Notes under the pieces: model-generated | The model's database searches: none | Seen by the model: the letters and a program-made list of their open reading frames with translations, nothing else | Told to the model about the DNA's origin: nothing | Shown: in pieces, positions 1-64,000 of the stretch | How positions within the stretch are numbered: position 1 is the stretch's first letter | Layout: every line of letters begins with the position of its first letter | Assembly: GCF_003967355.1 (NCBI RefSeq) | Contig: NZ_BIFH01000029.1 | Coordinates: forward strand, 124,001 to 188,000 | DNA: 64,000 bases | Direction: 5' to 3' | Source of the DNA: Embleya hyalina | GTDB lineage: Bacteria; Actinomycetota; Actinomycetes; Streptomycetales; Streptomycetaceae | Made by a program: the position numbers and the translations under genes

Positions 1-505
1 ATAGAGAAGCTCCTTGTGACGTGACACAGGTCGGCGCCCACGGTGGACGAGGCGTCGACGATCGTATGTGTCGCCGGCGCCGTCTTCCCGCGGGCCGATC
101 CGCCCACGGGGGTTGCGGCTGGGGTCGGGGGTGCTCCCCCGGAGGACAGAGGACACAGTATTCGGGACCCGCGCCGCCATCCGCGACGCCCGGGCGGGTC
201 ACCCCGAGCCGGCGACCGCCCGGGCACCGGGACCCGTCGACGGGAAGGCCCCGGGCGGGAATCCCCTCAGGCGCGGCCGGCCCGGACGGGAGACCTCGCA
301 AAGGGCGTGCCTCTCGGGACGGGAAGCCCCTCGGGCGTGGCCGACACGGGCCGGAGACCGCTCCGACACGCCCGACCGGGACGGGCAACCCCTCGAAGGC
401 GTCCCCTCGGACGAGCGACCGCTCGGGGGGCCGCCGGACGGGAGGGCTCGCTCGGGGCGTTCCCCGCCGGACGGGTTCGCGCGTCCGGCGTGGGGTGGGG
501 GACGG
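1..505. other. No supported gene; degenerate GC-rich repeats
   Basis: Several frames are open on both strands, as expected from composition alone, but none has a convincing start, ribosome site or recognisable domain. From about 230 to 480 a loose motif of the form GGACGGGNANCCCCTCG followed by GGCGTNCC recurs about five times at irregular spacing of 30-60 bases. The stretch lies beyond the 3' end of the secreted protein gene. I see no clear terminator or promoter in it. Confidence 0.5.
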
Positions 506-2074
506 TCAGGTGCGGCGGGCTCGGAGGAGGCGTATCGCGATCACCACGCCGATCAGGCCGACGCCGCCGAGTGTCGCCCACAGCCACGTCGAGGTCCCCG
601 CGCTGCCGCCACCGCCGCCGTCGCCCGGCGCGAGGGCGGCGCGCGCGGGCCCGGCGGCCTCGACCGCGGCGGTCACGGTGATCCCGAAGCGGGCCTTGGC
701 CTCGTGCTTGGTCGGCGCGTTGTCGGAGACGGTGACGCCGAATCCGGTCTCGCCGGCCGCGATCGGTATGCCGGCGATCACTCCGCTGTCCGGGTCCAGG
801 GTCAGGCCCGGCGGCAGCGGATCGTCGGCGATCCAGTGGTAGGGGGCGGTGCCGCCCTGGGCGGCCAACTTGGCGGTGTAGGCCCGGCCGACGGTCGCGG
901 GCGGCAGCGCGGCGGCCGGCAGCACCAGTGCGGCCGAGGGCACGCCGTCGACGGCGGCGGAGGGGTCGGATTCGCCGACCGCGTTGACCGCGCTCACCGT
1001 GTACGAGTAGGTCGTGCCGTTGTCCAGGCCCTGGTCGGTGTAGGTCAGGGTGTCCGCGCCGAGGGTGGCGAGCGGCGCGCCGGCGGCGGCCTCGCCGTTG
1101 GTGGAGCGGTGGATCAGGTAGTTGGTGAGCGGGCTGTCGCCGGTGTCGGCGGGCGGCATCCAGGAGAGCACGGCCTGCCCCTGCCCGGCGGTCACCGACA
1201 ACCCGCCGGGGGCGCCCGGCTTCCCGCTGCCCACCCCGGCCAGGGTCACCGTGCGACTGCCGCCCGGGATGTTGCCGGTCAGGGTGAGTTTGCCGGCGGC
1301 GGTGCCGCGCTTGGTCGGGGTGAACACGACGGCGAACGAACACGAGGATCCGCCGGGCACGTTGGTGTCCGGGCCGAAGGCGCAGGTGGTGCCGCCGGGG
1401 TCGATGGCGAACGGGCCGTCCGCGGTCGCGGCGGAGATCATGAACGGCACGTCGCCGCTCGTGGTGATCGGCAGGTTGCGGGTGGCCTTCTGCCCGACGG
1501 GCGAGGCGCCGAAGTCGATGGCGGGCAGCACGTCGCCCACCTGCGCGGCGGGCACGGTGAAGGACAGCAGCGCGTGCCCGTCGCCGACGCCGCCGGTCGC
1601 GGACGTCTGCGCGCCGGGGAAGACGAGCGGATCGGCGTAGGGCACACCGACGGCCGCGGCGGGGGCGTGCAGCCAGGGCAGCGGGGTCGAGGCCGAGAAC
1701 AGCGTCGTGGCGTCGTCGGCGATCCGTACCACCAGCGTCGCGCCGGCCTGGAGCGGACCGCCCGCCGTCACCGCGGCGGAGCCGGCCACCGACGTGCCCT
1801 GGGCGCCGCCGACCGCCCGGCCGTACACGGTGGCGGTCATCGCGGTCGCGCCGGCCGGGACGGTGACCCGATGCTCGCCCGCCCCGGTGACCGGGGTCTG
1901 CACCTGCGTGCTGCCGCCCGGCGCGGTCGGGGCGGCGGGTCGGGAGCGGATGCCGGCCGGCGTCGCGGCCGCGGCGACCGCCGGGGCGAGTGCGGCGAGC
2001 CCGATCGCCGCCGCGAGCAGTCCCGCGCCGAGGGAACGAGGGCGCGGGCGACGACGGCGAATGACGCTGTGCAT
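506..2074 (-). CDS. Secreted, membrane-anchored Ig/FnIII-domain surface protein
   Basis: This 522-residue protein is built for export. An arginine-rich N-terminus is followed by a hydrophobic signal peptide (about residues 14-37) ending in an Ala-rich cleavage region. Domains seen in order: a choice-of-anchor D (ASPM/SPD-2/Hydin-like) domain at about 187-280, with the IDFGASPVGQ and FTPTKRGTA signatures; a fibronectin type III domain at about 285-380 (LSWMPPADTGDSPLTNYLI); a putative-Ig domain at about 385-470 (LPPGLTLDPDSGVIAGIP). A single membrane helix at about 493-515 ends in RARRT, a stop-transfer pattern that leaves the domains outside the cell. No enzymatic motif is visible, so an adhesion or scaffold role is only an inference. 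The ATG start has a GGGGGTCC sequence upstream. Confidence 0.85.
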   Translation of the reverse strand: MHSVIRRRRPRPRSLGAGLLAAAIGLAALAPAVAAAATPAGIRSRPAAPTAPGGSTQVQTPVTGAGEHRVTVPAGATAMTATVYGRAVGGAQGTSVAGSAAVTAGGPLQAGATLVVRIADDATTLFSASTPLPWLHAPAAAVGVPYADPLVFPGAQTSATGGVGDGHALLSFTVPAAQVGDVLPAIDFGASPVGQKATRNLPITTSGDVPFMISAATADGPFAIDPGGTTCAFGPDTNVPGGSSCSFAVVFTPTKRGTAAGKLTLTGNIPGGSRTVTLAGVGSGKPGAPGGLSVTAGQGQAVLSWMPPADTGDSPLTNYLIHRSTNGEAAAGAPLATLGADTLTYTDQGLDNGTTYSYTVSAVNAVGESDPSAAVDGVPSAALVLPAAALPPATVGRAYTAKLAAQGGTAPYHWIADDPLPPGLTLDPDSGVIAGIPIAAGETGFGVTVSDNAPTKHEAKARFGITVTAAVEAAGPARAALAPGDGGGGGSAGTSTWLWATLGGVGLIGVVIAIRLLRARRT

Positions 2075-2367
2075 GGAGATGGACCCCCGGGTGGGCTGCG
2101 GCTCTCGATACCGGACGGCACCGGACGGCCCACCCCGACCCCCGCTTTCCCGGGTTCGGCGAATTCCGCGCGCTCGGCTTTCCGGCAGCTCCTCAGCGCG
2201 GATGCTAGCGGTCGCCGCGAAGGACCGGGAGTGCCCCCCGGCGGAAGATCACCCGATGGAATTCGGCGCAGCGGGCCGCCTGTACGGGCGCGGCCCGGCA
2301 AATCTGACCATCCGTCAGATATCCCGTCCGCGACGAGCGACCCCACTCGCCCCCACCCGGGCGGCAC

Positions 2368-2496
2368 TCATCCCCGGCGGCGCCCTCCGGGCGGGGACCA
2401 GTCGGCGCCGTCGCGCGAATCGACGCCGTATCGGGGTCCGAGCAGGGCGATCGCCGCCGAGAACAGGACGAGGAACCAGGCGACGTACACATTCAC
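2368..2496 (-). CDS. Small single-pass membrane protein (42 aa)
   Basis: A GTG-started 42-residue ORF preceded by GGGAG about 8 bases upstream. The first about 20 residues form one hydrophobic helix (YVAWFLVLFSAAIALLG). The tail contains GVDSRDGADW, a pattern I associate with short uncharacterised actinomycete membrane proteins. The ORF is shorter than most gene-finder thresholds; the helix-plus-polar-tail design and ribosome site are the evidence for it. It is co-directional with the secreted protein gene downstream but separated from it by about 290 bases. Function unknown. Confidence 0.6.
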   Translation of the reverse strand: MNVYVAWFLVLFSAAIALLGPRYGVDSRDGADWSPPGGRRRG

Positions 2497-2851
2497 GAGA
2501 CACTCCCGACGACACGATGGAATCGGCTCGCGGAACGACGAGCCACTTTCCATTCTGTGTACGATCGGACCGCCCCGAAAGGTCCAATCATCGTCAGGTG
2601 GACTGTGTTTGCCCGGTGCTGCGGACCGGAAATGGCGATCCTCCGGCGCGAAGGGCCGTCGACCGGGCATCGTGGCCTCAAGCTCCCGCCGGGCCCGGGA
2701 CGGTACCGGCGGGGTGGCCGGCGGCGTGCACCTCCCCCCAGTGCGCCGCCGAGGAAGGCGGGCCCGCGGGCATTCCCCCCGCTCGCGGGTCCGTCGCCCC
2801 CGTTCCGGCCGCCCGGGCGGCTCGGCGAACCGCCGCGCCCGGACCGCCGTT
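2497..2851. other. Intergenic region, no supported gene
   Basis: This gap lies upstream of the small membrane protein and downstream of the F420 oxidoreductase, both on the minus strand. It contains a short inverted repeat, GGACC..GGTCC, around 2567-2585 that could be part of the small gene's promoter region or a weak terminator. The open frames crossing it lack ribosome sites and recognisable domains. Confidence 0.4.
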
Positions 2852-3874
2852 TCACGCCCGGCGCAGCGCGAGCACCACGTCCCGGATCCGCCCGTCGTGC
2901 GCCGGATCACCCGGCAGCGGCACGGTGACCGCGTCCGCCAGACCGGCCCAGCGCGCCGTGATCAGGTCCGGCAACTCCTCGTAGGTCGCCATCGGGACGA
3001 GCGTGTCCAGCACCTCGTCGGTGATCAGCCGGCCCGACTCCGCCCACGCGTCGCGGCGGATCATCGCCCCCAGCCGGTCCTGGAGTTCGCCCCAGCCGTA
3101 CAGGTCGAGCGTGCCGCGATACGCGGGCGTGGAGTACAGGAACGCGAACAGCCGCCGCTGCCGCTCGCGTTCCGCGTCGAGCGCGGCCCGGTCCGGACCG
3201 GCGATCAGCTGCGTGCCCGCGACCAGTTCGAACCGGCGCGGGGCCGACGCGCGGGCGCGGCCCTCGGCCACCGCCGGGCGGGCCAGCGTCTCCAGATAGC
3301 GCGGATTCGAGTTGGTGGGGTGGGTGACCAGCCCGTCGGCGAGCTCGCCGGCGAGCGCGCACATCCCCCGGCCGACCCCGCCGAGCAGGATCCTCGGCGG
3401 CGTGGTCTCCGGGTCCGGGCCGGGGTTGAAGTAGGGCTGCATCCGGGTGAGTCGGTGGTGCGGGCCGTGGTGGGCGGGCGGCTCGCCGGTCCGAAACGCC
3501 TCGAACGCGGCCCGGACCGCGCCCAGGTAGTCCCGCATCCGCTCCACCGGCGCCGACCACGGCATCCCGTACCGGTCCTCGATGTTCTGCCGGACCTGAC
3601 TGCCCAGGCCGAGTTCGAACCGCCCGCCGGAGAACCGGGCCAGGTCCCACGCGCCGTACGCGCTCAGCAGCGGCGAGCGCACGAATGCCAGGGCCACCGA
3701 GGTGCGCACCACGATCCGCTCGGTGTGCTCCAGCGCGAGCAGCGCGACGGCGAACGCGTCGTGCACGGTCTCGGCGACGCCCAGTCCGTCGAACCCGGCC
3801 GCCTCGACGCGCCGCGCGTGGGCCGGCACCTCGCGCAGCGGCATCCGGGGGTCCATCCCGGTGTAGACCCTCAC
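2852..3874 (-). CDS. LLM-class F420-dependent oxidoreductase (MSMEG_2256-like)
   Basis: A 340-residue luciferase-like monooxygenase fold enzyme, predicted to use coenzyme F420 rather than FMN. The start reads VYTGMDPRMPLREVPAHARR, typical of the TIGR03617 type of probable F420 oxidoreductases. Other family marks are ALAFVRSPLLSAYGAWDLARFSGGRFELGLGSQ and PPRILLGGVG. The GTG start lies in a GTGA overlap with the stop codon of the SDR upstream, so the two are almost certainly translated from one message and may act on the same small-molecule substrate. The substrate cannot be read from the sequence. The C-terminal part, with PDLITARWAGLADAV, is intact and length is normal for the family. Confidence 0.85.
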   Translation of the reverse strand: MRVYTGMDPRMPLREVPAHARRVEAAGFDGLGVAETVHDAFAVALLALEHTERIVVRTSVALAFVRSPLLSAYGAWDLARFSGGRFELGLGSQVRQNIEDRYGMPWSAPVERMRDYLGAVRAAFEAFRTGEPPAHHGPHHRLTRMQPYFNPGPDPETTPPRILLGGVGRGMCALAGELADGLVTHPTNSNPRYLETLARPAVAEGRARASAPRRFELVAGTQLIAGPDRAALDAERERQRRLFAFLYSTPAYRGTLDLYGWGELQDRLGAMIRRDAWAESGRLITDEVLDTLVPMATYEELPDLITARWAGLADAVTVPLPGDPAHDGRIRDVVLALRRA

Positions 3875-4776
3875 CCGGGGAAGTCCTGGCCGACCAGCGC
3901 CTCGGACAGCGTCCACAACCGCGCCGCCGCGGCGACGTCGAGCGCCCACGGCGCGTGCTCGGCGCTGATCGCGCAGTCGGCGAGGTACACCCCGCCGACG
4001 TCGACCAGTTCGGGCGCGGTCGCCGCCCACACCTGGGTCGCGGCGCCGCTCTCCACCCGCTTGAGCGGCGGCATCTTCGCGGCGGTGACCTTCTTCTGCA
4101 GCGCGCGCCCGGCGGTGGGGGTCAGGTATCGGCCGAGGTTGGTCGCGACCATGCCCGGGTGCACCGCGTAGCAGCGCACGCCGCGCTCGCGCAGCCGGCG
4201 GTCCAGTTCGACGGTGAACAGGATGTTCGCCGTCTTGGACGCGCCGTACGCCGTCCAGGGGTGGTACTCCTCCGGCGCGCTCTCGTAGTTCGGGTCGGCC
4301 CAGCGCACGTCCGACGCGACGTGTCCGGCGGAGCTGAGGTTGACCACGCGCGCGCCCGCGCCCAGGGTCGGCACGAGCAGGTTGGTCCACAGGAAGTGGC
4401 CCAGGTGATTGGTGCCGAACTGGAGCTCGAAGCCGTCGGCGGTGCGCTCGAACGGGGTGGCCATCACACCCGCGTTGTTGATCAGCACGTCCACCCGGGG
4501 AAACCGCTCGCGCACCTGCGCGGCGCCCGCGCGGACCGAGGCCAGCGAGGTCAGGTCGAGCACCGCGTACTCGACGCCGTCGGGCAGTTCGGCGAGCGCC
4601 GCCCGGCCCTTGTCCGCGTCGCGCGCGGTCACCACCACGCGGGCTCCGGCCGCCGCGAGCACCCGCGCGCTCTCCCGGCCCAGACCGGAGGTGCCGCCGG
4701 TGATCAGCACGGTGCGACCACTCGGATCGAGGCCGGCCAGGACCTCGTCGGTGGTGGTGTCGGGTCCGAAAGGCAT
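3871..4776 (-). CDS. Short-chain dehydrogenase/reductase, retinol-dehydrogenase-like
   Basis: A 301-residue classical SDR. The Rossmann cofactor motif TGGTSGLG is near residue 27, NNAG near 100, catalytic Ser in NLSSAGH and the catalytic pair in YGASK (Tyr-x-x-x-Lys), so all active-site elements are present. The WWOX/retinol-dehydrogenase-like subgroup is suggested by TNHLGHFLWTNLL and PWTAYGASKTANILF. It is the first gene of a two-gene unit; its TGA overlaps the GTG of the F420 oxidoreductase. Substrate unknown. An NADP preference is plausible from the ARD after strand 2 but not certain. Confidence 0.9.
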   Translation of the reverse strand: MPFGPDTTTDEVLAGLDPSGRTVLITGGTSGLGRESARVLAAAGARVVVTARDADKGRAALAELPDGVEYAVLDLTSLASVRAGAAQVRERFPRVDVLINNAGVMATPFERTADGFELQFGTNHLGHFLWTNLLVPTLGAGARVVNLSSAGHVASDVRWADPNYESAPEEYHPWTAYGASKTANILFTVELDRRLRERGVRCYAVHPGMVATNLGRYLTPTAGRALQKKVTAAKMPPLKRVESGAATQVWAATAPELVDVGGVYLADCAISAEHAPWALDVAAAARLWTLSEALVGQDFPG

Positions 4777-4778
4777 GG

Positions 4779-4827
4779 CACACTCCGCACACTGGATGCT
4801 TGACTGTGTTTAGCACTATGGAGTGTG
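4779..4827. promoter_or_regulatory. Inverted repeat upstream of the SDR/F420 oxidoreductase unit
   Basis: CACACTCC at 4779-4786 is mirrored by GGAGTGTG at 4820-4827, immediately upstream of the SDR start at 4776. The relatively AT-rich centre (TTGACTGTGTTTAGCAC) sits between the arms. This could be a spaced operator or part of the promoter. No regulator gene is adjacent. Confidence 0.3.
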
Positions 4828-4871
4828 GAGGTTGCCTTGGCAAGGCCGTCGAGGTTTCGGGTGACGGGCCG

Positions 4872-5504
4872 TCAGGTCAGCCGGATCAGGCGCCGCTCGG
4901 TGGCGACGCTGACCGCGGCGGTACGGGTGTCCACGCCGAGCTTCGCGTAGATGTGGCCCAGGTGGGTCTTCACCGTGGCCTGGGAGATGAACAGCCGGCG
5001 GGCGATCTCCGCGTTGCCGACGCCGCGCGCGAGCAGTTGCAGGATCTCCACCTCGCGGGCGGTGAGCGTGCCGTCCGGCTTGCGCATCCGGCTGAACAGG
5101 CGGGCGGCCACCTCCGGGGCCAGTACGGTGCGGCCCGCGGCGGCGTCGCGCACGGCCCGGAACAGGTCCTCCGGGCTGCCCGCCTTGAGCAGGTAACCGG
5201 CCGCGCCCGCCTCGATCGCGCGCGAGACGTCCGCGTCGGTGTCGTACATGGTCAACACCAGGACGTGTGGCGGCTCGGGCAGCGCGAGCAGTCGCCCGGT
5301 GGCCTCGACGCCGTCGATCCCGCCGACCAGTTGCAGGTCCATCAGCACCACGTCGGGGCGCAGCGCGGCGGCGAGCCGGACCGCCTCCTCGCCGCCGGCC
5401 GCCTCCCCGATCACCTCGATCCCGTCCTCACCGGCGAACAGGGCGAGCAGCCCGGCCCGCACCACGGCGTGGTCGTCGCAGACGACGAGACGGATCGGCG
5501 TCAC
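4872..5504 (-). CDS. NarL/FixJ-family response regulator (SenR-like)
   Basis: A 210-residue response regulator. The receiver domain has the acidic pair CDDH at residues 9-12, phospho-acceptor Asp56 in DVVLMD and the conserved Lys in YLLKAGSPEDL. The C-terminal LuxR-type helix-turn-helix starts at LTAREVEILQLLARG and continues through ISQATVKTHLGHIYAKLGV. Its GTG start overlaps the stop of the sensor kinase (GTGA), so the pair is cotranscribed. A HbpS-like gene lies divergently on the other side of the kinase, the same gene set as the heme/redox-responsive HbpS-SenS-SenR system of Streptomyces reticuli. SenR orthology is an inference from context. Confidence 0.9.
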   Translation of the reverse strand: MTPIRLVVCDDHAVVRAGLLALFAGEDGIEVIGEAAGGEEAVRLAAALRPDVVLMDLQLVGGIDGVEATGRLLALPEPPHVLVLTMYDTDADVSRAIEAGAAGYLLKAGSPEDLFRAVRDAAAGRTVLAPEVAARLFSRMRKPDGTLTAREVEILQLLARGVGNAEIARRLFISQATVKTHLGHIYAKLGVDTRTAAVSVATERRLIRLT

Positions 5505-6712
5505 GGGGCGGCTCCGGGGTCGGGATCGGCGGGTGGGGGTGGCGTGGGGGTCGGGGGGCTCGCGGCGTCGGGGACGGTGGCGGCCAGGGCGGTGCCCTCG
5601 TCGGGGGCGCTTTCGACGGTGAGTTCGCCGCCGACCTCGGCCAGGCGGCGGCGCAGCGACGGGAGTCCGTAACCGCGCAGGTCGCCGCTCCGGGGCAGGG
5701 TCGGGTCGAAGCCGACGCCGTCGTCGCGGATGTCCAGGGCGACCCGGTCCGGCAGGTAGGTGAGGGTCACGTGCACCGTCCGGGCGCGGGCGTGCTCGCG
5801 CACGTTGGCCAGCGCGCCCTGGGCGGTCCGGGTGAGCGCGGCCTCGACCGGCGCGGGCAGCGGGCGGGAACGTCCGTCCACGGCGAGCGCGACGTCGGGC
5901 CCGTCGTCGGCGCGGAAGCGGTCGACGACCCGGGCCAGGCCGCCCGCGAGGCCGGGCGCGTCGGCCAGTTCGACGGGGGCCAGGTCCCGGACGAAGCGGC
6001 GGGTCTCCTCCACGCCGAGCGCCGCCACCTGCTCGGCCCGGCGTACGTGCGCGCGGGCCGCCGTCGGGTCGGTCTCCCAGGCGCGGTCGGCGGCCTGGAG
6101 CAACATCCGCAAGCTGGAGGTGCCCTGGGCGATGGTGTCGTGGATCTCCCGGGACAACCGCTCGCGCTCGGCCAGCATGCCCGCCCGGCGCTCGCTGACC
6201 GCCAGTTCGGCGGCGGTGGCGCGCAGCCGTTCCTGGTCGCTGCGCATGCGGGTGAAGACGGCGGTGGCGATCGCGGCGACCGCGGGCGGGCCGAGGAACA
6301 GGCTGGGGTCGATCGTGTCGGCGAGCCGATACTGCGCGATCACCACGGCCGTGGTCAGCAGGACCACGGTGCCGATCGCCGCCCGGGTCGGCAGCACCCG
6401 CAGGCCGGTGTACAGCAGTGGCACCGCGCACCACGCGAAGCTGGGCGCGGCGGTGACCAGCGCCAGCCACGCGGCGAGCACCGCGGCCAGCCAGGCCAGC
6501 CGGGCGGGCGAGCGCTCCGGCGGCAGCGCCAGACCGGCCAGGTAGAGCGCGGCGAGCAGCGCGGCCAGCGCGAAGACCCACGGGGCCCGGCCGTCGGTGC
6601 CGTGCCGAACCGTGTAGCGGCCCAGCGACGCGGCGAGCAGCAGCAGGAATCCCGCGTGGATCACCAGCCCGGCGTGCCGGACCGGCCACGGTTCCGTTCG
6701 CTGTGGGGGCAC
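5501..6712 (-). CDS. NarL-type sensor histidine kinase (SenS-like)
   Basis: About 403 residues. The N-terminal half has five or six hydrophobic helices (from HAGLVIHAGFLLLLAAS to PSLFLGPPAVAAIATAVF) with very short loops, so little sensory domain is exposed. HisKA_3 dimerisation and phospho-acceptor region: LSREIHDTIAQGTSSLRMLL; HATPase_c follows with NVREHA, DDGVGFD and GYGLPSLRRRL. The GTG at 6712 is preferred because AGGGAACAGG precedes it; an in-frame GTG at 6748 is possible. A kinase without an obvious extracellular domain fits the SenS model, in which the secreted HbpS protein supplies sensing. It faces a HbpS-like gene across about 270 bases. Confidence 0.85.
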   Translation of the reverse strand: MPPQRTEPWPVRHAGLVIHAGFLLLLAASLGRYTVRHGTDGRAPWVFALAALLAALYLAGLALPPERSPARLAWLAAVLAAWLALVTAAPSFAWCAVPLLYTGLRVLPTRAAIGTVVLLTTAVVIAQYRLADTIDPSLFLGPPAVAAIATAVFTRMRSDQERLRATAAELAVSERRAGMLAERERLSREIHDTIAQGTSSLRMLLQAADRAWETDPTAARAHVRRAEQVAALGVEETRRFVRDLAPVELADAPGLAGGLARVVDRFRADDGPDVALAVDGRSRPLPAPVEAALTRTAQGALANVREHARARTVHVTLTYLPDRVALDIRDDGVGFDPTLPRSGDLRGYGLPSLRRRLAEVGGELTVESAPDEGTALAATVPDAASPPTPTPPPPADPDPGAAP

Positions 6713-6979
6713 GACGTACCTGTTCCCTGTCCCGGTCGGCTCGATCACGCGCGACGCGCGCGGATCGACGGTCGACTCCACCGTGGACCGGCTCGCCCAG
6801 GCGCGGATCGGCCGATCGGTTGATCTTCGCACCGCCCGACCGGCGTGCCGGGACCGGCGGCTTTGCCGATGGCGGGCGGGCGCGCGGCCGGGAGGGTGGA
6901 GGCATCGGGAAAACCACCCGACGACAACCGCCAGGAGACGACGCGGGACTGTCGCGCAAGACGCGAAAGAGGTAGGACG

Positions 6980-7537
6980 ATGAGCAACTTTTCCACGCGT
7001 GGTCGGGTACTGACCGGGGTCTTCTCGCTGGCGGCGGTCGGCGCGGTCACCGCCGGCGTCGCGGCCGCCCAGGTGCCGAGCGCGACCGAGGCCCGGCACG
7101 ACGCGCGTCCGGCGCCGGCCGTGGTGCAGGTCAAGACGCTGGGTGTGGACGCCGCGAGCAAGGCCGCGCAGGCCGCGCTCGACGCCGCCGAGAAGGACGG
7201 TCAGAAGGTCACCGTGGTCGTGGTGGCCCGCGACGGCTCGACGCGCGTGGTGCTCAAGGGCGACGGCGCGGGCCCGCAGTCGGAGGAGTCGGCCCGGCGC
7301 AAGGCGTACACCGCCGTGTCCTGGAACGCGCCGACCTCGGCCCTGGCCCAGCGGGTGACCGCGCCGGGCGCCTCGCTCCGGGACATCCCCGGGACGCTGT
7401 TCCTGGCCGGCGCGGTGCCGGTGGCGGTGGACGGCGCCCCGATCGTGGGCATCGGGGTGGCCGGTGCCCCCGCCGGCGACCTGGACGAGAAGTACGCCGC
7501 CGAGGGCCTGGCCGCCATCGCCGGTCAGCTGAAGTAG
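6980..7537 (+). CDS. hbpS-like: Secreted GlcG/HbpS-family heme-binding protein
   Basis: A 185-residue exported protein. An N-terminal signal peptide ends near residue 30 (AAVGAVTAGVAAAQV); the arginines are not a canonical twin-arginine motif. The mature part is a single GlcG/HbpS (DUF336) domain, with AASKAAQAALDAAEKDGQ, the GDGAGPQSEESARRKAYTA core and the C-terminal VDGAPIVGIGVAGA..DEKYAAEGLAAI. In S. reticuli HbpS binds heme outside the cell and modulates the SenS kinase. A NarL-type kinase/regulator pair lies divergently here. The ATG has GAGG 7 bases upstream. The gene ends in a strong hairpin. Confidence 0.8.
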   Translation: MSNFSTRGRVLTGVFSLAAVGAVTAGVAAAQVPSATEARHDARPAPAVVQVKTLGVDAASKAAQAALDAAEKDGQKVTVVVVARDGSTRVVLKGDGAGPQSEESARRKAYTAVSWNAPTSALAQRVTAPGASLRDIPGTLFLAGAVPVAVDGAPIVGIGVAGAPAGDLDEKYAAEGLAAIAGQLK

Positions 7538-7549
7538 CCGACCGCCGCG

Positions 7550-7619
7550 GGGCGATCCCGGGGTGGAGGGGGAGGTCGCGGCCCGCACCGCCACGACCTC
7601 CCCGGCTCCGGGATCGCCC
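7550..7619. terminator. Long bidirectional terminator hairpin
   Basis: The outer stem GGGCGATCCCGG (7550-7561) pairs perfectly with CCGGGATCGCCC (7608-7619). An inner stem GGGGAGGTCG (7569-7578) pairs with CGACCTCCCC (7594-7603). It sits 13 bases after the HbpS-like stop codon and between convergent genes. Confidence 0.75.
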
Positions 7620-7648
7620 GCCGGGCGTGGATGGCCCGACCGGCGGGG

Positions 7649-7732
7649 GTCCGTACACCGCCGGCGTCGATCCGTACACCGCCCGTACCGGTCCGTGCAT
7701 GTCCGGCGTCGGCCCGTACACCGGATCGTGGT
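7649..7732. repeat. 21-bp tandem repeat, four copies
   Basis: CCGTACACC recurs at 7651, 7672 and 7714, with the degenerate copy CCGTGCATG at 7693, exactly 21 bases apart each time. The unit is about GGTCCGTACACCGCCGGCGT. The 21-bp period keeps frame in both directions (GPYTAGV-type heptads in one frame), but no credible gene spans it. It lies between the terminator and the convergent small gene. Confidence 0.75.
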
Positions 7733-7751
7733 CCCCCGCCACCCGGGGCGG

Positions 7752-7955
7752 TCAGCCGAAGAGCGCCGTCCCCCGGGTGTTGAAGACCGCGCTCTGCAAG
7801 GGCAACAGCAGTTGGGCGGGCAGGAAGCTGTCCGGCGTCAGCGGCTCTCGGGGCGTCTGCGCGGCGCGTGCCGCGGGAATGTAGAGCGAGGCCATCGAGC
7901 CGAAGATGACCGCGGTCGCGATCACTGCCGCCTTGCGAAATCCGTGCTTGACCAT
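7752..7955 (-). CDS. Small exported protein (67 aa), function unknown
   Basis: A 67-residue protein starting MVKHGFRKAAVIATAV. A signal peptide ends at about ARA-AQ near residue 33, leaving a mature peptide of about 34 residues (TPREPLTPDSFLPAQLLL onward) without cysteines. GAAGGG precedes the ATG by 7 bases. The longer in-frame extension to 8147 crosses a non-coding-looking region and a 10-bp inverted repeat, so the short start is preferred. No family was recognised. Confidence 0.6.
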   Translation of the reverse strand: MVKHGFRKAAVIATAVIFGSMASLYIPAARAAQTPREPLTPDSFLPAQLLLPLQSAVFNTRGTALFG

Positions 7956-8031
7956 GGAATTGCCCTTCACCGGGGACGTCGGGTAAGCGAATCGGCGTCC
8001 CGTCGCACCGGGAATTCCGGGCACGGCTCCG

Positions 8032-8063
8032 CCGCGCCGCCCGGGGATTTCATGGCGGCGCGG
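8032..8063. repeat. Inverted repeat in the leader of the small exported protein
   Basis: CCGCGCCGCC (8032-8041) and GGCGGCGCGG (8054-8063) form a perfect 10-bp stem with a 12-base loop. It lies about 75 bases upstream of the small exported gene's start, next to an unusually AT-rich patch (8070-8095). It could be a leader hairpin of that gene or a terminator for the GH1 gene reading toward it on the minus strand. Confidence 0.45.
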
Positions 8064-8219
8064 CAACTCTAAGGTTTTGTCGGCAAAGAAAAAGACGCCG
8101 TTCGCCCTCCCGGGTGACGTCATCGGTTGGCCCAGGGGCCAGGACACGCAATTTCACTCGGAAGGGTGAGGATTGTGCGCCTGCGCGCTCCCACACGTGT
8201 CCATGTCCCGTGCCGGGCG

Positions 8220-9560
8220 TTATCCCGGCCGCCCGACGCCGATGCGCTCGCGCAGCCAGTGATACGACGCCCTCGGCGTGCGGGTCCCGGTCGCGAAGTC
8301 GACATGGATCAGGCCGAAGCGCTGGTGATAGCCCTCGGCCCATTCGAAGTTGTCGAGCAGGGACCACACGTAATAGCCGCGCACGTCGATTCCCGCTTTG
8401 CCCGCCGCGGCCACCGCTGCGATATGGCCGTCGAGGAACGCGATGCGTTCCGGATCGTCCCGGCCCTCGGCGGTCGAGCAGCCGTTCTCGGTGATCCAGA
8501 TCGGCGGCAGCGCGTCCCCGTAGCGCGCGCCGAGTCCGGTCAACAGGGTGGTCAGCCCCTCCGGCACCACGGGCCAGTCGAACGCGGTGCGCGGCACACC
8601 GGTGATCTCCACCGTGGTGAAGGGCAGCGCGGCGTCCGGCTCGGCCGCGGCGATCACCGTCGGGTTGTAGTAGTTGACGCCCAGGCCGGTCAGCGAGCCG
8701 CCGATCAGGTCGAGGTCGCCGGATTCGACGAACGGCAGCGCGTCGCGGTCGTGGCCGTAGGCGGCCAGGTCCGGGTAGCGGCCGAGCAGCAGCGGATCGG
8801 TGAACAGTCGGTTGTGCAGGGTGTCGTAGGCGGCCGCGGCGGCGCGATCGGCCTCGCTCTCGCTCGCGGCCGTCACCGGGGTCAGGTTGTTGGACACCAG
8901 GACGCGCTCGGCGCCGGCGCCGCCCAGCACGCGTGCGGCCAGCCCGTGGCCGAGCAGTTGGTGGTGCGCGGCGGGCAGCGCGTCCAGGAGCAGCGCGTGA
9001 CCGGGTGCGTGCACGCCGAGCGCGTAGCCCCAGGCCATGTGGATGAAGGGCTCGTTGAGGGTGATCCAGGTGCGCACCCGGTCGCCGAGGCGGTCCGCCA
9101 CGTGCCCGGCGTAGTCGGCGAATCGGGCGGCGGTGTCCCGGGCGAGCCAGCCGCCGTCGTCCTCCAGGGCCTGTGGCAGGTCCCAGTGGAACAGCGTGGG
9201 GGTGGGTGTGATGCCGCGGGCGATCAGCGCGTCGACGAGGCGGTCGTAGAAGTCCAGGCCGGCCGGGTTGGGCCGGCCCCGGCCGTCGGGTTGTACGCGG
9301 GGCCAGGCGATGGAGAAGCGGTAGGCGTCCACGCCGAGGCCGGCCATCAGGTCGACGTCCTCGGCCCAGCGGTGGTAGTGGTCGCAGGCCACCGCGCCGG
9401 TGTGGCCGTCGCGGATCCGGCCGGGTTGGGCGCAGAAGGTGTCCCAGACCGAGGGGCCTCGGCCGTCCTCGTCGACCGCGCCCTCGATCTGGTAGGCGGC
9501 GGTGGCGGTACCCCAGGAGAACCCGGCGGGCAGGTCCCAGGGGGTGGCGGGGGACGTCAT
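8220..9560 (-). CDS. bgl: GH1 family beta-glucosidase
   Basis: A 446-residue glycoside hydrolase family 1 enzyme hydrolysing beta-glucosides by a retaining mechanism. The N-terminal signature FSWGTATAAYQIEGA, acid/base Glu in TLNEPF, nucleophile Glu in ITENG, and the substrate-site WSLLDNFEWAEGY are all present. There is no signal peptide, so the enzyme is cytoplasmic and would act on imported oligosaccharides; no sugar transporter is adjacent. GGAG lies 5 bases before the ATG. It is divergent from the fused ABC exporter. Confidence 0.95.
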   Translation of the reverse strand: MTSPATPWDLPAGFSWGTATAAYQIEGAVDEDGRGPSVWDTFCAQPGRIRDGHTGAVACDHYHRWAEDVDLMAGLGVDAYRFSIAWPRVQPDGRGRPNPAGLDFYDRLVDALIARGITPTPTLFHWDLPQALEDDGGWLARDTAARFADYAGHVADRLGDRVRTWITLNEPFIHMAWGYALGVHAPGHALLLDALPAAHHQLLGHGLAARVLGGAGAERVLVSNNLTPVTAASESEADRAAAAAYDTLHNRLFTDPLLLGRYPDLAAYGHDRDALPFVESGDLDLIGGSLTGLGVNYYNPTVIAAAEPDAALPFTTVEITGVPRTAFDWPVVPEGLTTLLTGLGARYGDALPPIWITENGCSTAEGRDDPERIAFLDGHIAAVAAAGKAGIDVRGYYVWSLLDNFEWAEGYHQRFGLIHVDFATGTRTPRASYHWLRERIGVGRPG

Positions 9561-9680
9561 GGCGGCTCCGTGGGTCGGCGGTGGGCGGGCGCGCCGGCGG
9601 CGCCGGGGCGCGGCCCATGATGGCCCGGTGGGTGTACGGGGTCCAGGGCTCGGTGTGCTTGTCCGAACATCGTTTCCTGG

Positions 9681-9702
9681 GTTAACAATTAGAATGGTTG
9701 AC
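9681..9702 (+). promoter_or_regulatory. MarR-like operator overlapping a leaderless promoter
   Basis: GTTAACAATT and AATGGTTGAC are mirror-image half-sites (8 of 10 positions) separated by AG. The -10-like hexamer TAGAAT (9690-9695) lies inside, placing transcription start at or next to the ATG at 9704. No Shine-Dalgarno sequence precedes that ATG, which fits a leaderless message. The form resembles MarR-family operators, but no MarR gene is in the window. Confidence 0.6.
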
Positions 9703-9703
9703 T

Positions 9704-12700
9704 ATGACAACCGGACCCGCGCCAGGCCGCCCCGAACACGGCTGGCTTCGCCGACTCATGGCGGCCTCGTGGCGGTATCGGAGCAGCGTGCTGATCGCGT
9801 TCGGCGCCTCCCTCGTGGGGATGGCCGTCACCGCGCTCGTACCGCTCGTCCAGCGCCGGGTGGTCGACGACGCGGTCGCGGGTGAGTTGGGCGACCTGGT
9901 GCCGCTGTCGATCCTGCTCGTGGGCGCGGCCCTGGTGACCTTCGGGTGCGCCTACGCGCGGCGCTATGTCGGCGGCAAGTTGTCCCTCGACGTGCAGTAC
10001 GACCTGCGCACCCGGATCTTCGGCGCGCTCTCCCGCCTGGACGGTGCCCGGCAGGACGAGTTGCAGACCGGACAGATCGTCAGTCGGGGCATCTCCGACG
10101 TGACCATGGTCCAGGGCTTCATGGCGATGATCCCGATGATGACCGGCAACGTGCTGCTGTTCGTCATCTCGCTCGGCGTGATGTTCTGGCTGTCCCCGCT
10201 GCTCACGGTGGTCTCGCTCGCGGTGGGTCCGGGGCTGTTCGCGGTGGCCTACCTGTCCAGGAAGCGGCTGTTCCCGGCCACGTGGCAGGCCCAGCAGGAC
10301 GCCGCCGCGCTGGCCGGGGTGGTGGAGAGCGCGGTCACCGGGGTGCGGGTGGTCAAGGGTTTCGGGCAGGAGGAGCAGGAGTTGGCCCGGCTCGAGACGG
10401 CCGGTCGCACGCTGTTCGCGTCCCGGTTGCGCTCGGTGCGGTTGAACAGCCGGTACACCCCGACGTTGTCCGCGATCCCCGCGCTCGGTCAGGTCGGCGT
10501 GCTCGCGCTCGGCGGGTGGCTGGCGGTGCGCGGGGAGATCACCCTCGGTACCTTCCTCGCCTTCTCCGCCTACCTGGGCCAGTTGGTCGGCCCGGTGCGG
10601 ATGTTGTCCGGTCTGCTGACCTTCGGCCAGCAGGCGCGGGCCAGCGTGGAGCGCATCTTCGAGGTGATCGACTCGCAGCCGATCGTGACCGAGAAGCCGG
10701 ACGCCGAGGTGTTGCCGGCGGTCGCCGCCTCGGTCGAGTTGGCGGACGTGCGGTTCGGCTACGTGGCCTCGCGTCCGGTGCTGGACGGGCTGTCGTTGCG
10801 GGTGGAGCCGGGTGAGACCTTGGCGCTGGTCGGCACGTCGGGATCGGGCAAGTCCACGGTGTCGATGCTGCTCCCCCGGTTCTACGACGTGCAGTCGGGC
10901 GCGATCCGGGTGGACGGGCGCGATGTGCGGGACCTGACCTTCGACTCGCTGCGCGCGGCGATCGGGCTGGTGATGGAGGACAGCTTCCTGTTCTCCGACT
11001 CGGTGCGCGCCAACATCGCCTACGGGCGGCCGGACGCGACCGACGAGCAGGTGCTCGCGGCGGCGCGGGCGGCCGAGGCGGACGAGTTCATCCGGGAACT
11101 GCCCGACGGCTACGACACGGTGGTCGGCGAGCAGGGCTTGACCCTGTCCGGCGGACAGCGGCAGCGGGTGGCGCTGGCCCGGGCGTTGCTCACCGATCCG
11201 CGCATCCTGCTGCTCGACGACGCCACCTCGGCGGTGGACCCCAAGATCGAGGCGGAGATCCACGCCACGCTGCACCGGGTGATGGCGGGGCGGACCACGA
11301 TCCTGGTCGCGCACCGTCGCTCGACGCTGGAACTGGCCGACCGGATCGCGGTGTTGGACCGGGGCCGGCTGGTGGACGTGGGCACCCACGACGAGTTGAC
11401 CGCGCGGTGTCCGCTGTATCGCCTGCTGCTGTCCGGGCCGGGCGACGACGCCGAGGGGGTGGACGCGCAACTTCCGTCGGCGCTCGCCGAGGCGGGCGCG
11501 TCCTCGGCCGGCGGGAACGGGGTGACTCCCGGGTTGTGGGATCGCGCGACGGCGTCGTCCGATGGCCCGGCGCGCAGCGCGAGTGCGGTGGCCCGTACCC
11601 GGACCGCGGGCGGTCCGGGGAGTTGGGCGGCGATGCTCCAGGCCACGCCCGAACTGCTGGCGCAGGTGGAGAAGTTGCCTCCGGCGACGGATACGCCCGA
11701 CGTGGACGACGTGGCGGCGCGGCGCTCGGACGCGGCGTTCGATCTGCGGTCGCTGCTGCGACCGTTCCGCTGGGCGCTGCTGCTCGGGTTCGTACTGGTG
11801 ATCCTGGACACCGGGGCCCAACTCGCGTTGCCGGCGCTGATCCGGGACGGGATCGACCGGGGCATCGACGACGGGGCCACCGGCGCGATCATGACGGTGT
11901 CGCTGATCGCCATCGTGATCGTGATGGCGGACTGGTTCGTCAACGTCGGGCAGGCGATGGTCGCGGGCCGCACCGGCGAGCGGTTGTTGTACACGCTGCG
12001 GGTGAAAACGTTCGCGCATCTGCAACGGCTCGGTCTGGACTACTACGAACGCGAGTTGTCCGGGCGGATCATGACCCGGATGACCACCGACGTGGACGCG
12101 CTGTCCACGTTCTTGCAGACCGGGCTGATCAGCGCGGTGGTCAGTGTGCTGACCTTCTTCGGGATCATGGTCGCGCTGCTCGTGCTCGACTGGGAGCTCG
12201 GGCTGATCGTGATGAGCGTGTTGCCGGTGTTGATCGCGGCGACGGTGGTGTTCCGGTCGCGGTCGTCGAAGGCGTATACGGAGGCACGCGAGAAGGTCAG
12301 CGTGGTCAACGCCGATCTCCAGGAGAACGTCGCGGGGTTGCGGGTGTCGCAGGCGTTTCGGCGCGAGGGGCGCAATTCGGAGCGGTTCGCCGAACGCAGC
12401 GACGACTACCGCGCGTCCCGGCTTCGGGCGCAGCGCTACATCGCGCTGTACTTCCCGTTCGGGCAGTTCCTGTCCAGCCTCGCGGCGGCGCTCGCGCTGA
12501 TCGTCGGGGCGCATCGGGTGGGCGGCGGGACGTTGTCGGCCGGTGCGTTGATCGCGTACCTGCTCTACATCGACATGTTCTTCTCGCCGATCCAGCAGCT
12601 CTCGCAGGTGTTCGACGGGTATCAGCAGGCGGCGGTGGGGCTGCGCCGGATCCGCGACCTGCTGCGGACGCCCACCACGACGCCGCCGCCGGCCACCGCG

Positions 12701-13534
12701 GTGCCGGTGCCGATCGGCGGGCTCAAGGGCGCGATCGCCTTCGAGAACGTGCACTTCGCCTACAACGCGCCCGCGTTCGCGGAGGCGGAAGCTGAGGCGG
12801 GCGCGGATGTGGGCGCGGCGTCGGTGGCCGCGGGGTCCCCCGAGGTGTTGTCGGGCGTGACGCTGCGGATCGAGCCGGGTGAGACGCTCGCGCTGGTCGG
12901 GCAGACGGGCGCGGGCAAGTCGACGCTGGTCAAGCTGGTGGCCCGGTTCTACGACGTGACGTCGGGCGCGGTGACCGTGGACGGGGTGGACGTCCGCGAC
13001 TACGACCTCGCGGCCTACCGGCACCGGCTCGGCATCGTTCCGCAGGAGGCGTATCTGGCCCCCGGCAGCGTCCGGGACGCCATCGCGTACGGCCGCCCGG
13101 ACGCGAGCGACGCCGAGGTCGAGGCGGCGGCCCGCGCGGTCGGCGCGCACGCGACGATCGCCGACCTGGCCGGGGGCTACCTCCACGACGTCGGCGAACG
13201 CGGCCGCAACCTGTCGGCCGGGCAACGCCAGTTGATCGCGCTCGCCCGGGCCTACCTGGTCGACCCGGACATCCTCCTGCTCGACGAGGCCACCGCCGCC
13301 CTCGACCTGGCCACAGAGGCCGCGGTCACCCGAGCCACGGAAACCCTCACCGGCCGCCGCACCACCCTGGTCGTGGCCCACCGCCTCACCACCGCCGCCC
13401 GAGCCGACCGCATCGCGGTAATCGACCGCGGCCGCCTGGTCGAACTCGGCACCCACACCGAACTCCTCACCAGACCCGGCCCCTACGCCTCCCTATGGGC
13501 AGCCTTCACCACCACCCCCAAACGCGCCGCCTAA
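9704..13534 (+). CDS. Fused (single-chain) heterodimeric ABC exporter
   Basis: A 1,276-residue polypeptide with order TMD-NBD-linker-TMD-NBD, so both halves of a type IV ABC exporter are in one chain. NBD1: Walker A GTSGSGKST (about 377), LSGGQRQRVALARA, Walker B LLLDDATSA, in which Asp replaces the catalytic Glu. NBD2: Walker A GQTGAGKST (about 1063), signature LSAGQRQL, Walker B LLLDEATAALD with the Glu. The two deviations (NBD1 Walker B and NBD2 signature) belong to the same composite ATP site, so one site is likely degenerate and one catalytic. The inter-half linker (about residues 585-675) is polar and low in conservation marks. ATG 9704 is chosen over a TTG two codons upstream. The substrate is unknown; drug or lipid export is typical of relatives. 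Confidence 0.9.
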   Translation: MTTGPAPGRPEHGWLRRLMAASWRYRSSVLIAFGASLVGMAVTALVPLVQRRVVDDAVAGELGDLVPLSILLVGAALVTFGCAYARRYVGGKLSLDVQYDLRTRIFGALSRLDGARQDELQTGQIVSRGISDVTMVQGFMAMIPMMTGNVLLFVISLGVMFWLSPLLTVVSLAVGPGLFAVAYLSRKRLFPATWQAQQDAAALAGVVESAVTGVRVVKGFGQEEQELARLETAGRTLFASRLRSVRLNSRYTPTLSAIPALGQVGVLALGGWLAVRGEITLGTFLAFSAYLGQLVGPVRMLSGLLTFGQQARASVERIFEVIDSQPIVTEKPDAEVLPAVAASVELADVRFGYVASRPVLDGLSLRVEPGETLALVGTSGSGKSTVSMLLPRFYDVQSGAIRVDGRDVRDLTFDSLRAAIGLVMEDSFLFSDSVRANIAYGRPDATDEQVLAAARAAEADEFIRELPDGYDTVVGEQGLTLSGGQRQRVALARALLTDPRILLLDDATSAVDPKIEAEIHATLHRVMAGRTTILVAHRRSTLELADRIAVLDRGRLVDVGTHDELTARCPLYRLLLSGPGDDAEGVDAQLPSALAEAGASSAGGNGVTPGLWDRATASSDGPARSASAVARTRTAGGPGSWAAMLQATPELLAQVEKLPPATDTPDVDDVAARRSDAAFDLRSLLRPFRWALLLGFVLVILDTGAQLALPALIRDGIDRGIDDGATGAIMTVSLIAIVIVMADWFVNVGQAMVAGRTGERLLYTLRVKTFAHLQRLGLDYYERELSGRIMTRMTTDVDALSTFLQTGLISAVVSVLTFFGIMVALLVLDWELGLIVMSVLPVLIAATVVFRSRSSKAYTEAREKVSVVNADLQENVAGLRVSQAFRREGRNSERFAERSDDYRASRLRAQRYIALYFPFGQFLSSLAAALALIVGAHRVGGGTLSAGALIAYLLYIDMFFSPIQQLSQVFDGYQQAAVGLRRIRDLLRTPTTTPPPATAVPVPIGGLKGAIAFENVHFAYNAPAFAEAEAEAGADVGAASVAAGSPEVLSGVTLRIEPGETLALVGQTGAGKSTLVKLVARFYDVTSGAVTVDGVDVRDYDLAAYRHRLGIVPQEAYLAPGSVRDAIAYGRPDASDAEVEAAARAVGAHATIADLAGGYLHDVGERGRNLSAGQRQLIALARAYLVDPDILLLDEATAALDLATEAAVTRATETLTGRRTTLVVAHRLTTAARADRIAVIDRGRLVELGTHTELLTRPGPYASLWAAFTTTPKRAA

Positions 13535-13681
13535 CCCCTCCGCCCGGCACGTAACCCCGAACACGAGCAAAACCCCAAGCCCACCCAACACCCGAATCCA
13601 ACACCGGCGCGGCAGGGCGGCCACCGCGCTGCTCGACGCCAAGGCCACAGCGGCCCACACCACCCAAGCCCAGCCCAAACA

Positions 13682-13983
13682 TTTCAGCCCGACCAACGCT
13701 TGAGGCCAAACAAAACCCAACCACCAGCCAAAACACACCCAACCCGACCAACACACGACGCCAACCCACCCACCAGCCAAAGCACTTCAGCCCGGTCAGC
13801 GCTTGAGGCCAAGCCAAACAAAACCCAACCACCGCCCAAAACACACCCAACCCGACCGGCACATGTGGCCAACCCACCCACCAACCGGAGCACTTCAGCC
13901 CGGCCGGCGCTTGAGGCCAAAGCCGAGCAAAACCCAACCGCCGGCCAAAACACACCCAGCCCGGCCGGCGGTTGAGGCCAATG
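13682..13983. repeat. About 105-bp tandem repeat between convergent genes
   Basis: Three consecutive units begin at 13682, 13786 and 13894 (104 and 108 bases apart); the last is partial. Each starts TTCAGCCCGRNCNRCGCTTGAGGCCAA and continues with an extremely C/A-rich run (AAAACCCAACCACC, AAAACACACCCA). G and T are nearly absent from much of the plus strand. The core resembles the CAGCCCGTCCGGCGTTTGAGGAC-like interspersed repeat seen between genes in many Streptomyces genomes. Minus-strand ORFs here (repeated GLKCFGWWVGW-type peptides) are translations of the repeat. Confidence 0.8.
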
Positions 13984-13984
13984 C

Positions 13985-16525
13985 CTACTCGGCCGAAATC
14001 GAGCGCAGCACCGGCAACCGCGCAGCCCGCGCAGCGGGACGCGCTCCGGCCACCAACCCACCGACCGCGCCCACCACGACCAGCACCGCCAACTGCACCG
14101 AGGGAATCGCGAACGGCAGCGCCGCCCCCGTGTTCGCGCCGCCGATCGCGCGAATCGCCACCCACCCCAGGAACAGCCCGACCACGAGCCCGGCCGCGGC
14201 CCCGATCACCGCCACGAGCGTCGACTCCCAGCGCAGCGCCGACCGCACCTGGGCCCGGGCCGCCCCGATCGCCCGCAACAGGCCCAGTTCACGGGTGCGT
14301 TCGTGGGCCGCCAGGGACAGTGTGTTGGCGATCCCGCCCAGCGCGATCAGCAGCGCCAGCGCAAGGAGCACGTAGACCACCGCGACCAGCGTCTGCAACA
14401 TCTCCGCCCGGGCCGCCACGAACCCCTCCCGATCACGCACCGGGGGCGCGCCGTAGTCCTTGGCGATCCGCTGCACCTCGGCCTTGACCGTCCCCGTGGC
14501 CACACCCGGCGCCAGCCGCAGCACCGTCGCCGCGTCCAGGGCCGCGTCCGCGTGCGACTCCCACGCGGTGCGATCGATCAGATAGTCGCCGACGATCGCC
14601 GTGCGGTCGTACAGCCCCGTCACCGTGAAGCGCTGCCGCGCGCCGTCGGGGAAGGTGACCTCGGTCGTCGAACCGAGCACCCAGCCACGATCCTTCGCGG
14701 CGCTCTTCGACACGGCCATCCCGGCCGGGCCCAGTGCCGTCACCCGCCCGCCGGTCACGTCGAGGTTGAACAGCCGGTCCAACCGAGCCGAGTCGACGGC
14801 GAGCATCTGCCGGCTCTGCCCGTCCACGAGCGAGGTCGCGTTGCGCAGCCCGCTCACCGTCTCGACGCCCGGTATCTGCGCCGTCCGGCGCGTGAGTTCG
14901 GGGCTGTGTCCGCCACCGGCCCAGCCGGCGGGCGAGGAGCCGCCGATCACCAATTGCCCGGCGACCACCTTGCGGGTCTCCGCCCCGGAGCCCTCCTTGA
15001 GCGAGGCCGCGAACACCGCGAACACCGTCACGATCGTGATCCCGAGCAACATCGCCGTCGCCGCACCGGCGGTCCGACGCGGACTGCGCAGCAGGTTGCC
15101 CCGCGCCAACGCACCGGGCGCGCCGCGCAGTCGCGGCAGCAAAGCGGTCAGTGGGCCACCCGCGGCCCGGATGCCCGCCGGGGCGACCAGCAGGACCCCC
15201 GCGAGCACCGCCGGCGCCGCGACGGCCAGGCCCACCATGCCACCGCCGACGATGCCCATCCCGAGCCCGGCCGCGAGCAGCGCCAGTCCCGCGACGAGTC
15301 GACGCCGCGGCAACCGCGCCTGCTCGGCTCCCGCACCGCGCAGCGCCGTCACCGGCGCCACCCGCGACCCGCGCAGGGCCGGCACCAGCGCCGCGAACGC
15401 CGTCACCAGGATGCCCACCGGCAATACCGTCAGCGCCGTCGCCGCCTTGAAGACCAGCCCCCGAGCGGGCAGCGTGAAGCCGATCGTGGCGAACAACTCC
15501 TTCAGCCCGGCGGCCAGTCCGAGCCCGGCGGCCAGCCCGGCGGCGGACGCCACCACGCCGATCAGCAACGCCTCGATCAGCGCCTGCCGCAGCACCTGCC
15601 CACGGCTCGCGCCCAGCGCCCGCATCAGCGCGACCTCGCGGGTGCGCTGCGCGGCCACCACGGAGAAGGTGTGGTTGATCGAGAAGGCCGCGACCACCAG
15701 CGCGATCGCCGCGAACACGGTCAGGAAGGTGCGGAAGACCTTCAGGAAGCCGTCCTCGACGGCGTCGACCGCCTCCCCCGTGGCCGCCTTCCCGGGCAGC
15801 GCCTGGGTGTCGGCGGGCAGCGCCCGCTGGATCCGCCCGGCCAACTCCTTCTGGTCGGTGCCGGCCGCGGCCCGCACGGCGATCGTGCCGACCTTGCCCG
15901 GATCGCGCTGCACGTACCGGCGCGCCCCCTCGAGGTCGAAGGCGGTGTACGAGCCGCCGCCGAAGGCGTCCTCGTCGCCGAAGGTGGCGACGCCGACGAT
16001 CGTGACCGGGACCGGCCCCGGGGTCAGCACGGTGACCCGGTCGCCGGGGACGAGGTGTCCCTGTTTGGCGGTGGCCCGGTCGATCACCACCTCGTCGGAC
16101 TTGGCGGGGGCGCGCCCGGTGGCCAGCCGGTAGGGCGTCAGTGCCGGATCCGGCACCCAATTGCCCGCTGTCCTGGGGCCGTTGCCGGTGAGCGCCTTGC
16201 CGTCCTTGCCGACCACCTGGCCGTAGCCCTGGATGACCGGCTCGGCGGCGGCGACTCCCGGCACCGCCCGGACCCGGTCCACCAGCGCCGCGTCGATGCC
16301 GCCGCGCTGGCTGCCGGGCCGGTCGGTGACCGCGGTCGCGTTGCGCACCACCACGTCGGTGCCGGCTCCGCTGTCACGAATCAGCCCGCCGATGGACGAG
16401 CTCATGGTGTCGGCGAGCACGAGCGCGCCGGAGAGGAAGGCGGTGCCGAGCAGCACCGCGAGGGACAGTCCCACGAGCCGGCGTTTGCGGGCCCACAGGT
16501 TGGCGAGTGAGAGACGGATCAGCAT
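13985..16525 (-). CDS. FtsX-like ABC transporter permease
   Basis: An 846-residue MacB/FtsX-type permease. An N-terminal helix (LVGLSLAVLLGTAFLSGALVLADTM) is followed by an extracytoplasmic MacB-PCD region. The first FtsX helices lie at about 270-400 (FLTVFAAIALVVAAFSINHTFSVVAAQRTREVALMRALGAS), a second extracytoplasmic part follows, and a second FtsX domain is at the C-terminus (ALLIALGGIANTLSLAAHERTRELGLLRAIGA). The start lies 6 bases after the stop of the cognate ATPase gene, with GAGGGGAG upstream. Such systems export or mechanically transmit signals, often conferring resistance to cell-envelope-active compounds; the specific substrate is unknown. Confidence 0.9.
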   Translation of the reverse strand: MLIRLSLANLWARKRRLVGLSLAVLLGTAFLSGALVLADTMSSSIGGLIRDSGAGTDVVVRNATAVTDRPGSQRGGIDAALVDRVRAVPGVAAAEPVIQGYGQVVGKDGKALTGNGPRTAGNWVPDPALTPYRLATGRAPAKSDEVVIDRATAKQGHLVPGDRVTVLTPGPVPVTIVGVATFGDEDAFGGGSYTAFDLEGARRYVQRDPGKVGTIAVRAAAGTDQKELAGRIQRALPADTQALPGKAATGEAVDAVEDGFLKVFRTFLTVFAAIALVVAAFSINHTFSVVAAQRTREVALMRALGASRGQVLRQALIEALLIGVVASAAGLAAGLGLAAGLKELFATIGFTLPARGLVFKAATALTVLPVGILVTAFAALVPALRGSRVAPVTALRGAGAEQARLPRRRLVAGLALLAAGLGMGIVGGGMVGLAVAAPAVLAGVLLVAPAGIRAAGGPLTALLPRLRGAPGALARGNLLRSPRRTAGAATAMLLGITIVTVFAVFAASLKEGSGAETRKVVAGQLVIGGSSPAGWAGGGHSPELTRRTAQIPGVETVSGLRNATSLVDGQSRQMLAVDSARLDRLFNLDVTGGRVTALGPAGMAVSKSAAKDRGWVLGSTTEVTFPDGARQRFTVTGLYDRTAIVGDYLIDRTAWESHADAALDAATVLRLAPGVATGTVKAEVQRIAKDYGAPPVRDREGFVAARAEMLQTLVAVVYVLLALALLIALGGIANTLSLAAHERTRELGLLRAIGAARAQVRSALRWESTLVAVIGAAAGLVVGLFLGWVAIRAIGGANTGAALPFAIPSVQLAVLVVVGAVGGLVAGARPAARAARLPVLRSISAE

Positions 16526-16531
16526 CGGACG

Positions 16532-17311
16532 TCACTCCCCTCGGGCGCCGGCACCGGCGGCGACACGATCGAACGCCTTCATCCGGTCCAGCACCCGGTC
16601 CGGCGTCGGCGCCTCCATGTAGTCCGCTATGCGACCGTCGGCCAGGAACACCACGCCGTCCGCGTAGCCCGCCGCGACCGGATCGTGGGTGACCATCAGC
16701 ACGGTCTGCCCGAGTTCGTCCACGGCGTCGCGCAGCAGCGCCAACACCTCGGCGCCGGCCCGCGAGTCGAGGTTGCCGGTCGGCTCGTCCGCCATCACGA
16801 TCTCCGGCCGGCCGACCAGCGCCCGGGCCACCGCGACGCGCTGCTGCTGGCCGCCCGACAGCTCGCCGGGTCGGTGCTGCAACCGCTGCTCCAATCCGAC
16901 CGCGGCCACCACCCGATCCAGCCAGGCCGGGTCGGACCTGCGCCCGGCGAGCGACGCGGGCAGCACGATGTTCTCCAGGGCGGTCATGGTCGGCAGCAGG
17001 TTGAACGCCTGGAAGACGAAGCCGATCCGGTCCCGGCGCAGCCGGGTGAGCTGTCGGTCGCTCAACGAGCCGAGTTCGGTGTCGCCCAGGTAGACCGCGC
17101 CGTCGGTGACGGCGTCGAGGCCCGCCAGGCAGTGCAGCAGCGTGGACTTCCCGGATCCCGAGGGACCCATCACGGCGGTGAATCTGCCGCGCGGGAAGCC
17201 GATGGTGACATCGTCCAGGGCGCGCACGGTGGTGTCCCCCTCGCCGTGTACGCGGGACACGCGCACGGCGCGGGCCGCGTCCGGGACGGTGGGGTCGATG
17301 TTCGTGGTCAT
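16532..17311 (-). CDS. ABC transporter ATP-binding protein (MacB/LolD type)
   Basis: A 259-residue ATPase with Walker [11 protein letters not shown]-loop [16 protein letters not shown], signature [15 protein letters not shown], Walker [13 protein letters not shown] and H-loop [14 protein letters not shown]. This is the standard partner of FtsX-like permeases and lies directly upstream of one in the same operon. The ATG at 17311 is preceded by GAGGATC. The longer upstream open frame is dismissed because homology begins just after this ATG. Confidence 0.92.
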
Positions 17312-17370
17312 GACGATCCTCGCGAGGAGTTGCGGGTGGACGGAAGGGAACGGGTGGCGCGCGGCGCGGA

Positions 17371-17997
17371 TCAGCCGGCGCCGGCGCGCTGGTGCGTGGG
17401 GTTGGCGGCGGACGTCGGGCCGGATCGGTCCGCGGCGCCGGTCGTGTCCTCGGCGCCGCCGGGGCGTCGACGCGGCCCGGACCGGCCGCGGGATCGATCG
17501 CCGGACGGTTTGAAGACGGACAGCGCCGTGGCGACGATCAGCGCGACCACCTGGAAGACCACCAGGACGATGTGCCAGGTCTGCAGCGGCGGCAGCGCGT
17601 CCGCGTTTCCGTCCGGGGCGCTGTGCGCGATCATCCGGTGCGCGAACTGGCTGATCACGCCCGCTCCGGCCACGATCACCGCGATGAGCAGCACGATCTT
17701 GACCTTGATCCACAGGTACCGCCACAGCCCCCACGGCGTGTTCAGGCACAACAGCACGCCGGTGACCAGCGCGAGCACGGCGAACGGTATGCCGCCGGTG
17801 AAGACGAAGACGCGCATGAGCCGATAGGCGCTGTGTTGCAGGGCGCGGTCGTCGGTCGTACGGCCCACGACCGCGATCGCCAGCATCACCCACTCGATGC
17901 CCAGGAGCCCGACGGCGAAGACGACGTGCGCGGAGTTGACGCCTCGGCGGACGGACTTCGAGTAGCGCCTGGTCCCGGTTGTCGGGGACGCGTTCAC
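17371..17997 (-). CDS. Multi-pass membrane protein, DUF2269-like
   Basis: A 208-residue protein with four hydrophobic segments (AHVVFAVGLLGIEWVMLAIAV, VFVFTGGIPFAVLALVTGVLL, IVLLIAVIVAGAGVI, LVVFQVVALIVATAL). A charged Arg/Pro/Gly-rich cytoplasmic tail of about 45 residues follows. The arrangement resembles DUF2269-type integral membrane proteins; the molecular function is unknown. The GTG start is fixed by AGGAGG 7 bases upstream. It precedes the ABC genes on the same strand by 59 bases and may be cotranscribed with them. Confidence 0.75.
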   Translation of the reverse strand: MNASPTTGTRRYSKSVRRGVNSAHVVFAVGLLGIEWVMLAIAVVGRTTDDRALQHSAYRLMRVFVFTGGIPFAVLALVTGVLLCLNTPWGLWRYLWIKVKIVLLIAVIVAGAGVISQFAHRMIAHSAPDGNADALPPLQTWHIVLVVFQVVALIVATALSVFKPSGDRSRGRSGPRRRPGGAEDTTGAADRSGPTSAANPTHQRAGAG

Positions 17998-18314
17998 GGT
18001 GTGCCTCCTGGCATGCTGACGGTCGGGGACGCGCAGTCGGGCGGGTAGGCCCGGGCAGTGCCGGCGAGGGGTGGGATCCGGTGGGATTCGCGGCCTCGTC
18101 GACGGGTTCAACTCTTCCGATTCGCGGGCCGGCCGGCGTCCGGCCGGGGGATGCACCGGGCCTGCTGCGCCGGCAGGTCGAAGGGCGGGTCGACCGGTGC
18201 TTTCCTGCTCCCTGGGAAGCAGTCCACGGGGCTTGATCTGCTCCCTCGGGAGCATCCGACAAGCCCACGCTCAGCCGACGCGCGGCGCCCCCGACTCCCC
18301 CTACCGTTGATCAC
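17998..18314. other. Divergent control region between membrane protein and kinase genes
   Basis: No gene is supported here. The stretch carries two closely related palindromic elements (18205-18222 and 18238-18255, described separately) and serves the plus-strand kinase/regulator and the minus-strand DUF2269/ABC genes. Confidence 0.5.
18205..18255. promoter_or_regulatory. Pair of palindromic elements 33 bp apart
   Basis: CTGCTCCCTGGGAAGCAG (18205-18222) and CTGCTCCCTCGGGAGCAT (18238-18255) are near-identical imperfect palindromes with 33-base periodicity, three helical turns. They lie 60-110 bases before the kinase start at 18315 and 180-260 bases before the divergent membrane protein start. 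They are candidate binding sites for the adjacent NarL-type regulator. Confidence 0.5.
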
Positions 18315-19700
18315 ATGACGAGCCCCTCGAACCTCTCGCCCCGGCACCCGGGCTCCCGCCCCGGGCCGCCGTGGCTGCGCGCTTCCGGTCCCGGGGCGCG
18401 CTGGCTCGCACACGCCCTGCGCCCGATCCCCCGCGCGGTGCGCGACGTCGCGCTCGCGCTGCTGGTCTGTGCGATCCAGGTGGTCACGATGGTGTTCGCG
18501 GCCCGGCACCAGTCGGACGCTCCCCGGGGCCTGGACGTGTGGGGCGTGCTGTTGATCGCGCTCGGTCCGTTGGCGCTGATCGTGCGCCGGCGGTATCCGG
18601 CCGGTGTACTCCTGGTGGCGGTCGGCGCGGGGCTGCTCTACACGATGCTCGACTATCCGCGCGGGCCGCTCTTCCTCGCGATGATCATCGCGCTGTGGAG
18701 CGCCTTCGCCGCCGGCCTGCGCCTGTTGGCGTATGTGGTGCTCGCGGTGGGCTACACGAGCTTCGTCTGGATCTCCCCGCTGGTGACCGCCGAGTCGATA
18801 CCCGCCCCGGGCCTCGCGCTGGGTCTCGCCGCGTGGATGCTGGTGCTCGCGGGCATCGGCGAGGTGGTGCGACTGCGCCGCGCCTACCTCGCCGCCGAGG
18901 AACAGCGGGCCCGGGTGCAGTCGCTCGGGTTGGCCGAGGCCGAGCGCCGCCGGGCGGGTGACGAACGGCTGCGGATCGCCCGTGAGTTGCACGACGTGCT
19001 GGCCCACCACATCTCGTTGATGAACGTACAGGCGTCGGTGGGCCTGGAGTTGATGGACTCGTCCCCGGAGCAGGCGCGCGAGGCGCTGACGGCGGTCAAG
19101 TACGCCAGCCGCGAGGCGCTGGGCGAACTGCGCTCGGTGCTGGAGATCCTCAAGGGCGACGCGGTGGACCGTTCGGGCCCCGACGGCGCCCCGCGCGCGC
19201 CCACCGCGGGGCTGGACCTGCTCGACGAGCTGGTCGCGCGCACCTCGGCCGGCGGCCTGACCGTGCGGGTCGAGCGCGCCGGCACCGCCCGGCCGTTGAT
19301 CGCGGCGGTGGATCTCGCCGCGTACCGGATCGTCCAGGAGGCGCTGACCAACACGTTGCGGCACGCCGCGGCGAGCGAGGCGGTGGTGCGGGTCGCCTAT
19401 GGGAAGTCCGGCCTGGATCTGACCATCCGGGACAACGGCCGGGGCGCCGCCGGAGCGCCGCGGCCGGCCGACGACGACGCGCTGACCTCCGGTGGCAACG
19501 GTCTGCACGGCATGCGCCAGCGGGCCGCCGCGCTCGGCGGGCGCTGTGTGGCCGGGCCGGTGCCGGGGCGCGGCTTCCACGTGCAGGCGCACCTCCCCTA
19601 CGGTGAGCGCGCCGACGGGCATGATGGCGACGCGGATTCGCCGGTCGAGTCGGCGGCGACCGCCGGCGATCCGGCGCAGCCCGACGAGGGGGACGCATGA
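18315..19700 (+). CDS. NarL-type sensor histidine kinase
   Basis: A 461-residue kinase. The N-terminal half holds five or six membrane helices (VALALLVCAIQVVTMVFAA through LALGLAAWMLVLAGIGEVV). A helical linker leads to HisKA_3, with the phospho-acceptor His in RIARELHDVLAHHISLM, and a HATPase_c domain (QEALTNTLRHA, IRDNGRGAAG, GGNGLHGMRQRAAALGG). The C-terminal tail is acidic. The ATG is weakly preceded by a ribosome site. The stop overlaps the response regulator start (ATGA). It is flanked on both sides by FtsX-type ABC modules, which such kinases commonly control in Gram-positive bacteria; the link here is by position only. Confidence 0.9.
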   Translation: MTSPSNLSPRHPGSRPGPPWLRASGPGARWLAHALRPIPRAVRDVALALLVCAIQVVTMVFAARHQSDAPRGLDVWGVLLIALGPLALIVRRRYPAGVLLVAVGAGLLYTMLDYPRGPLFLAMIIALWSAFAAGLRLLAYVVLAVGYTSFVWISPLVTAESIPAPGLALGLAAWMLVLAGIGEVVRLRRAYLAAEEQRARVQSLGLAEAERRRAGDERLRIARELHDVLAHHISLMNVQASVGLELMDSSPEQAREALTAVKYASREALGELRSVLEILKGDAVDRSGPDGAPRAPTAGLDLLDELVARTSAGGLTVRVERAGTARPLIAAVDLAAYRIVQEALTNTLRHAAASEAVVRVAYGKSGLDLTIRDNGRGAAGAPRPADDDALTSGGNGLHGMRQRAAALGGRCVAGPVPGRGFHVQAHLPYGERADGHDGDADSPVESAATAGDPAQPDEGDA

Positions 19701-20371
19701 TCAGGTTGGTGCTGGCCGACGACCAGGCGCTGGTGCGCGCGGGCTTTCGGGCCCTGCTGTCCGCACAGCCCGACATGGAGGTCGTCGGTGAGGCGGGCGA
19801 GGGCGGCGAGGCGCTGCGGCTCACGCGCGAACTGCGCCCCGACGTGGTGCTGATGGACATCCGCATGCCGGGCATGGACGGCTTGGAGGCGGCCCGGCTG
19901 ATCGCGGCGGATCCGGCGCTCACCGCCGTGCGGGTGGTCATCCTGACCACGTTCGACCTCGACGAGTACGTCTTCGAGGCGCTGCGCAACGGCGCGAGCG
20001 GCTTCCTGGTCAAGGACACCGAACCGGCCGAACTGCTGCGCGGGGTCCGGGTGGTCTCGGCGGGCGACGCGCTGCTGTCGCCGAACGTGACCCGCCGGCT
20101 GATCGAGGAGTACGCGGCCGGCGCGCTGCGTCCGACCGCCGCACCGGTGGCCGAACTCGCCCTGCTGACCGATCGGGAGCGGGAGATCGTCACCCTGGTC
20201 GGCCGCGGCCTGTCCAACGACGAGATCGCCGAACACCTGGTCCTCAGTCCCCTCACCGCGAAAACCCACGTGAGCCGGGCCATGACCAAACTGTCCGTCC
20301 GCGACAGGGCCCAACTCGTGGTCTTCGCCTACGAAACCGCCCTGGTGACCCCGGGCCACACCACCCCCTGA
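19697..20371 (+). CDS. NarL/FixJ-family response regulator
   Basis: A 224-residue regulator. The receiver domain has acidic residues ADDQ (7-10), phospho-acceptor Asp54 in DVVLMDIRMPGMDG and Lys in GFLVKDTEPAELL. The LuxR-type helix-turn-helix reads LTDREREIVTLVGRGLSNDEI and LSPLTAKTHVSRAMTKL. It is translationally coupled to its kinase by an ATGA overlap. Targets probably include the neighbouring ABC transporter genes and its own promoter, where two matching palindromes occur. Confidence 0.92.
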   Translation: MIRLVLADDQALVRAGFRALLSAQPDMEVVGEAGEGGEALRLTRELRPDVVLMDIRMPGMDGLEAARLIAADPALTAVRVVILTTFDLDEYVFEALRNGASGFLVKDTEPAELLRGVRVVSAGDALLSPNVTRRLIEEYAAGALRPTAAPVAELALLTDREREIVTLVGRGLSNDEIAEHLVLSPLTAKTHVSRAMTKLSVRDRAQLVVFAYETALVTPGHTTP

Positions 20372-20487
20372 ACCCCGGCCCGCCCACCCGCCCGCGCCGG
20401 CGTCGCGCGCCTGTGGCGCCCTGCCTGCCGGCCGTCGGTCCGGTCGGCGGGTGTCGCCGGGTGTCGGGTGGGTGGGGTGGGGACACG

Positions 20488-20535
20488 CCCGAAGGGCGAG
20501 GTGGGGGCTCGTGGCCGCCGCCTCGCCCTTTCGGG
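20488..20535. terminator. Bidirectional terminator hairpin
   Basis: CCCGAAGGGCGAGG (20488-20501) pairs with CCTCGCCCTTTCGGG (20521-20535), with a single bulged base, across a 19-base loop. It lies between the convergent response regulator and FtsX permease genes. Confidence 0.75.
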
Positions 20536-20547
20536 GCTTCGGGTGGG

Positions 20548-23094
20548 TTATTCCTTTGCGCCCACCGCGTCGATCGGGGTGACTCGGAGCAGTCGGCGCG
20601 TGACCGGGGCCACGGTCAGGGGGGCCAGGAGCAGGGCCGCCGCGCTGATCGCCAGGCACAGCGGGAGCGGGACGTAGGGGGTCGCGGTGTCGAACGCGCC
20701 CTTGTTGAACGGCACCAGGCTGGCCAGTGCCACCGACAGGCCCAGGCCCAGGCCGATCACCCCGACCAGGATCGCCTCACGCCGGATCACCGCACGGACC
20801 TGCCCGTGGGTGCTGCCGATCATCCGCATCAGGCCCAGTTCCCGGCTCCGGGCCACCGTGGTGACCACCATCGTGTTGATCGCGGCGATCGTCGCGAACC
20901 CCGCGAGAATGACCAACATGATGTAGTTCAGCCACTTGTTCGCCTCGCGGTCCTTGTCCACCCGGGCCGCGTAGCCCGCCCGGTCGTCGACCGACGTCCC
21001 CGGGTGTTGCCGGACCAGCCCGGTCAGCGCCGCGTCCGCGGCCCGCACGTCGGCGCCGGGGGCGAACCGCACCAGGAGCCGCGCGTCCCACGGCGTCTCC
21101 ACGTGCCGCTCCACCGCGGCGCGCGGCAGGGTCGCCGCGGCGGTGCCCATGCCCCGGTCGTAGATCGCCACCAGGACCGGCTTGATCGGCGTACCGTCGC
21201 CGAGCCACAACGACACCGGCCTGCCCACCTTGCCGTGCAGCGCCGACGCCAACTGCCGGTCCAACGCGATGGCCCCGCCCTCGGGTTGCGGCGCACCGGC
21301 CCGGAGCGCGTCGGTGCTGCCCTCGCGTACCCCGAGGTCCAGGGTGGTCGCCAGGTCCCGCGTGGTGCCGCCGACGCCCTGGGCGCTCTCCTTCTGGAGG
21401 CCGCCGTCGCGCACGACCACCACGGAGGTGTTCAGCACCGACGTCACCGACGCGACTCCGGGAGCGGCGGCCACCCGCTGGGTGGTCTGCGGCACGAAGC
21501 CCGGCCCGGCCAGGACCCGATCGGCGGTGACCGCGTCCCGGGACTGCACGCTCGCGTGGTGGTCCTCCGCCGCGAACATGAAGGTGAGCGTGGCCGCGAA
21601 GGCGACGGCCAGCGCGATCGGGGTGATCGCCGACGCCAGACGCCGCGAGTTGGCCCGGGCGTTGTCGAACGCGAGTTGCCCCATGGTGCCGAACCGGCTG
21701 CCGATCCAGCCGATCATCGAGACCAGTACGTGCGCCAGGATCGGCCCGAGCAGCCCGATCGCGATCATGAACAGCATGATCACGCCGCCCGACGCGCCGA
21801 CCGCCTGCTCACCGGTCGCGTGCAGCGCGAACCGGGTCACCGCGATCGCGCCGCCGAGCGTGCCGAGTCCGAGCAGCAGCCGGAACCAGCCGACGAACAC
21901 CCGCTCCGAGGCCGCGTCGCCCAGCGCCTCGGTCGGCTTGATCTTCGCGCTGCGTCGGGCCGCGAGCAGTCCCGCGCCCAGCGCGGTCACCGCGCCCGCC
22001 CCGATCGCCACCACCATCGGGATCCAGCCCACCGACACCGTGACGCCGTGCGCGATCAGGCCCCGGCCGTCCATCGCGCCGAACCACCAGCGGGCGAGGA
22101 GCGCGCCGGGCAGCACCCCGACCGCGCCCGCCACGAGTGCCACCAGGCCGGTCTCGGTGGCGATCATCCGGCGGATCTGCCACGGCGTGGCCCCGACCGC
22201 GCGCAGCAGCGCGATGTCGCGCCGCCGCTGACCCACCGACAGCGCGGTGGCCCCGGCGACCACGAAGACCGCCACCAGGAGCACGATGCCGCCGAGGGTG
22301 CCGCCGATCGAGGTCAGCATCTCCTGGGTGTCGCCGAACTCGATGTACTCGGCCGCGCCGCGGCCGTCCCCCGTGGACACCTTGACGTCGGTGCCGGCCA
22401 TCGCGGCACGGACGTCGCGGGCCACCGTGCCCGGGTCCGCGCCGGCGGCCGTCAGTACGCCGATCGCGGTGACCGAGCCGGGATGCCCGGCCAGCCGCTG
22501 TGCGTCCGCGTCGGACACGTACAGGTGCGCGCCCCGACCCGGCACCACCGCGCTCACCCGCAGCGCGACCTCGCCGCCGGGCGTGGTCAGCGACACGGTG
22601 TCGCCGACCTTGGGGGCGCCACCGGCCACGCCGGCCGCCGCGTTCGTCAGCACGACCTGCCCGGCCCCCGGCGCGGTGCCCGCGCGGGTCCCGGCCAGCG
22701 CCGCCGAGGACCAGCCGTGCCCGTCCACCACGGCGCGCCCCGTCTGCGCCGGGAAGGTCACGTCGGGGATCACCGCGCGCACCCCCGGCACCGCGGCGAT
22801 CCGACCGGCGAGCCCGGCGTCGATCCGGGTGCGCTCGGGCAGCGGCGCGGACTCGGTGTACTTGCCCTCGCCCTTGCCGAGTTGTTTGTGCACCTTGGCG
22901 GGACCGGTGACCAGGACCGGCGTGTCGGCGTACCGCTCGGGTGTGGAGTGCGCGCGGACCCCGCTCTCCAGGAGCACGCCGCACATGGTGACCAGCATCG
23001 CGGCGAAGACCAGCGCCACGAAGGAGCCCGCGAAGGACGCGGGCCGAAAACGCACGGAGGTGCGGGCGAGACCGTTGGGGCGAAGCAGCGACAT
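20548..23094 (-). CDS. FtsX-like ABC transporter permease
   Basis: An 848-residue permease of the MacB/FtsX type with ten predicted membrane helices. The first is SFAGSFVALVFAAMLVTMCG, then a MacB-like extracytoplasmic domain, an FtsX domain (GGIVLLVAVFVVAGATALSVGQRRRDIALLRAVGAT), a central pair (GGVIMLFMIAIGLLGPILAHVLV), a second extracytoplasmic region, and a C-terminal FtsX domain (FATIAAINTMVVTTVARSRELGLMRMIGST). Its ATG is 2 bases after the ATPase stop. Although related in design to the permease at 13985-16525, the proteins differ clearly, so these are two separate modules. Confidence 0.9.
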   Translation of the reverse strand: MSLLRPNGLARTSVRFRPASFAGSFVALVFAAMLVTMCGVLLESGVRAHSTPERYADTPVLVTGPAKVHKQLGKGEGKYTESAPLPERTRIDAGLAGRIAAVPGVRAVIPDVTFPAQTGRAVVDGHGWSSAALAGTRAGTAPGAGQVVLTNAAAGVAGGAPKVGDTVSLTTPGGEVALRVSAVVPGRGAHLYVSDADAQRLAGHPGSVTAIGVLTAAGADPGTVARDVRAAMAGTDVKVSTGDGRGAAEYIEFGDTQEMLTSIGGTLGGIVLLVAVFVVAGATALSVGQRRRDIALLRAVGATPWQIRRMIATETGLVALVAGAVGVLPGALLARWWFGAMDGRGLIAHGVTVSVGWIPMVVAIGAGAVTALGAGLLAARRSAKIKPTEALGDAASERVFVGWFRLLLGLGTLGGAIAVTRFALHATGEQAVGASGGVIMLFMIAIGLLGPILAHVLVSMIGWIGSRFGTMGQLAFDNARANSRRLASAITPIALAVAFAATLTFMFAAEDHHASVQSRDAVTADRVLAGPGFVPQTTQRVAAAPGVASVTSVLNTSVVVVRDGGLQKESAQGVGGTTRDLATTLDLGVREGSTDALRAGAPQPEGGAIALDRQLASALHGKVGRPVSLWLGDGTPIKPVLVAIYDRGMGTAAATLPRAAVERHVETPWDARLLVRFAPGADVRAADAALTGLVRQHPGTSVDDRAGYAARVDKDREANKWLNYIMLVILAGFATIAAINTMVVTTVARSRELGLMRMIGSTHGQVRAVIRREAILVGVIGLGLGLSVALASLVPFNKGAFDTATPYVPLPLCLAISAAALLLAPLTVAPVTRRLLRVTPIDAVGAKE

Positions 23095-23096
23095 GA

Positions 23097-23972
23097 TCAG
23101 GCCGCCTGTCGCTGCCGCGTGTTGCCCTGGGACAGGTCGACCATCCGGGCCGCGATCGCCTCGGGGGTGGGCCGGTACAGCTCTCCGGCGAGGTTGCCCT
23201 CGGCCAGGAAGACCACCCGGTCCGCGTAGGAGGCGGCGACCGGGTCGTGGGTGACCATCACGACGGTGGCGCCGGTGTCGTCGACGGCCCGACGCAGCAG
23301 CGCCAGCACCTCGGCGGCGGTGGTGGTGTCCAGCGCGCCGGTCGGCTCGTCGGCGAACAGCACGTCGGGCCGGGTGACCAGCGCCCGGGCGATCGCGACG
23401 CGCTGCTGCTGGCCGCCGGACAACTGCGCGGGCCGCCGCCGGGTGTGCCGGTCCAGGCCGACCATCGCCAACACCTCGGCGGCCCGACCGCGTTCCGGCC
23501 GCTGCCCCGCGAGCCGCAGCGGGAGCAGTACGTTCTTCTCCACGGTCAGCGACGGCAGCAGGTTGAACGCCTGGAACACGAAGCCGAGCCGGGTCCGGCG
23601 CAGCCGGGTGAGCTGGTTCTCCTTCATCGCGGTCAGGTCGTCGGCGCCGAGCAGCACCCGCCCGGCGTCCGGCCGGTCCAGGCCGGCGGCGCAGTGCAGA
23701 AAGGTGCTCTTCCCGGATCCGGACGGACCCATGACCGCGGTGAAGGTGGCTCGGGGGATGACCAGATCGATGCCGCGCAGTGCGTGGACGGCGGAACTGC
23801 CGCGCCCGTAGGCCTTGGCCACCGCCTCCAGCCGCACCGCGCAATCCGCCGGCACGGGCGGCCCCACCGGCATGGGCGACCCGCCGCCCGTCGACACGGG
23901 CGACCCGTGCTGCGGGGGGTACTCGGCGTCCCGCTTCGTCCGCCGAGTCCCACGACCGCCTCGCCCGAACAT
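23097..23972 (-). CDS. ABC transporter ATP-binding protein (MacB/LolD type)
   Basis: A 291-residue ATPase with an extra N-terminal extension of about 45 residues rich in Gly/Pro/Arg before the fold begins at AVRLEAVAKAYGRG. Walker [10 protein letters not shown], signature [15 protein letters not shown], Walker B VLFADEPTGALD and H-loop [14 protein letters not shown] are intact. GGGAGGCAGC precedes the ATG. A later ATG inside the extension (MPVGPPVPADCAVRLE) is a possible alternative start. It is paired with the FtsX permease 2 bases downstream. Confidence 0.92.
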   Translation of the reverse strand: MFGRGGRGTRRTKRDAEYPPQHGSPVSTGGGSPMPVGPPVPADCAVRLEAVAKAYGRGSSAVHALRGIDLVIPRATFTAVMGPSGSGKSTFLHCAAGLDRPDAGRVLLGADDLTAMKENQLTRLRRTRLGFVFQAFNLLPSLTVEKNVLLPLRLAGQRPERGRAAEVLAMVGLDRHTRRRPAQLSGGQQQRVAIARALVTRPDVLFADEPTGALDTTTAAEVLALLRRAVDDTGATVVMVTHDPVAASYADRVVFLAEGNLAGELYRPTPEAIAARMVDLSQGNTRQRQAA

Positions 23973-24126
23973 GCTGCCTCCCGTGTCCTGTACCGCTGCC
24001 CGATACCGCTGTCGAAACCAACGTGTTCGAAGCTACGGATCGTGGGGGGTCGGGCACGATGGGGCGGCCACGCGAATCGGGGGTGGGGTCAGCACCACCT
24101 CCGAGGTTCGGTACGAGGCGTGTCGG

Positions 24127-25608
24127 TCAGGCGACGGGGCGGGCGCCCGGCTTGGCCCGGCGGGGCACCACGAAGGTGACGCCGAGTGCGATGATCGCCG
24201 CGACGGCGGCGCAGACGAAGGTCAGCACGAAGCCGCGTTCGGCGGGCAGCCCGCCCGGGCCGGGGTTGGCGGTGAGCAGCGTGGTGGAGATCGCGCTGGC
24301 GCAGGACATGCCGACGGTGCGGGCGATGGTGTTGATGCCGGTGGCGATGCCGGTCTGCTCGACCGGCACGGCACCGACGATCAGGTTGGCCATCGCCGAC
24401 ATGGCGAGCCCGATGCCGATGCCGAACACGAACATCGCCACCAGGATGTGCCACCCGCGGGTGTGCAGCGTCGCCAGGAAGACGAACCCGGCGGCCATCA
24501 GCACACACCCGGCGACCATCGCGAGCCTCGACCCGAAGCGCTTGTCGATCACGCCCGCCATCGGCCCGATCAGCAACATCGCGAACGCCTGCGGCAGCAC
24601 GTACAGCCCGGACACGGTCACGGTCGTGCCGAAGCCGTATCCGGTGCTCTCCGGCATCTGCAGGAAGCGCGGTACCAGGAGCATCCCCGCCATCATCGAG
24701 AAGCCGACGAGCAGTCCGCCGAGGTTGGTCGCCCACACCCCGCGCAGCCGCATCACCCGCATGTCCACGAGCGGTTCCGCGGCGCGCGACTCGGCGAACA
24801 CCCACAGCGCGAGGAAGACGAATCCGGCCACGAACAGCCCGACCGTGTTCACCGAACCCCAGCCCCACGACTCGCCCTTGCTCAGCGCGAGCATCACGCC
24901 GACCAGACCGAGCGACATCAGCGCGCCGCCGAGCCAGTGGATTCTCGCCTTGACCCGGATCGGCGATTCGGGGATCAGGAACCACGACGCGACCGCGGTG
25001 ACCAGGCAGGTGACCATCGGGATCCAGAACAGCCAGTGGTAGGACAGGTGGTCCATGATCGGCCCGGTCACCACGATGCCTATGCCGCCGCCGATGCCCA
25101 TGATCGCCGACATCAGCCCGATCGCACCGGCCCGGCGCTCCGGCGGGAACTCGTCGCGCACGATGCCGAAGGACAGCGGGAAGACCGCGCCGCCGAAGCC
25201 CTGGATCACCCGACCGATGATCATCAGCCCGACGGAGTCGGCGAGCGCACAGACCAGCGAGCCGACCGCGAGCATCCCGATGGTGAACACGAACAGGCGC
25301 TTCTTGCCGTACATGTCGCCGAGCCGCCCGAGGATGGGCGTGGTCACCGACGCACACAGCAGGTAGCCGGTCATCAGCCACGAGGTCGCGTCCGCGCTCG
25401 CGCCGATCTCGGTCTGGATCTGCGGCAGGGCCGGCGCCAGCATCGACTGGAGCAGCGAGTAGGTGAGCGCGCCCATGATCAGGACGAGCAGGACGAACCC
25501 GGTCCGGTTCATCCCCCCTCGGTCGGCGCCGGGGGCGTCGGAGGCGGTCGGGGTTCCGGGGGCGGTGGGCGGGACAGTGGCGGTCGGCGCCTGCTGCGCG
25601 CTCTTCAA
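24127..25608 (-). CDS. MFS drug transporter, DHA2 (14-TM) type
   Basis: A major facilitator of about 493 residues with 14 predicted helices. Motif A is GRLGDMYGKKRLFV, and motif C-like GIGGGIGIVVTGPIMDH marks an antiporter of the DHA2/EmrB group. The final helix region AAVAAIIALGVTFVV is followed by a short basic tail. The TTG at 25608 is preferred because AAGGA precedes it by 7 bases; an ATG nine codons upstream (25635) lacks a ribosome site. It probably exports hydrophobic compounds by proton antiport. No regulator is adjacent. Confidence 0.9.
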   Translation of the reverse strand: MKSAQQAPTATVPPTAPGTPTASDAPGADRGGMNRTGFVLLVLIMGALTYSLLQSMLAPALPQIQTEIGASADATSWLMTGYLLCASVTTPILGRLGDMYGKKRLFVFTIGMLAVGSLVCALADSVGLMIIGRVIQGFGGAVFPLSFGIVRDEFPPERRAGAIGLMSAIMGIGGGIGIVVTGPIMDHLSYHWLFWIPMVTCLVTAVASWFLIPESPIRVKARIHWLGGALMSLGLVGVMLALSKGESWGWGSVNTVGLFVAGFVFLALWVFAESRAAEPLVDMRVMRLRGVWATNLGGLLVGFSMMAGMLLVPRFLQMPESTGYGFGTTVTVSGLYVLPQAFAMLLIGPMAGVIDKRFGSRLAMVAGCVLMAAGFVFLATLHTRGWHILVAMFVFGIGIGLAMSAMANLIVGAVPVEQTGIATGINTIARTVGMSCASAISTTLLTANPGPGGLPAERGFVLTFVCAAVAAIIALGVTFVVPRRAKPGARPVA

Positions 25609-25831
25609 GGCTGGTTCCTTACATGTACGGGACACCGACTGGATCGCACGGCGGCTCGCGACGGGGATTCTTGGTTGGGTGTATCAACCGACTGTATGCG
25701 GCCGACCCGACATGGAGTCACCGGGAAAAGGGGCCAGGGGGTAAATTCCCCGTAAGTATTTACCGCTCGAAGCGCCGAAATCAGCCAAATAATGGGCAAA
25801 ACTCAGCACGGGGTCGTATGCCAAGATCGAT

Positions 25832-25846
25832 CTGACGCATCGTCAC
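25832..25846 (+). promoter_or_regulatory. TGACG-N3-CGTCA operator, site A (cupin gene)
   Basis: CTGACGCATCGTCAC lies 19 bases before the GTG of the cupin gene. The core TGACG-CAT-CGTCA is a perfect inverted repeat and recurs at three other promoters in the window at nearly the same distance from the start codon. Confidence 0.65.
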
Positions 25847-25865
25847 CTTCTGGGAGGGCAACCCC

Positions 25866-26360
25866 GTGACGGATCGAGAACCGGAACTGCGCATCACCCA
25901 CATCTCCGAGACCCCGTGGCACGAGGTCAAGGCCCAGTCGCACGGCGGACGGCGCACGTCGGTCTGGGAGAAATTCCTGGAGTGGTCCCCCGAGCGCCTG
26001 GTCATCTACGCCCGCTACGACGCCGGCGTCGTGGTCGAACGCCACGGCCACATGTCCGAGCACTACGTCTTCGTACTGGCGGGCGAGGTCCTGATCGGCG
26101 ACCGCCCCTGCCCGACCGGCACCCACATCACGCTCGAACAGGGCGCCGCGTTCGGCCCGTTGATCGCCGGCCCCGAGGGCGCGACGTTGTACGAGATCAT
26201 GTGCGGCGACCCGAGGGCGGTCCCCGACGACCGCGAGGGCTTCGAACGCCTGTGCGCCGAACGCGACATCACCCCCCTGCCCAATCCCCCGGTCCCGTGG
26301 CCCGACTGGCTCGCCGCCCGGACGGACGGCAACCCGGCGGCGGAGGGCACGGCGACGTAG
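25866..26360 (+). CDS. Cupin-domain protein
   Basis: A 164-residue protein with a single cupin fold. Metal-binding cupin motif 1 is HGHMSEHYVFVLAGEVLIG, containing the H-x-H...E/H pattern, and motif 2 is around GTHITLEQGAAFGPLIAGPEG. The C-terminal about 45 residues are proline-rich without a known domain. GGGAGGG precedes the GTG. Such small cupins can be dioxygenases, isomerases or binding proteins; the sequence does not decide. Its promoter carries the TGACG-N3-CGTCA palindrome shared with three other genes here. Confidence 0.8.
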   Translation: MTDREPELRITHISETPWHEVKAQSHGGRRTSVWEKFLEWSPERLVIYARYDAGVVVERHGHMSEHYVFVLAGEVLIGDRPCPTGTHITLEQGAAFGPLIAGPEGATLYEIMCGDPRAVPDDREGFERLCAERDITPLPNPPVPWPDWLAARTDGNPAAEGTAT

Positions 26361-26556
26361 GCGCCACCATCCGGCACGCGCCTCGGTGGGCCGGACGGCG
26401 GGCCGCACGGCCCACACTTCGACAGGCCACACGGCGATCCACCTCGCCGAGTGGCCCGCCCACACGCCATCCGGTCGGGCGGGTCGGGCAAAAATCAGGC
26501 CACTCGACTCTCATTGGCCCTGTCCCGACGATCCGCTCGCCGCCTAGCCTCGACAC

Positions 26557-27612
26557 ATGGACTCGAACCCGGACCAGAATCCGATCCGCGGGCACGCACG
26601 GTGGAGTGCGGAGCCCGGTTGGCTCAACACCGCGAGTCACGGTCTACCGCCGGACGTCGCGTACGAGGCGATGACCCTGGCCCAGGAGTCGTGGCGCCTG
26701 GGTCGCACCGACATGGACGAGTTCCACGCGGCCGGCGAGCGCGCCCGGGCGACCTTCGGGCGCCTCGTGGGCGCGCCGGCCGAGACGATCATGGCGAGCG
26801 GCACCACCTCGGCCCTGCTCGCCCCGTTCGCCGCCGGGCTGCCCGCCGGCGGGCGGCTGGTGGTGCCCGAGGTGGAGTTCACCTCCAACCTCTTCCCGTG
26901 GCTGGTCCAGGAGGCGCGGGGCGTCGAGGTGGTCACCGTGCCGGTGTCCAAGCTGGTCGAGTCGATCGACGAGCGCACCACGGCGGTCGCGTTCAGCCTG
27001 GTCCAGTCGGCCGACGGATCGATCGCCCCCGAGGCGGACATCGTCGCGGCGGCCCGCGCGTACGGCGCGCGCGTCTACGTGGACGGCACGCAGGGGTGCG
27101 GCTGGCTGCCGGTGGACGTGACCCGCTACGACCTGTTCGTGGTCAGCGCGTACAAGTGGCTGATGACCCCGCGCGGCGCGGCGTACGGCTACGTGGACCC
27201 GGACCTGACCGAGCGCACCCTCGCGCACGCCGCCAACTGGTACGCGGGCTCACCCGACGGGGATCCCTACTACGGCCCGCCGCTGCGCCTGGCCGCCGGC
27301 GCCCGCCGCTTCGACACCTCGCCGGCCTGGTTCTGCCAGGTGGGCGCCGCGCCCGCGCTCGAGGTGGTCGAGCGGATCGGCGTCGAGCACATCCGGGCCC
27401 ACGACGTCGCCCTGGCCAACCGTTTCCTGACCGGTCTCGGCCTGCCCCGCGGCGACAGCGCGATCGTGGCCATCGAGCAGCCCGACGCACAGGCCCGGCT
27501 GACCGCCGCCGGCATCCGGTTCTCCGCCCGCGCGGGCCGTACCCGGCTGGCGTTCCACGTGTACAACACCGAGGCCGAGGTGGACGACGCGATTCGCGCG
27601 CTCACCGAGTGA
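26557..27612 (+). CDS. Class V aminotransferase (cysteine-desulfurase-like fold)
   Basis: A 351-residue PLP enzyme. The fold-type I core is evident: the phosphate-binding loop region SGTTSALLAPFAAG, PLP-ring Asp in VYVDGTQGCGWLPVD, and Schiff-base Lys in VSAYKWLMTPRGAAYG. The C-terminal domain ends in VYNTEAEVDDAIRAL, typical of class V enzymes. It is shorter than IscS/SufS and has no conserved active-site Cys loop, so an aminotransferase or lyase is more likely than a desulfurase. It stands alone. A perfect hairpin follows the stop. Confidence 0.85.
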   Translation: MDSNPDQNPIRGHARWSAEPGWLNTASHGLPPDVAYEAMTLAQESWRLGRTDMDEFHAAGERARATFGRLVGAPAETIMASGTTSALLAPFAAGLPAGGRLVVPEVEFTSNLFPWLVQEARGVEVVTVPVSKLVESIDERTTAVAFSLVQSADGSIAPEADIVAAARAYGARVYVDGTQGCGWLPVDVTRYDLFVVSAYKWLMTPRGAAYGYVDPDLTERTLAHAANWYAGSPDGDPYYGPPLRLAAGARRFDTSPAWFCQVGAAPALEVVERIGVEHIRAHDVALANRFLTGLGLPRGDSAIVAIEQPDAQARLTAAGIRFSARAGRTRLAFHVYNTEAEVDDAIRALTE

Positions 27613-27617
27613 CCGGC

Positions 27618-27661
27618 GGGTGGGCCGGGCACCGCCCGCGGACCCCGGTCCCGGCCCACCC
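27618..27661. terminator. Bidirectional terminator hairpin
   Basis: GGGTGGGCCGGG (27618-27629) pairs perfectly with CCCGGCCCACCC (27650-27661) between the convergent aminotransferase and F420 oxidoreductase genes. Confidence 0.65.
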
Positions 27662-27669
27662 TCCCGCGT

Positions 27670-28602
27670 TCAGATCAGCGCCGCCGCCAGCCGCCGCCAG
27701 TCCGCCGTCGGGGCCTCTCCCAGGGTGTCGCCGAGTACCTGCAGGCACACGTGGTCGGCGCCGGCCGCGACGTGGGCCCGGACCCCCTCCTCGACGGCCG
27801 ATTCCGACCCGGACAGGATCAGGCGGTCGATCAGCCGCGCGCTGCCGCCGGCCTCGAAGTCGGCCTCGGTCAGGCCCAGGCGCAGCAGGTTGCGGCGGTA
27901 GTTCGGCAGGGCCAGGTACATGCCCAGGTGGGTGCGGGCGCGGCGCAGCACGGTTTCCCGATCGTCGGAGAGCACCACCGCCTGTTCCACCGCGAGCATC
28001 CGGTCCGGGCCCAGGGCCGCGCGCGCCTCGGCGGTGTGCTCGGGGGTGACCAGATACGTGTGCGCGCCCTCCGCCCGCTCGCGCGCGAGGTCGAGCATGC
28101 GCGGACCGAGCGCGGCGAGGACCCGCGCCGGACGCGGGGTGTCGGCGCCGGCGGCCAGGTACAGGGCGGAGTCCATCGCGTCCAGGTACCCGCGCAGGTG
28201 CGCCAGCGGCTTCTCGTACCGGCGTCCGCCCGGCCGCAGGCCCTCGACCAGTCCGTCGTGGCTGATCCCGAGCCCGGTCAGGAACCGCCCCGGGTACGCG
28301 TCGTCGACGGTCCGCGCCGCCGCGTTGGCCGCCATCGCGTCCCGCGCCCAGACGTTCGCGATCCCCGTCGCGGCGGCGATCCGAGGCGCGGCGCCGAGCA
28401 CGAGCAGCGCCTGCGTGAACGCCTCGCGACCCACCGCCTCGCCCCACCACAGCGTGCCGTAGCCGAGTTCGTCGAGTTCGGCCACCGTCTCGCGCAGCCG
28501 CGACACCGGCATGTGGTCGAGCGCGGCGGTCCACAGGCCGATCCGGCCCAACTCCGGAACGGGTCGATGCGCGGCCGGCGCACCGGGCGATGGTGTGGTC
28601 AT
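27670..28602 (-). CDS. LLM-class F420-dependent oxidoreductase (MSMEG_4141-like)
   Basis: A 310-residue luciferase-like protein. LGRIGLWTAALDHMPVSRLRETVAELDELGYGTLWWGEAVGREAF at the start and PGRFLTGLGISHDG are marks of the TIGR03620-type F420 oxidoreductases. No NADPH-binding motif is present. ATG 28602 is preceded by GGGGG; longer in-frame starts up to 28728 cross the upstream palindrome CTGTAACGCCGTAACAG and are unlikely. The substrate is unknown. It is a single-gene unit divergent from the AIM24 gene. Confidence 0.85.
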   Translation of the reverse strand: MTTPSPGAPAAHRPVPELGRIGLWTAALDHMPVSRLRETVAELDELGYGTLWWGEAVGREAFTQALLVLGAAPRIAAATGIANVWARDAMAANAAARTVDDAYPGRFLTGLGISHDGLVEGLRPGGRRYEKPLAHLRGYLDAMDSALYLAAGADTPRPARVLAALGPRMLDLARERAEGAHTYLVTPEHTAEARAALGPDRMLAVEQAVVLSDDRETVLRRARTHLGMYLALPNYRRNLLRLGLTEADFEAGGSARLIDRLILSGSESAVEEGVRAHVAAGADHVCLQVLGDTLGEAPTADWRRLAAALI

Positions 28603-28639
28603 GGGAACCCCCGAGAAGTCGTGGAACCGTATCCCCGCA

Positions 28640-28656
28640 CTGTAACGCCGTAACAG
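28640..28656 (-). promoter_or_regulatory. Imperfect palindrome upstream of F420 oxidoreductase
   Basis: CTGTAACGCCGTAACAG (mirror-symmetric at 14 of 17 positions) lies 37 bases before the start at 28602 in the divergent region with the AIM24 gene. It differs from the TGACG-N3-CGTCA motif and is probably a separate operator. Confidence 0.4.
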
Positions 28657-28843
28657 AGCCTGCCCGCGCACCCCGTCACCCGACATGGGCACCCCTTGGT
28701 TCCGCCGGAACCGCCGACGGGGAATCATGAGTCCTGTGCTGTGACCGGGCGTTCACCGGTTCGGCCGCCCGCCCGCACCGTCGACCCACCACGCCCGCCA
28801 CACCCACCACGCCAACGCCGTTGCCGGATCCGTCGGAGACCTC

Positions 28844-29722
28844 GTGCAGAGTCCGCTGTTCAACCACACGGTGAGCCAGTCCGCAGAGCGCTACAGCCTG
28901 CAGAGCGCGCACATGCTCCGGGTCCTGCTGGCCCCCGAGGTCGGCACGGAGGTACTGGCCCGCAAGGGCGCGATGGTGGCCTACCAGGGCAACGTGCAGT
29001 TCGAGGGCGCCTTCCAGACCGCCGCCGAACTGCGCACCGGCGCGCTCACCGGCGACATGCTCGACCTGATGCGCTGCCACGGACACGGCACGGTCTACCT
29101 CGCCAACCAGGCGCAGAGCATCCACATCCTGAACCTGAACAACGAGGCGCTGATCGTCGAGGACGAGAACGTGCTGGCCCTGGACGGCACGCTCAACTGG
29201 AGCGTGATCCAGATCGACGCCGCCTACAACGTCGGCGGCATGGGCGCGTACTCGATGCAGATCGGCGGCACCGGCAAGATCGTGATCACCACCTCCGGCG
29301 CACCGCTCGTGCTGCGCGCCTCGCACGATCGCGAGGTGTTCGCGGACGCCGACGCGGTGATCGCCTGGACCGCCGGCCTGCAGACCAGCCTCCAGGCGCA
29401 GACCACGTCCCAGCGCATCTGGCGGCGCCGGCGGCAGACCGGCGAGGGCTGGACGATGGCCTTCATCGGCGAGGGCTACGTGGTCGTGCAGCCCAGCGAG
29501 ATCCTGCCCGCGAACCTGACCGCGACGGAGGGCAACCGCTACTTCGGCATGGGGCGGGACGGCTTCCGGCACAACGGCTGGGCCGGCCCCGGCGGCCCGC
29601 ACGGCACCGCGCCCCCGCCGCCGCAACAGCCGGGCCCGTACGGCCCCCCGCCCGGGCACTACGGTCCGCCCGGGCCGCAGGGCCCCTACGGCCCGCCGGG
29701 ACCGTACGGACCGCCGCGCTGA
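28844..29722 (+). CDS. AIM24-family protein with Pro/Gly/Tyr-rich tail
   Basis: A 292-residue protein. Residues 1-225 form the AIM24/TRAP-like beta-fold, with RVLLAPEVGTEVLARKGAMVAYQG, GHGTVYLANQAQSIHILNL and GEGYVVVQPSEILP. From about 250 the chain becomes a low-complexity tail of repeated GPYGPPG units, similar to tails on actinomycete proteins that associate with membrane or polymeric partners. The GTG start is chosen because the domain begins directly after it. AIM24 proteins have no proven bacterial function. The gene is divergent from the F420 oxidoreductase. Confidence 0.85.
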   Translation: MQSPLFNHTVSQSAERYSLQSAHMLRVLLAPEVGTEVLARKGAMVAYQGNVQFEGAFQTAAELRTGALTGDMLDLMRCHGHGTVYLANQAQSIHILNLNNEALIVEDENVLALDGTLNWSVIQIDAAYNVGGMGAYSMQIGGTGKIVITTSGAPLVLRASHDREVFADADAVIAWTAGLQTSLQAQTTSQRIWRRRRQTGEGWTMAFIGEGYVVVQPSEILPANLTATEGNRYFGMGRDGFRHNGWAGPGGPHGTAPPPPQQPGPYGPPPGHYGPPGPQGPYGPPGPYGPPR

Positions 29723-29746
29723 CAGGGGGGCGTCCGGACCGCCGCG

Positions 29747-30607
29747 CTACGCCTGCCGCTGCCGCGGCGCCCGGGCCAACTGCCGGGACTGGGCGACCAG
29801 GCGCCCCGCCGCGTCCCACACCTCGCCGTCCTCCTCCAGGAAGCCGCCGGCCGCGTTGCGCGTCCGCAACGACACCCGCAACCACCCCGGCACCGGCCTG
29901 GCCCGCACATGCACCGTCAACTCCACCGTGGGCACCCAGCCCCGCATGCCCAGGTCGAACGCGGTCGGCGCGAGCGAGTCCACCGCGAGCAACAGCGCGA
30001 GCGGATCCGGGTCGCGCCCGTCGGCCAGGCGCCACCAGGCCCGGATCTCGCCGCGTCCGGACGGCTCCCCGACCGCCCAGCGCACCGTCGCGGGGTCGAG
30101 CAACTGCTCGCTGCGGTGCATGAACGCGTTGCGGCGGAACGCGGCCGGGAGGGCGCCGTTCGCCGCGCACTCCGCCAACGAGGGGAACTCCGGCGGCCGG
30201 GCGCTGGTGCGCACCTCGGGATCGAGCGCGTCGAGGTCGCCGTAGGTGCCGGTGACGTGCACCCGGGTCTCGCCGTCCTGGACGATCCGCGCGGTGCCGG
30301 TGGCCAGCGTGCGTCCGGCGCGCAGCACCTCGGTGCGCACCTCCGCCGGTCCGGGGCGCGAGGCGGTCGGGTAGTGCGCGGTGATCGTGAACGGATCCGG
30401 TTGCGCCAGGCTCGTGCCGAGCGCGCGGGCGGCGAGAGCGAGCAGGTAGCCGCCGTTGACGCCCATGCCGAACGCCCAGTCCGCGGAGAGGGTGGTGTCG
30501 AGGACGCCCGGGGCGTCCGGGCGGGCCACGCACGTGGTGTCCCGGTCGAGTTCGTAACGCGTCCCGTCCGGGGTCGGCGCGGTCTCGGCGGCTGTGCGCT
30601 CGGTCAT
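29747..30607 (-). CDS. TesB-like acyl-CoA thioesterase family protein
   Basis: A 286-residue protein with the double-hotdog signature of TesB-like thioesterases. The N-terminal hotdog has WAFGMGVNGGYLLALAARAL, and the second ends with VELTVHVRARPVPGWLRVSLRTRNAAGGFLEEDGEVWDAAGRLVAQSRQLA. It is predicted to hydrolyse acyl-CoA esters in the cytoplasm; chain preference is unknown. The ATG at 30607 has GGAG 8 bases upstream. Transcription is probably controlled at the perfect palindrome CTGACGTGTCGTCAG 23 bases upstream. Confidence 0.85.
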   Translation of the reverse strand: MTERTAAETAPTPDGTRYELDRDTTCVARPDAPGVLDTTLSADWAFGMGVNGGYLLALAARALGTSLAQPDPFTITAHYPTASRPGPAEVRTEVLRAGRTLATGTARIVQDGETRVHVTGTYGDLDALDPEVRTSARPPEFPSLAECAANGALPAAFRRNAFMHRSEQLLDPATVRWAVGEPSGRGEIRAWWRLADGRDPDPLALLLAVDSLAPTAFDLGMRGWVPTVELTVHVRARPVPGWLRVSLRTRNAAGGFLEEDGEVWDAAGRLVAQSRQLARAPRQRQA

Positions 30608-30630
30608 GGTGGCCACTCCACGGTGCTCGG

Positions 30631-30645
30631 CTGACGTGTCGTCAG
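30631..30645 (-). promoter_or_regulatory. TGACG-N3-CGTCA operator, site B (thioesterase gene)
   Basis: CTGACGTGTCGTCAG has perfect 6-base arms and lies 23 bases upstream of the thioesterase ATG. It is the same motif as upstream of the cupin, the F420 oxidoreductase at 37536-38453 and the VOC protein. Confidence 0.7.
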
Positions 30646-30688
30646 CACTGGGCTGACCCGGCATCAGCTTGACACAGTCAGGCACCTG

Positions 30689-31120
30689 TCACAGGTACGA
30701 GCCGTCGTCGCCGTCGTCGGAAACCGGCCGCGGCGGGCCGATCTCGGCACCCCCGGGCCGGGCCGTCAGGGTCAACCGGATGCCGCCCCACAACCCTTCC
30801 AGCCAGCCGACCAACTGCGCGTGCACGATCCGCAGTTCGGCCATGCTCGGGGCGTCCGGGCCGGCGAACGGCGCGGCGAGGCGTTCCAGTTCGGCGTACA
30901 GGTCGGGCGCGAGCGAACGGCGCAACTCGGGCAACGAGCGCTCGTAGACCGCCCGGACCCGGCCGCGCCCGGGTTCGTCCAGTGGCGCGTCGCGCAGCTC
31001 CTCCATGAGTCGGCGAACCATCTCGGCGATGCGCATCACCCGATCGGGTGCGGGCACCAGTTCGCCCAGCGGGCGTCGGTCCTCCCCATCGGGCGCGGCG
31101 GCGGGCATCGGGTCGGCCAT
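30689..31120 (-). CDS. bpa-like: Bpa/PafE-like bacterial proteasome activator
   Basis: A 143-residue helical protein matching the Bpa/PafE (DUF2587) family, the ATP-independent ring activator that docks on the 20S proteasome. The signature helices MRIAEMVRRLMEELRDAPLDEPGR, LAPDLYAELERLAAPF and ELRIVHAQLVGWLEGLWGGI are clear. The C-terminus ends GSYL. Characterised Bpa ends GQYL, whose Tyr-Leu insert into proteasome pockets, so the docking tail is conserved with one Gln-to-Ser change. It is somewhat shorter than M. tuberculosis Bpa (174 residues). No proteasome genes are in the window. A 13-bp palindrome, ACCTGTCACAGGT, overlaps its stop codon. Confidence 0.85.
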   Translation of the reverse strand: MADPMPAAAPDGEDRRPLGELVPAPDRVMRIAEMVRRLMEELRDAPLDEPGRGRVRAVYERSLPELRRSLAPDLYAELERLAAPFAGPDAPSMAELRIVHAQLVGWLEGLWGGIRLTLTARPGGAEIGPPRPVSDDGDDGSYL

Positions 31121-31163
31121 GCGCCGCCCCTACCCCGAGCCGGTCGGGGGAAACGGCTCGACC

Positions 31164-31502
31164 TCAGCCCCACATCCGCGACGTGGGCGAATTCGGCGGC
31201 GCCATCGGCCCGGGCACCCGTCCCCGCACCGGCTCGCCGGACCCGCCCGGCTCCGGGTGCGCCCGCGCCGCCTCGTCCTCGACGGAAGCCTCCATCGGCC
31301 GTGCGTCCGTCGTCGACCCGGCGGCCGAACCCGGATCCGACCCCGCCCGCTCCTCCGCCGCCGGCGGGGCCGGCGGCCCGAACTCCCGTGCGTCCAGCGA
31401 CCGTTCCGCCCGCGCGCGGGCCTTGGCGGCGCGCAGTACCACGATCACGCACGCGAGGAACGCGAGGTACGCCGCCGACCCCACCGCCAACCAGGTCCAC
31501 AC
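31164..31502 (-). CDS. Small membrane-anchored protein, function unknown
   Basis: A 112-residue protein with one N-terminal membrane helix (WLAVGSAAYLAFLACVIVVL). A long charged, Pro/Glu/Gly-rich and probably disordered cytoplasmic tail follows. The GTG start is preceded by GGGGAGAGG. It is co-directional with the Bpa-like gene 43 bases downstream and possibly cotranscribed. No domain is recognised. Confidence 0.6.
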   Translation of the reverse strand: MWTWLAVGSAAYLAFLACVIVVLRAAKARARAERSLDAREFGPPAPPAAEERAGSDPGSAAGSTTDARPMEASVEDEAARAHPEPGGSGEPVRGRVPGPMAPPNSPTSRMWG

Positions 31503-31741
31503 AGCCCTCTCCCCACGTCAGTCGCTCACCAAGAGCAATCAACCGAAATCTACCCGTAAGCGAGGCTCGCCCAACACGTCTGGTGCGCCCGCCTCGTGCG
31601 GATTCCGTGGAGAAACTGCGAAGGCCCGCCGCGCGAATCGACCGCGACGAATCCCATGCCCCCGAAGGACGCCCCACACCCGGACGAAGTTCCCCTCTCG
31701 CGGGACCGGCCCACATTCCATGCTTGCGCAACGAGCAGTAC

Positions 31742-31751
31742 CGATATATCG
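31742..31751 (+). promoter_or_regulatory. Probable PadR autoregulatory operator
   Basis: CGATATATCG is a perfect 10-bp palindrome (extended, with one mismatch, to ACCGATATATCGTT) in an otherwise GC-rich region 85 bases before the PadR start. ATAT-centred palindromes are typical of PadR targets. A second dyad, ATCGCGAACGATCGCGAT, follows at about 31758-31775. Confidence 0.5.
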
Positions 31752-31835
31752 TTGAGCCATCGCGAACGATCGCGATACGTTCACAAGATCGCGGAGGCCC
31801 ATCGGACCATCCGCGTCGAATCAAGGAGAAAACTC

Positions 31836-32444
31836 ATGCACCGCAACAAAGGACGCTCCCGTTGGGGCGACGAAGAGCACAACCGCCCGGCCTTCGGATC
31901 GTGGGGCCCGCCGCCCCAGGGCCCGTGGGGGCGCGGGCACGGTCACGGCGGGCGTGGCGGACCGGAGGGGCGCGGGCGGGGCCGCGGGCGCGGCGGTCGT
32001 GCCCGGCGCGGCGACGTGCGGGCCTCGATCCTGGCCCTGCTCACCGAACGGCCGATGCACGGCTACGAAATGATCCAGGAGATCGGCGAACGCACCGGCG
32101 GCGTGTGGAAGCCCAGCCCCGGCTCGGTCTACCCGACCCTGCAACTCCTCGAGGACGAGGGCGTGATCGAGGGCGTCGAGGGCAGCGGCCGCAAGCTGTT
32201 CACGCTGACCGACGCCGGCCGCGAGGAGGCCGCCGCCCTGCCCGAGGACACCAAGCCGTGGGACGAGGCAAGCCAGGGCGTCGACTTCGAGGCCGTCCAC
32301 GACATGCGCTCGGCCATGCACGGCATCGGCGACGCGCTGCGCCAGCTGATGTCCAACGGCACCGAGGCCCAGCGGGCCAAGGCCCTCGAAGTGGTCACCG
32401 ACACCCGCAAGCGGCTCTACCTGATCCTGGCCGAAGCCGACTGA
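31836..32444 (+). CDS. PadR-family transcriptional regulator with RGG-like N-terminus
   Basis: A 202-residue regulator. Residues 1-60 are a low-complexity Gly/Arg/His region (RGHGHGGRGGPEGRGRGRGR). The PadR winged helix begins at VRASILALLTERPMHGYEMIQEI and includes KPSPGSVYPTLQLLEDEGVIEGVE. The C-terminal helices (MRSAMHGIGDALRQLM onward) mediate dimerisation. AAGGAG precedes the ATG. A palindromic operator lies upstream, suggesting autoregulation. No transporter gene, the usual PadR target, is immediately adjacent. Confidence 0.9.
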   Translation: MHRNKGRSRWGDEEHNRPAFGSWGPPPQGPWGRGHGHGGRGGPEGRGRGRGRGGRARRGDVRASILALLTERPMHGYEMIQEIGERTGGVWKPSPGSVYPTLQLLEDEGVIEGVEGSGRKLFTLTDAGREEAAALPEDTKPWDEASQGVDFEAVHDMRSAMHGIGDALRQLMSNGTEAQRAKALEVVTDTRKRLYLILAEAD

Positions 32445-32462
32445 TGTCGGCCGCCCGAACCA

Positions 32463-32487
32463 CCGGGCGCCGCCCCCCGGCGCCCGG
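32463..32487. terminator. Terminator hairpin after PadR gene
   Basis: CCGGGCGCCG (32463-32472) pairs with CGGCGCCCGG (32478-32487) in the gap between the convergent PadR and SDR genes. A second short hairpin (GGCGGTC/GACCGCC, 32530-32549) follows. Confidence 0.55.
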
Positions 32488-32594
32488 CCCCCGATCGCCG
32501 ATCCCGGCGATCCCCCCGCGGCGCGTCCCGGCGGTCACGATCGACCGCCGCGGCGCGCCGCGGGCCCGGTGAACGATCACCGGGGCGACCCGAA

Positions 32595-33944
32595 TCACCA
32601 GGGCGCGACCCGATAATCCTTGAGGAAGCAGCCGTACGGCGCCTCCCCCCGCTCCCCGCGCACGATCGGGTCGTACACCCGGGCCGCGCCGTCCACGATG
32701 TCCAGCGGCGTGCGGAACCCGGCCGCGGCGACCCGCTCCTTGTCCGGGGCCGGCTTCTCGTCGGTGATCCACCCCGTGTCGACGCTCGTCATGTACACGC
32801 CCCGCGCGGCCAGTTCCTCGGCGCTGGTGCGGGTGAGCATGTTCAGCGCGGCCTTGGCCATGTTGGTGTGCGGGTGGCCGGGCGACTTGTACGCGCGCCC
32901 GAACTGGCCCTCCACCGCCGACACGTTGACGATGTAGCGCCGCTCGGCCGGGGCCGAGCGCAGCAGCGGCAGCAGCCGACCGACCAGGACGAACGGGGCG
33001 GTCACGTTGACGAGTTGCACCTCGAGCAGTTCCACCGGATCCACCTCGTCCACCAGCTTGGACCAGGAGTTGGCCGAGGCGCGGTCCGGGATCAGCCCGG
33101 CCGGGTCCACCGGGACGGGATCGGCCCCCGGCTCGTACCCGGTCACCGGCGCCCCCGGCGCCGCGCCGAGCTCGAATCGGGGGACGAACGCGCCCGCGCC
33201 CAACGCCGCCCGCTCGGCCGCGAGCAGCGGCCCGTACGCCGACGCGGGTCGACGGATCGTCTGCGCCGCGTTGTTGACCAGGATGTCCAGGGGGCGTCCC
33301 TCGGCCACCAGTCGGTCGCACCACGCGACGAGCCCGCCCAGATCGCGCAGGTCGATCGGGTGCACCCGCAGCCGGTGCGCCCAGCGGTCGTGGTCCGGCG
33401 CGGCGGCGAATCGGCGGCGCGTGTCGTGCGGGAACCGGGAGGTGACGATCACCTCCGCGCCGTCGCGCAGCAGTTTGAGCACCAGTTCGTGGCCGACCTT
33501 CACCCGCCCGCCGGTGACCAGCGCCAGACGGCCGCTCAGGTCGGTGCGCGCGTGCCGGCGCTCGCGGTTCTCCGCGGCGCACGACGGGCACAGTCGGTGG
33601 TAGAAGCCGTCGACGCGGCGATAGGGCCGCTTGCAGATGTAGCAGCGCAGGCCCATCTCGACCACGCCGACGCAGGAGGGCAGCCCGGTGTCGTCCAGGG
33701 CGACGTCCTCGACCCGGTCGGCGGCGCCGAGCGCGGTCCGCTCGGTCACCGCGGTCCGCTCCCGGGCACGCAGTTCGCGCTGCTCGGCGCGACGACGATG
33801 GCGGCCCGAGCGGTTGAAGGAGGCCAGGGCCCGCTCGATCTCGCGCCGCTCCGGGGCGTCCGGCGCGAGGTCGGACAGCGCGCCGAGCACGGCGAGGCAA
33901 TCCTCGAGGGACGGGGTGGTGGGCAGTGTGTCCGAATCGGTCAT
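32595..33944 (-). CDS. Atypical SDR with N-terminal Cys4 motif, no catalytic Tyr
   Basis: A 449-residue protein with an unusual layout. Residues about 1-130 carry a charged helical region and a Cys4 motif (CYICKRPYRRVDGFYHRLCPSC) that looks like a zinc-binding treble clef or ribbon. An SDR Rossmann domain follows: LALVTGGRVKVGHELVLKLL, ILVNNAAQT, NVSAVEGQFGRAYK. The position four residues before the conserved Lys in HPHTNMAKAALNML is Thr instead of the catalytic Tyr. An extra loop of about 60 residues (RRPASAYGPLL to SWSKLVDEVDP) is inserted. The catalytic Ser is kept. Function unknown; it may be a binding protein or use a different general acid. The ATG has GGGGGG upstream. Confidence 0.8.
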   Translation of the reverse strand: MTDSDTLPTTPSLEDCLAVLGALSDLAPDAPERREIERALASFNRSGRHRRRAEQRELRARERTAVTERTALGAADRVEDVALDDTGLPSCVGVVEMGLRCYICKRPYRRVDGFYHRLCPSCAAENRERRHARTDLSGRLALVTGGRVKVGHELVLKLLRDGAEVIVTSRFPHDTRRRFAAAPDHDRWAHRLRVHPIDLRDLGGLVAWCDRLVAEGRPLDILVNNAAQTIRRPASAYGPLLAAERAALGAGAFVPRFELGAAPGAPVTGYEPGADPVPVDPAGLIPDRASANSWSKLVDEVDPVELLEVQLVNVTAPFVLVGRLLPLLRSAPAERRYIVNVSAVEGQFGRAYKSPGHPHTNMAKAALNMLTRTSAEELAARGVYMTSVDTGWITDEKPAPDKERVAAAGFRTPLDIVDGAARVYDPIVRGERGEAPYGCFLKDYRVAPW

Positions 33945-33989
33945 CGTGGGGTCCCCCCGAGGGCATTGCGGCGGCTCCGGCGACCGGCC

Positions 33990-34049
33990 CTACGGCTCGG
34001 AGCCGGCCGCCGGGGCGACGGCAGGCGACTGCGTCGGCTGCTCTCCCAT
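33990..34049 (-). CDS. Putative 19-aa leader ORF upstream of the atypical SDR
   Basis: ATG with an ideal AAGGAG eight bases upstream encodes MGEQPTQSPAVAPAAGSEP and a TAG stop, 45 bases before the SDR start. Composition is low-complexity Pro/Ala, with no cysteine or membrane helix. It could be a leader peptide affecting SDR expression, a microprotein, or chance. The strong ribosome site is the only evidence. Confidence 0.35.
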   Translation of the reverse strand: MGEQPTQSPAVAPAAGSEP

Positions 34050-34121
34050 GGGCTCACTCCTTCGCGCACGCGTCGTGGGCACGGCGCCGTCCGAGACACC
34101 GGCCGGCACGTCGGCACACCG

Positions 34122-34136
34122 CCGACGGACCGTCAG
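34122..34136 (-). promoter_or_regulatory. Variant TGACG-N3-CGTCA palindrome, site E
   Basis: CCGACGGACCGTCAG matches the shared palindrome except at one core base and one flanking base. On the minus strand TAGCCT lies directly beside it (34136-34141). It sits 72 bases before the 19-codon ORF and 177 before the SDR start, unlike the 19-23 base spacing of the other four, so membership of the same regulon is uncertain. Confidence 0.35.
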
Positions 34137-34261
34137 GCTAGCGAGCCCGCGTGCCGGGGGTCACCGGCTTTTCCGCGCCGGACCCGCCACGGGGCGCACC
34201 GGGCGAGCCGGCCGTTCGCGACCCCGCCGGGCACATCGTGCGACGCCGCGGGCGGCCCCGC

Positions 34262-35263
34262 TCAGTCCGCCTCCCGATGCCCCGGTACCGGGCCCCGTCC
34301 GTCCACCACCGCGCGCAGCAGTTCCAGTTCGGACACCGAGCCGGGCTCGCCCCCCGACGCGACCAGTCGATTGGCCGCCCGCTGGAGTTCGGCGTTGACC
34401 GGCGTCGGCACCCCGTGCAGTCGGCCGAGGCGCACGATCTCGCCGTTGAGGTAGTCGGTCTCGATGCCGCCGGTGCGGCGGTACACGCTCTGCCAGGAGG
34501 AGCCGCCGGGCCGCCGCTCGCCGCCCACCGGGCGGACCTGGACGAGCGGGCCGACCGGGGCGAACTCGGCGTGGATCTCGGCCGAGAAAAGGACCGTGCG
34601 GGCCTCGTCCATGGCCAGCCGGTCCAGATTCCCGCCGCGCGCGTTCGGGCCGCACAGCGCCTCGACCGCGTTGCCCAGGTTGGTGACGAGCTTGCCGTAC
34701 TTGTACGCGGTGATGTCCGCGTACACCTCGGAGCCGTATCCGGCGCCGGACAGGACACGTGACACCTGGGCCGCGAAGGCGTCCCGACCGTGCGGGTACC
34801 GGCCGATGTCCAGCACACCGGTCACCGGCGCGGAGTAGGCGTGCACCACGCCCGGTTCCAGGTACGCGGTCGGGCAGGCGACCAGCACGCCGTACACGTT
34901 GGCGAACATGCGCAGCGCGGTGTCCTCGTTGGCCACGCCGTTCTGGGCGCACAGGATCGGCAGCTCCGGCTCGGCGTGCCGGGCCAGCTCGCGCAGCGCC
35001 TCGGCGGTGTCCTGCGACTTGACGCACAACACGACCGCGTCCACCTCCGACCAGATCGGCCGCGCCGCGAGGGCCGCGATCGTGGTCACCGCGTCGAGAC
35101 GGATCACTTCCTCGCCGTCGGGCGTGCGGACCCGCAGGCCGTGGGCGCGAATCGCGTCGACGTGCGCCCGCCGACCGACCAGGTGCACGTCGTGCCCTGC
35201 CCGGGCGAGACGGGCGCCGAGGACGCTGCCGACGGCCCCGGCCCCCAGAACCACAAATCGCAT
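34262..35263 (-). CDS. Ketopantoate-reductase-family (PanE-like) oxidoreductase
   Basis: A 333-residue protein. The N-terminal Rossmann domain opens VVLGAGAVGSVLGARLARAGHDVHLVGR and has CVKSQDT and CAQNGVANE. The C-terminal ApbA domain contains the helix ADITAYKYGKLVTNLGNAVEALCG with the conserved Lys/Asn, and ETDYLNGEIVRLG. Classical PanE reduces 2-dehydropantoate with NADPH for pantothenate synthesis. No other pantothenate genes are near and many actinomycete paralogues act on other keto acids, so the role is uncertain. The ATG has GGGGAGGG upstream; upstream in-frame starts lack support. Confidence 0.85.
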   Translation of the reverse strand: MRFVVLGAGAVGSVLGARLARAGHDVHLVGRRAHVDAIRAHGLRVRTPDGEEVIRLDAVTTIAALAARPIWSEVDAVVLCVKSQDTAEALRELARHAEPELPILCAQNGVANEDTALRMFANVYGVLVACPTAYLEPGVVHAYSAPVTGVLDIGRYPHGRDAFAAQVSRVLSGAGYGSEVYADITAYKYGKLVTNLGNAVEALCGPNARGGNLDRLAMDEARTVLFSAEIHAEFAPVGPLVQVRPVGGERRPGGSSWQSVYRRTGGIETDYLNGEIVRLGRLHGVPTPVNAELQRAANRLVASGGEPGSVSELELLRAVVDGRGPVPGHREAD

Positions 35264-35366
35264 GGCCGATCCCTCCCCGACGCGAGGATCCATCCAAACA
35301 CGTCGAGGCCGCGCCGTGGGGCCGCCGAGGCCGCCGGTTTTCCGGTCTCCCGGCACCGGCCTCGGC

Positions 35367-35891
35367 TCAGGTCGACGCCCAGGCCGGCACGTACCCGCCG
35401 CCGCGCTGCCCGGACCCGCTCCCGCCCGCCTGTACCGCCGCCGCGCGCCGGGCCGCCGGCACGTGCTGAATCGAGGTGTGCGCCTCGCCCTCCACCACCG
35501 TGCGCCCGCCGCGCGGCTCGAAGCCGCGACGGGTGAACCAGTCGGCGCTGCGCGCGTACACGTCGGCGATCACCGGCCGCGGACCGGCCAGGACCAGGGC
35601 GTGCCGAACCAATACCGTCGCGTGCCCCTGGCGTCGATGGGACAGGAGCGTACAGACGCGGCCCATGCGCAACAGGCCGTCCCCCTCCTCGGTGAGTCGC
35701 AGCGTGGACACCACCACGCCGTCCGCTTCCGCCCACAGGTGCGCGGTCCCGGGCTCGATGTCACGGCCGTCGGGATCGAGCCAGGGCTGCCGGCGTGCGA
35801 CCACGAAGACCCGGCTGCGCAGCGTCAGCAGCCGGTACAGACTCGCGGCGTCGATTTCGCCCGCTGTTCCGTAGAAGTACGACACGTCCAT
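35367..35891 (-). CDS. GNAT-family acetyltransferase, ElaA-like
   Basis: A 174-residue protein resembling ElaA-type GNATs. LYRLLTLRSRVFVVARRQPWLDPDGRD near the start and the acetyl-CoA loop region MGRVCTLLSHRRQGHATVLVRHAL are visible; the usual R/Q-x-x-G-x-G/A motif is RRQGHA. The C-terminal about 25 residues are a Gly/Ser/Ala-rich tail. The ATG is chosen where homology begins; its ribosome site is weak. Substrate unknown. Confidence 0.75.
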   Translation of the reverse strand: MDVSYFYGTAGEIDAASLYRLLTLRSRVFVVARRQPWLDPDGRDIEPGTAHLWAEADGVVVSTLRLTEEGDGLLRMGRVCTLLSHRRQGHATVLVRHALVLAGPRPVIADVYARSADWFTRRGFEPRGGRTVVEGEAHTSIQHVPAARRAAAVQAGGSGSGQRGGGYVPAWAST

Positions 35892-36194
35892 GTGCGGCAG
35901 GGTGGCACCACGAGGGCGCCGCGGGGTGATTTGGATCTGCCACGCGGGCAACGCTCGGATGAACACTTGGCGGCCGATCGACGGCGTCACGAGGGGACAC
36001 CGGACCGGTCGCGAAGGAGTGCCGGACCGATCACGAGGGGGTACCGGACCGGTCACGAGCGGCCTCCGCGCCGTCCACGTGGCAGATATCCCACTGCGTT
36101 GGGCGCCGCCGGCGTGGAAGACTCGCAGGATCGCCCGCTCGCCGTGTGTTCGAGGATCGCGCGGGCGACAGCCCTGCGAGGAGGAGATATCCAG
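35892..36194. other. Divergent control region with iterated repeats
   Basis: This 303-base region separates the GNAT (minus) and aminotransferase (plus) genes. It contains the 22-bp tandem repeat at 35987-36060. No gene or clear sigma-70 promoter was recognised. Confidence 0.4.
35987..36060. repeat. 22-bp tandem repeat, three and a half copies
   Basis: Units TCACGAGGGGACACCGGACC, TCGCGAAGGAGTGCCGGACC and TCACGAGGGGGTACCGGACC (each followed by GG or GA) occupy 35987-36008, 36009-36030 and 36031-36052, with a partial fourth copy. Each contains a GGACCGGTC-like half-palindrome at the junction. Located 135-210 bases upstream of the aminotransferase start. Confidence 0.7.
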
Positions 36195-37448
36195 GTGAGC
36201 GTCGAAGAGTTGTCGCAGCCACAGAATCGTCCGATGCCCGAGTTGCGCCAGTCGGGCAAGCTCGCGGACGTCTGTTACGACATCCGGGGCCCGGTTCTCG
36301 ACGAGGCGAAACGCCTCGAGGACGAGGGACACCGGATTCTCAAGCTGAACATCGGCAACCCCGCGCCGTTCGGTTTCGAGGCACCCGACGAGATCCTGCA
36401 CGACATGATCCGCAGCCTGCCGGCCGCGCAGGGCTACTCGGACTCCAAGGGTGTGCTCTCCGCCCGCCGGGCCGTGGTCCAGCACTACCAGACGCGCGGC
36501 ATCGAGGGTGTCGACGTCGACGACGTCTACCTGGGCAACGGCGTCTCCGAGCTGATCGTGATGGCACTCCAGGCGCTGTTGAACAACGGCGACGAGGTAC
36601 TGGTGCCGATGCCGGACTACCCGCTGTGGACGGCGGCGGTGAGCCTGTCCGGCGGCACTCCGGTGCACTACCTGTGCGACGAGGGCGCCGACTGGTATCC
36701 CGACCTCGACGACATCGCGGCCAAGATCACCGACCGCACCCGGGCGATCGTGGTGATCAATCCGAACAACCCGACCGGCTCGGTCTACCCGAAGCCGATC
36801 CTCGAGGGCATCGTCGACCTGGCCCGCCGGCACGGACTCCTCCTCCTCGCCGACGAGATCTACGACAAGATCCTCTACGACGACGCCGTGCACATCCCGC
36901 TCGCCTCGCTCGCGCCCGACCTGCTGTGCCTGACCTTCAACGGCCTGTCCAAGGCGTACCGGGTGGCCGGCTTCCGGTCGGGCTGGCTGATGTTGTCCGG
37001 CCCCAAGCGGCACGCGACCAGCTACATCGAGGGTCTGAACATCCTGGCCAACATGCGCCTGTGCGCGAACGTGCCCTCGCAGCACGCGATCGCCACCGCG
37101 CTCGGCGGCTACCAGAGCATCAACGACCTGATCCTGCCGGGCGGCCGGCTGCACGCCCAGCGCGACGCCGCGTACGAGGCGCTGACCTCGATTCCCGGCG
37201 TGACCTGCGTCAAGCCGAAGGGCGCGCTCTACGCGTTCCCCCGGATCGACCCGGACGTGTGCAAGATCGTCGACGACGAGAAGTTCGTCTTCGACCTGCT
37301 GCAGAGCCAGCGGATCCTGGTCGTCCAGGGCACCGGGTTCAACTGGCACCAGCCGGACCACTTCCGCGTGGTGACCCTCCCCCAGGTCGAAGACCTGACC
37401 GACGCGATCACCCGGATCGGCGAGTTCATCGGGTCCTACCGCCAGTAA
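36195..37448 (+). CDS. alaA-like: Alanine-type class I/II aminotransferase (AlaA/AlaT-like)
   Basis: A 417-residue PLP enzyme of fold type I. Features seen: LNIGNPAPFGFEAPDEI near the start, GNGVSELIVMALQALL (cofactor phosphate loop), NPNNPTGSVYP, PLP Asp in LLLADEIYDKI, Schiff-base Lys in FNGLSKAYRVAGFRSGWL, and the C-terminal Arg in DHFRVVTLP that binds the substrate carboxylate. It matches the AlaA/AlaT group, which interconverts pyruvate and alanine with glutamate. The GTG start has GAGGAG 8 bases upstream. A hairpin follows the gene. Confidence 0.9.
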   Translation: MSVEELSQPQNRPMPELRQSGKLADVCYDIRGPVLDEAKRLEDEGHRILKLNIGNPAPFGFEAPDEILHDMIRSLPAAQGYSDSKGVLSARRAVVQHYQTRGIEGVDVDDVYLGNGVSELIVMALQALLNNGDEVLVPMPDYPLWTAAVSLSGGTPVHYLCDEGADWYPDLDDIAAKITDRTRAIVVINPNNPTGSVYPKPILEGIVDLARRHGLLLLADEIYDKILYDDAVHIPLASLAPDLLCLTFNGLSKAYRVAGFRSGWLMLSGPKRHATSYIEGLNILANMRLCANVPSQHAIATALGGYQSINDLILPGGRLHAQRDAAYEALTSIPGVTCVKPKGALYAFPRIDPDVCKIVDDEKFVFDLLQSQRILVVQGTGFNWHQPDHFRVVTLPQVEDLTDAITRIGEFIGSYRQ

Positions 37449-37477
37449 TCGGCGCCGGCGGCCGGTCGGCCGATCCC

Positions 37478-37510
37478 GCGGGCCCGGCGTCGTCGCGACG
37501 CCCGGCCCGC
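37478..37510. terminator. Bidirectional terminator hairpin
   Basis: GCGGGCCCGGCGTC (37478-37491) pairs with GACGCCCGGCCCGC (37497-37510), 13 of 14 bases, with a 5-base loop, between convergent aminotransferase and F420 oxidoreductase genes. Confidence 0.75.
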
Positions 37511-37535
37511 GTCCGGTGGGGTTCGGGTGCTTCGC

Positions 37536-38453
37536 TCAGCCGAGCAGCGGGCGCACCGCCAGCGCCTTCACCCTCGGCACCACCGACTCGCCGAGCGCCG
37601 CGGTCTGCTCCAGATATCGCGCCCGCGTCGTGGCCGGCAGGGTCAGCGTCACCCCGGTGACCCCGGCCTCGGCCTGCTCGGTCAGGTCGGCCACGATCGC
37701 CTCGGGATCGAAACCGTCGCCGTCGAACATGCTCATCCCGCGCGGCATGAAGGTGATGTCGATCGGGTCGGTGCGGCCGACCGAGGCGGCGTACTCCCGG
37801 GCGTAGTCGAGCCGGGCGGCCAGATCGGCCAGCGTCTCCAGGCCGGGGGTCTTCAGGTGCCGGGACGCGCCGGCCGGGGCGGGCATCGGCAGCCAGCCGT
37901 CGCCCAGGTCCACCACCCGGCGGATCGCCCGCTTGCTGTTGCCGCCCACCCACACCGGGATGCGGTCCTGCGCGGGCCGCGGCCGCATCGTGTTCCCCCC
38001 GACGCTCTCCCCCGTCCAGGCCGCGCGCATCGCCCGCAGCGCGTCGTCGAGCACGTCGTTGCGATTCGCGTAGTCGGCGCCGAGCGCGGCGAACTCGGGC
38101 TCCAGGTAGCCCGCGCCCACGCCCAGGATCAACCGGCCCCCGGAGAGCGCGTCCAGCGAGGAGATCATCTTCGCGGACAGGTACGGGTTGCGGTACGCCG
38201 GGACGAACAGGTTGGTGTGCAGGCGCAGCCGGGTGGTGGCCGCCGCCGCGAAGGACAGCGTGACCATCGGGTCCAGCGTGTGGTGGCCGCCGTGGGCCAG
38301 CCAGCGGTCGCCGGGGAACGGGTGGTCGGTGGTGAAGACCGCGTCGAACCCGGCGGACTCGGCCGCGCGGGACATCTCCATCACGGCCTCGGCGCCGATC
38401 AGATCGGCGCCGGCCTCGACCAGGTGCGTGGGCAGTCCGAGGGAAAGGAACAT
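37536..38453 (-). CDS. LLM-class F420-dependent oxidoreductase (TIGR03619-like)
   Basis: A 305-residue luciferase-like enzyme. The F420-type marks are GFDAVFTTDHPFPGDRWLAHGGHHTLDPMVTLSFAAAATTRLRL, LSGGRLILGVGAGYLEPEFAALG and PVWVGGNSKRAIRRVVDLGDGWLP. ATG 38453 starts the beta-strand MFLSLGLP directly; an earlier in-frame ATG (38483) lies inside the palindromic operator and is rejected. The promoter has the palindrome CTGACGCATCGTCAG 21 bases upstream, shared with three other genes. Substrate unknown. Confidence 0.85.
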   Translation of the reverse strand: MFLSLGLPTHLVEAGADLIGAEAVMEMSRAAESAGFDAVFTTDHPFPGDRWLAHGGHHTLDPMVTLSFAAAATTRLRLHTNLFVPAYRNPYLSAKMISSLDALSGGRLILGVGAGYLEPEFAALGADYANRNDVLDDALRAMRAAWTGESVGGNTMRPRPAQDRIPVWVGGNSKRAIRRVVDLGDGWLPMPAPAGASRHLKTPGLETLADLAARLDYAREYAASVGRTDPIDITFMPRGMSMFDGDGFDPEAIVADLTEQAEAGVTGVTLTLPATTRARYLEQTAALGESVVPRVKALAVRPLLG

Positions 38454-38474
38454 GGGCGGCAACGTAGCAGCGAC

Positions 38475-38489
38475 CTGACGCATCGTCAG
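38475..38489 (-). promoter_or_regulatory. TGACG-N3-CGTCA operator, site C (F420 oxidoreductase)
   Basis: CTGACGCATCGTCAG, with perfect 6-base arms, lies 21 bases before the start at 38453. On the plus strand its 14 leading bases are identical to those of site A. Confidence 0.7.
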
Positions 38490-38561
38490 TAACCACTGCC
38501 ACAGCGGCCGACGGCCCTTATCACCGCACCACGATCGACGCCTGCCCCGCCCCCGCCGCGG

Positions 38562-39560
38562 TCAGTCGCGATAGGTGGTCGCCGGCGGGTCGGCCGGGCC
38601 CAGCGACGGAGCGAGCCACCTCTTGTAGAGATCCCGCCAGGTGCCGTCGGTCTTCATACGTTCCAACACCGCGTTGAGAAAACGCACGAAATCGTCCTGG
38701 CCCTTGGGTATCGCGATGCCCTTGACCTCCTCCACGGTTGTCGGTCCCGTCACTTCCAGCTTCGGATCCTGCTCACGCAGACTCTCCAGGAGCGACGCGT
38801 TGGTGTAGGCCGCCGCGACCCGGCCCTCCTGGAGCGCGACCAGGCAGTCGGTCCGGTCGGACACCGCGTAGACCTTGGCCTTGGACTCGGCCACTCGGCG
38901 CTCCGGCGTGGTGTTCGAGGACACGCACACGTACTTCCCGGCCAGGTCGTCCAGGCTCTGCACGTTCGCGTGCTTGGGCGCCAGGAAACGCAGCGCGTCC
39001 TCGAGGTAGACCGCGGAGAAGTCCACCTGTTGCCGGCGCTCGCACGTTATGGTCATCGCGTCCACCACCATGTCCACCTCGTTCTTGAGCAGCACGTCGA
39101 TCCGTCGACCGGGCGGGATGGTCTTGAACTGGACGCGGTCCGCGTCGCCGAAGATCGCCTTGGCCACCTCCCGGGCCAGGTCGATGTCGAAGCCCTCCAG
39201 TTTTCCGGTCTCCTCGGCGGGCGCGGCGAACATCCGGGTGTTCTGGTCGACGCCGACCACCAGCCGACCCCGGTCCTGGATCGTGCGCATCGTCGAGCCG
39301 GCCGGCATCGCGCCCGCACGGGGCGGCCCGGCGGGGGTCAGGCTCCGACTCGGGTCGCACGGCGGCGCCGGGACAGGGGGCGCGAGCTTGGGATCCGACA
39401 CCCCCACCTCGATCGGTACATATCGGGCGGACGGCGTGGGCGACGCACCGGAGTCGTCCCCGCCGCCGGATCCGCATCCGGACGCGAGGAGCACCGTCGC
39501 CAGGGCCGCCACGGGAAGTGACGCTGCATCAAGTCTTTTGGGCCACACGGGATGCAGCAT
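38562..39560 (-). CDS. Amino-acid ABC transporter substrate-binding lipoprotein
   Basis: A 332-residue family 3 (GlnH/GluB-like) solute-binding protein. The signal peptide ends in the lipobox LLASGC with lipidated Cys29. A Ser/Pro/Gly spacer and about 60 extra residues precede the binding domain, which begins GRLVVGVDQNTRMFAAPAEETGKLEGFDIDLAREVAKAIFG. Other marks are DMVVDAMTITCERRQQVDFSAVY and the C-terminal LNAVLERMKTDGTWRDLYKRWL. It probably binds glutamate or a related polar amino acid at the membrane. No permease or ATPase genes are adjacent, so it may serve a transporter elsewhere or a sensory role. It is divergent from glutamate dehydrogenase, which makes a glutamate link attractive. 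Confidence 0.85.
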   Translation of the reverse strand: MLHPVWPKRLDAASLPVAALATVLLASGCGSGGGDDSGASPTPSARYVPIEVGVSDPKLAPPVPAPPCDPSRSLTPAGPPRAGAMPAGSTMRTIQDRGRLVVGVDQNTRMFAAPAEETGKLEGFDIDLAREVAKAIFGDADRVQFKTIPPGRRIDVLLKNEVDMVVDAMTITCERRQQVDFSAVYLEDALRFLAPKHANVQSLDDLAGKYVCVSSNTTPERRVAESKAKVYAVSDRTDCLVALQEGRVAAAYTNASLLESLREQDPKLEVTGPTTVEEVKGIAIPKGQDDFVRFLNAVLERMKTDGTWRDLYKRWLAPSLGPADPPATTYRD

Positions 39561-39654
39561 CCCAGGTCGCGGTTCGCGATCACTGAGGGCGTTCCCTCGG
39601 ACCGGCGCCACGGTCCGGCGAGGTCCGGTTCGGGCCGCACGGCGGATAGCGTAA

Positions 39655-41067
<1,413 letters not shown>

Positions 41068-41073
41068 CCCACC

Positions 41074-41105
41074 GGGCCCGCCGCCCGTACGCGGGCGGCG
41101 GGCCC
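41074..41105. terminator. Strong bidirectional terminator hairpin after gdhA
   Basis: GGGCCCGCCGCCCG (41074-41087) pairs perfectly with CGGGCGGCGGGCCC (41092-41105) across a TACG loop, 6 bases after the gdhA stop and before the convergent GNAT gene. Confidence 0.85.
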
Positions 41106-41109
41106 GACT

Positions 41110-41598
41110 CTAGGGGCGTGCCGACGCGTCCCGCTCGACGGTGCGCCGGAACACCTGTCGGGAGCCGCCCTCGGGGCCCGGTGCGGCGGGTTCGGCGGGG
41201 CTGAAGCCCAGGGACGTGTAGAAGCCGCGGGAGCCGCCCTCGACCGCGCCCGGGTGGTCCGCCCCGAAGGTGACCAGTTCGACGGTGCCGGGGCCGAATC
41301 GGCGCATCGCCTCGGCCATCAGCGCACGGCCCACCCCGCGTCCCCGGGCGAGTTCCGACACCACCAGCCAGTGCACCCGGTACACCGGCGCCTCGGTGCC
41401 GAACAGCAGGCCGCCCAGGAGCCCGCCGCCGAAATCCCGGTCGTCGGGCACCACCAGCGCCCGATCGTCCCGCACGTGCTCGTCCAGGGCCGCGTGGAAG
41501 CCGGGTTCCGCGACCATCGGCCCGAACCAGTGCTCCACCTCGGCGGCCAGGGTCAGGAATCCGGGCCGATCGGCCTGCTGCGCGAGTCTGACGATCAT
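41110..41598 (-). CDS. GNAT-family N-acetyltransferase
   Basis: A 162-residue single-domain GNAT. The acetyl-CoA loop is LARGRGVGRALMAEAMRRFG, following the beta-4 strand VYRVHWLVVSE. The C-terminal beta-bulge region GGSRGFYTSLGFSPAEPA is typical. The ATG start begins a canonical first strand (MIVRLAQQADRPGFLTL). The ribosome site is weak. Substrate unknown; the RGRGVGRAL loop is complete, so it should be active. Confidence 0.85.
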   Translation of the reverse strand: MIVRLAQQADRPGFLTLAAEVEHWFGPMVAEPGFHAALDEHVRDDRALVVPDDRDFGGGLLGGLLFGTEAPVYRVHWLVVSELARGRGVGRALMAEAMRRFGPGTVELVTFGADHPGAVEGGSRGFYTSLGFSPAEPAAPGPEGGSRQVFRRTVERDASARP

Positions 41599-42006
41599 CC
41601 GCCGAGTCTGCCAGGAGCGATCGCCCACCCGGCCGACCCCGTCGCGCGACCCGCGGCCCGGGCGCGCCCGCCGCACCCCACCGCACCCCGCCGCGCGGAA
41701 AATCGTTGGCCCCGGCTCCGGGCCCGCTGTTACCTTCGCCGCATCGTGCCCGCGCCGACCCGCGCGGCTCCCCTCCTCCGAAATCAGGTGTTGATGCCCG
41801 TGCCCGCGCCGAGCGCGCCTCGTACGACCGCGGTCGGATCCGGCACCGGGAAACCTCCCGGACCGCACTGATCCCCCGGTGGGCTCGCCGGTCCCCGCAC
41901 GCAGCGCGCGGCGCATCGTGTGACGGACCGCGGCGACGACCCCTCCGAGACCGCTCGGCGCTTCCTTGCTGTCAGTGATCCCACCTCCCGGCAAGGAGAT
42001 TTCCGA
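41599..42006. other. Gene-free divergent region upstream of the RNHCP pair
   Basis: This 408-base stretch separates the minus-strand GNAT and the plus-strand RNHCP genes. A possible promoter for the latter is TTGGCC (41706-41711) and GTTACC (41729-41734) with 17-base spacing, giving a long leader of about 270 bases before the GTG at 42007. No gene was recognised. Confidence 0.35.
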
Positions 42007-42390
42007 GTGTCCACCGGTACCACCGATTCCGGCCGGAATCACCCCGCTTCACCGCGCGTCGACACCTTCGGGTGCGTCCGCTGCGGATTGACCGTGACCA
42101 CCGTCGACCCCGCCGGCGACCGGCGCAACCACTGCCCGAGCTGCCTGCACTCGCGGCACGTGGTGGACCACGTCGAGGGCGGCCCGTCCGAGTGCGGCGC
42201 GCGCATGTCGCCGATCTCGATCGCGGTGCTGCGCAACGGCGACTGGATGCTCGTGCATCGGTGCATCCGCTGCGACGAGCTGACCTCCAGTGCCATCGCA
42301 CCGGACGACAACCAGCTGATCCTGATCCGGATGGCCGTGCGACCGCTGGCCCAACCACCGTTCCCGCTCGAAGTGTTCGGGGAGCTGTGA
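42007..42390 (+). CDS. RNHCP-domain protein (first of tandem pair)
   Basis: A 127-residue protein with the RNHCP domain. The name-giving motif appears as RRNHCPSCLHSRHV, preceded by a CxxC (FGCVRCGLTV) and followed by a third pair in HRCIRCDEL, so two or more Cys pairs could bind zinc. SECGARMSPISIAVLRNGDWMLVHRC is the typical core. The GTG has AAGGAG 8 bases upstream. Function unknown in any organism I can name. A paralogue follows 2 bases downstream. Confidence 0.85.
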   Translation: MSTGTTDSGRNHPASPRVDTFGCVRCGLTVTTVDPAGDRRNHCPSCLHSRHVVDHVEGGPSECGARMSPISIAVLRNGDWMLVHRCIRCDELTSSAIAPDDNQLILIRMAVRPLAQPPFPLEVFGEL

Positions 42391-42392
42391 GC

Positions 42393-42800
42393 ATGGGCCG
42401 ACACAGGTCGAGCGGCCGGCGCCCCCAGCGGTACAAGGACGTCACCCACGGCCGGACCGGGCGCGGCGACGCCTTCCGGTGCGTGGCGTGCCGGCTCGAC
42501 GTACCACTGGTCGCGCCCGGCACGGCCCACCGCAACCACTGTCCGCACTGTCTGACCAGCCTGCACCTCGACCGCCGCGTCCCGGGCGACCGCGCGGCCG
42601 AGTGCCGGGGACGGATGACCGTGCTGAGCATGTCCGTTCGGGCGGACGGGGAGTGGCAGCTGATCCATCAGTGCCGGTCCTGCGGCAAGCTGGGCGCGAA
42701 CCGGATCGCGGGCGACGACAATCCGCTCGCCCTCCTGCGGCTCGCGCTGCGCCCGCTGACCGACTCGACCCGACCGATCCGGGCGTTGCTCACGCTGTAG
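42393..42800 (+). CDS. RNHCP-domain protein (second of tandem pair)
   Basis: A 135-residue paralogue of the preceding gene. RCVACRLDV, HRNHCPHCLTSLHLD, RMTVLSMSVRADGEWQLIHQC and QCRSCGKLGANRIAGDDNPLALLRLA correspond element by element. The N-terminus is basic (GRHRSSGRRPQRYKDV) and could bind nucleic acid. ATG 42393 is set by GGGGAG 8 bases upstream; the GTG at 42387 overlapping the previous stop is an alternative. Cotranscribed with its paralogue. A 17-bp hairpin terminates the unit. Confidence 0.85.
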   Translation: MGRHRSSGRRPQRYKDVTHGRTGRGDAFRCVACRLDVPLVAPGTAHRNHCPHCLTSLHLDRRVPGDRAAECRGRMTVLSMSVRADGEWQLIHQCRSCGKLGANRIAGDDNPLALLRLALRPLTDSTRPIRALLTL

Positions 42801-42825
42801 GGCGACGACGCCCGGCGCGGTGGGC

Positions 42826-42863
42826 GGGCGCCGGACGAGCCGACGACGGCTCGCCCGGCGCCC
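42826..42863. terminator. Strong bidirectional terminator hairpin
   Basis: GGGCGCCGGACGAGCCG (42826-42842) pairs with CGGCTCGCCCGGCGCCC (42847-42863), 16 of 17 bases with the other a G-U type pair, ACGA loop, between the convergent RNHCP and siderophore-interacting protein genes. Confidence 0.85.
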
Positions 42864-42879
42864 GATCGCGGCCGGTTCG

Positions 42880-43617
42880 CTACTCCATGCCGGTGCGTCC
42901 CGGCGACCAGAAGGGCTTGGTGAGCACCGATCTGCGGTCCCAGCCGTGCTCGGCGACCAGGCGGTCCCGAACCAGCTTGACCGTCCTCGCCTCGCCCGCC
43001 ACATACGCCACACCGGGCGTCGCGGGCAGCGCCAGTCGGCCCACCGCCTCGGCCAGGGTCGTCGAGGAGGCCGCCGACGCGTCGCCGCGTTCGAGCCAGG
43101 TGAGCCGTTCGGCGTGCGGCGTCGGCAGCCGATCGGCCGCGCTCGCGGTCTCGATCACCCCGTACACGTCCGCACCGGAGCCCACCGACGCGAGCATCGA
43201 GCCGAGGGCCACCGACGCGGTCTCCTCACCGACGAACACGTGGTAGGGCGCGTCGGCACGCAGCACGAAGCCGCCCTCGGGCCGGCCGAACCGGACCCGG
43301 TCGCCGCACCGCGCCGCCCGACCCCACGCGGCTCCCGGACCCGGGCCGCCGTCGTGGTCCAGTACGCACAGGTCCAGCGTCCCGGCCGTCGGGTCGTTGG
43401 CCCAGACCGAGTAGGTGCGCAGCAGGTTGCCCACCCCCTTGCGCCAACCCGCCATCGAGAGCACGTCGTTCACATGCACCCGGACCTGTTGGCCGGGCCG
43501 GCAGGACACCCCGCGCAACCCCGCGTCCTCGATCCGGATCCGGCGCATCCGGGCCGCGATCGGCTCCGTCTCGACGATCGTGCCGGACAGGAACACCCGG
43601 TCGAGGAGTCGGTTCAT
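42880..43617 (-). CDS. Siderophore-interacting protein (FAD-binding SIP family)
   Basis: A 245-residue flavoprotein of the ViuB/SIP family, which reduces ferric siderophores to release iron. FAD-binding motif: RTYSVW in GVGNLLRTYSVWAND, after the N-terminal beta-barrel (RIRIEDAGLRGVSCRPGQQVRV). The C-terminal domain has VFVGEETASVALGSMLAS, AYVAGEARTVKLVRDRLVAEHGWDRRSV and the ending KPFWSPGRTG, typical of the family. It follows an MFS exporter by 29 bases on the same strand, suggesting a two-gene siderophore export/reduction unit controlled by the divergent LysR. Confidence 0.88.
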   Translation of the reverse strand: MNRLLDRVFLSGTIVETEPIAARMRRIRIEDAGLRGVSCRPGQQVRVHVNDVLSMAGWRKGVGNLLRTYSVWANDPTAGTLDLCVLDHDGGPGPGAAWGRAARCGDRVRFGRPEGGFVLRADAPYHVFVGEETASVALGSMLASVGSGADVYGVIETASAADRLPTPHAERLTWLERGDASAASSTTLAEAVGRLALPATPGVAYVAGEARTVKLVRDRLVAEHGWDRRSVLTKPFWSPGRTGME

Positions 43618-43646
43618 CGGCCCCCGGCGCCGGTTCGTCCCGGGGC

Positions 43647-45149
43647 TCATCCGGCGCTCCCGGAGGACACGCGCACGGCCGAGTCGCCGGCCCGGTCGCG
43701 ATAGCCCACCGCGACCGCGACGGTGGCCACCAGGACCAGGACGCCGACCGCCAGGAAGCCCATCGACATCGCGTCGGTGAACGAGTCCACCACGCGGGCG
43801 TGTTCCGCGCCGCGGGCCCGGGACAGTTCCACCGCCGGTTGGCCGTCGAACCGCACGGCCAGGATGGTGCCGAACACCGCGACCCCGAGCGCGGCGCCGA
43901 CCTCGCGCGCGGCGGTGTTCAGACCGGAGCCCAACCCGGCCTGGTGCCTGGGCAGTTCGGAGACCACACCGAAGGACAGCGCGGGCGCGCACAGCCCCAT
44001 GCCCGCGGACAGGATCAGCAGGTAGGCGGCGTAGACCGCGTACGGGGTGCGTGCGTCCACCGACGCCATGCACAACAGTCCGGCCCCGATCAGACCCAGG
44101 CCAAGCACCACCAACGGCCGGGCGCCGAAGCGTTGTTGCGCCTTGACCGCGACCTTGGGCGCGAGCGCCATGCCGACCGTGAGCGGGATGATCGCGAAGC
44201 CGGTGCGCATGGCCGAGTAGCCCTTGACGTATTGCAGGTACTGGGCGTTGACGAAGAACAGCGCGAACAGCCCGAAGAAGCTCGCGCCGATCCCGAGCAC
44301 GCCGGCCCGCAACTTGGCGGACTTGAACACGCGAGGGTCGAGCAGCGGATTCCTCGCGCGCAGCGCGTACAGCACGAAGCCGAGCAGAAGCACGCCGCCC
44401 AGTACGAAGCCGCCGATCACGTGCGTCGAGCCCCAGCCGAACTCCGGGCCCTCGATGATCCCGTACAACAGCGCGACCAGTCCGGCGATCAGCAACGCGG
44501 CGCCGATCGGGTCGAGCGCGGCCGGATGCGTCTCGGTGCGGGGGGTGACCCACCGCACGATCGCGGCGAGCACCAGGGCGAGCGGGACCATGATCCAGAA
44601 CAGGCCCTGCCAGGGCAGGTACTCCTGGACCAGGCCGCCGCCGACGTTGCCGAGCAGTCCGCCCAGGCCGACCGCGAGCGTCCAGGACGCCATCGCCTGG
44701 GGGCGGCGTTCGGCCGGGAAGACGTGCATCAGGATGGACATGGTCGCGGGCATGATCAGCGCGGCGCCCGCGCCGGAGATACCGCGACCGGCGATCAGCG
44801 TGGCGGAGTTGGTGGCCAGCGCGCTGACCGCGGCCCCGGCGGCGAACACGCCGAGCCCGGCGAGCAGCGCGCCCTTGCGGCCGTAGCGGTCGCCGAGCGC
44901 GCCGGCGGGAATCAGCAGGCCGGCGAAGACGATCACGTACGCGTCGACGATCCACAGGATGCTGTCGGCGGACGGATGCAGCCGGGACGCGGCCAGTTGC
45001 GGAATGGCCAGGTTGATCGCGGCGACCATGCTCTGCGCGACCAGCACACAGGCGCACATCGCGAGGAGCACGGCGCGCGAGGAGCCGGCGCGTTCGGTTT
45101 CGGCACCGTCGGCGCGCCGCGCCGACGTGCCCAGGACGGGCGTGGACAT
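43647..45149 (-). CDS. MFS transporter, DHA2 (14-TM) type
   Basis: A 500-residue major facilitator with 14 helices. Motif A: GALGDRYGRKGALLAG; motif C-like: GLGGLLGNVGGGLVQEY. AAINLAIPQLAASRLHPSADSILWIVDAYVIVFAGLLIPAG is the usual DHA2 start. GGGGG precedes the ATG at 45149; a longer start at 45191 lacks a ribosome site. Coupling with a siderophore-interacting protein suggests export of a siderophore or related metabolite; drug efflux is equally compatible with the family. Confidence 0.88.
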   Translation of the reverse strand: MSTPVLGTSARRADGAETERAGSSRAVLLAMCACVLVAQSMVAAINLAIPQLAASRLHPSADSILWIVDAYVIVFAGLLIPAGALGDRYGRKGALLAGLGVFAAGAAVSALATNSATLIAGRGISGAGAALIMPATMSILMHVFPAERRPQAMASWTLAVGLGGLLGNVGGGLVQEYLPWQGLFWIMVPLALVLAAIVRWVTPRTETHPAALDPIGAALLIAGLVALLYGIIEGPEFGWGSTHVIGGFVLGGVLLLGFVLYALRARNPLLDPRVFKSAKLRAGVLGIGASFFGLFALFFVNAQYLQYVKGYSAMRTGFAIIPLTVGMALAPKVAVKAQQRFGARPLVVLGLGLIGAGLLCMASVDARTPYAVYAAYLLILSAGMGLCAPALSFGVVSELPRHQAGLGSGLNTAAREVGAALGVAVFGTILAVRFDGQPAVELSRARGAEHARVVDSFTDAMSMGFLAVGVLVLVATVAVAVGYRDRAGDSAVRVSSGSAG

Positions 45150-45253
45150 GGGTCCCCCAGGAACTGACTGTCTGCGAAGGAAGGGAGGCACGGGTGGTGC
45201 GGGGAACTGCGTGTCCGGACTCCTTCACCGTAGGCTGAGGCGTCGATTTACTC

Positions 45254-45267
45254 CAATGCATGCATTG
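45254..45267. promoter_or_regulatory. Perfect 14-bp palindrome in LysR/MFS divergent promoter
   Basis: CAATGCATGCATTG is a perfect palindrome in the divergent region, 16 bases before the LysR GTG and about 105 bases before the MFS start. GCAT elements continue to 45270. It is a likely LysR-type binding site controlling both directions. Confidence 0.55.
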
Positions 45268-45283
45268 CATGGAAAGGATGCGC

Positions 45284-46189
45284 GTGACGCAATCCGGAAT
45301 GGACCTCAACCTGCTCGTCGCGCTCGACGCGCTCCTGGAGGAGTGCAGCGTCTCCGGCGCGGCACAGCGGATGCACCTGTCCGAGCCGGCCATGAGCCGC
45401 ACCCTGGGTCGGATCCGCAAGGCGCTGGGCGACCCGGTCCTGGTCCGGGCCGGGCGGACGATGGTACCCACGCCGCACGCGCTGGCCATCCGATCCGAGG
45501 TGCGGGTCGTGCTGGAGCGCGCCCGGACGTTGTTCACCGCGGCCGGCGAGGTGGACCTGCGGACGATGTCCCGCACCTTCACCGTGCTGTCGCACGACGC
45601 GTTCACCGCCGCCTGTGCCGCGGAGTTGTTCGCGCGCGCGGCGCGGGAGGCCCCCGGGGTCCGGCTGAAGTTCCTGGCCGAGAGTCACACCGACACCCAG
45701 GCGCTCCGCGACGGGATCGCCGACCTGGAGGTGGGCGTGATCGACGCCACCGCGCCGGAGGTGCTGACCGAGCATCTGTTCGATGACCGCATGGTCGGCT
45801 GCGTCCGGGCCGGCCACCCGCTCCTGCACGGTCGGTGTACGCCGGAGCGATTCGCCGCCGCCGAGCATCTGATCGTGTCCCGGCGCGGCAAGCTGCACGG
45901 CCCGGTCGACACCGCGCTGGCCGAACTCGGGCTCACCCGGCGGGTGGTGGGCGCCGTGCCGACCTACCCGTCCTCGCTGTTCATCCTGCTCGAAGGCGAC
46001 CTGGTCGGCCTGGTCGCGGCGCAGTTGATCGGTTTGACCGAGTCCCGGGGGTTGCGCACCTTCGAGGTTCCGCTGGCGTTGCCGCCGCTGCCGATGGGGC
46101 TGGCCTGGCATCCGCGCCACGACGCCGATCCGGGGCACGCGTGGTTGCGGGAGTGTGTGCGCGACGTGTTGACGGCCGGCCGGATGTGA
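45284..46189 (+). CDS. LysR-family transcriptional regulator
   Basis: A 301-residue LysR regulator. The N-terminal winged helix-turn-helix reads MDLNLLVALDALLEECSVSGAAQRMHLSEPAMSRTLGRIRKALGDPVLVRAG. The periplasmic-binding-like effector domain follows (FTVLSHDAFTAACAAELFARAA onward). GTG 45284 is favoured by GGAAAGGA five bases upstream; three upstream ATGs (45260, 45269, 45278) have no usable ribosome site and two lie in or beside the palindrome. Divergent from the MFS/siderophore-interacting protein pair, its likely target. Confidence 0.9.
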   Translation: MTQSGMDLNLLVALDALLEECSVSGAAQRMHLSEPAMSRTLGRIRKALGDPVLVRAGRTMVPTPHALAIRSEVRVVLERARTLFTAAGEVDLRTMSRTFTVLSHDAFTAACAAELFARAAREAPGVRLKFLAESHTDTQALRDGIADLEVGVIDATAPEVLTEHLFDDRMVGCVRAGHPLLHGRCTPERFAAAEHLIVSRRGKLHGPVDTALAELGLTRRVVGAVPTYPSSLFILLEGDLVGLVAAQLIGLTESRGLRTFEVPLALPPLPMGLAWHPRHDADPGHAWLRECVRDVLTAGRM

Positions 46190-46208
46190 CGGGGCGCTCG
46201 CGGCCCCG
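46190..46208. terminator. Weak hairpin after LysR gene
   Basis: CGGGGC (46190-46195) pairs with GCCCCG (46203-46208) directly after the LysR stop and before the convergent VOC gene. Short stem, so only a possible terminator. Confidence 0.35.
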
Positions 46209-46236
46209 ACCCCGACCGGCCCGCAGCGCGCACCGG

Positions 46237-46689
46237 TCAGCCGTCGAGGCGCATCAGTTCGATCCGGGTGCCGTCCGGGTCGGCCAGGAACACCAGTTCG
46301 GTCGATCCGGTCTCGCTCGGCAGGCTCGCCCGGGTCCCGGTCAGCAGCGTGCCGCCGTGTTCGACCAGCCGGGCGGCGGCCGCGTCCACGTCCTCGACCA
46401 GGAAGGACAGGTGGGTCAGGCCGAGCTGATTGCGCCGCCGCGACGGTTCGCCGCACGGTTCGGGCGAGGCGTAACAAAGCAGCTCGACGACCATGCCCTC
46501 CTTGGCGATCAGCTGGGAGACCAGGCGTACGTCGCCCTCGACCTCCAGGGTGTGTGCGACCTCGTTGCCCACGTCGTAGCGGGCCACGGGGGCGAAGCCC
46601 AGGCCGTCGCGATAGAACCGCAGCGCCCGATCCAGGTCGAAGACGCACACGCCGAGGTGGGACGGGGTGTAGCTGACGGCGTCGGACAC
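46237..46689 (-). CDS. VOC-family (glyoxalase/dioxygenase superfamily) protein
   Basis: A 150-residue vicinal-oxygen-chelate protein. Two beta-alpha-beta-beta-beta modules are visible: SHLGVCVFDLDRALRFYRDGLGFAPV with metal-ligand His, and LTHLSFLVEDVDAAAARLVEHG ending in VFLADPDGTRIELMRL, which supplies the Glu ligand. It is a lactoylglutathione-lyase-like fold, but the family includes epimerases, dioxygenases and resistance proteins and no substrate is evident. GTG start. Its promoter carries palindrome site D, 19 bases upstream. Confidence 0.88.
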   Translation of the reverse strand: MSDAVSYTPSHLGVCVFDLDRALRFYRDGLGFAPVARYDVGNEVAHTLEVEGDVRLVSQLIAKEGMVVELLCYASPEPCGEPSRRRNQLGLTHLSFLVEDVDAAAARLVEHGGTLLTGTRASLPSETGSTELVFLADPDGTRIELMRLDG

Positions 46690-46708
46690 GGCGCGACTCC
46701 CGGGGTTG

Positions 46709-46723
46709 CTGACGGTGCGTCAG
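46709..46723 (-). promoter_or_regulatory. TGACG-N3-CGTCA operator, site D (VOC gene)
   Basis: CTGACGGTGCGTCAG, with perfect 6-base arms, lies 19 bases upstream of the VOC gene GTG. On the coding strand the flank reads GATCTGACGCACCGTCAG, closely matching site A (GATCTGACGCATCGTCAC). Confidence 0.7.
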
Positions 46724-46808
46724 ATCCAGTGGTGCCCGCACGCTAGCAACGACGGGCGCAATGATCCACCACCGCGTCGGGCGGAGAACCCCGCCGCTCG
46801 CCCCCGGC

Positions 46809-47606
46809 TCAGTCGGCGATCAGGTCGCCTTCGAGCACGGTGACCGCCGCGCCGGACAGCCGCACCCGGTCGCCGACCAACTCCACCCCGACCGTGCCGC
46901 CGCGCGCCGACAGCTGCCCGCCGGTCATCCGGCGGCGATCCAGACGCGGGGCCCAGTAGGGGCCGAGCACACAGTGCGCCGATCCGGTGACCGGGTCCTC
47001 GGCGACGCCGACCGACGGTGCGAACACCCGCGAGACGAAGTCGACCCGCCCCTCCCCCGCGGCGGTGACGATCACCGCCCGATACGGCAGCGTGGCCAGC
47101 GACTCCAGATCCGGCGCCACCGTACGCACCGCCGCCGCCGACGCCACCTCCACCAGCAGGTCGTCACCACCGGCGGCCACCAGGATCGGCTCCAGCCCGA
47201 GCGCCGCACCCAGTTCGGTCGGGATCGGCACCTCGCGCGGCGGCAGCGCCGGGAAGTCCAGAATGACGCCGGCGCTGTCGAGCGTCGCGGTCAGCACTCC
47301 GCTGCGGGTGGCGAAGCGGATCCGCGACGCCGGCGCCGACCCCTGCCCGAACAACACGTGCGCGGTGGCCAGCGTCGCGTGCCCGCACAGGTCCACCTCG
47401 GTCTGCGGGGTGAACCAGCGCAGCCCGAAGTCCGTCTCGCCGCCCGTGGCCGGCACCGCGAACGCGGTCTCCGAGTAGCCCAGTTCGGCCGCCACCGACT
47501 GCATCCAGGCGACGTCGTCGGCATGCGCCGCGTCGGGCAGGCACACCCCCGCCGGATTGCCCCGGAACGGCCGGTCGGTGAACGCGTCCACGACGTAAAT
47601 GCGCAT
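46809..47606 (-). CDS. PhzF-family isomerase/epimerase-like protein
   Basis: A 265-residue PhzF/DapF-fold protein. DAFTDRPFRGNPAGVCLP at the start, the catalytic Glu in ELGYSETAFAV, TEVDLCGHATLATAHVLF, and the C-terminal EDPVTGSAHCVLGPYWAPRL are all family marks. PhzF itself isomerises a phenazine precursor, but no phenazine genes are here; most genomic PhzF-like proteins have unknown substrates. The ATG at 47606 begins the typical MRIYVVDAFT. It ends a minus-strand stretch, with the vWA island next upstream. Confidence 0.9.
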   Translation of the reverse strand: MRIYVVDAFTDRPFRGNPAGVCLPDAAHADDVAWMQSVAAELGYSETAFAVPATGGETDFGLRWFTPQTEVDLCGHATLATAHVLFGQGSAPASRIRFATRSGVLTATLDSAGVILDFPALPPREVPIPTELGAALGLEPILVAAGGDDLLVEVASAAAVRTVAPDLESLATLPYRAVIVTAAGEGRVDFVSRVFAPSVGVAEDPVTGSAHCVLGPYWAPRLDRRRMTGGQLSARGGTVGVELVGDRVRLSGAAVTVLEGDLIAD

Positions 47607-47611
47607 GCCCC

Positions 47612-50600
47612 TCACCGTACCCAACGACGTCGAACACGTGGGCGTACCCAGGACCATCCGAACCACGTCACCCCCGCGACGGCGAGCGTGCCCAGGCCCG
47701 CGAGCAGCCACGGCCACCAGCTCACGTCCACCCGCTCGTCGCCTCGGTAGAGCAGTTCCTCGCCCGCGACGTCCGAGCGCGGCGCGAGCCGGGCGTCGGG
47801 GAGTTGCTCCTTGATCGTCTCGGCCAGCGGGCTGCGCACCTCCCCCACCACGCGCGCCCGCGCGTCGTAGTGACCGGCGTCCGCCCACATACCGTCGGTG
47901 CGATGGGTACGCGCGGCCAGATTGACCGAGAAGTACACCGGCTGCCCGGGAGCCAGCAGCGGCGCGCCGTCCTTGAGGCCGACCACCCCCACGCCGTCCA
48001 CCCGCAACCGGGTCACCTGGAGCGGCACCCGGGTGGTGTCGGCCACCAGGCGCAGGCACATCTCGCGCCCCGAGGACAGATCGAGTCGCCGGTCCGGCGG
48101 AACCGGCCGAAAGGCACGGCAGTCCACCGCGTCCGGCTGCTCCGGGGGCGGCATCAGCCAGGTCGCCCGCACACCCTTGTCCCGGTCCGCGTCGACGAAC
48201 CGGGCCGCGTGCCGCAGGTACAGCGCGGTCCGGGTCTGGGTCAGCGCGATGCCCGGGTCGGCCGGATCGTCGCGCAGCACCCGCGTGTTCGGCAACACCC
48301 GCTGCAGAGCCGGCCCCGCGCTGCTGTCACTGGCCAGCGGGACCGCGAACCCGGCCACCGCGCGGCCCTCCTCGCCGAGCCGGTCGAAGTCCTTGCGCAG
48401 GTCCGGGCCCACCGCGTCGCGGGCCGCGTCCGAGATCAGCACGACCCCGTTCACCGAGTCCGCCGTGGAGGTGCGCAACACCACCAGCGCCCGCTCCAGG
48501 GCCGCGTGCACATCGCTCGGCGCCTCGGCCCCGGCGGGCGGCGCGCCGGCCGCCGGGCTCCCGTCGGCCGGCTCGCTCGGGCGCGGGAGGGGCAGGCGCG
48601 CGGCCATCGCCGCCGGGTCGGTGACCGGTTCCAGGCCGTTGCCGTGCTCGGTCGCCACACCGTCGAAGGTGACCAGCGCGACCCGGTCGCGCGCGGACAG
48701 CCGGGCCAGGAACGCGGTCAGCGCGGACCTGGCCGCGGCATAGCGCCCGGTGCGCCGCATCGAGGCCGAGGCGTCCACCAGGATCACGTAGTTCACCCGC
48801 TCCCGGTCCGCGCCCAGGGTGGTGATCAGCCGCTCGGCGCCATAGGGGTCGGGCGGTTCGGTGGTCGCGGCCGCGGGCCGCGCGGCCGCGGCTCCGCCCG
48901 GCGGCACCGCGGCCAAGAGGGCGATCAGCGCGAGGATCGCCGGTATCGCCAGCACCCGCAGCGCGTCGCCGTGCTTGAGCGCGGCCCGCAACTGCTTCAG
49001 GTGGCGGCGGAACGTCTCGAACTCCTCCTGCTCGCGTTCGACGATCGACGACGCGGCGTCCGGCCCCCACGCGTGCGCGGCGATCGACAACCGGATCGCC
49101 CGCAGTTCCTCCCGGGCCTGCGCCGGGGTGCCGCCGCGCACGATCAACTCCCGTTCCAGGCTCGGCAGCAGCAGATCGCGTTCGCGATCGGGCGCGGCGT
49201 GCCACCAGCGGCCGACCTCGTGCACGTACAGATCGCGCCGCGGGCGGGCCGCGCCGTCCACGATCTCGCCCGCCCACACCCCGGCCGCCGCCCGCGCGTC
49301 CACCCCGCGCAGCGCGTTGCGGAACCAACCGCTCGCGGCGCGTCCGGCCAACTCCGGGCGGGCCCGGGCGATCGCCGCCCACCACGCGTCGTCCAGGCCG
49401 GGCAACTCGGCGAGCCGCGCGTCGGCGAGCACCGCGTCCGCGATCGCGGCGGTGACCGCCGGGTCGCCGGCGCGCACCAGCTCGCCGAGCAGTTCGGGGG
49501 TGACCGCCACCGCCCGCAACAGTGCCGCGATCCACCCGGCGAACCGCCCCTCGGCGACCGGCTCGTGGCGCAGCGCCAGCAGATCGGCCGCCACATAGGG
49601 CCCGTCCGTCGGCGCACCGCCGAGCGCCAGCCGCAGGACGTCGGCCCGCACCCGCGCGGCGACCGGTGCCCCGGAGCCCAGCGGCTTCTCCAGGAGCGCC
49701 GCCAGTCCGCGCGCGGCGGGGTCGGCGCGCCGCTCGGTGAGCGGGACCAGGGTCGGCCACAGGTCGTGCAGCACCGCGGCGATCGTGGCGGTGTCGGTGT
49801 GTCCGGCCACGCGCAGGGTGAACACCGCCTCGGCGGGCGGGATCTCCGCCGGTCGCAACCGTTCGCCCGCAAGCAGCGCGTACGGCGCCAGCCACTCCGG
49901 CGCCCGGTCGTCCCAGGGTCGGATCACCTCCAACCACGCGCCCAGGTCGCCGCCCGCGGTGTCCAGAAGGCGGCGCAGCACCACGGGATGGTTCCACAGC
50001 GCGTCGTAGAGCGCGGGCACCTCGGTGGTCGGAGTGGGCCCGAGCAGTCGGCACAGGTCGGCGACCAGCGCCTCCGGCGAGACCACGTCGGCGTCGGCCT
50101 TCGCCACGCCGTTGACCGAGGGTTCGGGCACCCGCACGGCCCGCACGTCCAGGCCGGCGGGCGGGGTGGAGCCGGCCAGGAGCGGCGGCACCGGGCCGAG
50201 CAGGACGTGCACGAGCCGATCCCCGCGCCCGGCCGCCACCGCCGTGTCCCAGCCCAGCGCCAGACTCGCCGGGCGGGCGCGCAGCGCGGCGGCCATGTCC
50301 CGGGTCACCTCGTCGCCGTCCTCCGCCCGCCAGCGCTCGGCGATCGGCGCGGCCAGTGCGACGTCGCCGCCGAGCAGCCGCTCCAGCGGCGACGGGGGCG
50401 ACGCCGGAGACGGGGGCGGCGGCGACGGGCGCGACGGGGCCGGGGGCGACGGGCGGGCCGGCGCCGGCCCCGCCTCGACGCCCGGCGCGCGCGAACTCGG
50501 CCCCACCGGGTCGCCGGCGGCGAATCGGGCGGCCGCACGGCCCGGTTCGGGCCCCGGGGCCGGCCCGACCCGCACGCCCGATCCGCCGCCGACCCCCGCC

Positions 50601-51439
50601 CCCGCGCCCGGTCCGGATCCGGCACCCGCCTCGGCTAGCAGCCCGAGCAGGCGGTCCCCCGCCACCGGTGTGCCCGCCTCGCGCAGCGTCGCGAGCGCGG
50701 CCACCAGCGGGTCGAGCCCGATGCGGCGGCGCAGCATGGTCAGTTCGCCCAGGTAGGCGCGGGCGGCGGGGAGGTCGGGCACGGCCGGCACGCCGTCCAG
50801 GGCGACCCGGACCGTCCCCGGCGTGGGCACCCGGCCGAAGGCGAGTCGGGGGCGCAGCCGGCCGGTGGGGCCGAGCGAGGTGGCGAAGCGCAGTCCGGCG
50901 CGGCAGCCGTACGGGAGCAACGCGGCGATCCGGTCCAGGAGTTCGAGCCGGGCCCGGCTGTCCAGGCGGTCGGCGCCGGTGATCACCACGGGGCCGGCCA
51001 GGACCGCCGCGGCGACCCCCGCGAGCCATTCGAAGTCGGCCGGGTGCGGCCCGACGGTCGGCGGCGGCCCCGGCAGCCGCACCCGAAGCGGCCGTTCCCG
51101 GTCGGTGGGCAGGTCGATTCCGCGAAAGGCCAGCCACAGCGCGGTGTACGTGGCGCCGGCGGCGGCGATCTCGGCGTAGGGCGCGGTGAAGTAGCGCACC
51201 CCCTCCGGATCGCGCAGCGTCATCGCGACGAACGAGTCCTCGCGCCCGGCGCCGGTCACCCCGACCCAGCCGGGCGGCGCGTACTCGTCCAGTGTGGGTC
51301 GCACCAACCGCTCGAAATGCTCCCGCCGTTCGGGTCCCGCGCTGCACGCCGGCACCGCGCCGTCGTGGTACCAGGCCCAATGCGCCCGCAAGGTGCCCGC
51401 GGTCTCGCGGGGGCGGTCGTGTCGGTCGGTCGCGTCCAC
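47612..51439 (-). CDS. Large GAP1-like / vWA membrane protein
   Basis: A 1,275-residue protein. The N-terminal region (about 1-270) has the pattern AGPVVITGADRLDSRARLELLDRI followed by ALLPYGCRAGLRFATS, resembling GTPase-associated protein 1 (GAP1) N-terminal domains. A Pro/Gly/Ala linker spans about 270-363. A long helical middle part (to about 825) lacks recognised domains. A membrane helix (LAIPAILALIALLAAV, about 830-846) leads to a vWA domain whose MIDAS starts at DASAS (about residue 888). A second helix near the C-terminus (PWLLAGLGTLAVAGVTWF) is followed by an Arg-rich end. Topology puts the vWA domain outside the cell. The GTG at 51439 has GGAAAGG upstream. Last gene of the island; probable partner of the GTPase two genes upstream. 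Confidence 0.8.
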   Translation of the reverse strand: MDATDRHDRPRETAGTLRAHWAWYHDGAVPACSAGPERREHFERLVRPTLDEYAPPGWVGVTGAGREDSFVAMTLRDPEGVRYFTAPYAEIAAAGATYTALWLAFRGIDLPTDRERPLRVRLPGPPPTVGPHPADFEWLAGVAAAVLAGPVVITGADRLDSRARLELLDRIAALLPYGCRAGLRFATSLGPTGRLRPRLAFGRVPTPGTVRVALDGVPAVPDLPAARAYLGELTMLRRRIGLDPLVAALATLREAGTPVAGDRLLGLLAEAGAGSGPGAGAGVGGGSGVRVGPAPGPEPGRAAARFAAGDPVGPSSRAPGVEAGPAPARPSPPAPSRPSPPPPSPASPPSPLERLLGGDVALAAPIAERWRAEDGDEVTRDMAAALRARPASLALGWDTAVAAGRGDRLVHVLLGPVPPLLAGSTPPAGLDVRAVRVPEPSVNGVAKADADVVSPEALVADLCRLLGPTPTTEVPALYDALWNHPVVLRRLLDTAGGDLGAWLEVIRPWDDRAPEWLAPYALLAGERLRPAEIPPAEAVFTLRVAGHTDTATIAAVLHDLWPTLVPLTERRADPAARGLAALLEKPLGSGAPVAARVRADVLRLALGGAPTDGPYVAADLLALRHEPVAEGRFAGWIAALLRAVAVTPELLGELVRAGDPAVTAAIADAVLADARLAELPGLDDAWWAAIARARPELAGRAASGWFRNALRGVDARAAAGVWAGEIVDGAARPRRDLYVHEVGRWWHAAPDRERDLLLPSLERELIVRGGTPAQAREELRAIRLSIAAHAWGPDAASSIVEREQEEFETFRRHLKQLRAALKHGDALRVLAIPAILALIALLAAVPPGGAAAARPAAATTEPPDPYGAERLITTLGADRERVNYVILVDASASMRRTGRYAAARSALTAFLARLSARDRVALVTFDGVATEHGNGLEPVTDPAAMAARLPLPRPSEPADGSPAAGAPPAGAEAPSDVHAALERALVVLRTSTADSVNGVVLISDAARDAVGPDLRKDFDRLGEEGRAVAGFAVPLASDSSAGPALQRVLPNTRVLRDDPADPGIALTQTRTALYLRHAARFVDADRDKGVRATWLMPPPEQPDAVDCRAFRPVPPDRRLDLSSGREMCLRLVADTTRVPLQVTRLRVDGVGVVGLKDGAPLLAPGQPVYFSVNLAARTHRTDGMWADAGHYDARARVVGEVRSPLAETIKEQLPDARLAPRSDVAGEELLYRGDERVDVSWWPWLLAGLGTLAVAGVTWFGWSWVRPRVRRRWVR

Positions 51440-51498
51440 GTGAACCTTTCCGTGCGGGATGCCGGTCGAGGTCGGGCCCGGTGCCCGCACACACGATG

Positions 51499-53328
51499 TC
51501 AGCGAGGCGGCCGGGGCGTCGGGGTCGGGGGGATCAATCCTGCCGGTGCTACCGGTGTGTGTTGTTCCCCGGGATCGGGCCGGGTGATCCCCGAGTACCG
51601 GCCGTTCTGCGCGGGAGCGTCGATCGGGGCCGGCTCCGCGGTGGTCGACGCCGGGTCGGCGCCGCCGGGCCGCGGTGTCGGCGGCCGGCGCAACACCCGG
51701 GCGCGGACGCCGTACAGCATGGTGGCGTCGTCCACGCTCAGCCGCCGTCGGGAGGTGTGGATGCGACCGTCCCGCTCGTGGCGCGCGGTCAACGTCACAC
51801 CGCGCCCGGAGCGCGGCCGGCGGCCCCGGGCCAGGAAGGACGTGATCGCGCCGGCCGCCGGATCGTGCTCGTGGGTCCAGCGGTGACGCATCCCCAGGGC
51901 CGGGTGTGCCGTGCTCTCGGGGAACTCCGATCGTTTCTCCTCCATGCTCAGTTCGATGTACACACCGGCCGGGAACCAGCGCCACGCCGCCGTTCCCCCC
52001 GCCGCGACCAGTGCCATCGCCGCAACCAGGAGCGCCCACACCGACCACATGACCGATCCGCGCACCCGGCCCGTGTAGGCCAGTCGGCCGTCGCGCAGGC
52101 CGGCGTCGGCGTACGGGCCCTCCACCCGCAGCAGATCGGCGAACTCGCCGGCCCGGGTGGCCGTCACGGTGCCCCGCACCGTCGTCGACGCGGCGTAGCT
52201 GCGCGACCGGGCGAACAGGTCGGAGCGGGTGCGCTCGTGCGCCCGCACCTCGATCGGGAAGTGTCGCGGCACCCCGGGTGCCAGGGTGATCGGGTCGCGC
52301 GGCAGCGCCCGATCGATCGCCGGATCGCCGGTGTGCAGGTCGGCGACGGTCAACCGGATGCGGTGCGCCGTGGAGACCAGGGTCAGGCAGAGCGTGCCGC
52401 GGGTGGACAGGTCGATCGGGTCGACCGGCGGCTCGACGCCGGCGCAGTCGGCTTCGGTGGGGCGGGCGCCGCGCGGGTGTGCGGGCGCCGGGGCGAACCG
52501 GGCCCGGACCGTCGCGTCCCGGTCCGCCCGCACCACCGCGGCCCCCTTGCGCACGCGCGCGTCCTGTTCGAGGGCGCGCACCCGGGCCGCCTGCTCGGCG
52601 ACCGAGCCGCTGAGCGTCTCGGCCCTGGGCAACACCTTCGCGATCAGGTTGACGCCGCGCCCGTTGTCGCCGAGCGGCATCGCGTACGCGGAGATCGGGC
52701 CGTGTTCGGCGACCGCCTTCGCGTACTCCAGGCGCAACGCCTCCCACCCCGGCGCCGATTCGTCGGCGAAGCGCGGGTTGTTCGGCGCGTACAGGTCGGC
52801 GTCGGTGAGCACCACGATCACGGTGGGCGGCCGATATCCGTCCGCCGACGGGTGGGCCGCGGCGACGATCCCGGACACCGACACCATCGCCGCGCCGAAG
52901 TCGCTCTCCACGTCGTTCGGCTTGGGCAACCCCGCGAGGAACGCGGAGACCGCGGCCTCGCCCCGGGGCGCCGCGTCCAGTGGCCGAAAGACGGTGGTGG
53001 TCGCGCCGAATCGGATCACCGAGATCCGGTCCCGGGGCTGCATCGCGGTCAACAGGGTGCGCAGCGCCGTCTTCGCCTCGTCGTAGCCGCCGTTCTCCCG
53101 CATCGACGTCGACACGTCGAGCACCATGTAGAAGTCGGCCGGCTGGGCGTCGGCGCCCAACTCGTCCAGCAGTCGTGCGGTCGCGTCGGCGGGCGGTTCC
53201 CCGTCGGCCCGGCCGACGCCGTGCGCCGGGGACGCGGACGCGCACAGTGCCAGGATCAGCAGCAACACGGGGACCACGAGCCGGGCCCGGGCCCGGGGCC
53301 GGTGGGGGTTCGGGGCGATTCGGGACAT
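51499..53328 (-). CDS. Exported membrane-anchored vWA-domain protein
   Basis: A 609-residue protein. The signal peptide is about residues 15-36 (LVVPVLLLILALCASASPAHG). The vWA domain follows with MIDAS Asp71 in LDVSTSM and a later VIVVLTDADLYAP. An uncharacterised beta-rich region reaches a membrane helix at about 430-450 (WSVWALLVAAMALVAAGGTAAW). The cytoplasmic tail of about 155 residues includes a Pro-rich end. The vWA domain is therefore extracytoplasmic with an internal tail that could contact the GTPase or AAA+ proteins. The start is 3 bases after the GTPase stop. It shares its design, but little sequence, with the downstream vWA protein. Confidence 0.85.
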   Translation of the reverse strand: MSRIAPNPHRPRARARLVVPVLLLILALCASASPAHGVGRADGEPPADATARLLDELGADAQPADFYMVLDVSTSMRENGGYDEAKTALRTLLTAMQPRDRISVIRFGATTTVFRPLDAAPRGEAAVSAFLAGLPKPNDVESDFGAAMVSVSGIVAAAHPSADGYRPPTVIVVLTDADLYAPNNPRFADESAPGWEALRLEYAKAVAEHGPISAYAMPLGDNGRGVNLIAKVLPRAETLSGSVAEQAARVRALEQDARVRKGAAVVRADRDATVRARFAPAPAHPRGARPTEADCAGVEPPVDPIDLSTRGTLCLTLVSTAHRIRLTVADLHTGDPAIDRALPRDPITLAPGVPRHFPIEVRAHERTRSDLFARSRSYAASTTVRGTVTATRAGEFADLLRVEGPYADAGLRDGRLAYTGRVRGSVMWSVWALLVAAMALVAAGGTAAWRWFPAGVYIELSMEEKRSEFPESTAHPALGMRHRWTHEHDPAAGAITSFLARGRRPRSGRGVTLTARHERDGRIHTSRRRLSVDDATMLYGVRARVLRRPPTPRPGGADPASTTAEPAPIDAPAQNGRYSGITRPDPGEQHTPVAPAGLIPPTPTPRPPR

Positions 53329-53331
53329 CGG

Positions 53332-54303
53332 TCATCCCCTCTTCGCGATGCGCACCGCGCGCATGCCGAGAATGGGTTCCAGCACACCCTGGGGGTGGGG
53401 CGGTCCGTCGAGGCGGTTCCCGTGCGGGTCGACGTTGCGGCAACTCTCCGGGTCGATCCGGCCCGCAGAGCGGCGAAAGCCCGCCGCCGAGGTCGCGTAG
53501 TAGCGGATCCGGCCGAAACGCCGCTCCAGGATGCCCGGCAATTCGGCGGCGGCCCGGTTCGGGCAGGGCCCGTCGCGCTCGCACAACCGGCGGAAGTACG
53601 CCTCGGGGTCGCGCACCCGGACCCGGCCGTCGCGGCCCAACTCGGCCCAGGCACCCAGGCGGGCCTCCCGATACAGCGTCATGTCGTCGATCTTGGTGAC
53701 GCACACGGCCGGTTCGAAGGGCAACAGGCCGCGGGGGTCGGTGCGCGGTTGGAGGTCGGCGGCGGCTTCGGTGAGCAGGCGCTCCAGCGCGCGTACCGCG
53801 TCCTCGCCCGCGCCGCTCGCGTCGGTGGGATCGAACAGCACGATCAGGCCAGTGCAGTCGGCCAGGGTCCGCTTGACCGCGTCGCGCCGGGTGCTCGGGT
53901 CCGGCAACTCGGTGATCGTGGCCACGAATCGGGAGTGGTCGGTGAGCCGGTGCAGCGACGCGACGCGCGGGTCGCGCCGGAAGAGGAAGCGGTATCGCGT
54001 CGGCTCGGCGGTATCGCGCGTGTCGGGCCCGCCCGGGAACCGGTGTTCGCGCAGCAGCGCGTCGTCGGTGTGCCGAAGGAAGCGCTGGGTGGCGTCGTCC
54101 GTTCCGAACACCTTCCACCGGGGCGGGTGGTCTCGGCCGGTGCCGCCGTGCCCGAGTCCGCGTGCGCGCTCCTCGGCGGCCTCGGGGACCATCGCGACGA
54201 ACGTGGTGCGGCCCGATCCCGGCGCGCCCCACAGGGCAATCCGCTTCTCCAGGACCGCGCCGCCGGTCGGCTCGCCGTCCCCGATCCCGTACGGCCGCGT
54301 CAT
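53332..54303 (-). CDS. P-loop GTPase-like protein with altered Walker A (Lys to Arg)
   Basis: A 323-residue protein with a P-loop near the N-terminus, RIALWGAPGSGRTTF (residues 21-35). The consensus GxxxxGK[S/T] Lys is Arg32 (codon CGC). Other GTPase landmarks: TELPDPS as a switch-like region, DCTGLIVLFDPTD, and TKID (CVTKIDDM, about residue 200), the guanine-specificity motif. This resembles the GTPases that accompany GAP1-type proteins, and a GAP1-like protein lies two genes downstream. Its ATG overlaps the stop of the zinc-ribbon gene (ATGA). Loss of the Lys may slow hydrolysis or make the switch nucleotide-binding only. Confidence 0.75.
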   Translation of the reverse strand: MTRPYGIGDGEPTGGAVLEKRIALWGAPGSGRTTFVAMVPEAAEERARGLGHGGTGRDHPPRWKVFGTDDATQRFLRHTDDALLREHRFPGGPDTRDTAEPTRYRFLFRRDPRVASLHRLTDHSRFVATITELPDPSTRRDAVKRTLADCTGLIVLFDPTDASGAGEDAVRALERLLTEAAADLQPRTDPRGLLPFEPAVCVTKIDDMTLYREARLGAWAELGRDGRVRVRDPEAYFRRLCERDGPCPNRAAAELPGILERRFGRIRYYATSAAGFRRSAGRIDPESCRNVDPHGNRLDGPPHPQGVLEPILGMRAVRIAKRG

Positions 54304-56267
54304 CGGCGCACCCCTTTCCCGCCCGACTCGGCGGCCGACGGCCCGGTGTTCACGTCGAGCAGCAGCGGCGCGCCGGTGGTGCCCGTCAGCGCGGCGTGGC
54401 CGAACCGCAGCAGGTCGGCGGGCGTGGTGCGGTCGAGTGTGAAACACCCGTCGGCGCCCAGCAGTCGCCACGCCTTCAGGGTGCGATCGTGCACCCGGGG
54501 GTCCGCCGCGCCCGGGTACCCGGGGTCGTCGGTCACCAGCAGGTGGCGATCGCCCGGCCGGGCCGCCCGTCGGGCCGTCAGGTCCGCGTCCCATCGGCCG
54601 CCGCCGTACGCCTGCGCCGGGTCGAGGCCCTGCACATAGGGGTGCGGGCCGCGCAGGCCGACGGTCACCACGAGGGTGTGCCGACTCGTCCGCCGACCGA
54701 GCGGGTCGGTGCGCAGCAGCGCGCACACCCGCTCCAGAGGTGCGGCGTACGGGTCCACCGCGGGTGTCCCGACCCAGTCGGCGATCGCCGCCCGCGTCGT
54801 GTCGGGCGGGGCGAAGTCGACCCGGCGCAGCGGGTCGTGACGGCTGCGCCGGGGACGGGGGTGGTCGTCGTAGCCGAGCACGGCGGCCTGCTCCCAGCGT
54901 GTCGACCGGTCCGCGCGGGCCGCCTCGGCGAGCAGCGCGCGGACGAGGGCGAGCCGGGCGGCGGTCTGTTCGGGGGTGCCGCCCAACTCGACCACGCAGA
55001 GGAGGTCGTGGGCGGTCGGCGGGGCCGGCTGCCAGAAGGGACGGGGCAGCGCGGCGACGGTGGTCGGCCGCCCCGCCGGCCGAACGTCGGTTCGACCGGC
55101 CCCCAGCACCCAGGCGGCCCCGCCGGAGGGGGTGATGTCCACCCGTCCCGGCCCGATCATCCGCACGGTGAGCCGGACTTCGCCGGGCGGCGCGAACACG
55201 GTGATCCGTTCCAGTTCGGACCACTCGGCGGGGTCGGCCGTGTCGGCGACCGCCACCGCGACGTCGTGCCCGTCCGGGCCTTCGCCGCGCAGGCCGAGGG
55301 TGATCTCGGCGAGCGGGGGGCCGTCGGCCGCACCCGGCGTCGCGCCTCGATCGAGGAGCACGGTCGGGTGGTCCCGGGTCGCGTCCCCCGGTCCCGGGTC
55401 GACGCCGACCAGGTGGAGCGGGTGGCGGGCGGGCACGTCGAGGGCCAACAGTTCGATCAGGGCGGGGAGTTCGATGCTCTCGTCCTCGAGGCAACCGCCG
55501 CCGAGCACGGCGGCCGGCGGCAACTGCTCCCGCACCACCTCGGTCGCGAGCGCGCACCAGGCCCACGCCGGGCGGCGTTCCACCAGCACCAGGGCCCAGG
55601 CCCGCTCCCAGGGGTGGTCCGGCAGCGCGCGCCAGCCGCTCGTGTCGGCCCAGTTCCTCCGCAACGTCGACCGGGCCCGGGCGGCCAGCGCCTCGGGAGC
55701 CTCGGCCGTGCCCACGGCGGGTCGTCGACCCACCCCGCCGGCCAGGGTCAGGTCACGGGCCGCGTCGTCCTCGGGCAGCCAGGGCACCACCTCGCGCCAG
55801 TCGTGGCGGGTCCGGTTGGCCGAGGGCGCGCTGACGAAGCCGCGTTCGTCGAGCGTCACCCACTGCGCGGCCAGGTACCGGGTCCCGATGTCCACGAACA
55901 GCACCAGGTCCAGTTCGCCGGCGGTCAGCGCGGTGAGCAGGGTGAGCGCCGCGGCCCGTCCGGTCCCCGGGACCGGTTCGACGGCGGCCGACGGAGCCTC
56001 GACGACCACCGGGCCGAACCTGACCAGATCGGCCAGCGCACGGGGCACCTCGGTCAACCCGCGCGCCGACGCCACCCGGAGCACCGCCGCGTGATCGAAG
56101 GCCCGCGCGGCGTCCCGGTAGGCGGTGGGCCCGGGATCGGCCGGCGGCCACGCGCAGGTCCGGCAAGCGCCCACGACCGGAGCCGGACCCCAGCAGACGG
56201 GGCACACCGCCTCCGGGAGCGAGTACTCGTCGCCCGGCGCGCGCGGACCCGTCGACGCCGTGCTCAC
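54300..56267 (-). CDS. Zinc-ribbon protein of the vWA/GTPase island
   Basis: A 655-residue cytoplasmic protein of unknown family. The N-terminus carries a Cys4 zinc ribbon (C22, C25, C35, C38 in CPVCWGPAPVVGACRTC). The next region contains ELDLVLFVDIGTRYLAAQWVTLD, a central beta-rich part (VRLTVRMIGPGRVDITPSGGAAWVLG), and a C-terminal alpha/beta part (TLVVTVGLRGPHPYV, HLLVTDDPGYPG). No signal peptide or helix. GTG start; its ribosome site is weak. First gene of the downstream transcription unit of the island, with a sigma-70-like promoter about 160 bases upstream, and translationally coupled to the GTPase gene. A regulatory or adaptor role is an inference only. Confidence 0.7.
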   Translation of the reverse strand: MSTASTGPRAPGDEYSLPEAVCPVCWGPAPVVGACRTCAWPPADPGPTAYRDAARAFDHAAVLRVASARGLTEVPRALADLVRFGPVVVEAPSAAVEPVPGTGRAAALTLLTALTAGELDLVLFVDIGTRYLAAQWVTLDERGFVSAPSANRTRHDWREVVPWLPEDDAARDLTLAGGVGRRPAVGTAEAPEALAARARSTLRRNWADTSGWRALPDHPWERAWALVLVERRPAWAWCALATEVVREQLPPAAVLGGGCLEDESIELPALIELLALDVPARHPLHLVGVDPGPGDATRDHPTVLLDRGATPGAADGPPLAEITLGLRGEGPDGHDVAVAVADTADPAEWSELERITVFAPPGEVRLTVRMIGPGRVDITPSGGAAWVLGAGRTDVRPAGRPTTVAALPRPFWQPAPPTAHDLLCVVELGGTPEQTAARLALVRALLAEAARADRSTRWEQAAVLGYDDHPRPRRSRHDPLRRVDFAPPDTTRAAIADWVGTPAVDPYAAPLERVCALLRTDPLGRRTSRHTLVVTVGLRGPHPYVQGLDPAQAYGGGRWDADLTARRAARPGDRHLLVTDDPGYPGAADPRVHDRTLKAWRLLGADGCFTLDRTTPADLLRFGHAALTGTTGAPLLLDVNTGPSAAESGGKGVRR

Positions 56268-56429
56268 CGGTCACCGGCCCGTCGCTGAACTCCCGGCACG
56301 AATCCCCCCGTTCGTCCCTTCCGGAGCGCCCCGCCGACGCCTCACCGGTCGTGGAGCCCCGGGTGCGTCGACACCGCGGGTCGACGAACGACCCTGCGCG
56401 CGGTGACGACCACTTACCCGCAGTGGCCG

Positions 56430-56458
56430 ATCGTAGTCCCGCGCATGGCCGAGTCGAA
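56430..56458 (-). promoter_or_regulatory. Sigma-70-like promoter of the GTPase/vWA unit
   Basis: Reading on the minus strand, TTCGAC (56458-56453) and TACGAT (56435-56430) are separated by exactly 17 bases, a good HrdB-type promoter. Expected transcription start is near 56423, giving a leader of about 155 bases before the GTG at 56267. It splits the island into two transcription units. Confidence 0.5.
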
Positions 56459-56512
56459 GCGTTTCCCATGGGTTGTGATCAGTCGTCCGCCGGCCCGTGA
56501 TCCGACCGATGG

Positions 56513-59224
56513 TCAGTCGACCACCACCGGTCCTTCCAGCGACGTCACCGTGCCGTCGAGCCCGGCGAGGATCAGTCGCCCCCGCGCGGCGACCGCCACG
56601 GACACCCCCACCTCGGAACGGATTTCGGCCAGCCGACGACCGGTGGCCAGGTCGTAGGTACGGATGCCCCCGGCCGCGCCGGCCACATGGACCAGCCCGT
56701 CCGCCAGGGTCACCCGCAGCCCGGGTTGCGGCACGTCGACGGTGCGCCATGCCCGACGTCCCGACTCGGCGTCGAACGCGTGCAGGAGACCGTCGGTGCT
56801 CACCGCCACCACCGACCCGGCGCCGATCCCGGGCGTGCTCAACACCCCGCCCGGCAGTCGCGCCCGCCAGGCGATCCCTCCATCGGCCCAGCGCAGCGCC
56901 GCGATCCCGGCGGTGGCGAGCGGGACGTACACGTGCCGTTCGTCGGCCACCGGGGCGGCGTGCACGGCTTCGGACAAGTCCCGCGACCACGAGGCGAATT
57001 CCGAGCGCGCACGCCACGCCCTGGCCCGGCCCGCCCGATCCACCACCGCGGTCCGATCCCCCGAGACACACAGTCCGGCCGGTATGCCCGAGCCCGTCCC
57101 CGCGAGCTCCGTCGTGGCGTTCGCGCCGTCGAGCCACACGACGCGGCCGTCCAGAGTGACGACGAACAGCCCGTCCGCACCGACCGGCCCCGGCACCAGC
57201 GCCACCACGGCGGCGGTGCCGACCCGCACCACCGCGTCCGGCGCGGACCTCCTCGTCGGGTCGTACCGATAGAGCCCACCGTCGTCGTGCCCCGCCCACA
57301 CCCGCCCCGACGCCACCACCGGCGCACACCGCGACGGCGTGCCCGGGTGAACCGTCCATCGAGCCATCCCCGTCAGCGGATCGAGGACCATCAGCGTCCC
57401 CGCCACGTCCTGCACCACGATCAGCCCGTCCGTGACCACCGGCCGTGCCCGGATCCAGTGGCCCATCCGCGCGGTCCACGCCCGGGTCAGCTCGCGCCGG
57501 CGCAACATCGGACCGTTCGCCCGGGCCTCCAGGCGTCGGGCCCGGGGCCGGTAGTCGGGTCCGAGGCGATCCAGCAGCGTCGCGCCGACCCGGGCGAGCG
57601 GGCGGCTGTGCGGGCCCAGCAGGCCGACCGCGGCGGGCTCGCGCGCGGTGAGCAGGTCCCGGAAGTCGAACTCGGCGTGGCCGTTGCGCTCGTGCAGGAA
57701 GTCGGCGACCCGGAAGTACACCTCCAGGGCCGACCGTCGGCTCATCGCGGTCAGCAACGTCTCCCGGACCTGCTCGTCCAGGTCGTACACGACGTCGTCC
57801 GGTCGCGCCGCCTCGTCCCGGTCCGGCGACTCGACCAGCAGGCCGCTCAGCATCACCTCGGCGGCGAACGCGGGGTCCTCCTGCGCGAGTACCGCCGATT
57901 GCACGACGCGCATCGTGGCCGGGCTGATCGGCGCGGCGGCGAGTTTCCCGAGCAGTTCGACGGCGTCCGGGGAGGCGCCGGCGCGGAATTCGGCGAGCCG
58001 TACCGCAGGTGTGCGCCGGTCCTCGGCCGGCACCGGGGTCGGCGCGGGCCCGGCCGCCGGCCCGCGCGGATCGAGCACCCACGCGGGGCCGGCGAACTCG
58101 CGACCACGCTCGTCGGTGATCATCCGGGCCCAGCGGGAGAGTTCGCTCCACCGACCGGCTCGGCGATCGGCCGGGTCGTCCGCCCACAGGCCCTCGGGGT
58201 GCAGGCCGATCAGCGGGACGGCGACCCGCTCGGGCGGGCCCGTCCAGCGGGTGGTGTGCCGGATCCGAAAGGCCGATCGGCGGGCGGCGCCCGCGCCTCG
58301 GCTGCGGAAGACCACCGGGGTGGACGGGATCCGCGCGCGATCCCACCAACGTTTGGGCAGCAGGTTCAGCAGCACCACGGGACACTGCTTCGCCCACGAG
58401 GCGAGCATGGCCGAGGTCTGCGGGTGGGACCAGGCGCGGCCGACCCCGTCGGTGATCACCATGATGATCCGCCGTCCGGTGGGGCCGACCGGTGCGGCGG
58501 GTTGGGCCGGGGTGCCGAACGGTGTGCGCAGTACCGCACGGCCGGGTACGTCGGTGTCGAGGGACCAGGAACGCACCGCGCGAAACGTGCCGTTCCCGCC
58601 CACGAGTCGGGTGAACTCGGCGAGCAATCGTCGCCACGGGGCGATCGAGGGCGCGGTGTCCACGACGAGGGCGAGTTCGAACCAGCGTTCCCGGGCCGGG
58701 TCGAGCACCGGCACGATCAGGTCGGTCAGCGCCGCGTGTTCCGCGGTGGCCTCCTCGTCCAGGACCACCGCGTCGGGCGCGGCGCCGTGGTGGCGCAACC
58801 TGCGCAGCAGGCCGGCGAGTTCGAGCCGGTCGGGCAGGACCGAGGCGGCCGGCGGCCGGGCCTCGCCGAGCCATGCGGGCAGGCGCGGTGCGGCCGTGCC
58901 CGCCGGGCCGGCGCCGATCCGCTCGATCGACTCGACGGAGTCGGGCACGGCGGTGAAGGCGAGGGAGGTCTCCGGGCGGGGGCCGCGCACCGCCGGCGGC
59001 GGGCGGCGCGCGATCGGCGCGGGCGGGGACTCCGGTCCGGCCGGGGGCTCCGGTCCGGGCGGGACCGGCGGCGCGGGCCCGGGAGCCGGGGGCGCCGGGC
59101 CGGCCGGTGCCGCGGTGTCGGCCGCCGCACCGGGCGGGCTGGCTCTCGTACCGATCACGGCGTTCAACCACGCCCAGTCCAGGACCGCGTCGACGGTGAC
59201 CCCGGCGGGGTCCTCCTCCGCCAT
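56513..59224 (-). CDS. SAV_2336-type vWA-like protein with C-terminal beta-propeller
   Basis: A 903-residue protein. A short N-terminal segment (VTVDAVLDWAWLNAVIG) and a long Pro/Gly/Ala linker (about 25-100) precede a vWA-like domain starting ELALVVDTAPSIAPW (about 188), where the MIDAS is only partly preserved (DTAPS). The core RIIMVITDGVGRAWSHPQT and PVVLLNLLPKRWWDR matches SAV_2336 N-terminal-domain proteins of streptomycetes. A helical part follows, then from about 580 a PQQ-like beta-propeller with repeated VVTDGLIVVQDVAGTLMVLD and LVHVAGAAGGIRTYDLATG blades. ATG 3 bases after the MoxR stop. Likely the vWA partner of the MoxR ATPase, with the propeller as a ligand or protein sensor. Confidence 0.82.
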   Translation of the reverse strand: MAEEDPAGVTVDAVLDWAWLNAVIGTRASPPGAAADTAAPAGPAPPAPGPAPPVPPGPEPPAGPESPPAPIARRPPPAVRGPRPETSLAFTAVPDSVESIERIGAGPAGTAAPRLPAWLGEARPPAASVLPDRLELAGLLRRLRHHGAAPDAVVLDEEATAEHAALTDLIVPVLDPARERWFELALVVDTAPSIAPWRRLLAEFTRLVGGNGTFRAVRSWSLDTDVPGRAVLRTPFGTPAQPAAPVGPTGRRIIMVITDGVGRAWSHPQTSAMLASWAKQCPVVLLNLLPKRWWDRARIPSTPVVFRSRGAGAARRSAFRIRHTTRWTGPPERVAVPLIGLHPEGLWADDPADRRAGRWSELSRWARMITDERGREFAGPAWVLDPRGPAAGPAPTPVPAEDRRTPAVRLAEFRAGASPDAVELLGKLAAAPISPATMRVVQSAVLAQEDPAFAAEVMLSGLLVESPDRDEAARPDDVVYDLDEQVRETLLTAMSRRSALEVYFRVADFLHERNGHAEFDFRDLLTAREPAAVGLLGPHSRPLARVGATLLDRLGPDYRPRARRLEARANGPMLRRRELTRAWTARMGHWIRARPVVTDGLIVVQDVAGTLMVLDPLTGMARWTVHPGTPSRCAPVVASGRVWAGHDDGGLYRYDPTRRSAPDAVVRVGTAAVVALVPGPVGADGLFVVTLDGRVVWLDGANATTELAGTGSGIPAGLCVSGDRTAVVDRAGRARAWRARSEFASWSRDLSEAVHAAPVADERHVYVPLATAGIAALRWADGGIAWRARLPGGVLSTPGIGAGSVVAVSTDGLLHAFDAESGRRAWRTVDVPQPGLRVTLADGLVHVAGAAGGIRTYDLATGRRLAEIRSEVGVSVAVAARGRLILAGLDGTVTSLEGPVVVD

Positions 59225-59227
59225 CGC

Positions 59228-60325
59228 TCATCCCCCGTCCAGGTCGTGGAACAGGAGGGTGGCCAGTGTGTCGTTGGTGGGCAGGTGGTCGGCGGGCTCG
59301 ACGCGCTCCCGGATCCGGTCGCGGAACTGCATCGCGTTGAGCAGTTGGTCCGGGGAGAGCAGCGGCCCGTCGACGCCGTTCGCCAACTCCAGGTAGTGGT
59401 CGAGCAACGACTCGTCGAGGGGCACTCCCTCGGGCAGTCGGCTGCGCACGATGCGCTTGAGCACGTCGCGGTCCGGCGCGCGCAGTTCCAGCGGCACGCA
59501 GCGCCGCCGAAACGCGGCCGGGAAGGCGCGTTCGCCGTTGCTGGTGAGGATGACGATCGGGAACGCGGCGCAGCGCACGGTGCCGTCGCGCACCTCGACC
59601 CGGTCGCCGAAGTCGCCGTCGTACGGTGTCACCCGCGCGCTGCGCAGCCGGGCCCGGCGCAGTTCGGGGATCTCGAAGCCGCCGGTCTCGAATACGTGCA
59701 GCAGGTCGTTGGGCAGGTCGACGTCGCTCTTGTCGATCTCGTCGATCAGCAGCACCCTCGGGTGCGGGCGGCGCAGCAGCGCGTCGCCGAGCGGGCCGAG
59801 GGTGATGTAGGCGCCGATGTCGTCGACGTCGGCGCCGACCGGGCCCGCCGCGCCCTTGGCGCGCAGGTTCATGTCGTGCAGGCGGGCCAGCACGTCGTAC
59901 CCGTACAGCCCCTCGCGCAGGGTGGAGCGGCTGGTGATGCCCCAGTGCAGCACGGGGCCCAGCCGCAGCCGGGTCGCGATGCTGCGGGCCAGGGTGGTCT
60001 TGCCGGTGCCGGGGCGGCCGGTGACCAGGAGCGGCCGGCGCAGATAGATCGCGGCGTTGACGAGGTCGTAGACGTGGCGGGTGCCGTGGAACTCGCCCGA
60101 GTACGGCTCGCCGGCGCGTTCGCCGGGCAGCGCGGCGGGCGCCGGCACGTGGTCCCCGACGTCGTCGGTGCCGAACAGCCGCCACGGCGGCGGAGTCGGG
60201 AGTTCGACCGGGCCGGTCCCGGCGGGGGTCCCGGTCGCGCCGCCGTCGCCGCGGTAGATCCACCACGGCGCGGCGGGCTCCCCCGTGTCGTGGTCCCCGA
60301 CGGTGCCCGTCGTGGCCTGGCTCAT
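59228..60325 (-). CDS. MoxR-family AAA+ ATPase
   Basis: A 365-residue AAA+ ATPase. Walker A GRPGTGKTT (residues 103-111), Walker B VLLIDEIDKSD (191-201), sensor 1 in PIVILTSNGERAFP and the arginine-finger region AFRRRCVPLEL are intact. The first about 80 residues are a Gly/Pro-rich extension ending in PWRLFGTDDVGDHVPAP. MoxR ATPases remodel vWA-protein complexes, and vWA-type genes follow. Its ATG overlaps the stop of the caspase-like gene (ATGA), and the SAV_2336-type gene follows after 3 bases. All NTPase residues are present, so it should be the energy source of the module. Confidence 0.92.
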   Translation of the reverse strand: MSQATTGTVGDHDTGEPAAPWWIYRGDGGATGTPAGTGPVELPTPPPWRLFGTDDVGDHVPAPAALPGERAGEPYSGEFHGTRHVYDLVNAAIYLRRPLLVTGRPGTGKTTLARSIATRLRLGPVLHWGITSRSTLREGLYGYDVLARLHDMNLRAKGAAGPVGADVDDIGAYITLGPLGDALLRRPHPRVLLIDEIDKSDVDLPNDLLHVFETGGFEIPELRRARLRSARVTPYDGDFGDRVEVRDGTVRCAAFPIVILTSNGERAFPAAFRRRCVPLELRAPDRDVLKRIVRSRLPEGVPLDESLLDHYLELANGVDGPLLSPDQLLNAMQFRDRIRERVEPADHLPTNDTLATLLFHDLDGG

Positions 60326-62334
60326 CGCCCGTCCCCCCTGCCCTCCGGGGCGCCGCGCAGCAGTCCCGCCCCCTGCCACGGACGCCAACCGGGATCGTCG
60401 AACAACAGCACGACCCGCTCCGGCGGCGTGGCCCTGCGCCCCAGGGTGCGCCGCAGGAGGGTCACGGCGGAAGGCAATTGGGTCAGGTTTCGGTTCTTTC
60501 GCTCCAGCATCCGGTACAGGTCCCGCCCCACCGCGGCACCGGAGCAGCCGCCGTGCGCGCCGTTCGTGCCGGCGCACGCGTCGGTACAGGTGGTCCCGTG
60601 CGTCCATACCAGGGCCCAGTCGCCGCGGCCGACCGCGGTCTCGACCGTGCCGGGGCGGCCGGGTCGGTACTCCCACCGGTAGTCCTGGAGGAAGCCGACG
60701 GCCTCGTCGTCGCAGTCGTGCCCGCCGCCGCCGCACAGGTGCCGATTCAGGTGCCGCACCGCCGGGTTGGCGCGCAGGTTCGCGGATGCGGCCCAGGTGT
60801 CGTAGTGCATCGGCCGGGCCACGCCGTGCCGCACGATCGGCCGCAGCACCACCTCGTGGTGTTCGCCGAGCACGATGTGGTCGTCGGCGCCGCCGATCCG
60901 GACCGCCTCGAAGGGCTCGTTGAACAGCTCGGTCGGCAGCACCAGTTGCACCCGGGCCTTGGCCAGCGAGGTCCAGCCGGTGCGGATCGTGAGGTAGAAG
61001 TCGGCGAGGTGGTCGTCGAGTCGCTCCCGGGGCAGGCCGTTGCCCGAGGGCAGGCCCGGGGGTGCCTCGAAACGTTCGAGGCCGACGTAGAACCGCGGTT
61101 CGGCGTCGTAGCGCACCCGGCCCGGCCGGTCGGGCGAGTGTTCGTTCTCCCGAATGAACACCACGAGCGTCAGCGGCTGCCGTTCGCGCACCTCGGTCGG
61201 GCGGAACGCGTCGATGTGTCCGGCTTCGCGCAACTGCTCGGCCCATTCGGCGACATGCGTCTGGTGGCATCCGGTGTACAGCCACTCCAGCAGGTGGCGG
61301 ATCGGATGCCGGCCCGGCGGCCCCGGCAGCGACATCAGCGCCTCTCCCCAGGCGAGGAGGTCGGCGCCGGCGAAGACCCACTCGGGCACGCCCCGTTCGC
61401 GCAGGTAGGTGCGCAGCACGGCGGGTTCGCCCGCGCCGATCTCCAGGTCGGCGAGAAGCGCGAGCAGGCGGTGTCGGTACAGGCCGAACTGGTTCTCGGG
61501 ATCGCGCTCGCCCTCGCGCCAGTCGGCGGCGCCGGGGCCGCGATACATCGGTGACTGGCGCAGCGGCCGGCCCCCGGGGCCGCTCGCCGCGAGTCGGGCG
61601 TCGATCTCGTCGAACATCTCGCGAAAGGCCGGCACGGTCAGCGCGTCCGGCCCCCGCAGGGTCAGGTGTTCGATCAGCGCCGTGGTGAACGCGGGCCGCT
61701 GCGCCGGGCGGTAGGCGAACTGGCCGTCGTCGGCGGCGAAGACGGCGGAGATCCGGGCCTTGGCCGACTTGTCGCCCGGGCCGGGCGCGGTCAGGTTCAG
61801 CGCGATGGCCCCGGACCCACCCCGGCGGTCGGCGCAGGTCTCGAAGACCAGGAACTGGTCGACCCGGCGCGGCACCTCGCCGCATCGGGCCAGGAGTTCG
61901 TCGACGCCGATCTCCCGGACCGAGAGCCGGGAGTCGCCCGCCAGGTGGAACGCGGGCAACTCCAGCCACCGCCCACGCGCGTCCAGCCGGCCGTGGCCGG
62001 TCCAGTGCAGCAGGAACCGGTCGCCGTCCCGCCAGTTCTCCCCGAGCCCGCCGATCACCCGCTCGAAGTCGACGTGTTGCAGCTCACCGGGGCCGGCCCC
62101 CGGCCCGACCAGGATCGAATCCGCCGCGATCAGCTCGCGCAGCCGCTCGGCGGTCGGCTTCGACGCGGCCCGCACCGACGCGAGCACGGTGATCCGCTCG
62201 GCACCGGCGGCGCCGCTCGTGTGCAGCCACTCGACCAGTTCCAGGGTCTGCGCGAGCGCGCCCGGCAGATCCCCCGGCCCGTGCTCGTGCGCCGGATAGT
62301 GCTCGACGCAGACGAACAGGGCGTGCACCGTCAC
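60322..62334 (-). CDS. Caspase-like VMAP-family protein
   Basis: A 670-residue protein. The N-terminal domain (about 1-260) looks like a caspase/CHAT-type peptidase: HALFVCVEHYPA with DLPGALAQTLELVEWL, the catalytic His in LLHWTGHG (His114) and the catalytic Cys in FLVFETCADR (Cys167). A helical region (about 285-380) could be an effector-associated adaptor. The C-terminal part (about 390-640, RQPLTLVVFIRENEHSP, IVLGEHHEVVLRPIVRH, ALVWTHGTTCTDACAG) resembles the vWA-MoxR-associated protein (VMAP) C-terminal domain. VMAP systems are a computationally described class of conflict systems pairing VMAP, MoxR and vWA proteins with peptidase effectors. GTG start inside the hydrolase stop (GTGA overlap). 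Confidence 0.78.
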   Translation of the reverse strand: MTVHALFVCVEHYPAHEHGPGDLPGALAQTLELVEWLHTSGAAGAERITVLASVRAASKPTAERLRELIAADSILVGPGAGPGELQHVDFERVIGGLGENWRDGDRFLLHWTGHGRLDARGRWLELPAFHLAGDSRLSVREIGVDELLARCGEVPRRVDQFLVFETCADRRGGSGAIALNLTAPGPGDKSAKARISAVFAADDGQFAYRPAQRPAFTTALIEHLTLRGPDALTVPAFREMFDEIDARLAASGPGGRPLRQSPMYRGPGAADWREGERDPENQFGLYRHRLLALLADLEIGAGEPAVLRTYLRERGVPEWVFAGADLLAWGEALMSLPGPPGRHPIRHLLEWLYTGCHQTHVAEWAEQLREAGHIDAFRPTEVRERQPLTLVVFIRENEHSPDRPGRVRYDAEPRFYVGLERFEAPPGLPSGNGLPRERLDDHLADFYLTIRTGWTSLAKARVQLVLPTELFNEPFEAVRIGGADDHIVLGEHHEVVLRPIVRHGVARPMHYDTWAASANLRANPAVRHLNRHLCGGGGHDCDDEAVGFLQDYRWEYRPGRPGTVETAVGRGDWALVWTHGTTCTDACAGTNGAHGGCSGAAVGRDLYRMLERKNRNLTQLPSAVTLLRRTLGRRATPPERVVLLFDDPGWRPWQGAGLLRGAPEGRGDGR

Positions 62335-63551
62335 CGAGCGCCCTCCACCGCGCGCACGATCTCGTCGTAGAGCTCCGGGCAGCGCCAGTAGGCGCCGTGG
62401 GACCGGGGGAAGGGTCGGCGCACCCGGATCTCGACGTCGCGCACCGCGGCCCCGAAGACCGGCGCGGCGCGGAACGACAACCAGTCGCGGGCGTTCCACA
62501 CGTTGGTCCACGGAATCGGCAACCGGCTCGGCGGGTCCGCCTGCGCCGGGTGGGTCGCGAGCGCGCCGACCGCGCCGAGGTAGCCGATCTGCGAGCCGAC
62601 GGTGATCAGCGCCCGCACGCCCGGGAGCGGATGGCGCCGCCGCTCGGGGATGTCCGGTCCGGCCGTCTCGACCAGCGTCTCGAACGAGGCGATCCCGCCC
62701 AGGGAGTGCGCGAGCAGCACCACGGGCCCCTCGATCCGGGCGATCCGCGCCGCGAGGTAGGCGCGCAGCGTCGCGCCGTGCGCCTGGTAGTGGAGGATGT
62801 CGCCGATCGCGGGCACGCTGCCGCCCAGGGTGCCGCCGCGCAGCGTGTTCTGCAGCGGCCAACTCGCGTACATCAGGCCGCTCTTGAAGGTCCGGCCGAC
62901 CCAGGTGCCGCCGGCGGTGGTGCCGCCGCACGCGTCGCGCACGGCGGCGACGAGGGTGTCGCGCCACTCCGGCGACCACGCGCTCGGCGCCCCGGGCCGG
63001 GCGGCGAGTGCCTGCTCGAAGCCGGCCACCACGGCCCGGCCGATCACGTCGTAGTCGGCACCGGCGGCCAACGCCTCGACCGCGCCGGTGAATTCGGCCG
63101 AGTCGGCGACGTCCCGCGCCGCCGCGGCGAAGACGTCCGGCCACTCGGGCGGCGCGCCGGGCAACACCGCGGCGAGGTCGATCCCGACCACGTCGTGCTC
63201 CACCGCCCAGCGCAGGTCCTCGGCCGCCTCGGTCCGCCGCCCGCCGGGCGCCGCTCCCGCGGCCACTTCGAGCAGTTCGTGGCGGGGGTGTCGTTCCAAC
63301 ACCGCCCACAACCGCAGTTCGGCCTCCTCGGGGTCGACCTCGGCGGCCGGTCCGTGCTCGGCGGGGTCGGCGATCCCGATCAGCGCACGCAGTTCGGGCG
63401 AGACCTCGACGCCGAACGCCGCGCCCCAGTCCACCGGTTCCACCCGCACCCCCGGCAGCCGCGCGGCGACCCTGGCGGTGATGGTGCGGACCGCGGCCGA
63501 GTCGGTCACGTCGCGCACGCCGGTTCCGTGCACGAAGACGAGCGTGGTCAT
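62331..63551 (-). CDS. Alpha/beta hydrolase of the VMAP operon
   Basis: A 406-residue hydrolase, first gene of the operon. Oxyanion motif FVHGTGV at the N-terminus; nucleophile Ser in VVLLAHSLGGIASFE (about residue 285); likely catalytic His in FPRSHGAYW near 385; Asp candidate in NVWNARDWLSF. A helical insert (about 55-230) separates the first strand from the nucleophile elbow. No signal peptide, so it acts in the cytoplasm on lipids, esters or modified proteins. Tight coupling (GTGA) to the caspase-like gene suggests it is part of the same effector module. The ATG begins directly with the first beta-strand. Confidence 0.85.
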   Translation of the reverse strand: MTTLVFVHGTGVRDVTDSAAVRTITARVAARLPGVRVEPVDWGAAFGVEVSPELRALIGIADPAEHGPAAEVDPEEAELRLWAVLERHPRHELLEVAAGAAPGGRRTEAAEDLRWAVEHDVVGIDLAAVLPGAPPEWPDVFAAAARDVADSAEFTGAVEALAAGADYDVIGRAVVAGFEQALAARPGAPSAWSPEWRDTLVAAVRDACGGTTAGGTWVGRTFKSGLMYASWPLQNTLRGGTLGGSVPAIGDILHYQAHGATLRAYLAARIARIEGPVVLLAHSLGGIASFETLVETAGPDIPERRRHPLPGVRALITVGSQIGYLGAVGALATHPAQADPPSRLPIPWTNVWNARDWLSFRAAPVFGAAVRDVEIRVRRPFPRSHGAYWRCPELYDEIVRAVEGAR

Positions 63552-63651
63552 GGGCTCTCCCCCCGGAGTCGATCTCGATCCGCCCCGCCCGCCGTACGCT
63601 AGTGATCCAACCGACCCGATGGAGTGCGTTCCGAAGCGCCCCCGCGATCGC

Positions 63652-64000
63652 TCAACTCGTGCAGGCGGGGATCTGTTTGCTCACGTCGCCGCCGGTGTCC
63701 AGGAATATCGCGGGCACGAACCCGGTCCTGCCCTCCGCGTCGATCTGCGCCCAGGTCTTGCTGGAGGAGCCCGCGTAGTAGGCGATCGAGCCCTCCGTGT
63801 GGCAGTTCGCGCGCACCTCGCTGCCGGTCTTGATCTGCGCGACCTTCTCCGACTGGTACGACGTGCCCTTGTACATCACCAGCCGGCCGCCGGTGTGCAC
63901 GGTGGCCGCGACCGAGCCCGGCTTGGGCCCCGCCGCGCTCTGCCCGGGCGCGGTCGTGGCCTTGCCCGTACCGGACTTGCTCGGACTCGGCGAGCCCGAC
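63652..64000 (-). CDS. SH3-like exported protein, partial (runs off window)
   Basis: C-terminal part of a gene that continues beyond the right edge. The last about 80 residues form an SH3-like domain (ATVHTGGRLVMYKGTSY, VRANCHTEG, TWAQIDAEGRTGFVPAIFLDTGGDV), with two Cys (NCH, ACTS) that may form a disulfide. It is preceded by a Ser/Pro/Gly/Thr/Lys-rich linker that is in frame to the window edge, so a GTG at 63900 is an internal codon rather than the start. Such linkers with bacterial SH3 domains are typical of secreted or cell-wall proteins. It lies about 100 bases upstream of the hydrolase on the same strand. Confidence 0.7.
   Translation of the reverse strand, partial: SGSPSPSKSGTGKATTAPGQSAAGPKPGSVAATVHTGGRLVMYKGTSYQSEKVAQIKTGSEVRANCHTEGSIAYYAGSSSKTWAQIDAEGRTGFVPAIFLDTGGDVSKQIPACTS

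Follow-up and report, generated by a model that had tools for sequence, protein, structure and literature searches.

Can a GTPase-like protein with arginine at the usual lysine position of its P-loop still hydrolyze GTP normally, or has it become a pseudo-GTPase? This question is raised by an open reading frame in the 64-kb stretch of DNA analyzed here (the window). The ORF (54303–53332, minus strand) encodes a protein of 323 amino acids with the N-terminus MTRPYGIGDGEPTGGAVLEKRIALWGAPGSGRTTFVAM, and its ATG overlaps the stop codon of the upstream gene (ATGA). The replacement of the P-loop lysine by Arg32 (CGC) in GAPGSGRTT, reported in a first-pass annotation, was confirmed in this ORF. The features of the gene are listed below; the names G1–G5 were assigned to the motifs following general usage for GTPases.

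53332..54303, minus strand: GTPase-like protein with an Arg P-loop and a TRAFAC-type fold, ATG start, 323 aa
54202..54228, minus strand: G1/P-loop GAPGSGRTT, residues 26–34 (WGAPGSGRTT in context)
54208..54210, minus strand: codon CGC of Arg32, at the usual Lys position of the P-loop
53899..53910, minus strand: degenerate G3 ELPD, residues 132–135 (DxxG in relatives), with the loop after G3 deleted
53686..53697, minus strand: G4 TKID, residues 203–206, conserved

A single copy of the protein was found in the genome of the window (G000) at E ≤ 1. Matches to the GTPase were present in 12 of 199 related genomes (four genus members included), 31 of 394 genomes of the class, and 17 of 394 genomes of the family; a phylum-wide search with the protein of locus L043 as the query gave matches in 3 of 396 genomes. 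From 105 ORFs above the profile threshold, two fragments having no P-loop (L093 and L036) were excluded, and the resulting 103 were reduced to 83 rows at 95% identity, 77 with Lys and 6 with Arg. Eight further members of the window's family, added later and all having Lys, extended this set to 91 non-redundant rows; this is a sample (at least 91), larger groups having been sampled in the group searches. The P-loop lysine, described earlier as nearly invariant, is indeed so: Lys was found in 85 of the 91 rows and Arg in 6. One of the Lys rows, L020, was scored by an odd GRAKTT stretch, possibly reflecting a frameshift.

GRTT is shared by the window's genome and the other genus members that the search found, G001, G002, and G003, whose proteins have 53%, 91%, and 48% identity, respectively, to that of the window. 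The arginine codon is CGC in G000, G002, and G003 and CGG in G001. The first-pass annotation had proposed an alignment of homologues to check the conservation of Arg, which proved to be common to all four genus members found; the case that it had set against its own proposal, a sequencing error here with uniformly Lys-bearing homologues, is excluded by the presence of Arg in four genomes via two codons. Judged from these sequences, Arg32 is a lineage-fixed change in the window's genus. The two other Arg rows are L027 of genome G356 (codon AGG), which belongs to the same class as the window and to family f19, and L089 of a Saccharothrix MAG (codon CGG). Arg is not fixed in the genus of G356: of its five genomes three gave a match, and Lys stands in the rows of the two besides G356 as well as in a second copy of G356 itself. 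A canonical DO-GTPase2 with GKT and TKSD, above the Pfam cut-off, is encoded on another contig of the window's genome (L099/L118, G000:C39); a change in every such GTPase of this genome is ruled out by this protein.

A quick maximum-likelihood tree was constructed from 81 rows after removing the P-loop and G3 trait columns. The window's genus formed a single clade (SH-aLRT 100, branch length 1.49). Arg needs three changes at most on this tree, and the well-supported branches force one only.

The P-loop is not the only changed motif of the protein. Of 84 readable Lys rows, 82 have an intact DxxG, as does one of six Arg rows (Fisher p 2.8e-6 on rows, which are related and uncorrected for kinship); an independent-pairs test of this link on the tree had no power, with at most three pairs. 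In the Arg rows, G3 reads ELPD in the window and L002, ELPT in L003, DLPD in L004, EPPG in L027, and DRPG, which is intact, in L089. The loop following G3 is deleted throughout the window's genus, and the G3 Asp is replaced by Glu in three of its four members, Asp being kept in L004. Since L089 combines Arg with an intact DRPG, Arg does not require the loss of G3, and the strict rule that Arg always accompanies a broken G3 was ruled out. L089:9839-10651 is a short Arg-type relative with the stretch from the P-loop to G3 shorter than in other relatives. A broken G3 was also noted in two Lys rows, L030 (EAPG) and L019 (deleted), which may represent further pseudo-GTPases.

The last position of the FPxAT motif, possibly G2, was compared by an ungapped count, the alignment being unsure here because of the longer loop of the window protein. 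Among the Lys rows, it is occupied by Thr in 62, Ser in 16, Asn in 4, and Gly in 1 (2 unreadable), which gives Thr or Ser in 78 of 83 readable rows. The Arg rows have Pro, Pro, Ser, Arg, and Gln (one unreadable); thus, among five readable ones Thr occurs in none and Ser in one. At the same time, G31, T33, T34, K204, D206, and S272 of the G5 region are kept in all six Arg rows, and the preservation of K204, D206, and S272 fits retained guanine binding. Thirty positions, Arg32 included, do not vary among the four genus members and are rare elsewhere, a weak sign with two of the four sequences 91% alike; the basic residues among them, sought as substitutes for Lys32, are K20, R227, R289, and R315.

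Structures were predicted by AlphaFold2, confidently in both cases, for two proteins, the window GTPase (mean pLDDT 86.3, pTM 0.87) and its Lys relative L043 of Streptomyces sp. PR69 (mean pLDDT 89.4, pTM 0.88). E132 closes strand 125–132 in the window model, and D104 closes strand 95–104 in the L043 model. The best VIA-align match of the window model was YcjX 6nz6_A (Z 14.2, rmsd 4.7, 258 aligned), and the L043 model was closest to YcjX 6nz4_B (Z 13.9, rmsd 3.9, 249 aligned); Arf/Arl, Rab, Rag-like, and elongation-factor chains ranked below YcjX. YcjX (PDB 6nz4, 6nz5, 6nz6) is the nearest solved fold; however, identity in the structural alignment is 14–15%, the likeness concerns the fold alone, and Arf/Arl is close behind (Z 13.5). 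The model gives the window protein a TRAFAC-type GTPase fold that is not degraded as a whole. The earlier statement that TKID and the rest of the fold look intact therefore stands for TKID, which is kept, and for the predicted fold, but not for G3, which is broken (ELPD, loop deleted).

The loss of catalytic motifs within a GTPase fold, which marks a pseudo-GTPase, was found in the window protein (motifs and AlphaFold2 model). The first-pass annotation suggested a slow or pseudo-GTPase switch with Arg in an otherwise intact active site. The latter does not hold, but since both Lys32 and G3 are changed in the four genus members, the pseudo-GTPase proposal is more strongly supported than it was there; the change of Lys to Arg by itself would not prove loss of hydrolysis. 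The guanine pocket is probably kept, with hydrolysis and the gamma-phosphate switch lost, and the protein probably holds the nucleotide without normal switch use. Arg32 could still hold phosphates.

The protein might instead be a true, if atypical, GTPase in which Arg32 contacts the beta and gamma phosphates, the function of G3 is supplied in trans by another residue or by a partner such as the GAP1-position protein described below, and cycling is slow. The nucleotide-binding residues kept in all six Arg rows, a dN/dS below 1, the up to three Arg lineages, suggesting that Arg is tolerated, and the coexistence of Arg and DxxG in L089 agree with such an enzyme. However, the Gly of DxxG and the following loop are gone in the genus, Asp has turned to Glu in three of four members, and the Thr of FPxAT is absent from the readable Arg rows (Ser in one); we regard this explanation as rather unlikely.

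The gene lies in a run of eight closely packed genes that occupies 63551–47612 of the minus strand. The order is alpha/beta-hydrolase-like, VMAP, MoxR, SAV_2336-PQQ, 655-aa, GTPase-like, vWA, and GAP1-position/vWA; the first six intergenic gaps in this order are -4, -4, 3, 245, -4, and 3 bases, and the seventh is 59 if the last gene starts at GTG 51439. The neighbors of the GTPase-like gene are as follows.

62331..63551, minus strand: alpha/beta-hydrolase-like protein, first gene (sub-threshold Ser_hydrolase match, E 0.074; 4-base overlap with VMAP)
60322..62334, minus strand: VMAP with an N-terminal caspase-like region (VMAP-M19 3.6e-76, VMAP-C 1.8e-20)
59228..60325, minus strand: MoxR-type AAA+ ATPase (AAA_5 2.8e-7)
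56513..59224, minus strand: SAV_2336_NTERM protein with a C-terminal PQQ beta-propeller (NF041121 2.8e-89, PQQ_2 4.6e-23)
54300..56267, minus strand: 655-aa protein directly upstream of the GTPase (no Pfam match at E ≤ 1; 4-base overlap with the GTPase start)
51499..53328, minus strand: vWA-domain protein (VWA_2 1.6e-9)
47612..51439, minus strand: protein with a GAP1-position N-terminal half and a C-terminal vWA (VWA_2 1.6e-7; start uncertain, GTG 51439 one candidate)

In the VMAP protein, VMAP-M19 is preceded by two motifs of caspase-like type, HWTGHG with the His and FETC with the Cys; Pfam matched no caspase domain here, and the other caspase matches were sub-threshold (PADLOC E 0.042). The SAV_2336_NTERM protein adjoins MoxR and has no Pfam vWA; two other vWA proteins are present in the run. 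Residues about 142–250 of the GAP1-position protein match proteins encoded just downstream of Lys GTPases, three of eight of which, when tested, gave sub-cut-off matches to GAP1-M (E 0.02–0.09). The GAP1-position protein itself gave no Pfam hit to GAP1 at E ≤ 1, and naming this neighbor GAP1 was rejected, the Pfam matches being sub-cut-off. No second GTPase of this family was found in the 64-kb window; there is one each in the window and in L114–L116.

G001, G002, and G003 have the run with its gene order unchanged over the length of the stretches compared. Four related clusters, those of L043 and L080 (Streptomyces) and of G047 and G117 (the window's own family), contain a SAV_2336 protein by MoxR with a fused Lys GTPase and, in addition, a standalone Lys GTPase. 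In L043, L080, and G117, the gene directly upstream of the standalone Lys GTPase encodes a homologue of the 655-aa protein; none was matched in G047. A protein kinase with a PQQ propeller is encoded between the two GTPases in L043 and G047; the latter cluster further includes VMAP-M18 carrying a caspase domain. The window's genus has a PQQ propeller at the C-terminus of its SAV_2336 protein, in the place of the fused Lys GTPase, and retains only the standalone GTPase, with Arg. On a simple reading, we infer that this arrangement arose by a deletion running from the fused GTPase across the kinase domain. However, the genus clade groups closely with neither Streptomyces GTPase type on the tree; therefore, orthology rests on position.

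Linkage to SAV_2336 was read from coordinates in 51 related loci (some with short flanks) and further fetched stretches; relatives with flanks of about 1.5 kb were excluded, and L051, lying at a contig end, was left outside the paired/solitary count. With SAV_2336 within about 10 kb, paired GTPases are Lys/Lys in 4 of 4 cases and solitary ones have Arg in 5 of 5, four of these from one genus plus G356. The Arg GTPase of G356 (L117:5265-10787) is the C-terminus of a 1841-aa SAV_2336/WD40/AAA protein, with nSTAND-like and CbbX-like AAA regions, adjoining a trypsin-VMAP; no other GTPase of the family was found in the 20-kb stretch. Three solitary Lys GTPases may be counter-examples to the idea of partner loss: L065 has MoxR and SAV_2336 about 10–11 kb off, and L071 and L078 have a weak (31%) MoxR-like match 3–5 kb off and no SAV_2336 match.

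The loss of the partner could also have been followed by neutral decay, with relaxed selection and the motifs disappearing with no new function gained. For the GTPase gene, the window's genome gives dN/dS values of 0.53 against G002, 0.65 against G001, and 0.66 against G003, high within the operon, and the branch to the genus clade is long, as expected for decay. In the comparison with G002 the gene ranks at the top of the eight genes, with G001 it is below only a 42-codon hydrolase piece, and with G003 it is exceeded by the vWA protein (0.87); for MoxR the genus pairs give 0.27–0.41. However, the GTPase value is below 1 in all three pairs despite its high rank, and against decay stand an ORF intact and in place in four genus members, the remaining residues of G1 (except for the Lys), G4, and the G5 region, and, more weakly, the thirty genus-invariant positions. 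Neutral decay is thus improbable. A sequencing or assembly error at the Arg32 codon, for which nothing was found in favor, is ruled out for practical purposes by the four genomes with Arg, one of them by a different codon.

The nearest described systems are those of DO-GTPases, TRAFAC GTPases with GAP1 predicted to act as a GTP switch; according to passages of Kaur et al. 2020 (PMC7159879), two paralogous GTPase copies occur in 38% of these systems and are not required. Matches to PF19993 at E ≤ 0.1 were obtained for 17 of 23 members of our family scanned (best 6.9e-6), the window protein being among the 23 and unmatched, and matches to PF19975 for 11 of 23. The window protein had no match to PF19993 and nothing in NCBIfam at E ≤ 1. 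In the genome-wide search with PF19993 the family members are listed below the curated cut-off, and at E ≤ 1 this profile also matched in 14 of 14 control genomes (above the cut-off in one); weak matches mean little alone. As its kinship rests on sub-cut-off profile matches, we call the family DO-GTPase-like. It shares with DO-GTPases (PF19993) the TRAFAC-type fold, the GAP1-position and vWA neighbors, and two copies in the four related clusters; the TRAFAC fold and a G4 of the [TN]KxD kind were found in the window protein by model and sequence. Unlike DO-GTPases, the window protein has GAPGSGRTT in place of the P-loop GxxxxGK[ST] and ELPD with a deleted loop in place of G3 DxxG (Walker B), has no second copy in the window, and is encoded in one run with MoxR and VMAP. 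Arg-P-loop or inactive DO-GTPases are not mentioned in the retrieved passages of PMC7159879, and the terms 'inactive GTPase' and 'pseudo-GTPase' were absent on a text search of that paper; no other paper on such an Arg-P-loop protein was found among the matches listed (titles and abstract starts; DO-GTPase/GAP1 and pseudo-GTPase/P-loop).

The window also resembles the VMAP ternary systems (MoxR-vWA-VMAP), as described in passages of PMC7159879, by VMAP-M19, VMAP-C, SAV_2336, the caspase-like region, and MoxR, whose N-terminal region has WWIYRG and PPWRLF, in agreement with the motifs WxhapG and PsWRxa given in that paper. In the same passages, the core pairs MoxR-vWA and DO-GTPase-GAP1 are stated not to be exchanged. 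In contrast, the window and G047 have both kinds in one cluster, which contradicts that statement if the kinship to DO-GTPases holds. As to a side observation, the MoxR, VMAP, and caspase-like genes and the DO-GTPase-like/GAP1-position module form one run at 47612–63551, and the arrangement in G047 is similar.

Taken together, the window protein quite probably descends from a DO-GTPase-like TRAFAC GTPase and has become a pseudo-GTPase, fixed in its lineage, that serves a MoxR-VMAP-vWA conflict-type operon. A guanine nucleotide would still be taken up via G4/G5 and the P-loop backbone, the gamma phosphate would go unsensed, and GTP would not be hydrolyzed normally. Hence the protein would act as a nucleotide-stabilized or empty scaffold between the 655-aa and GAP1-position/vWA proteins, and the MoxR ATPase and caspase-like VMAP would do the switching; the need for a GTP cycle may have ended when the partner GTPase was lost. 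The pseudo-GTPase described in passages of PMC10211241, a GTPase fold that binds GTP without hydrolysis and serves as an interaction module, is a working analogy with no sequence kinship, its nucleotide state being measured and that of the window protein inferred. A broader generalization, possible but on the doubtful side, is that double-GTPase conflict systems become free of GTP hydrolysis when one GTPase is lost, the survivor turning into a nucleotide-locked subunit with an Arg P-loop, perhaps more than once, and control passing to MoxR in a hybrid VMAP and DO-GTPase-like operon.

The G3 loss, the finding that the genus members share the changes, and the absence of the partner GTPase are additions to what had been noted for this locus. 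DO-GTPase conflict systems have been predicted from sequence, and many of them carry two GTPases. Paired members with catalytic motifs and a solitary lineage devoid of them would make the roles of hydrolysis and pairing testable by comparing two homologous operons, and VMAP and DO-GTPase-like modules in one cluster bear on how such systems are assembled.

Downstream of the run, at 45260–47720, the window encodes proteins that, from their sequences, resemble a LysR regulator, a glyoxalase-type protein, and a PhzF-type protein. A homologue of the PhzF-type gene also follows the cluster in G001 and G002.
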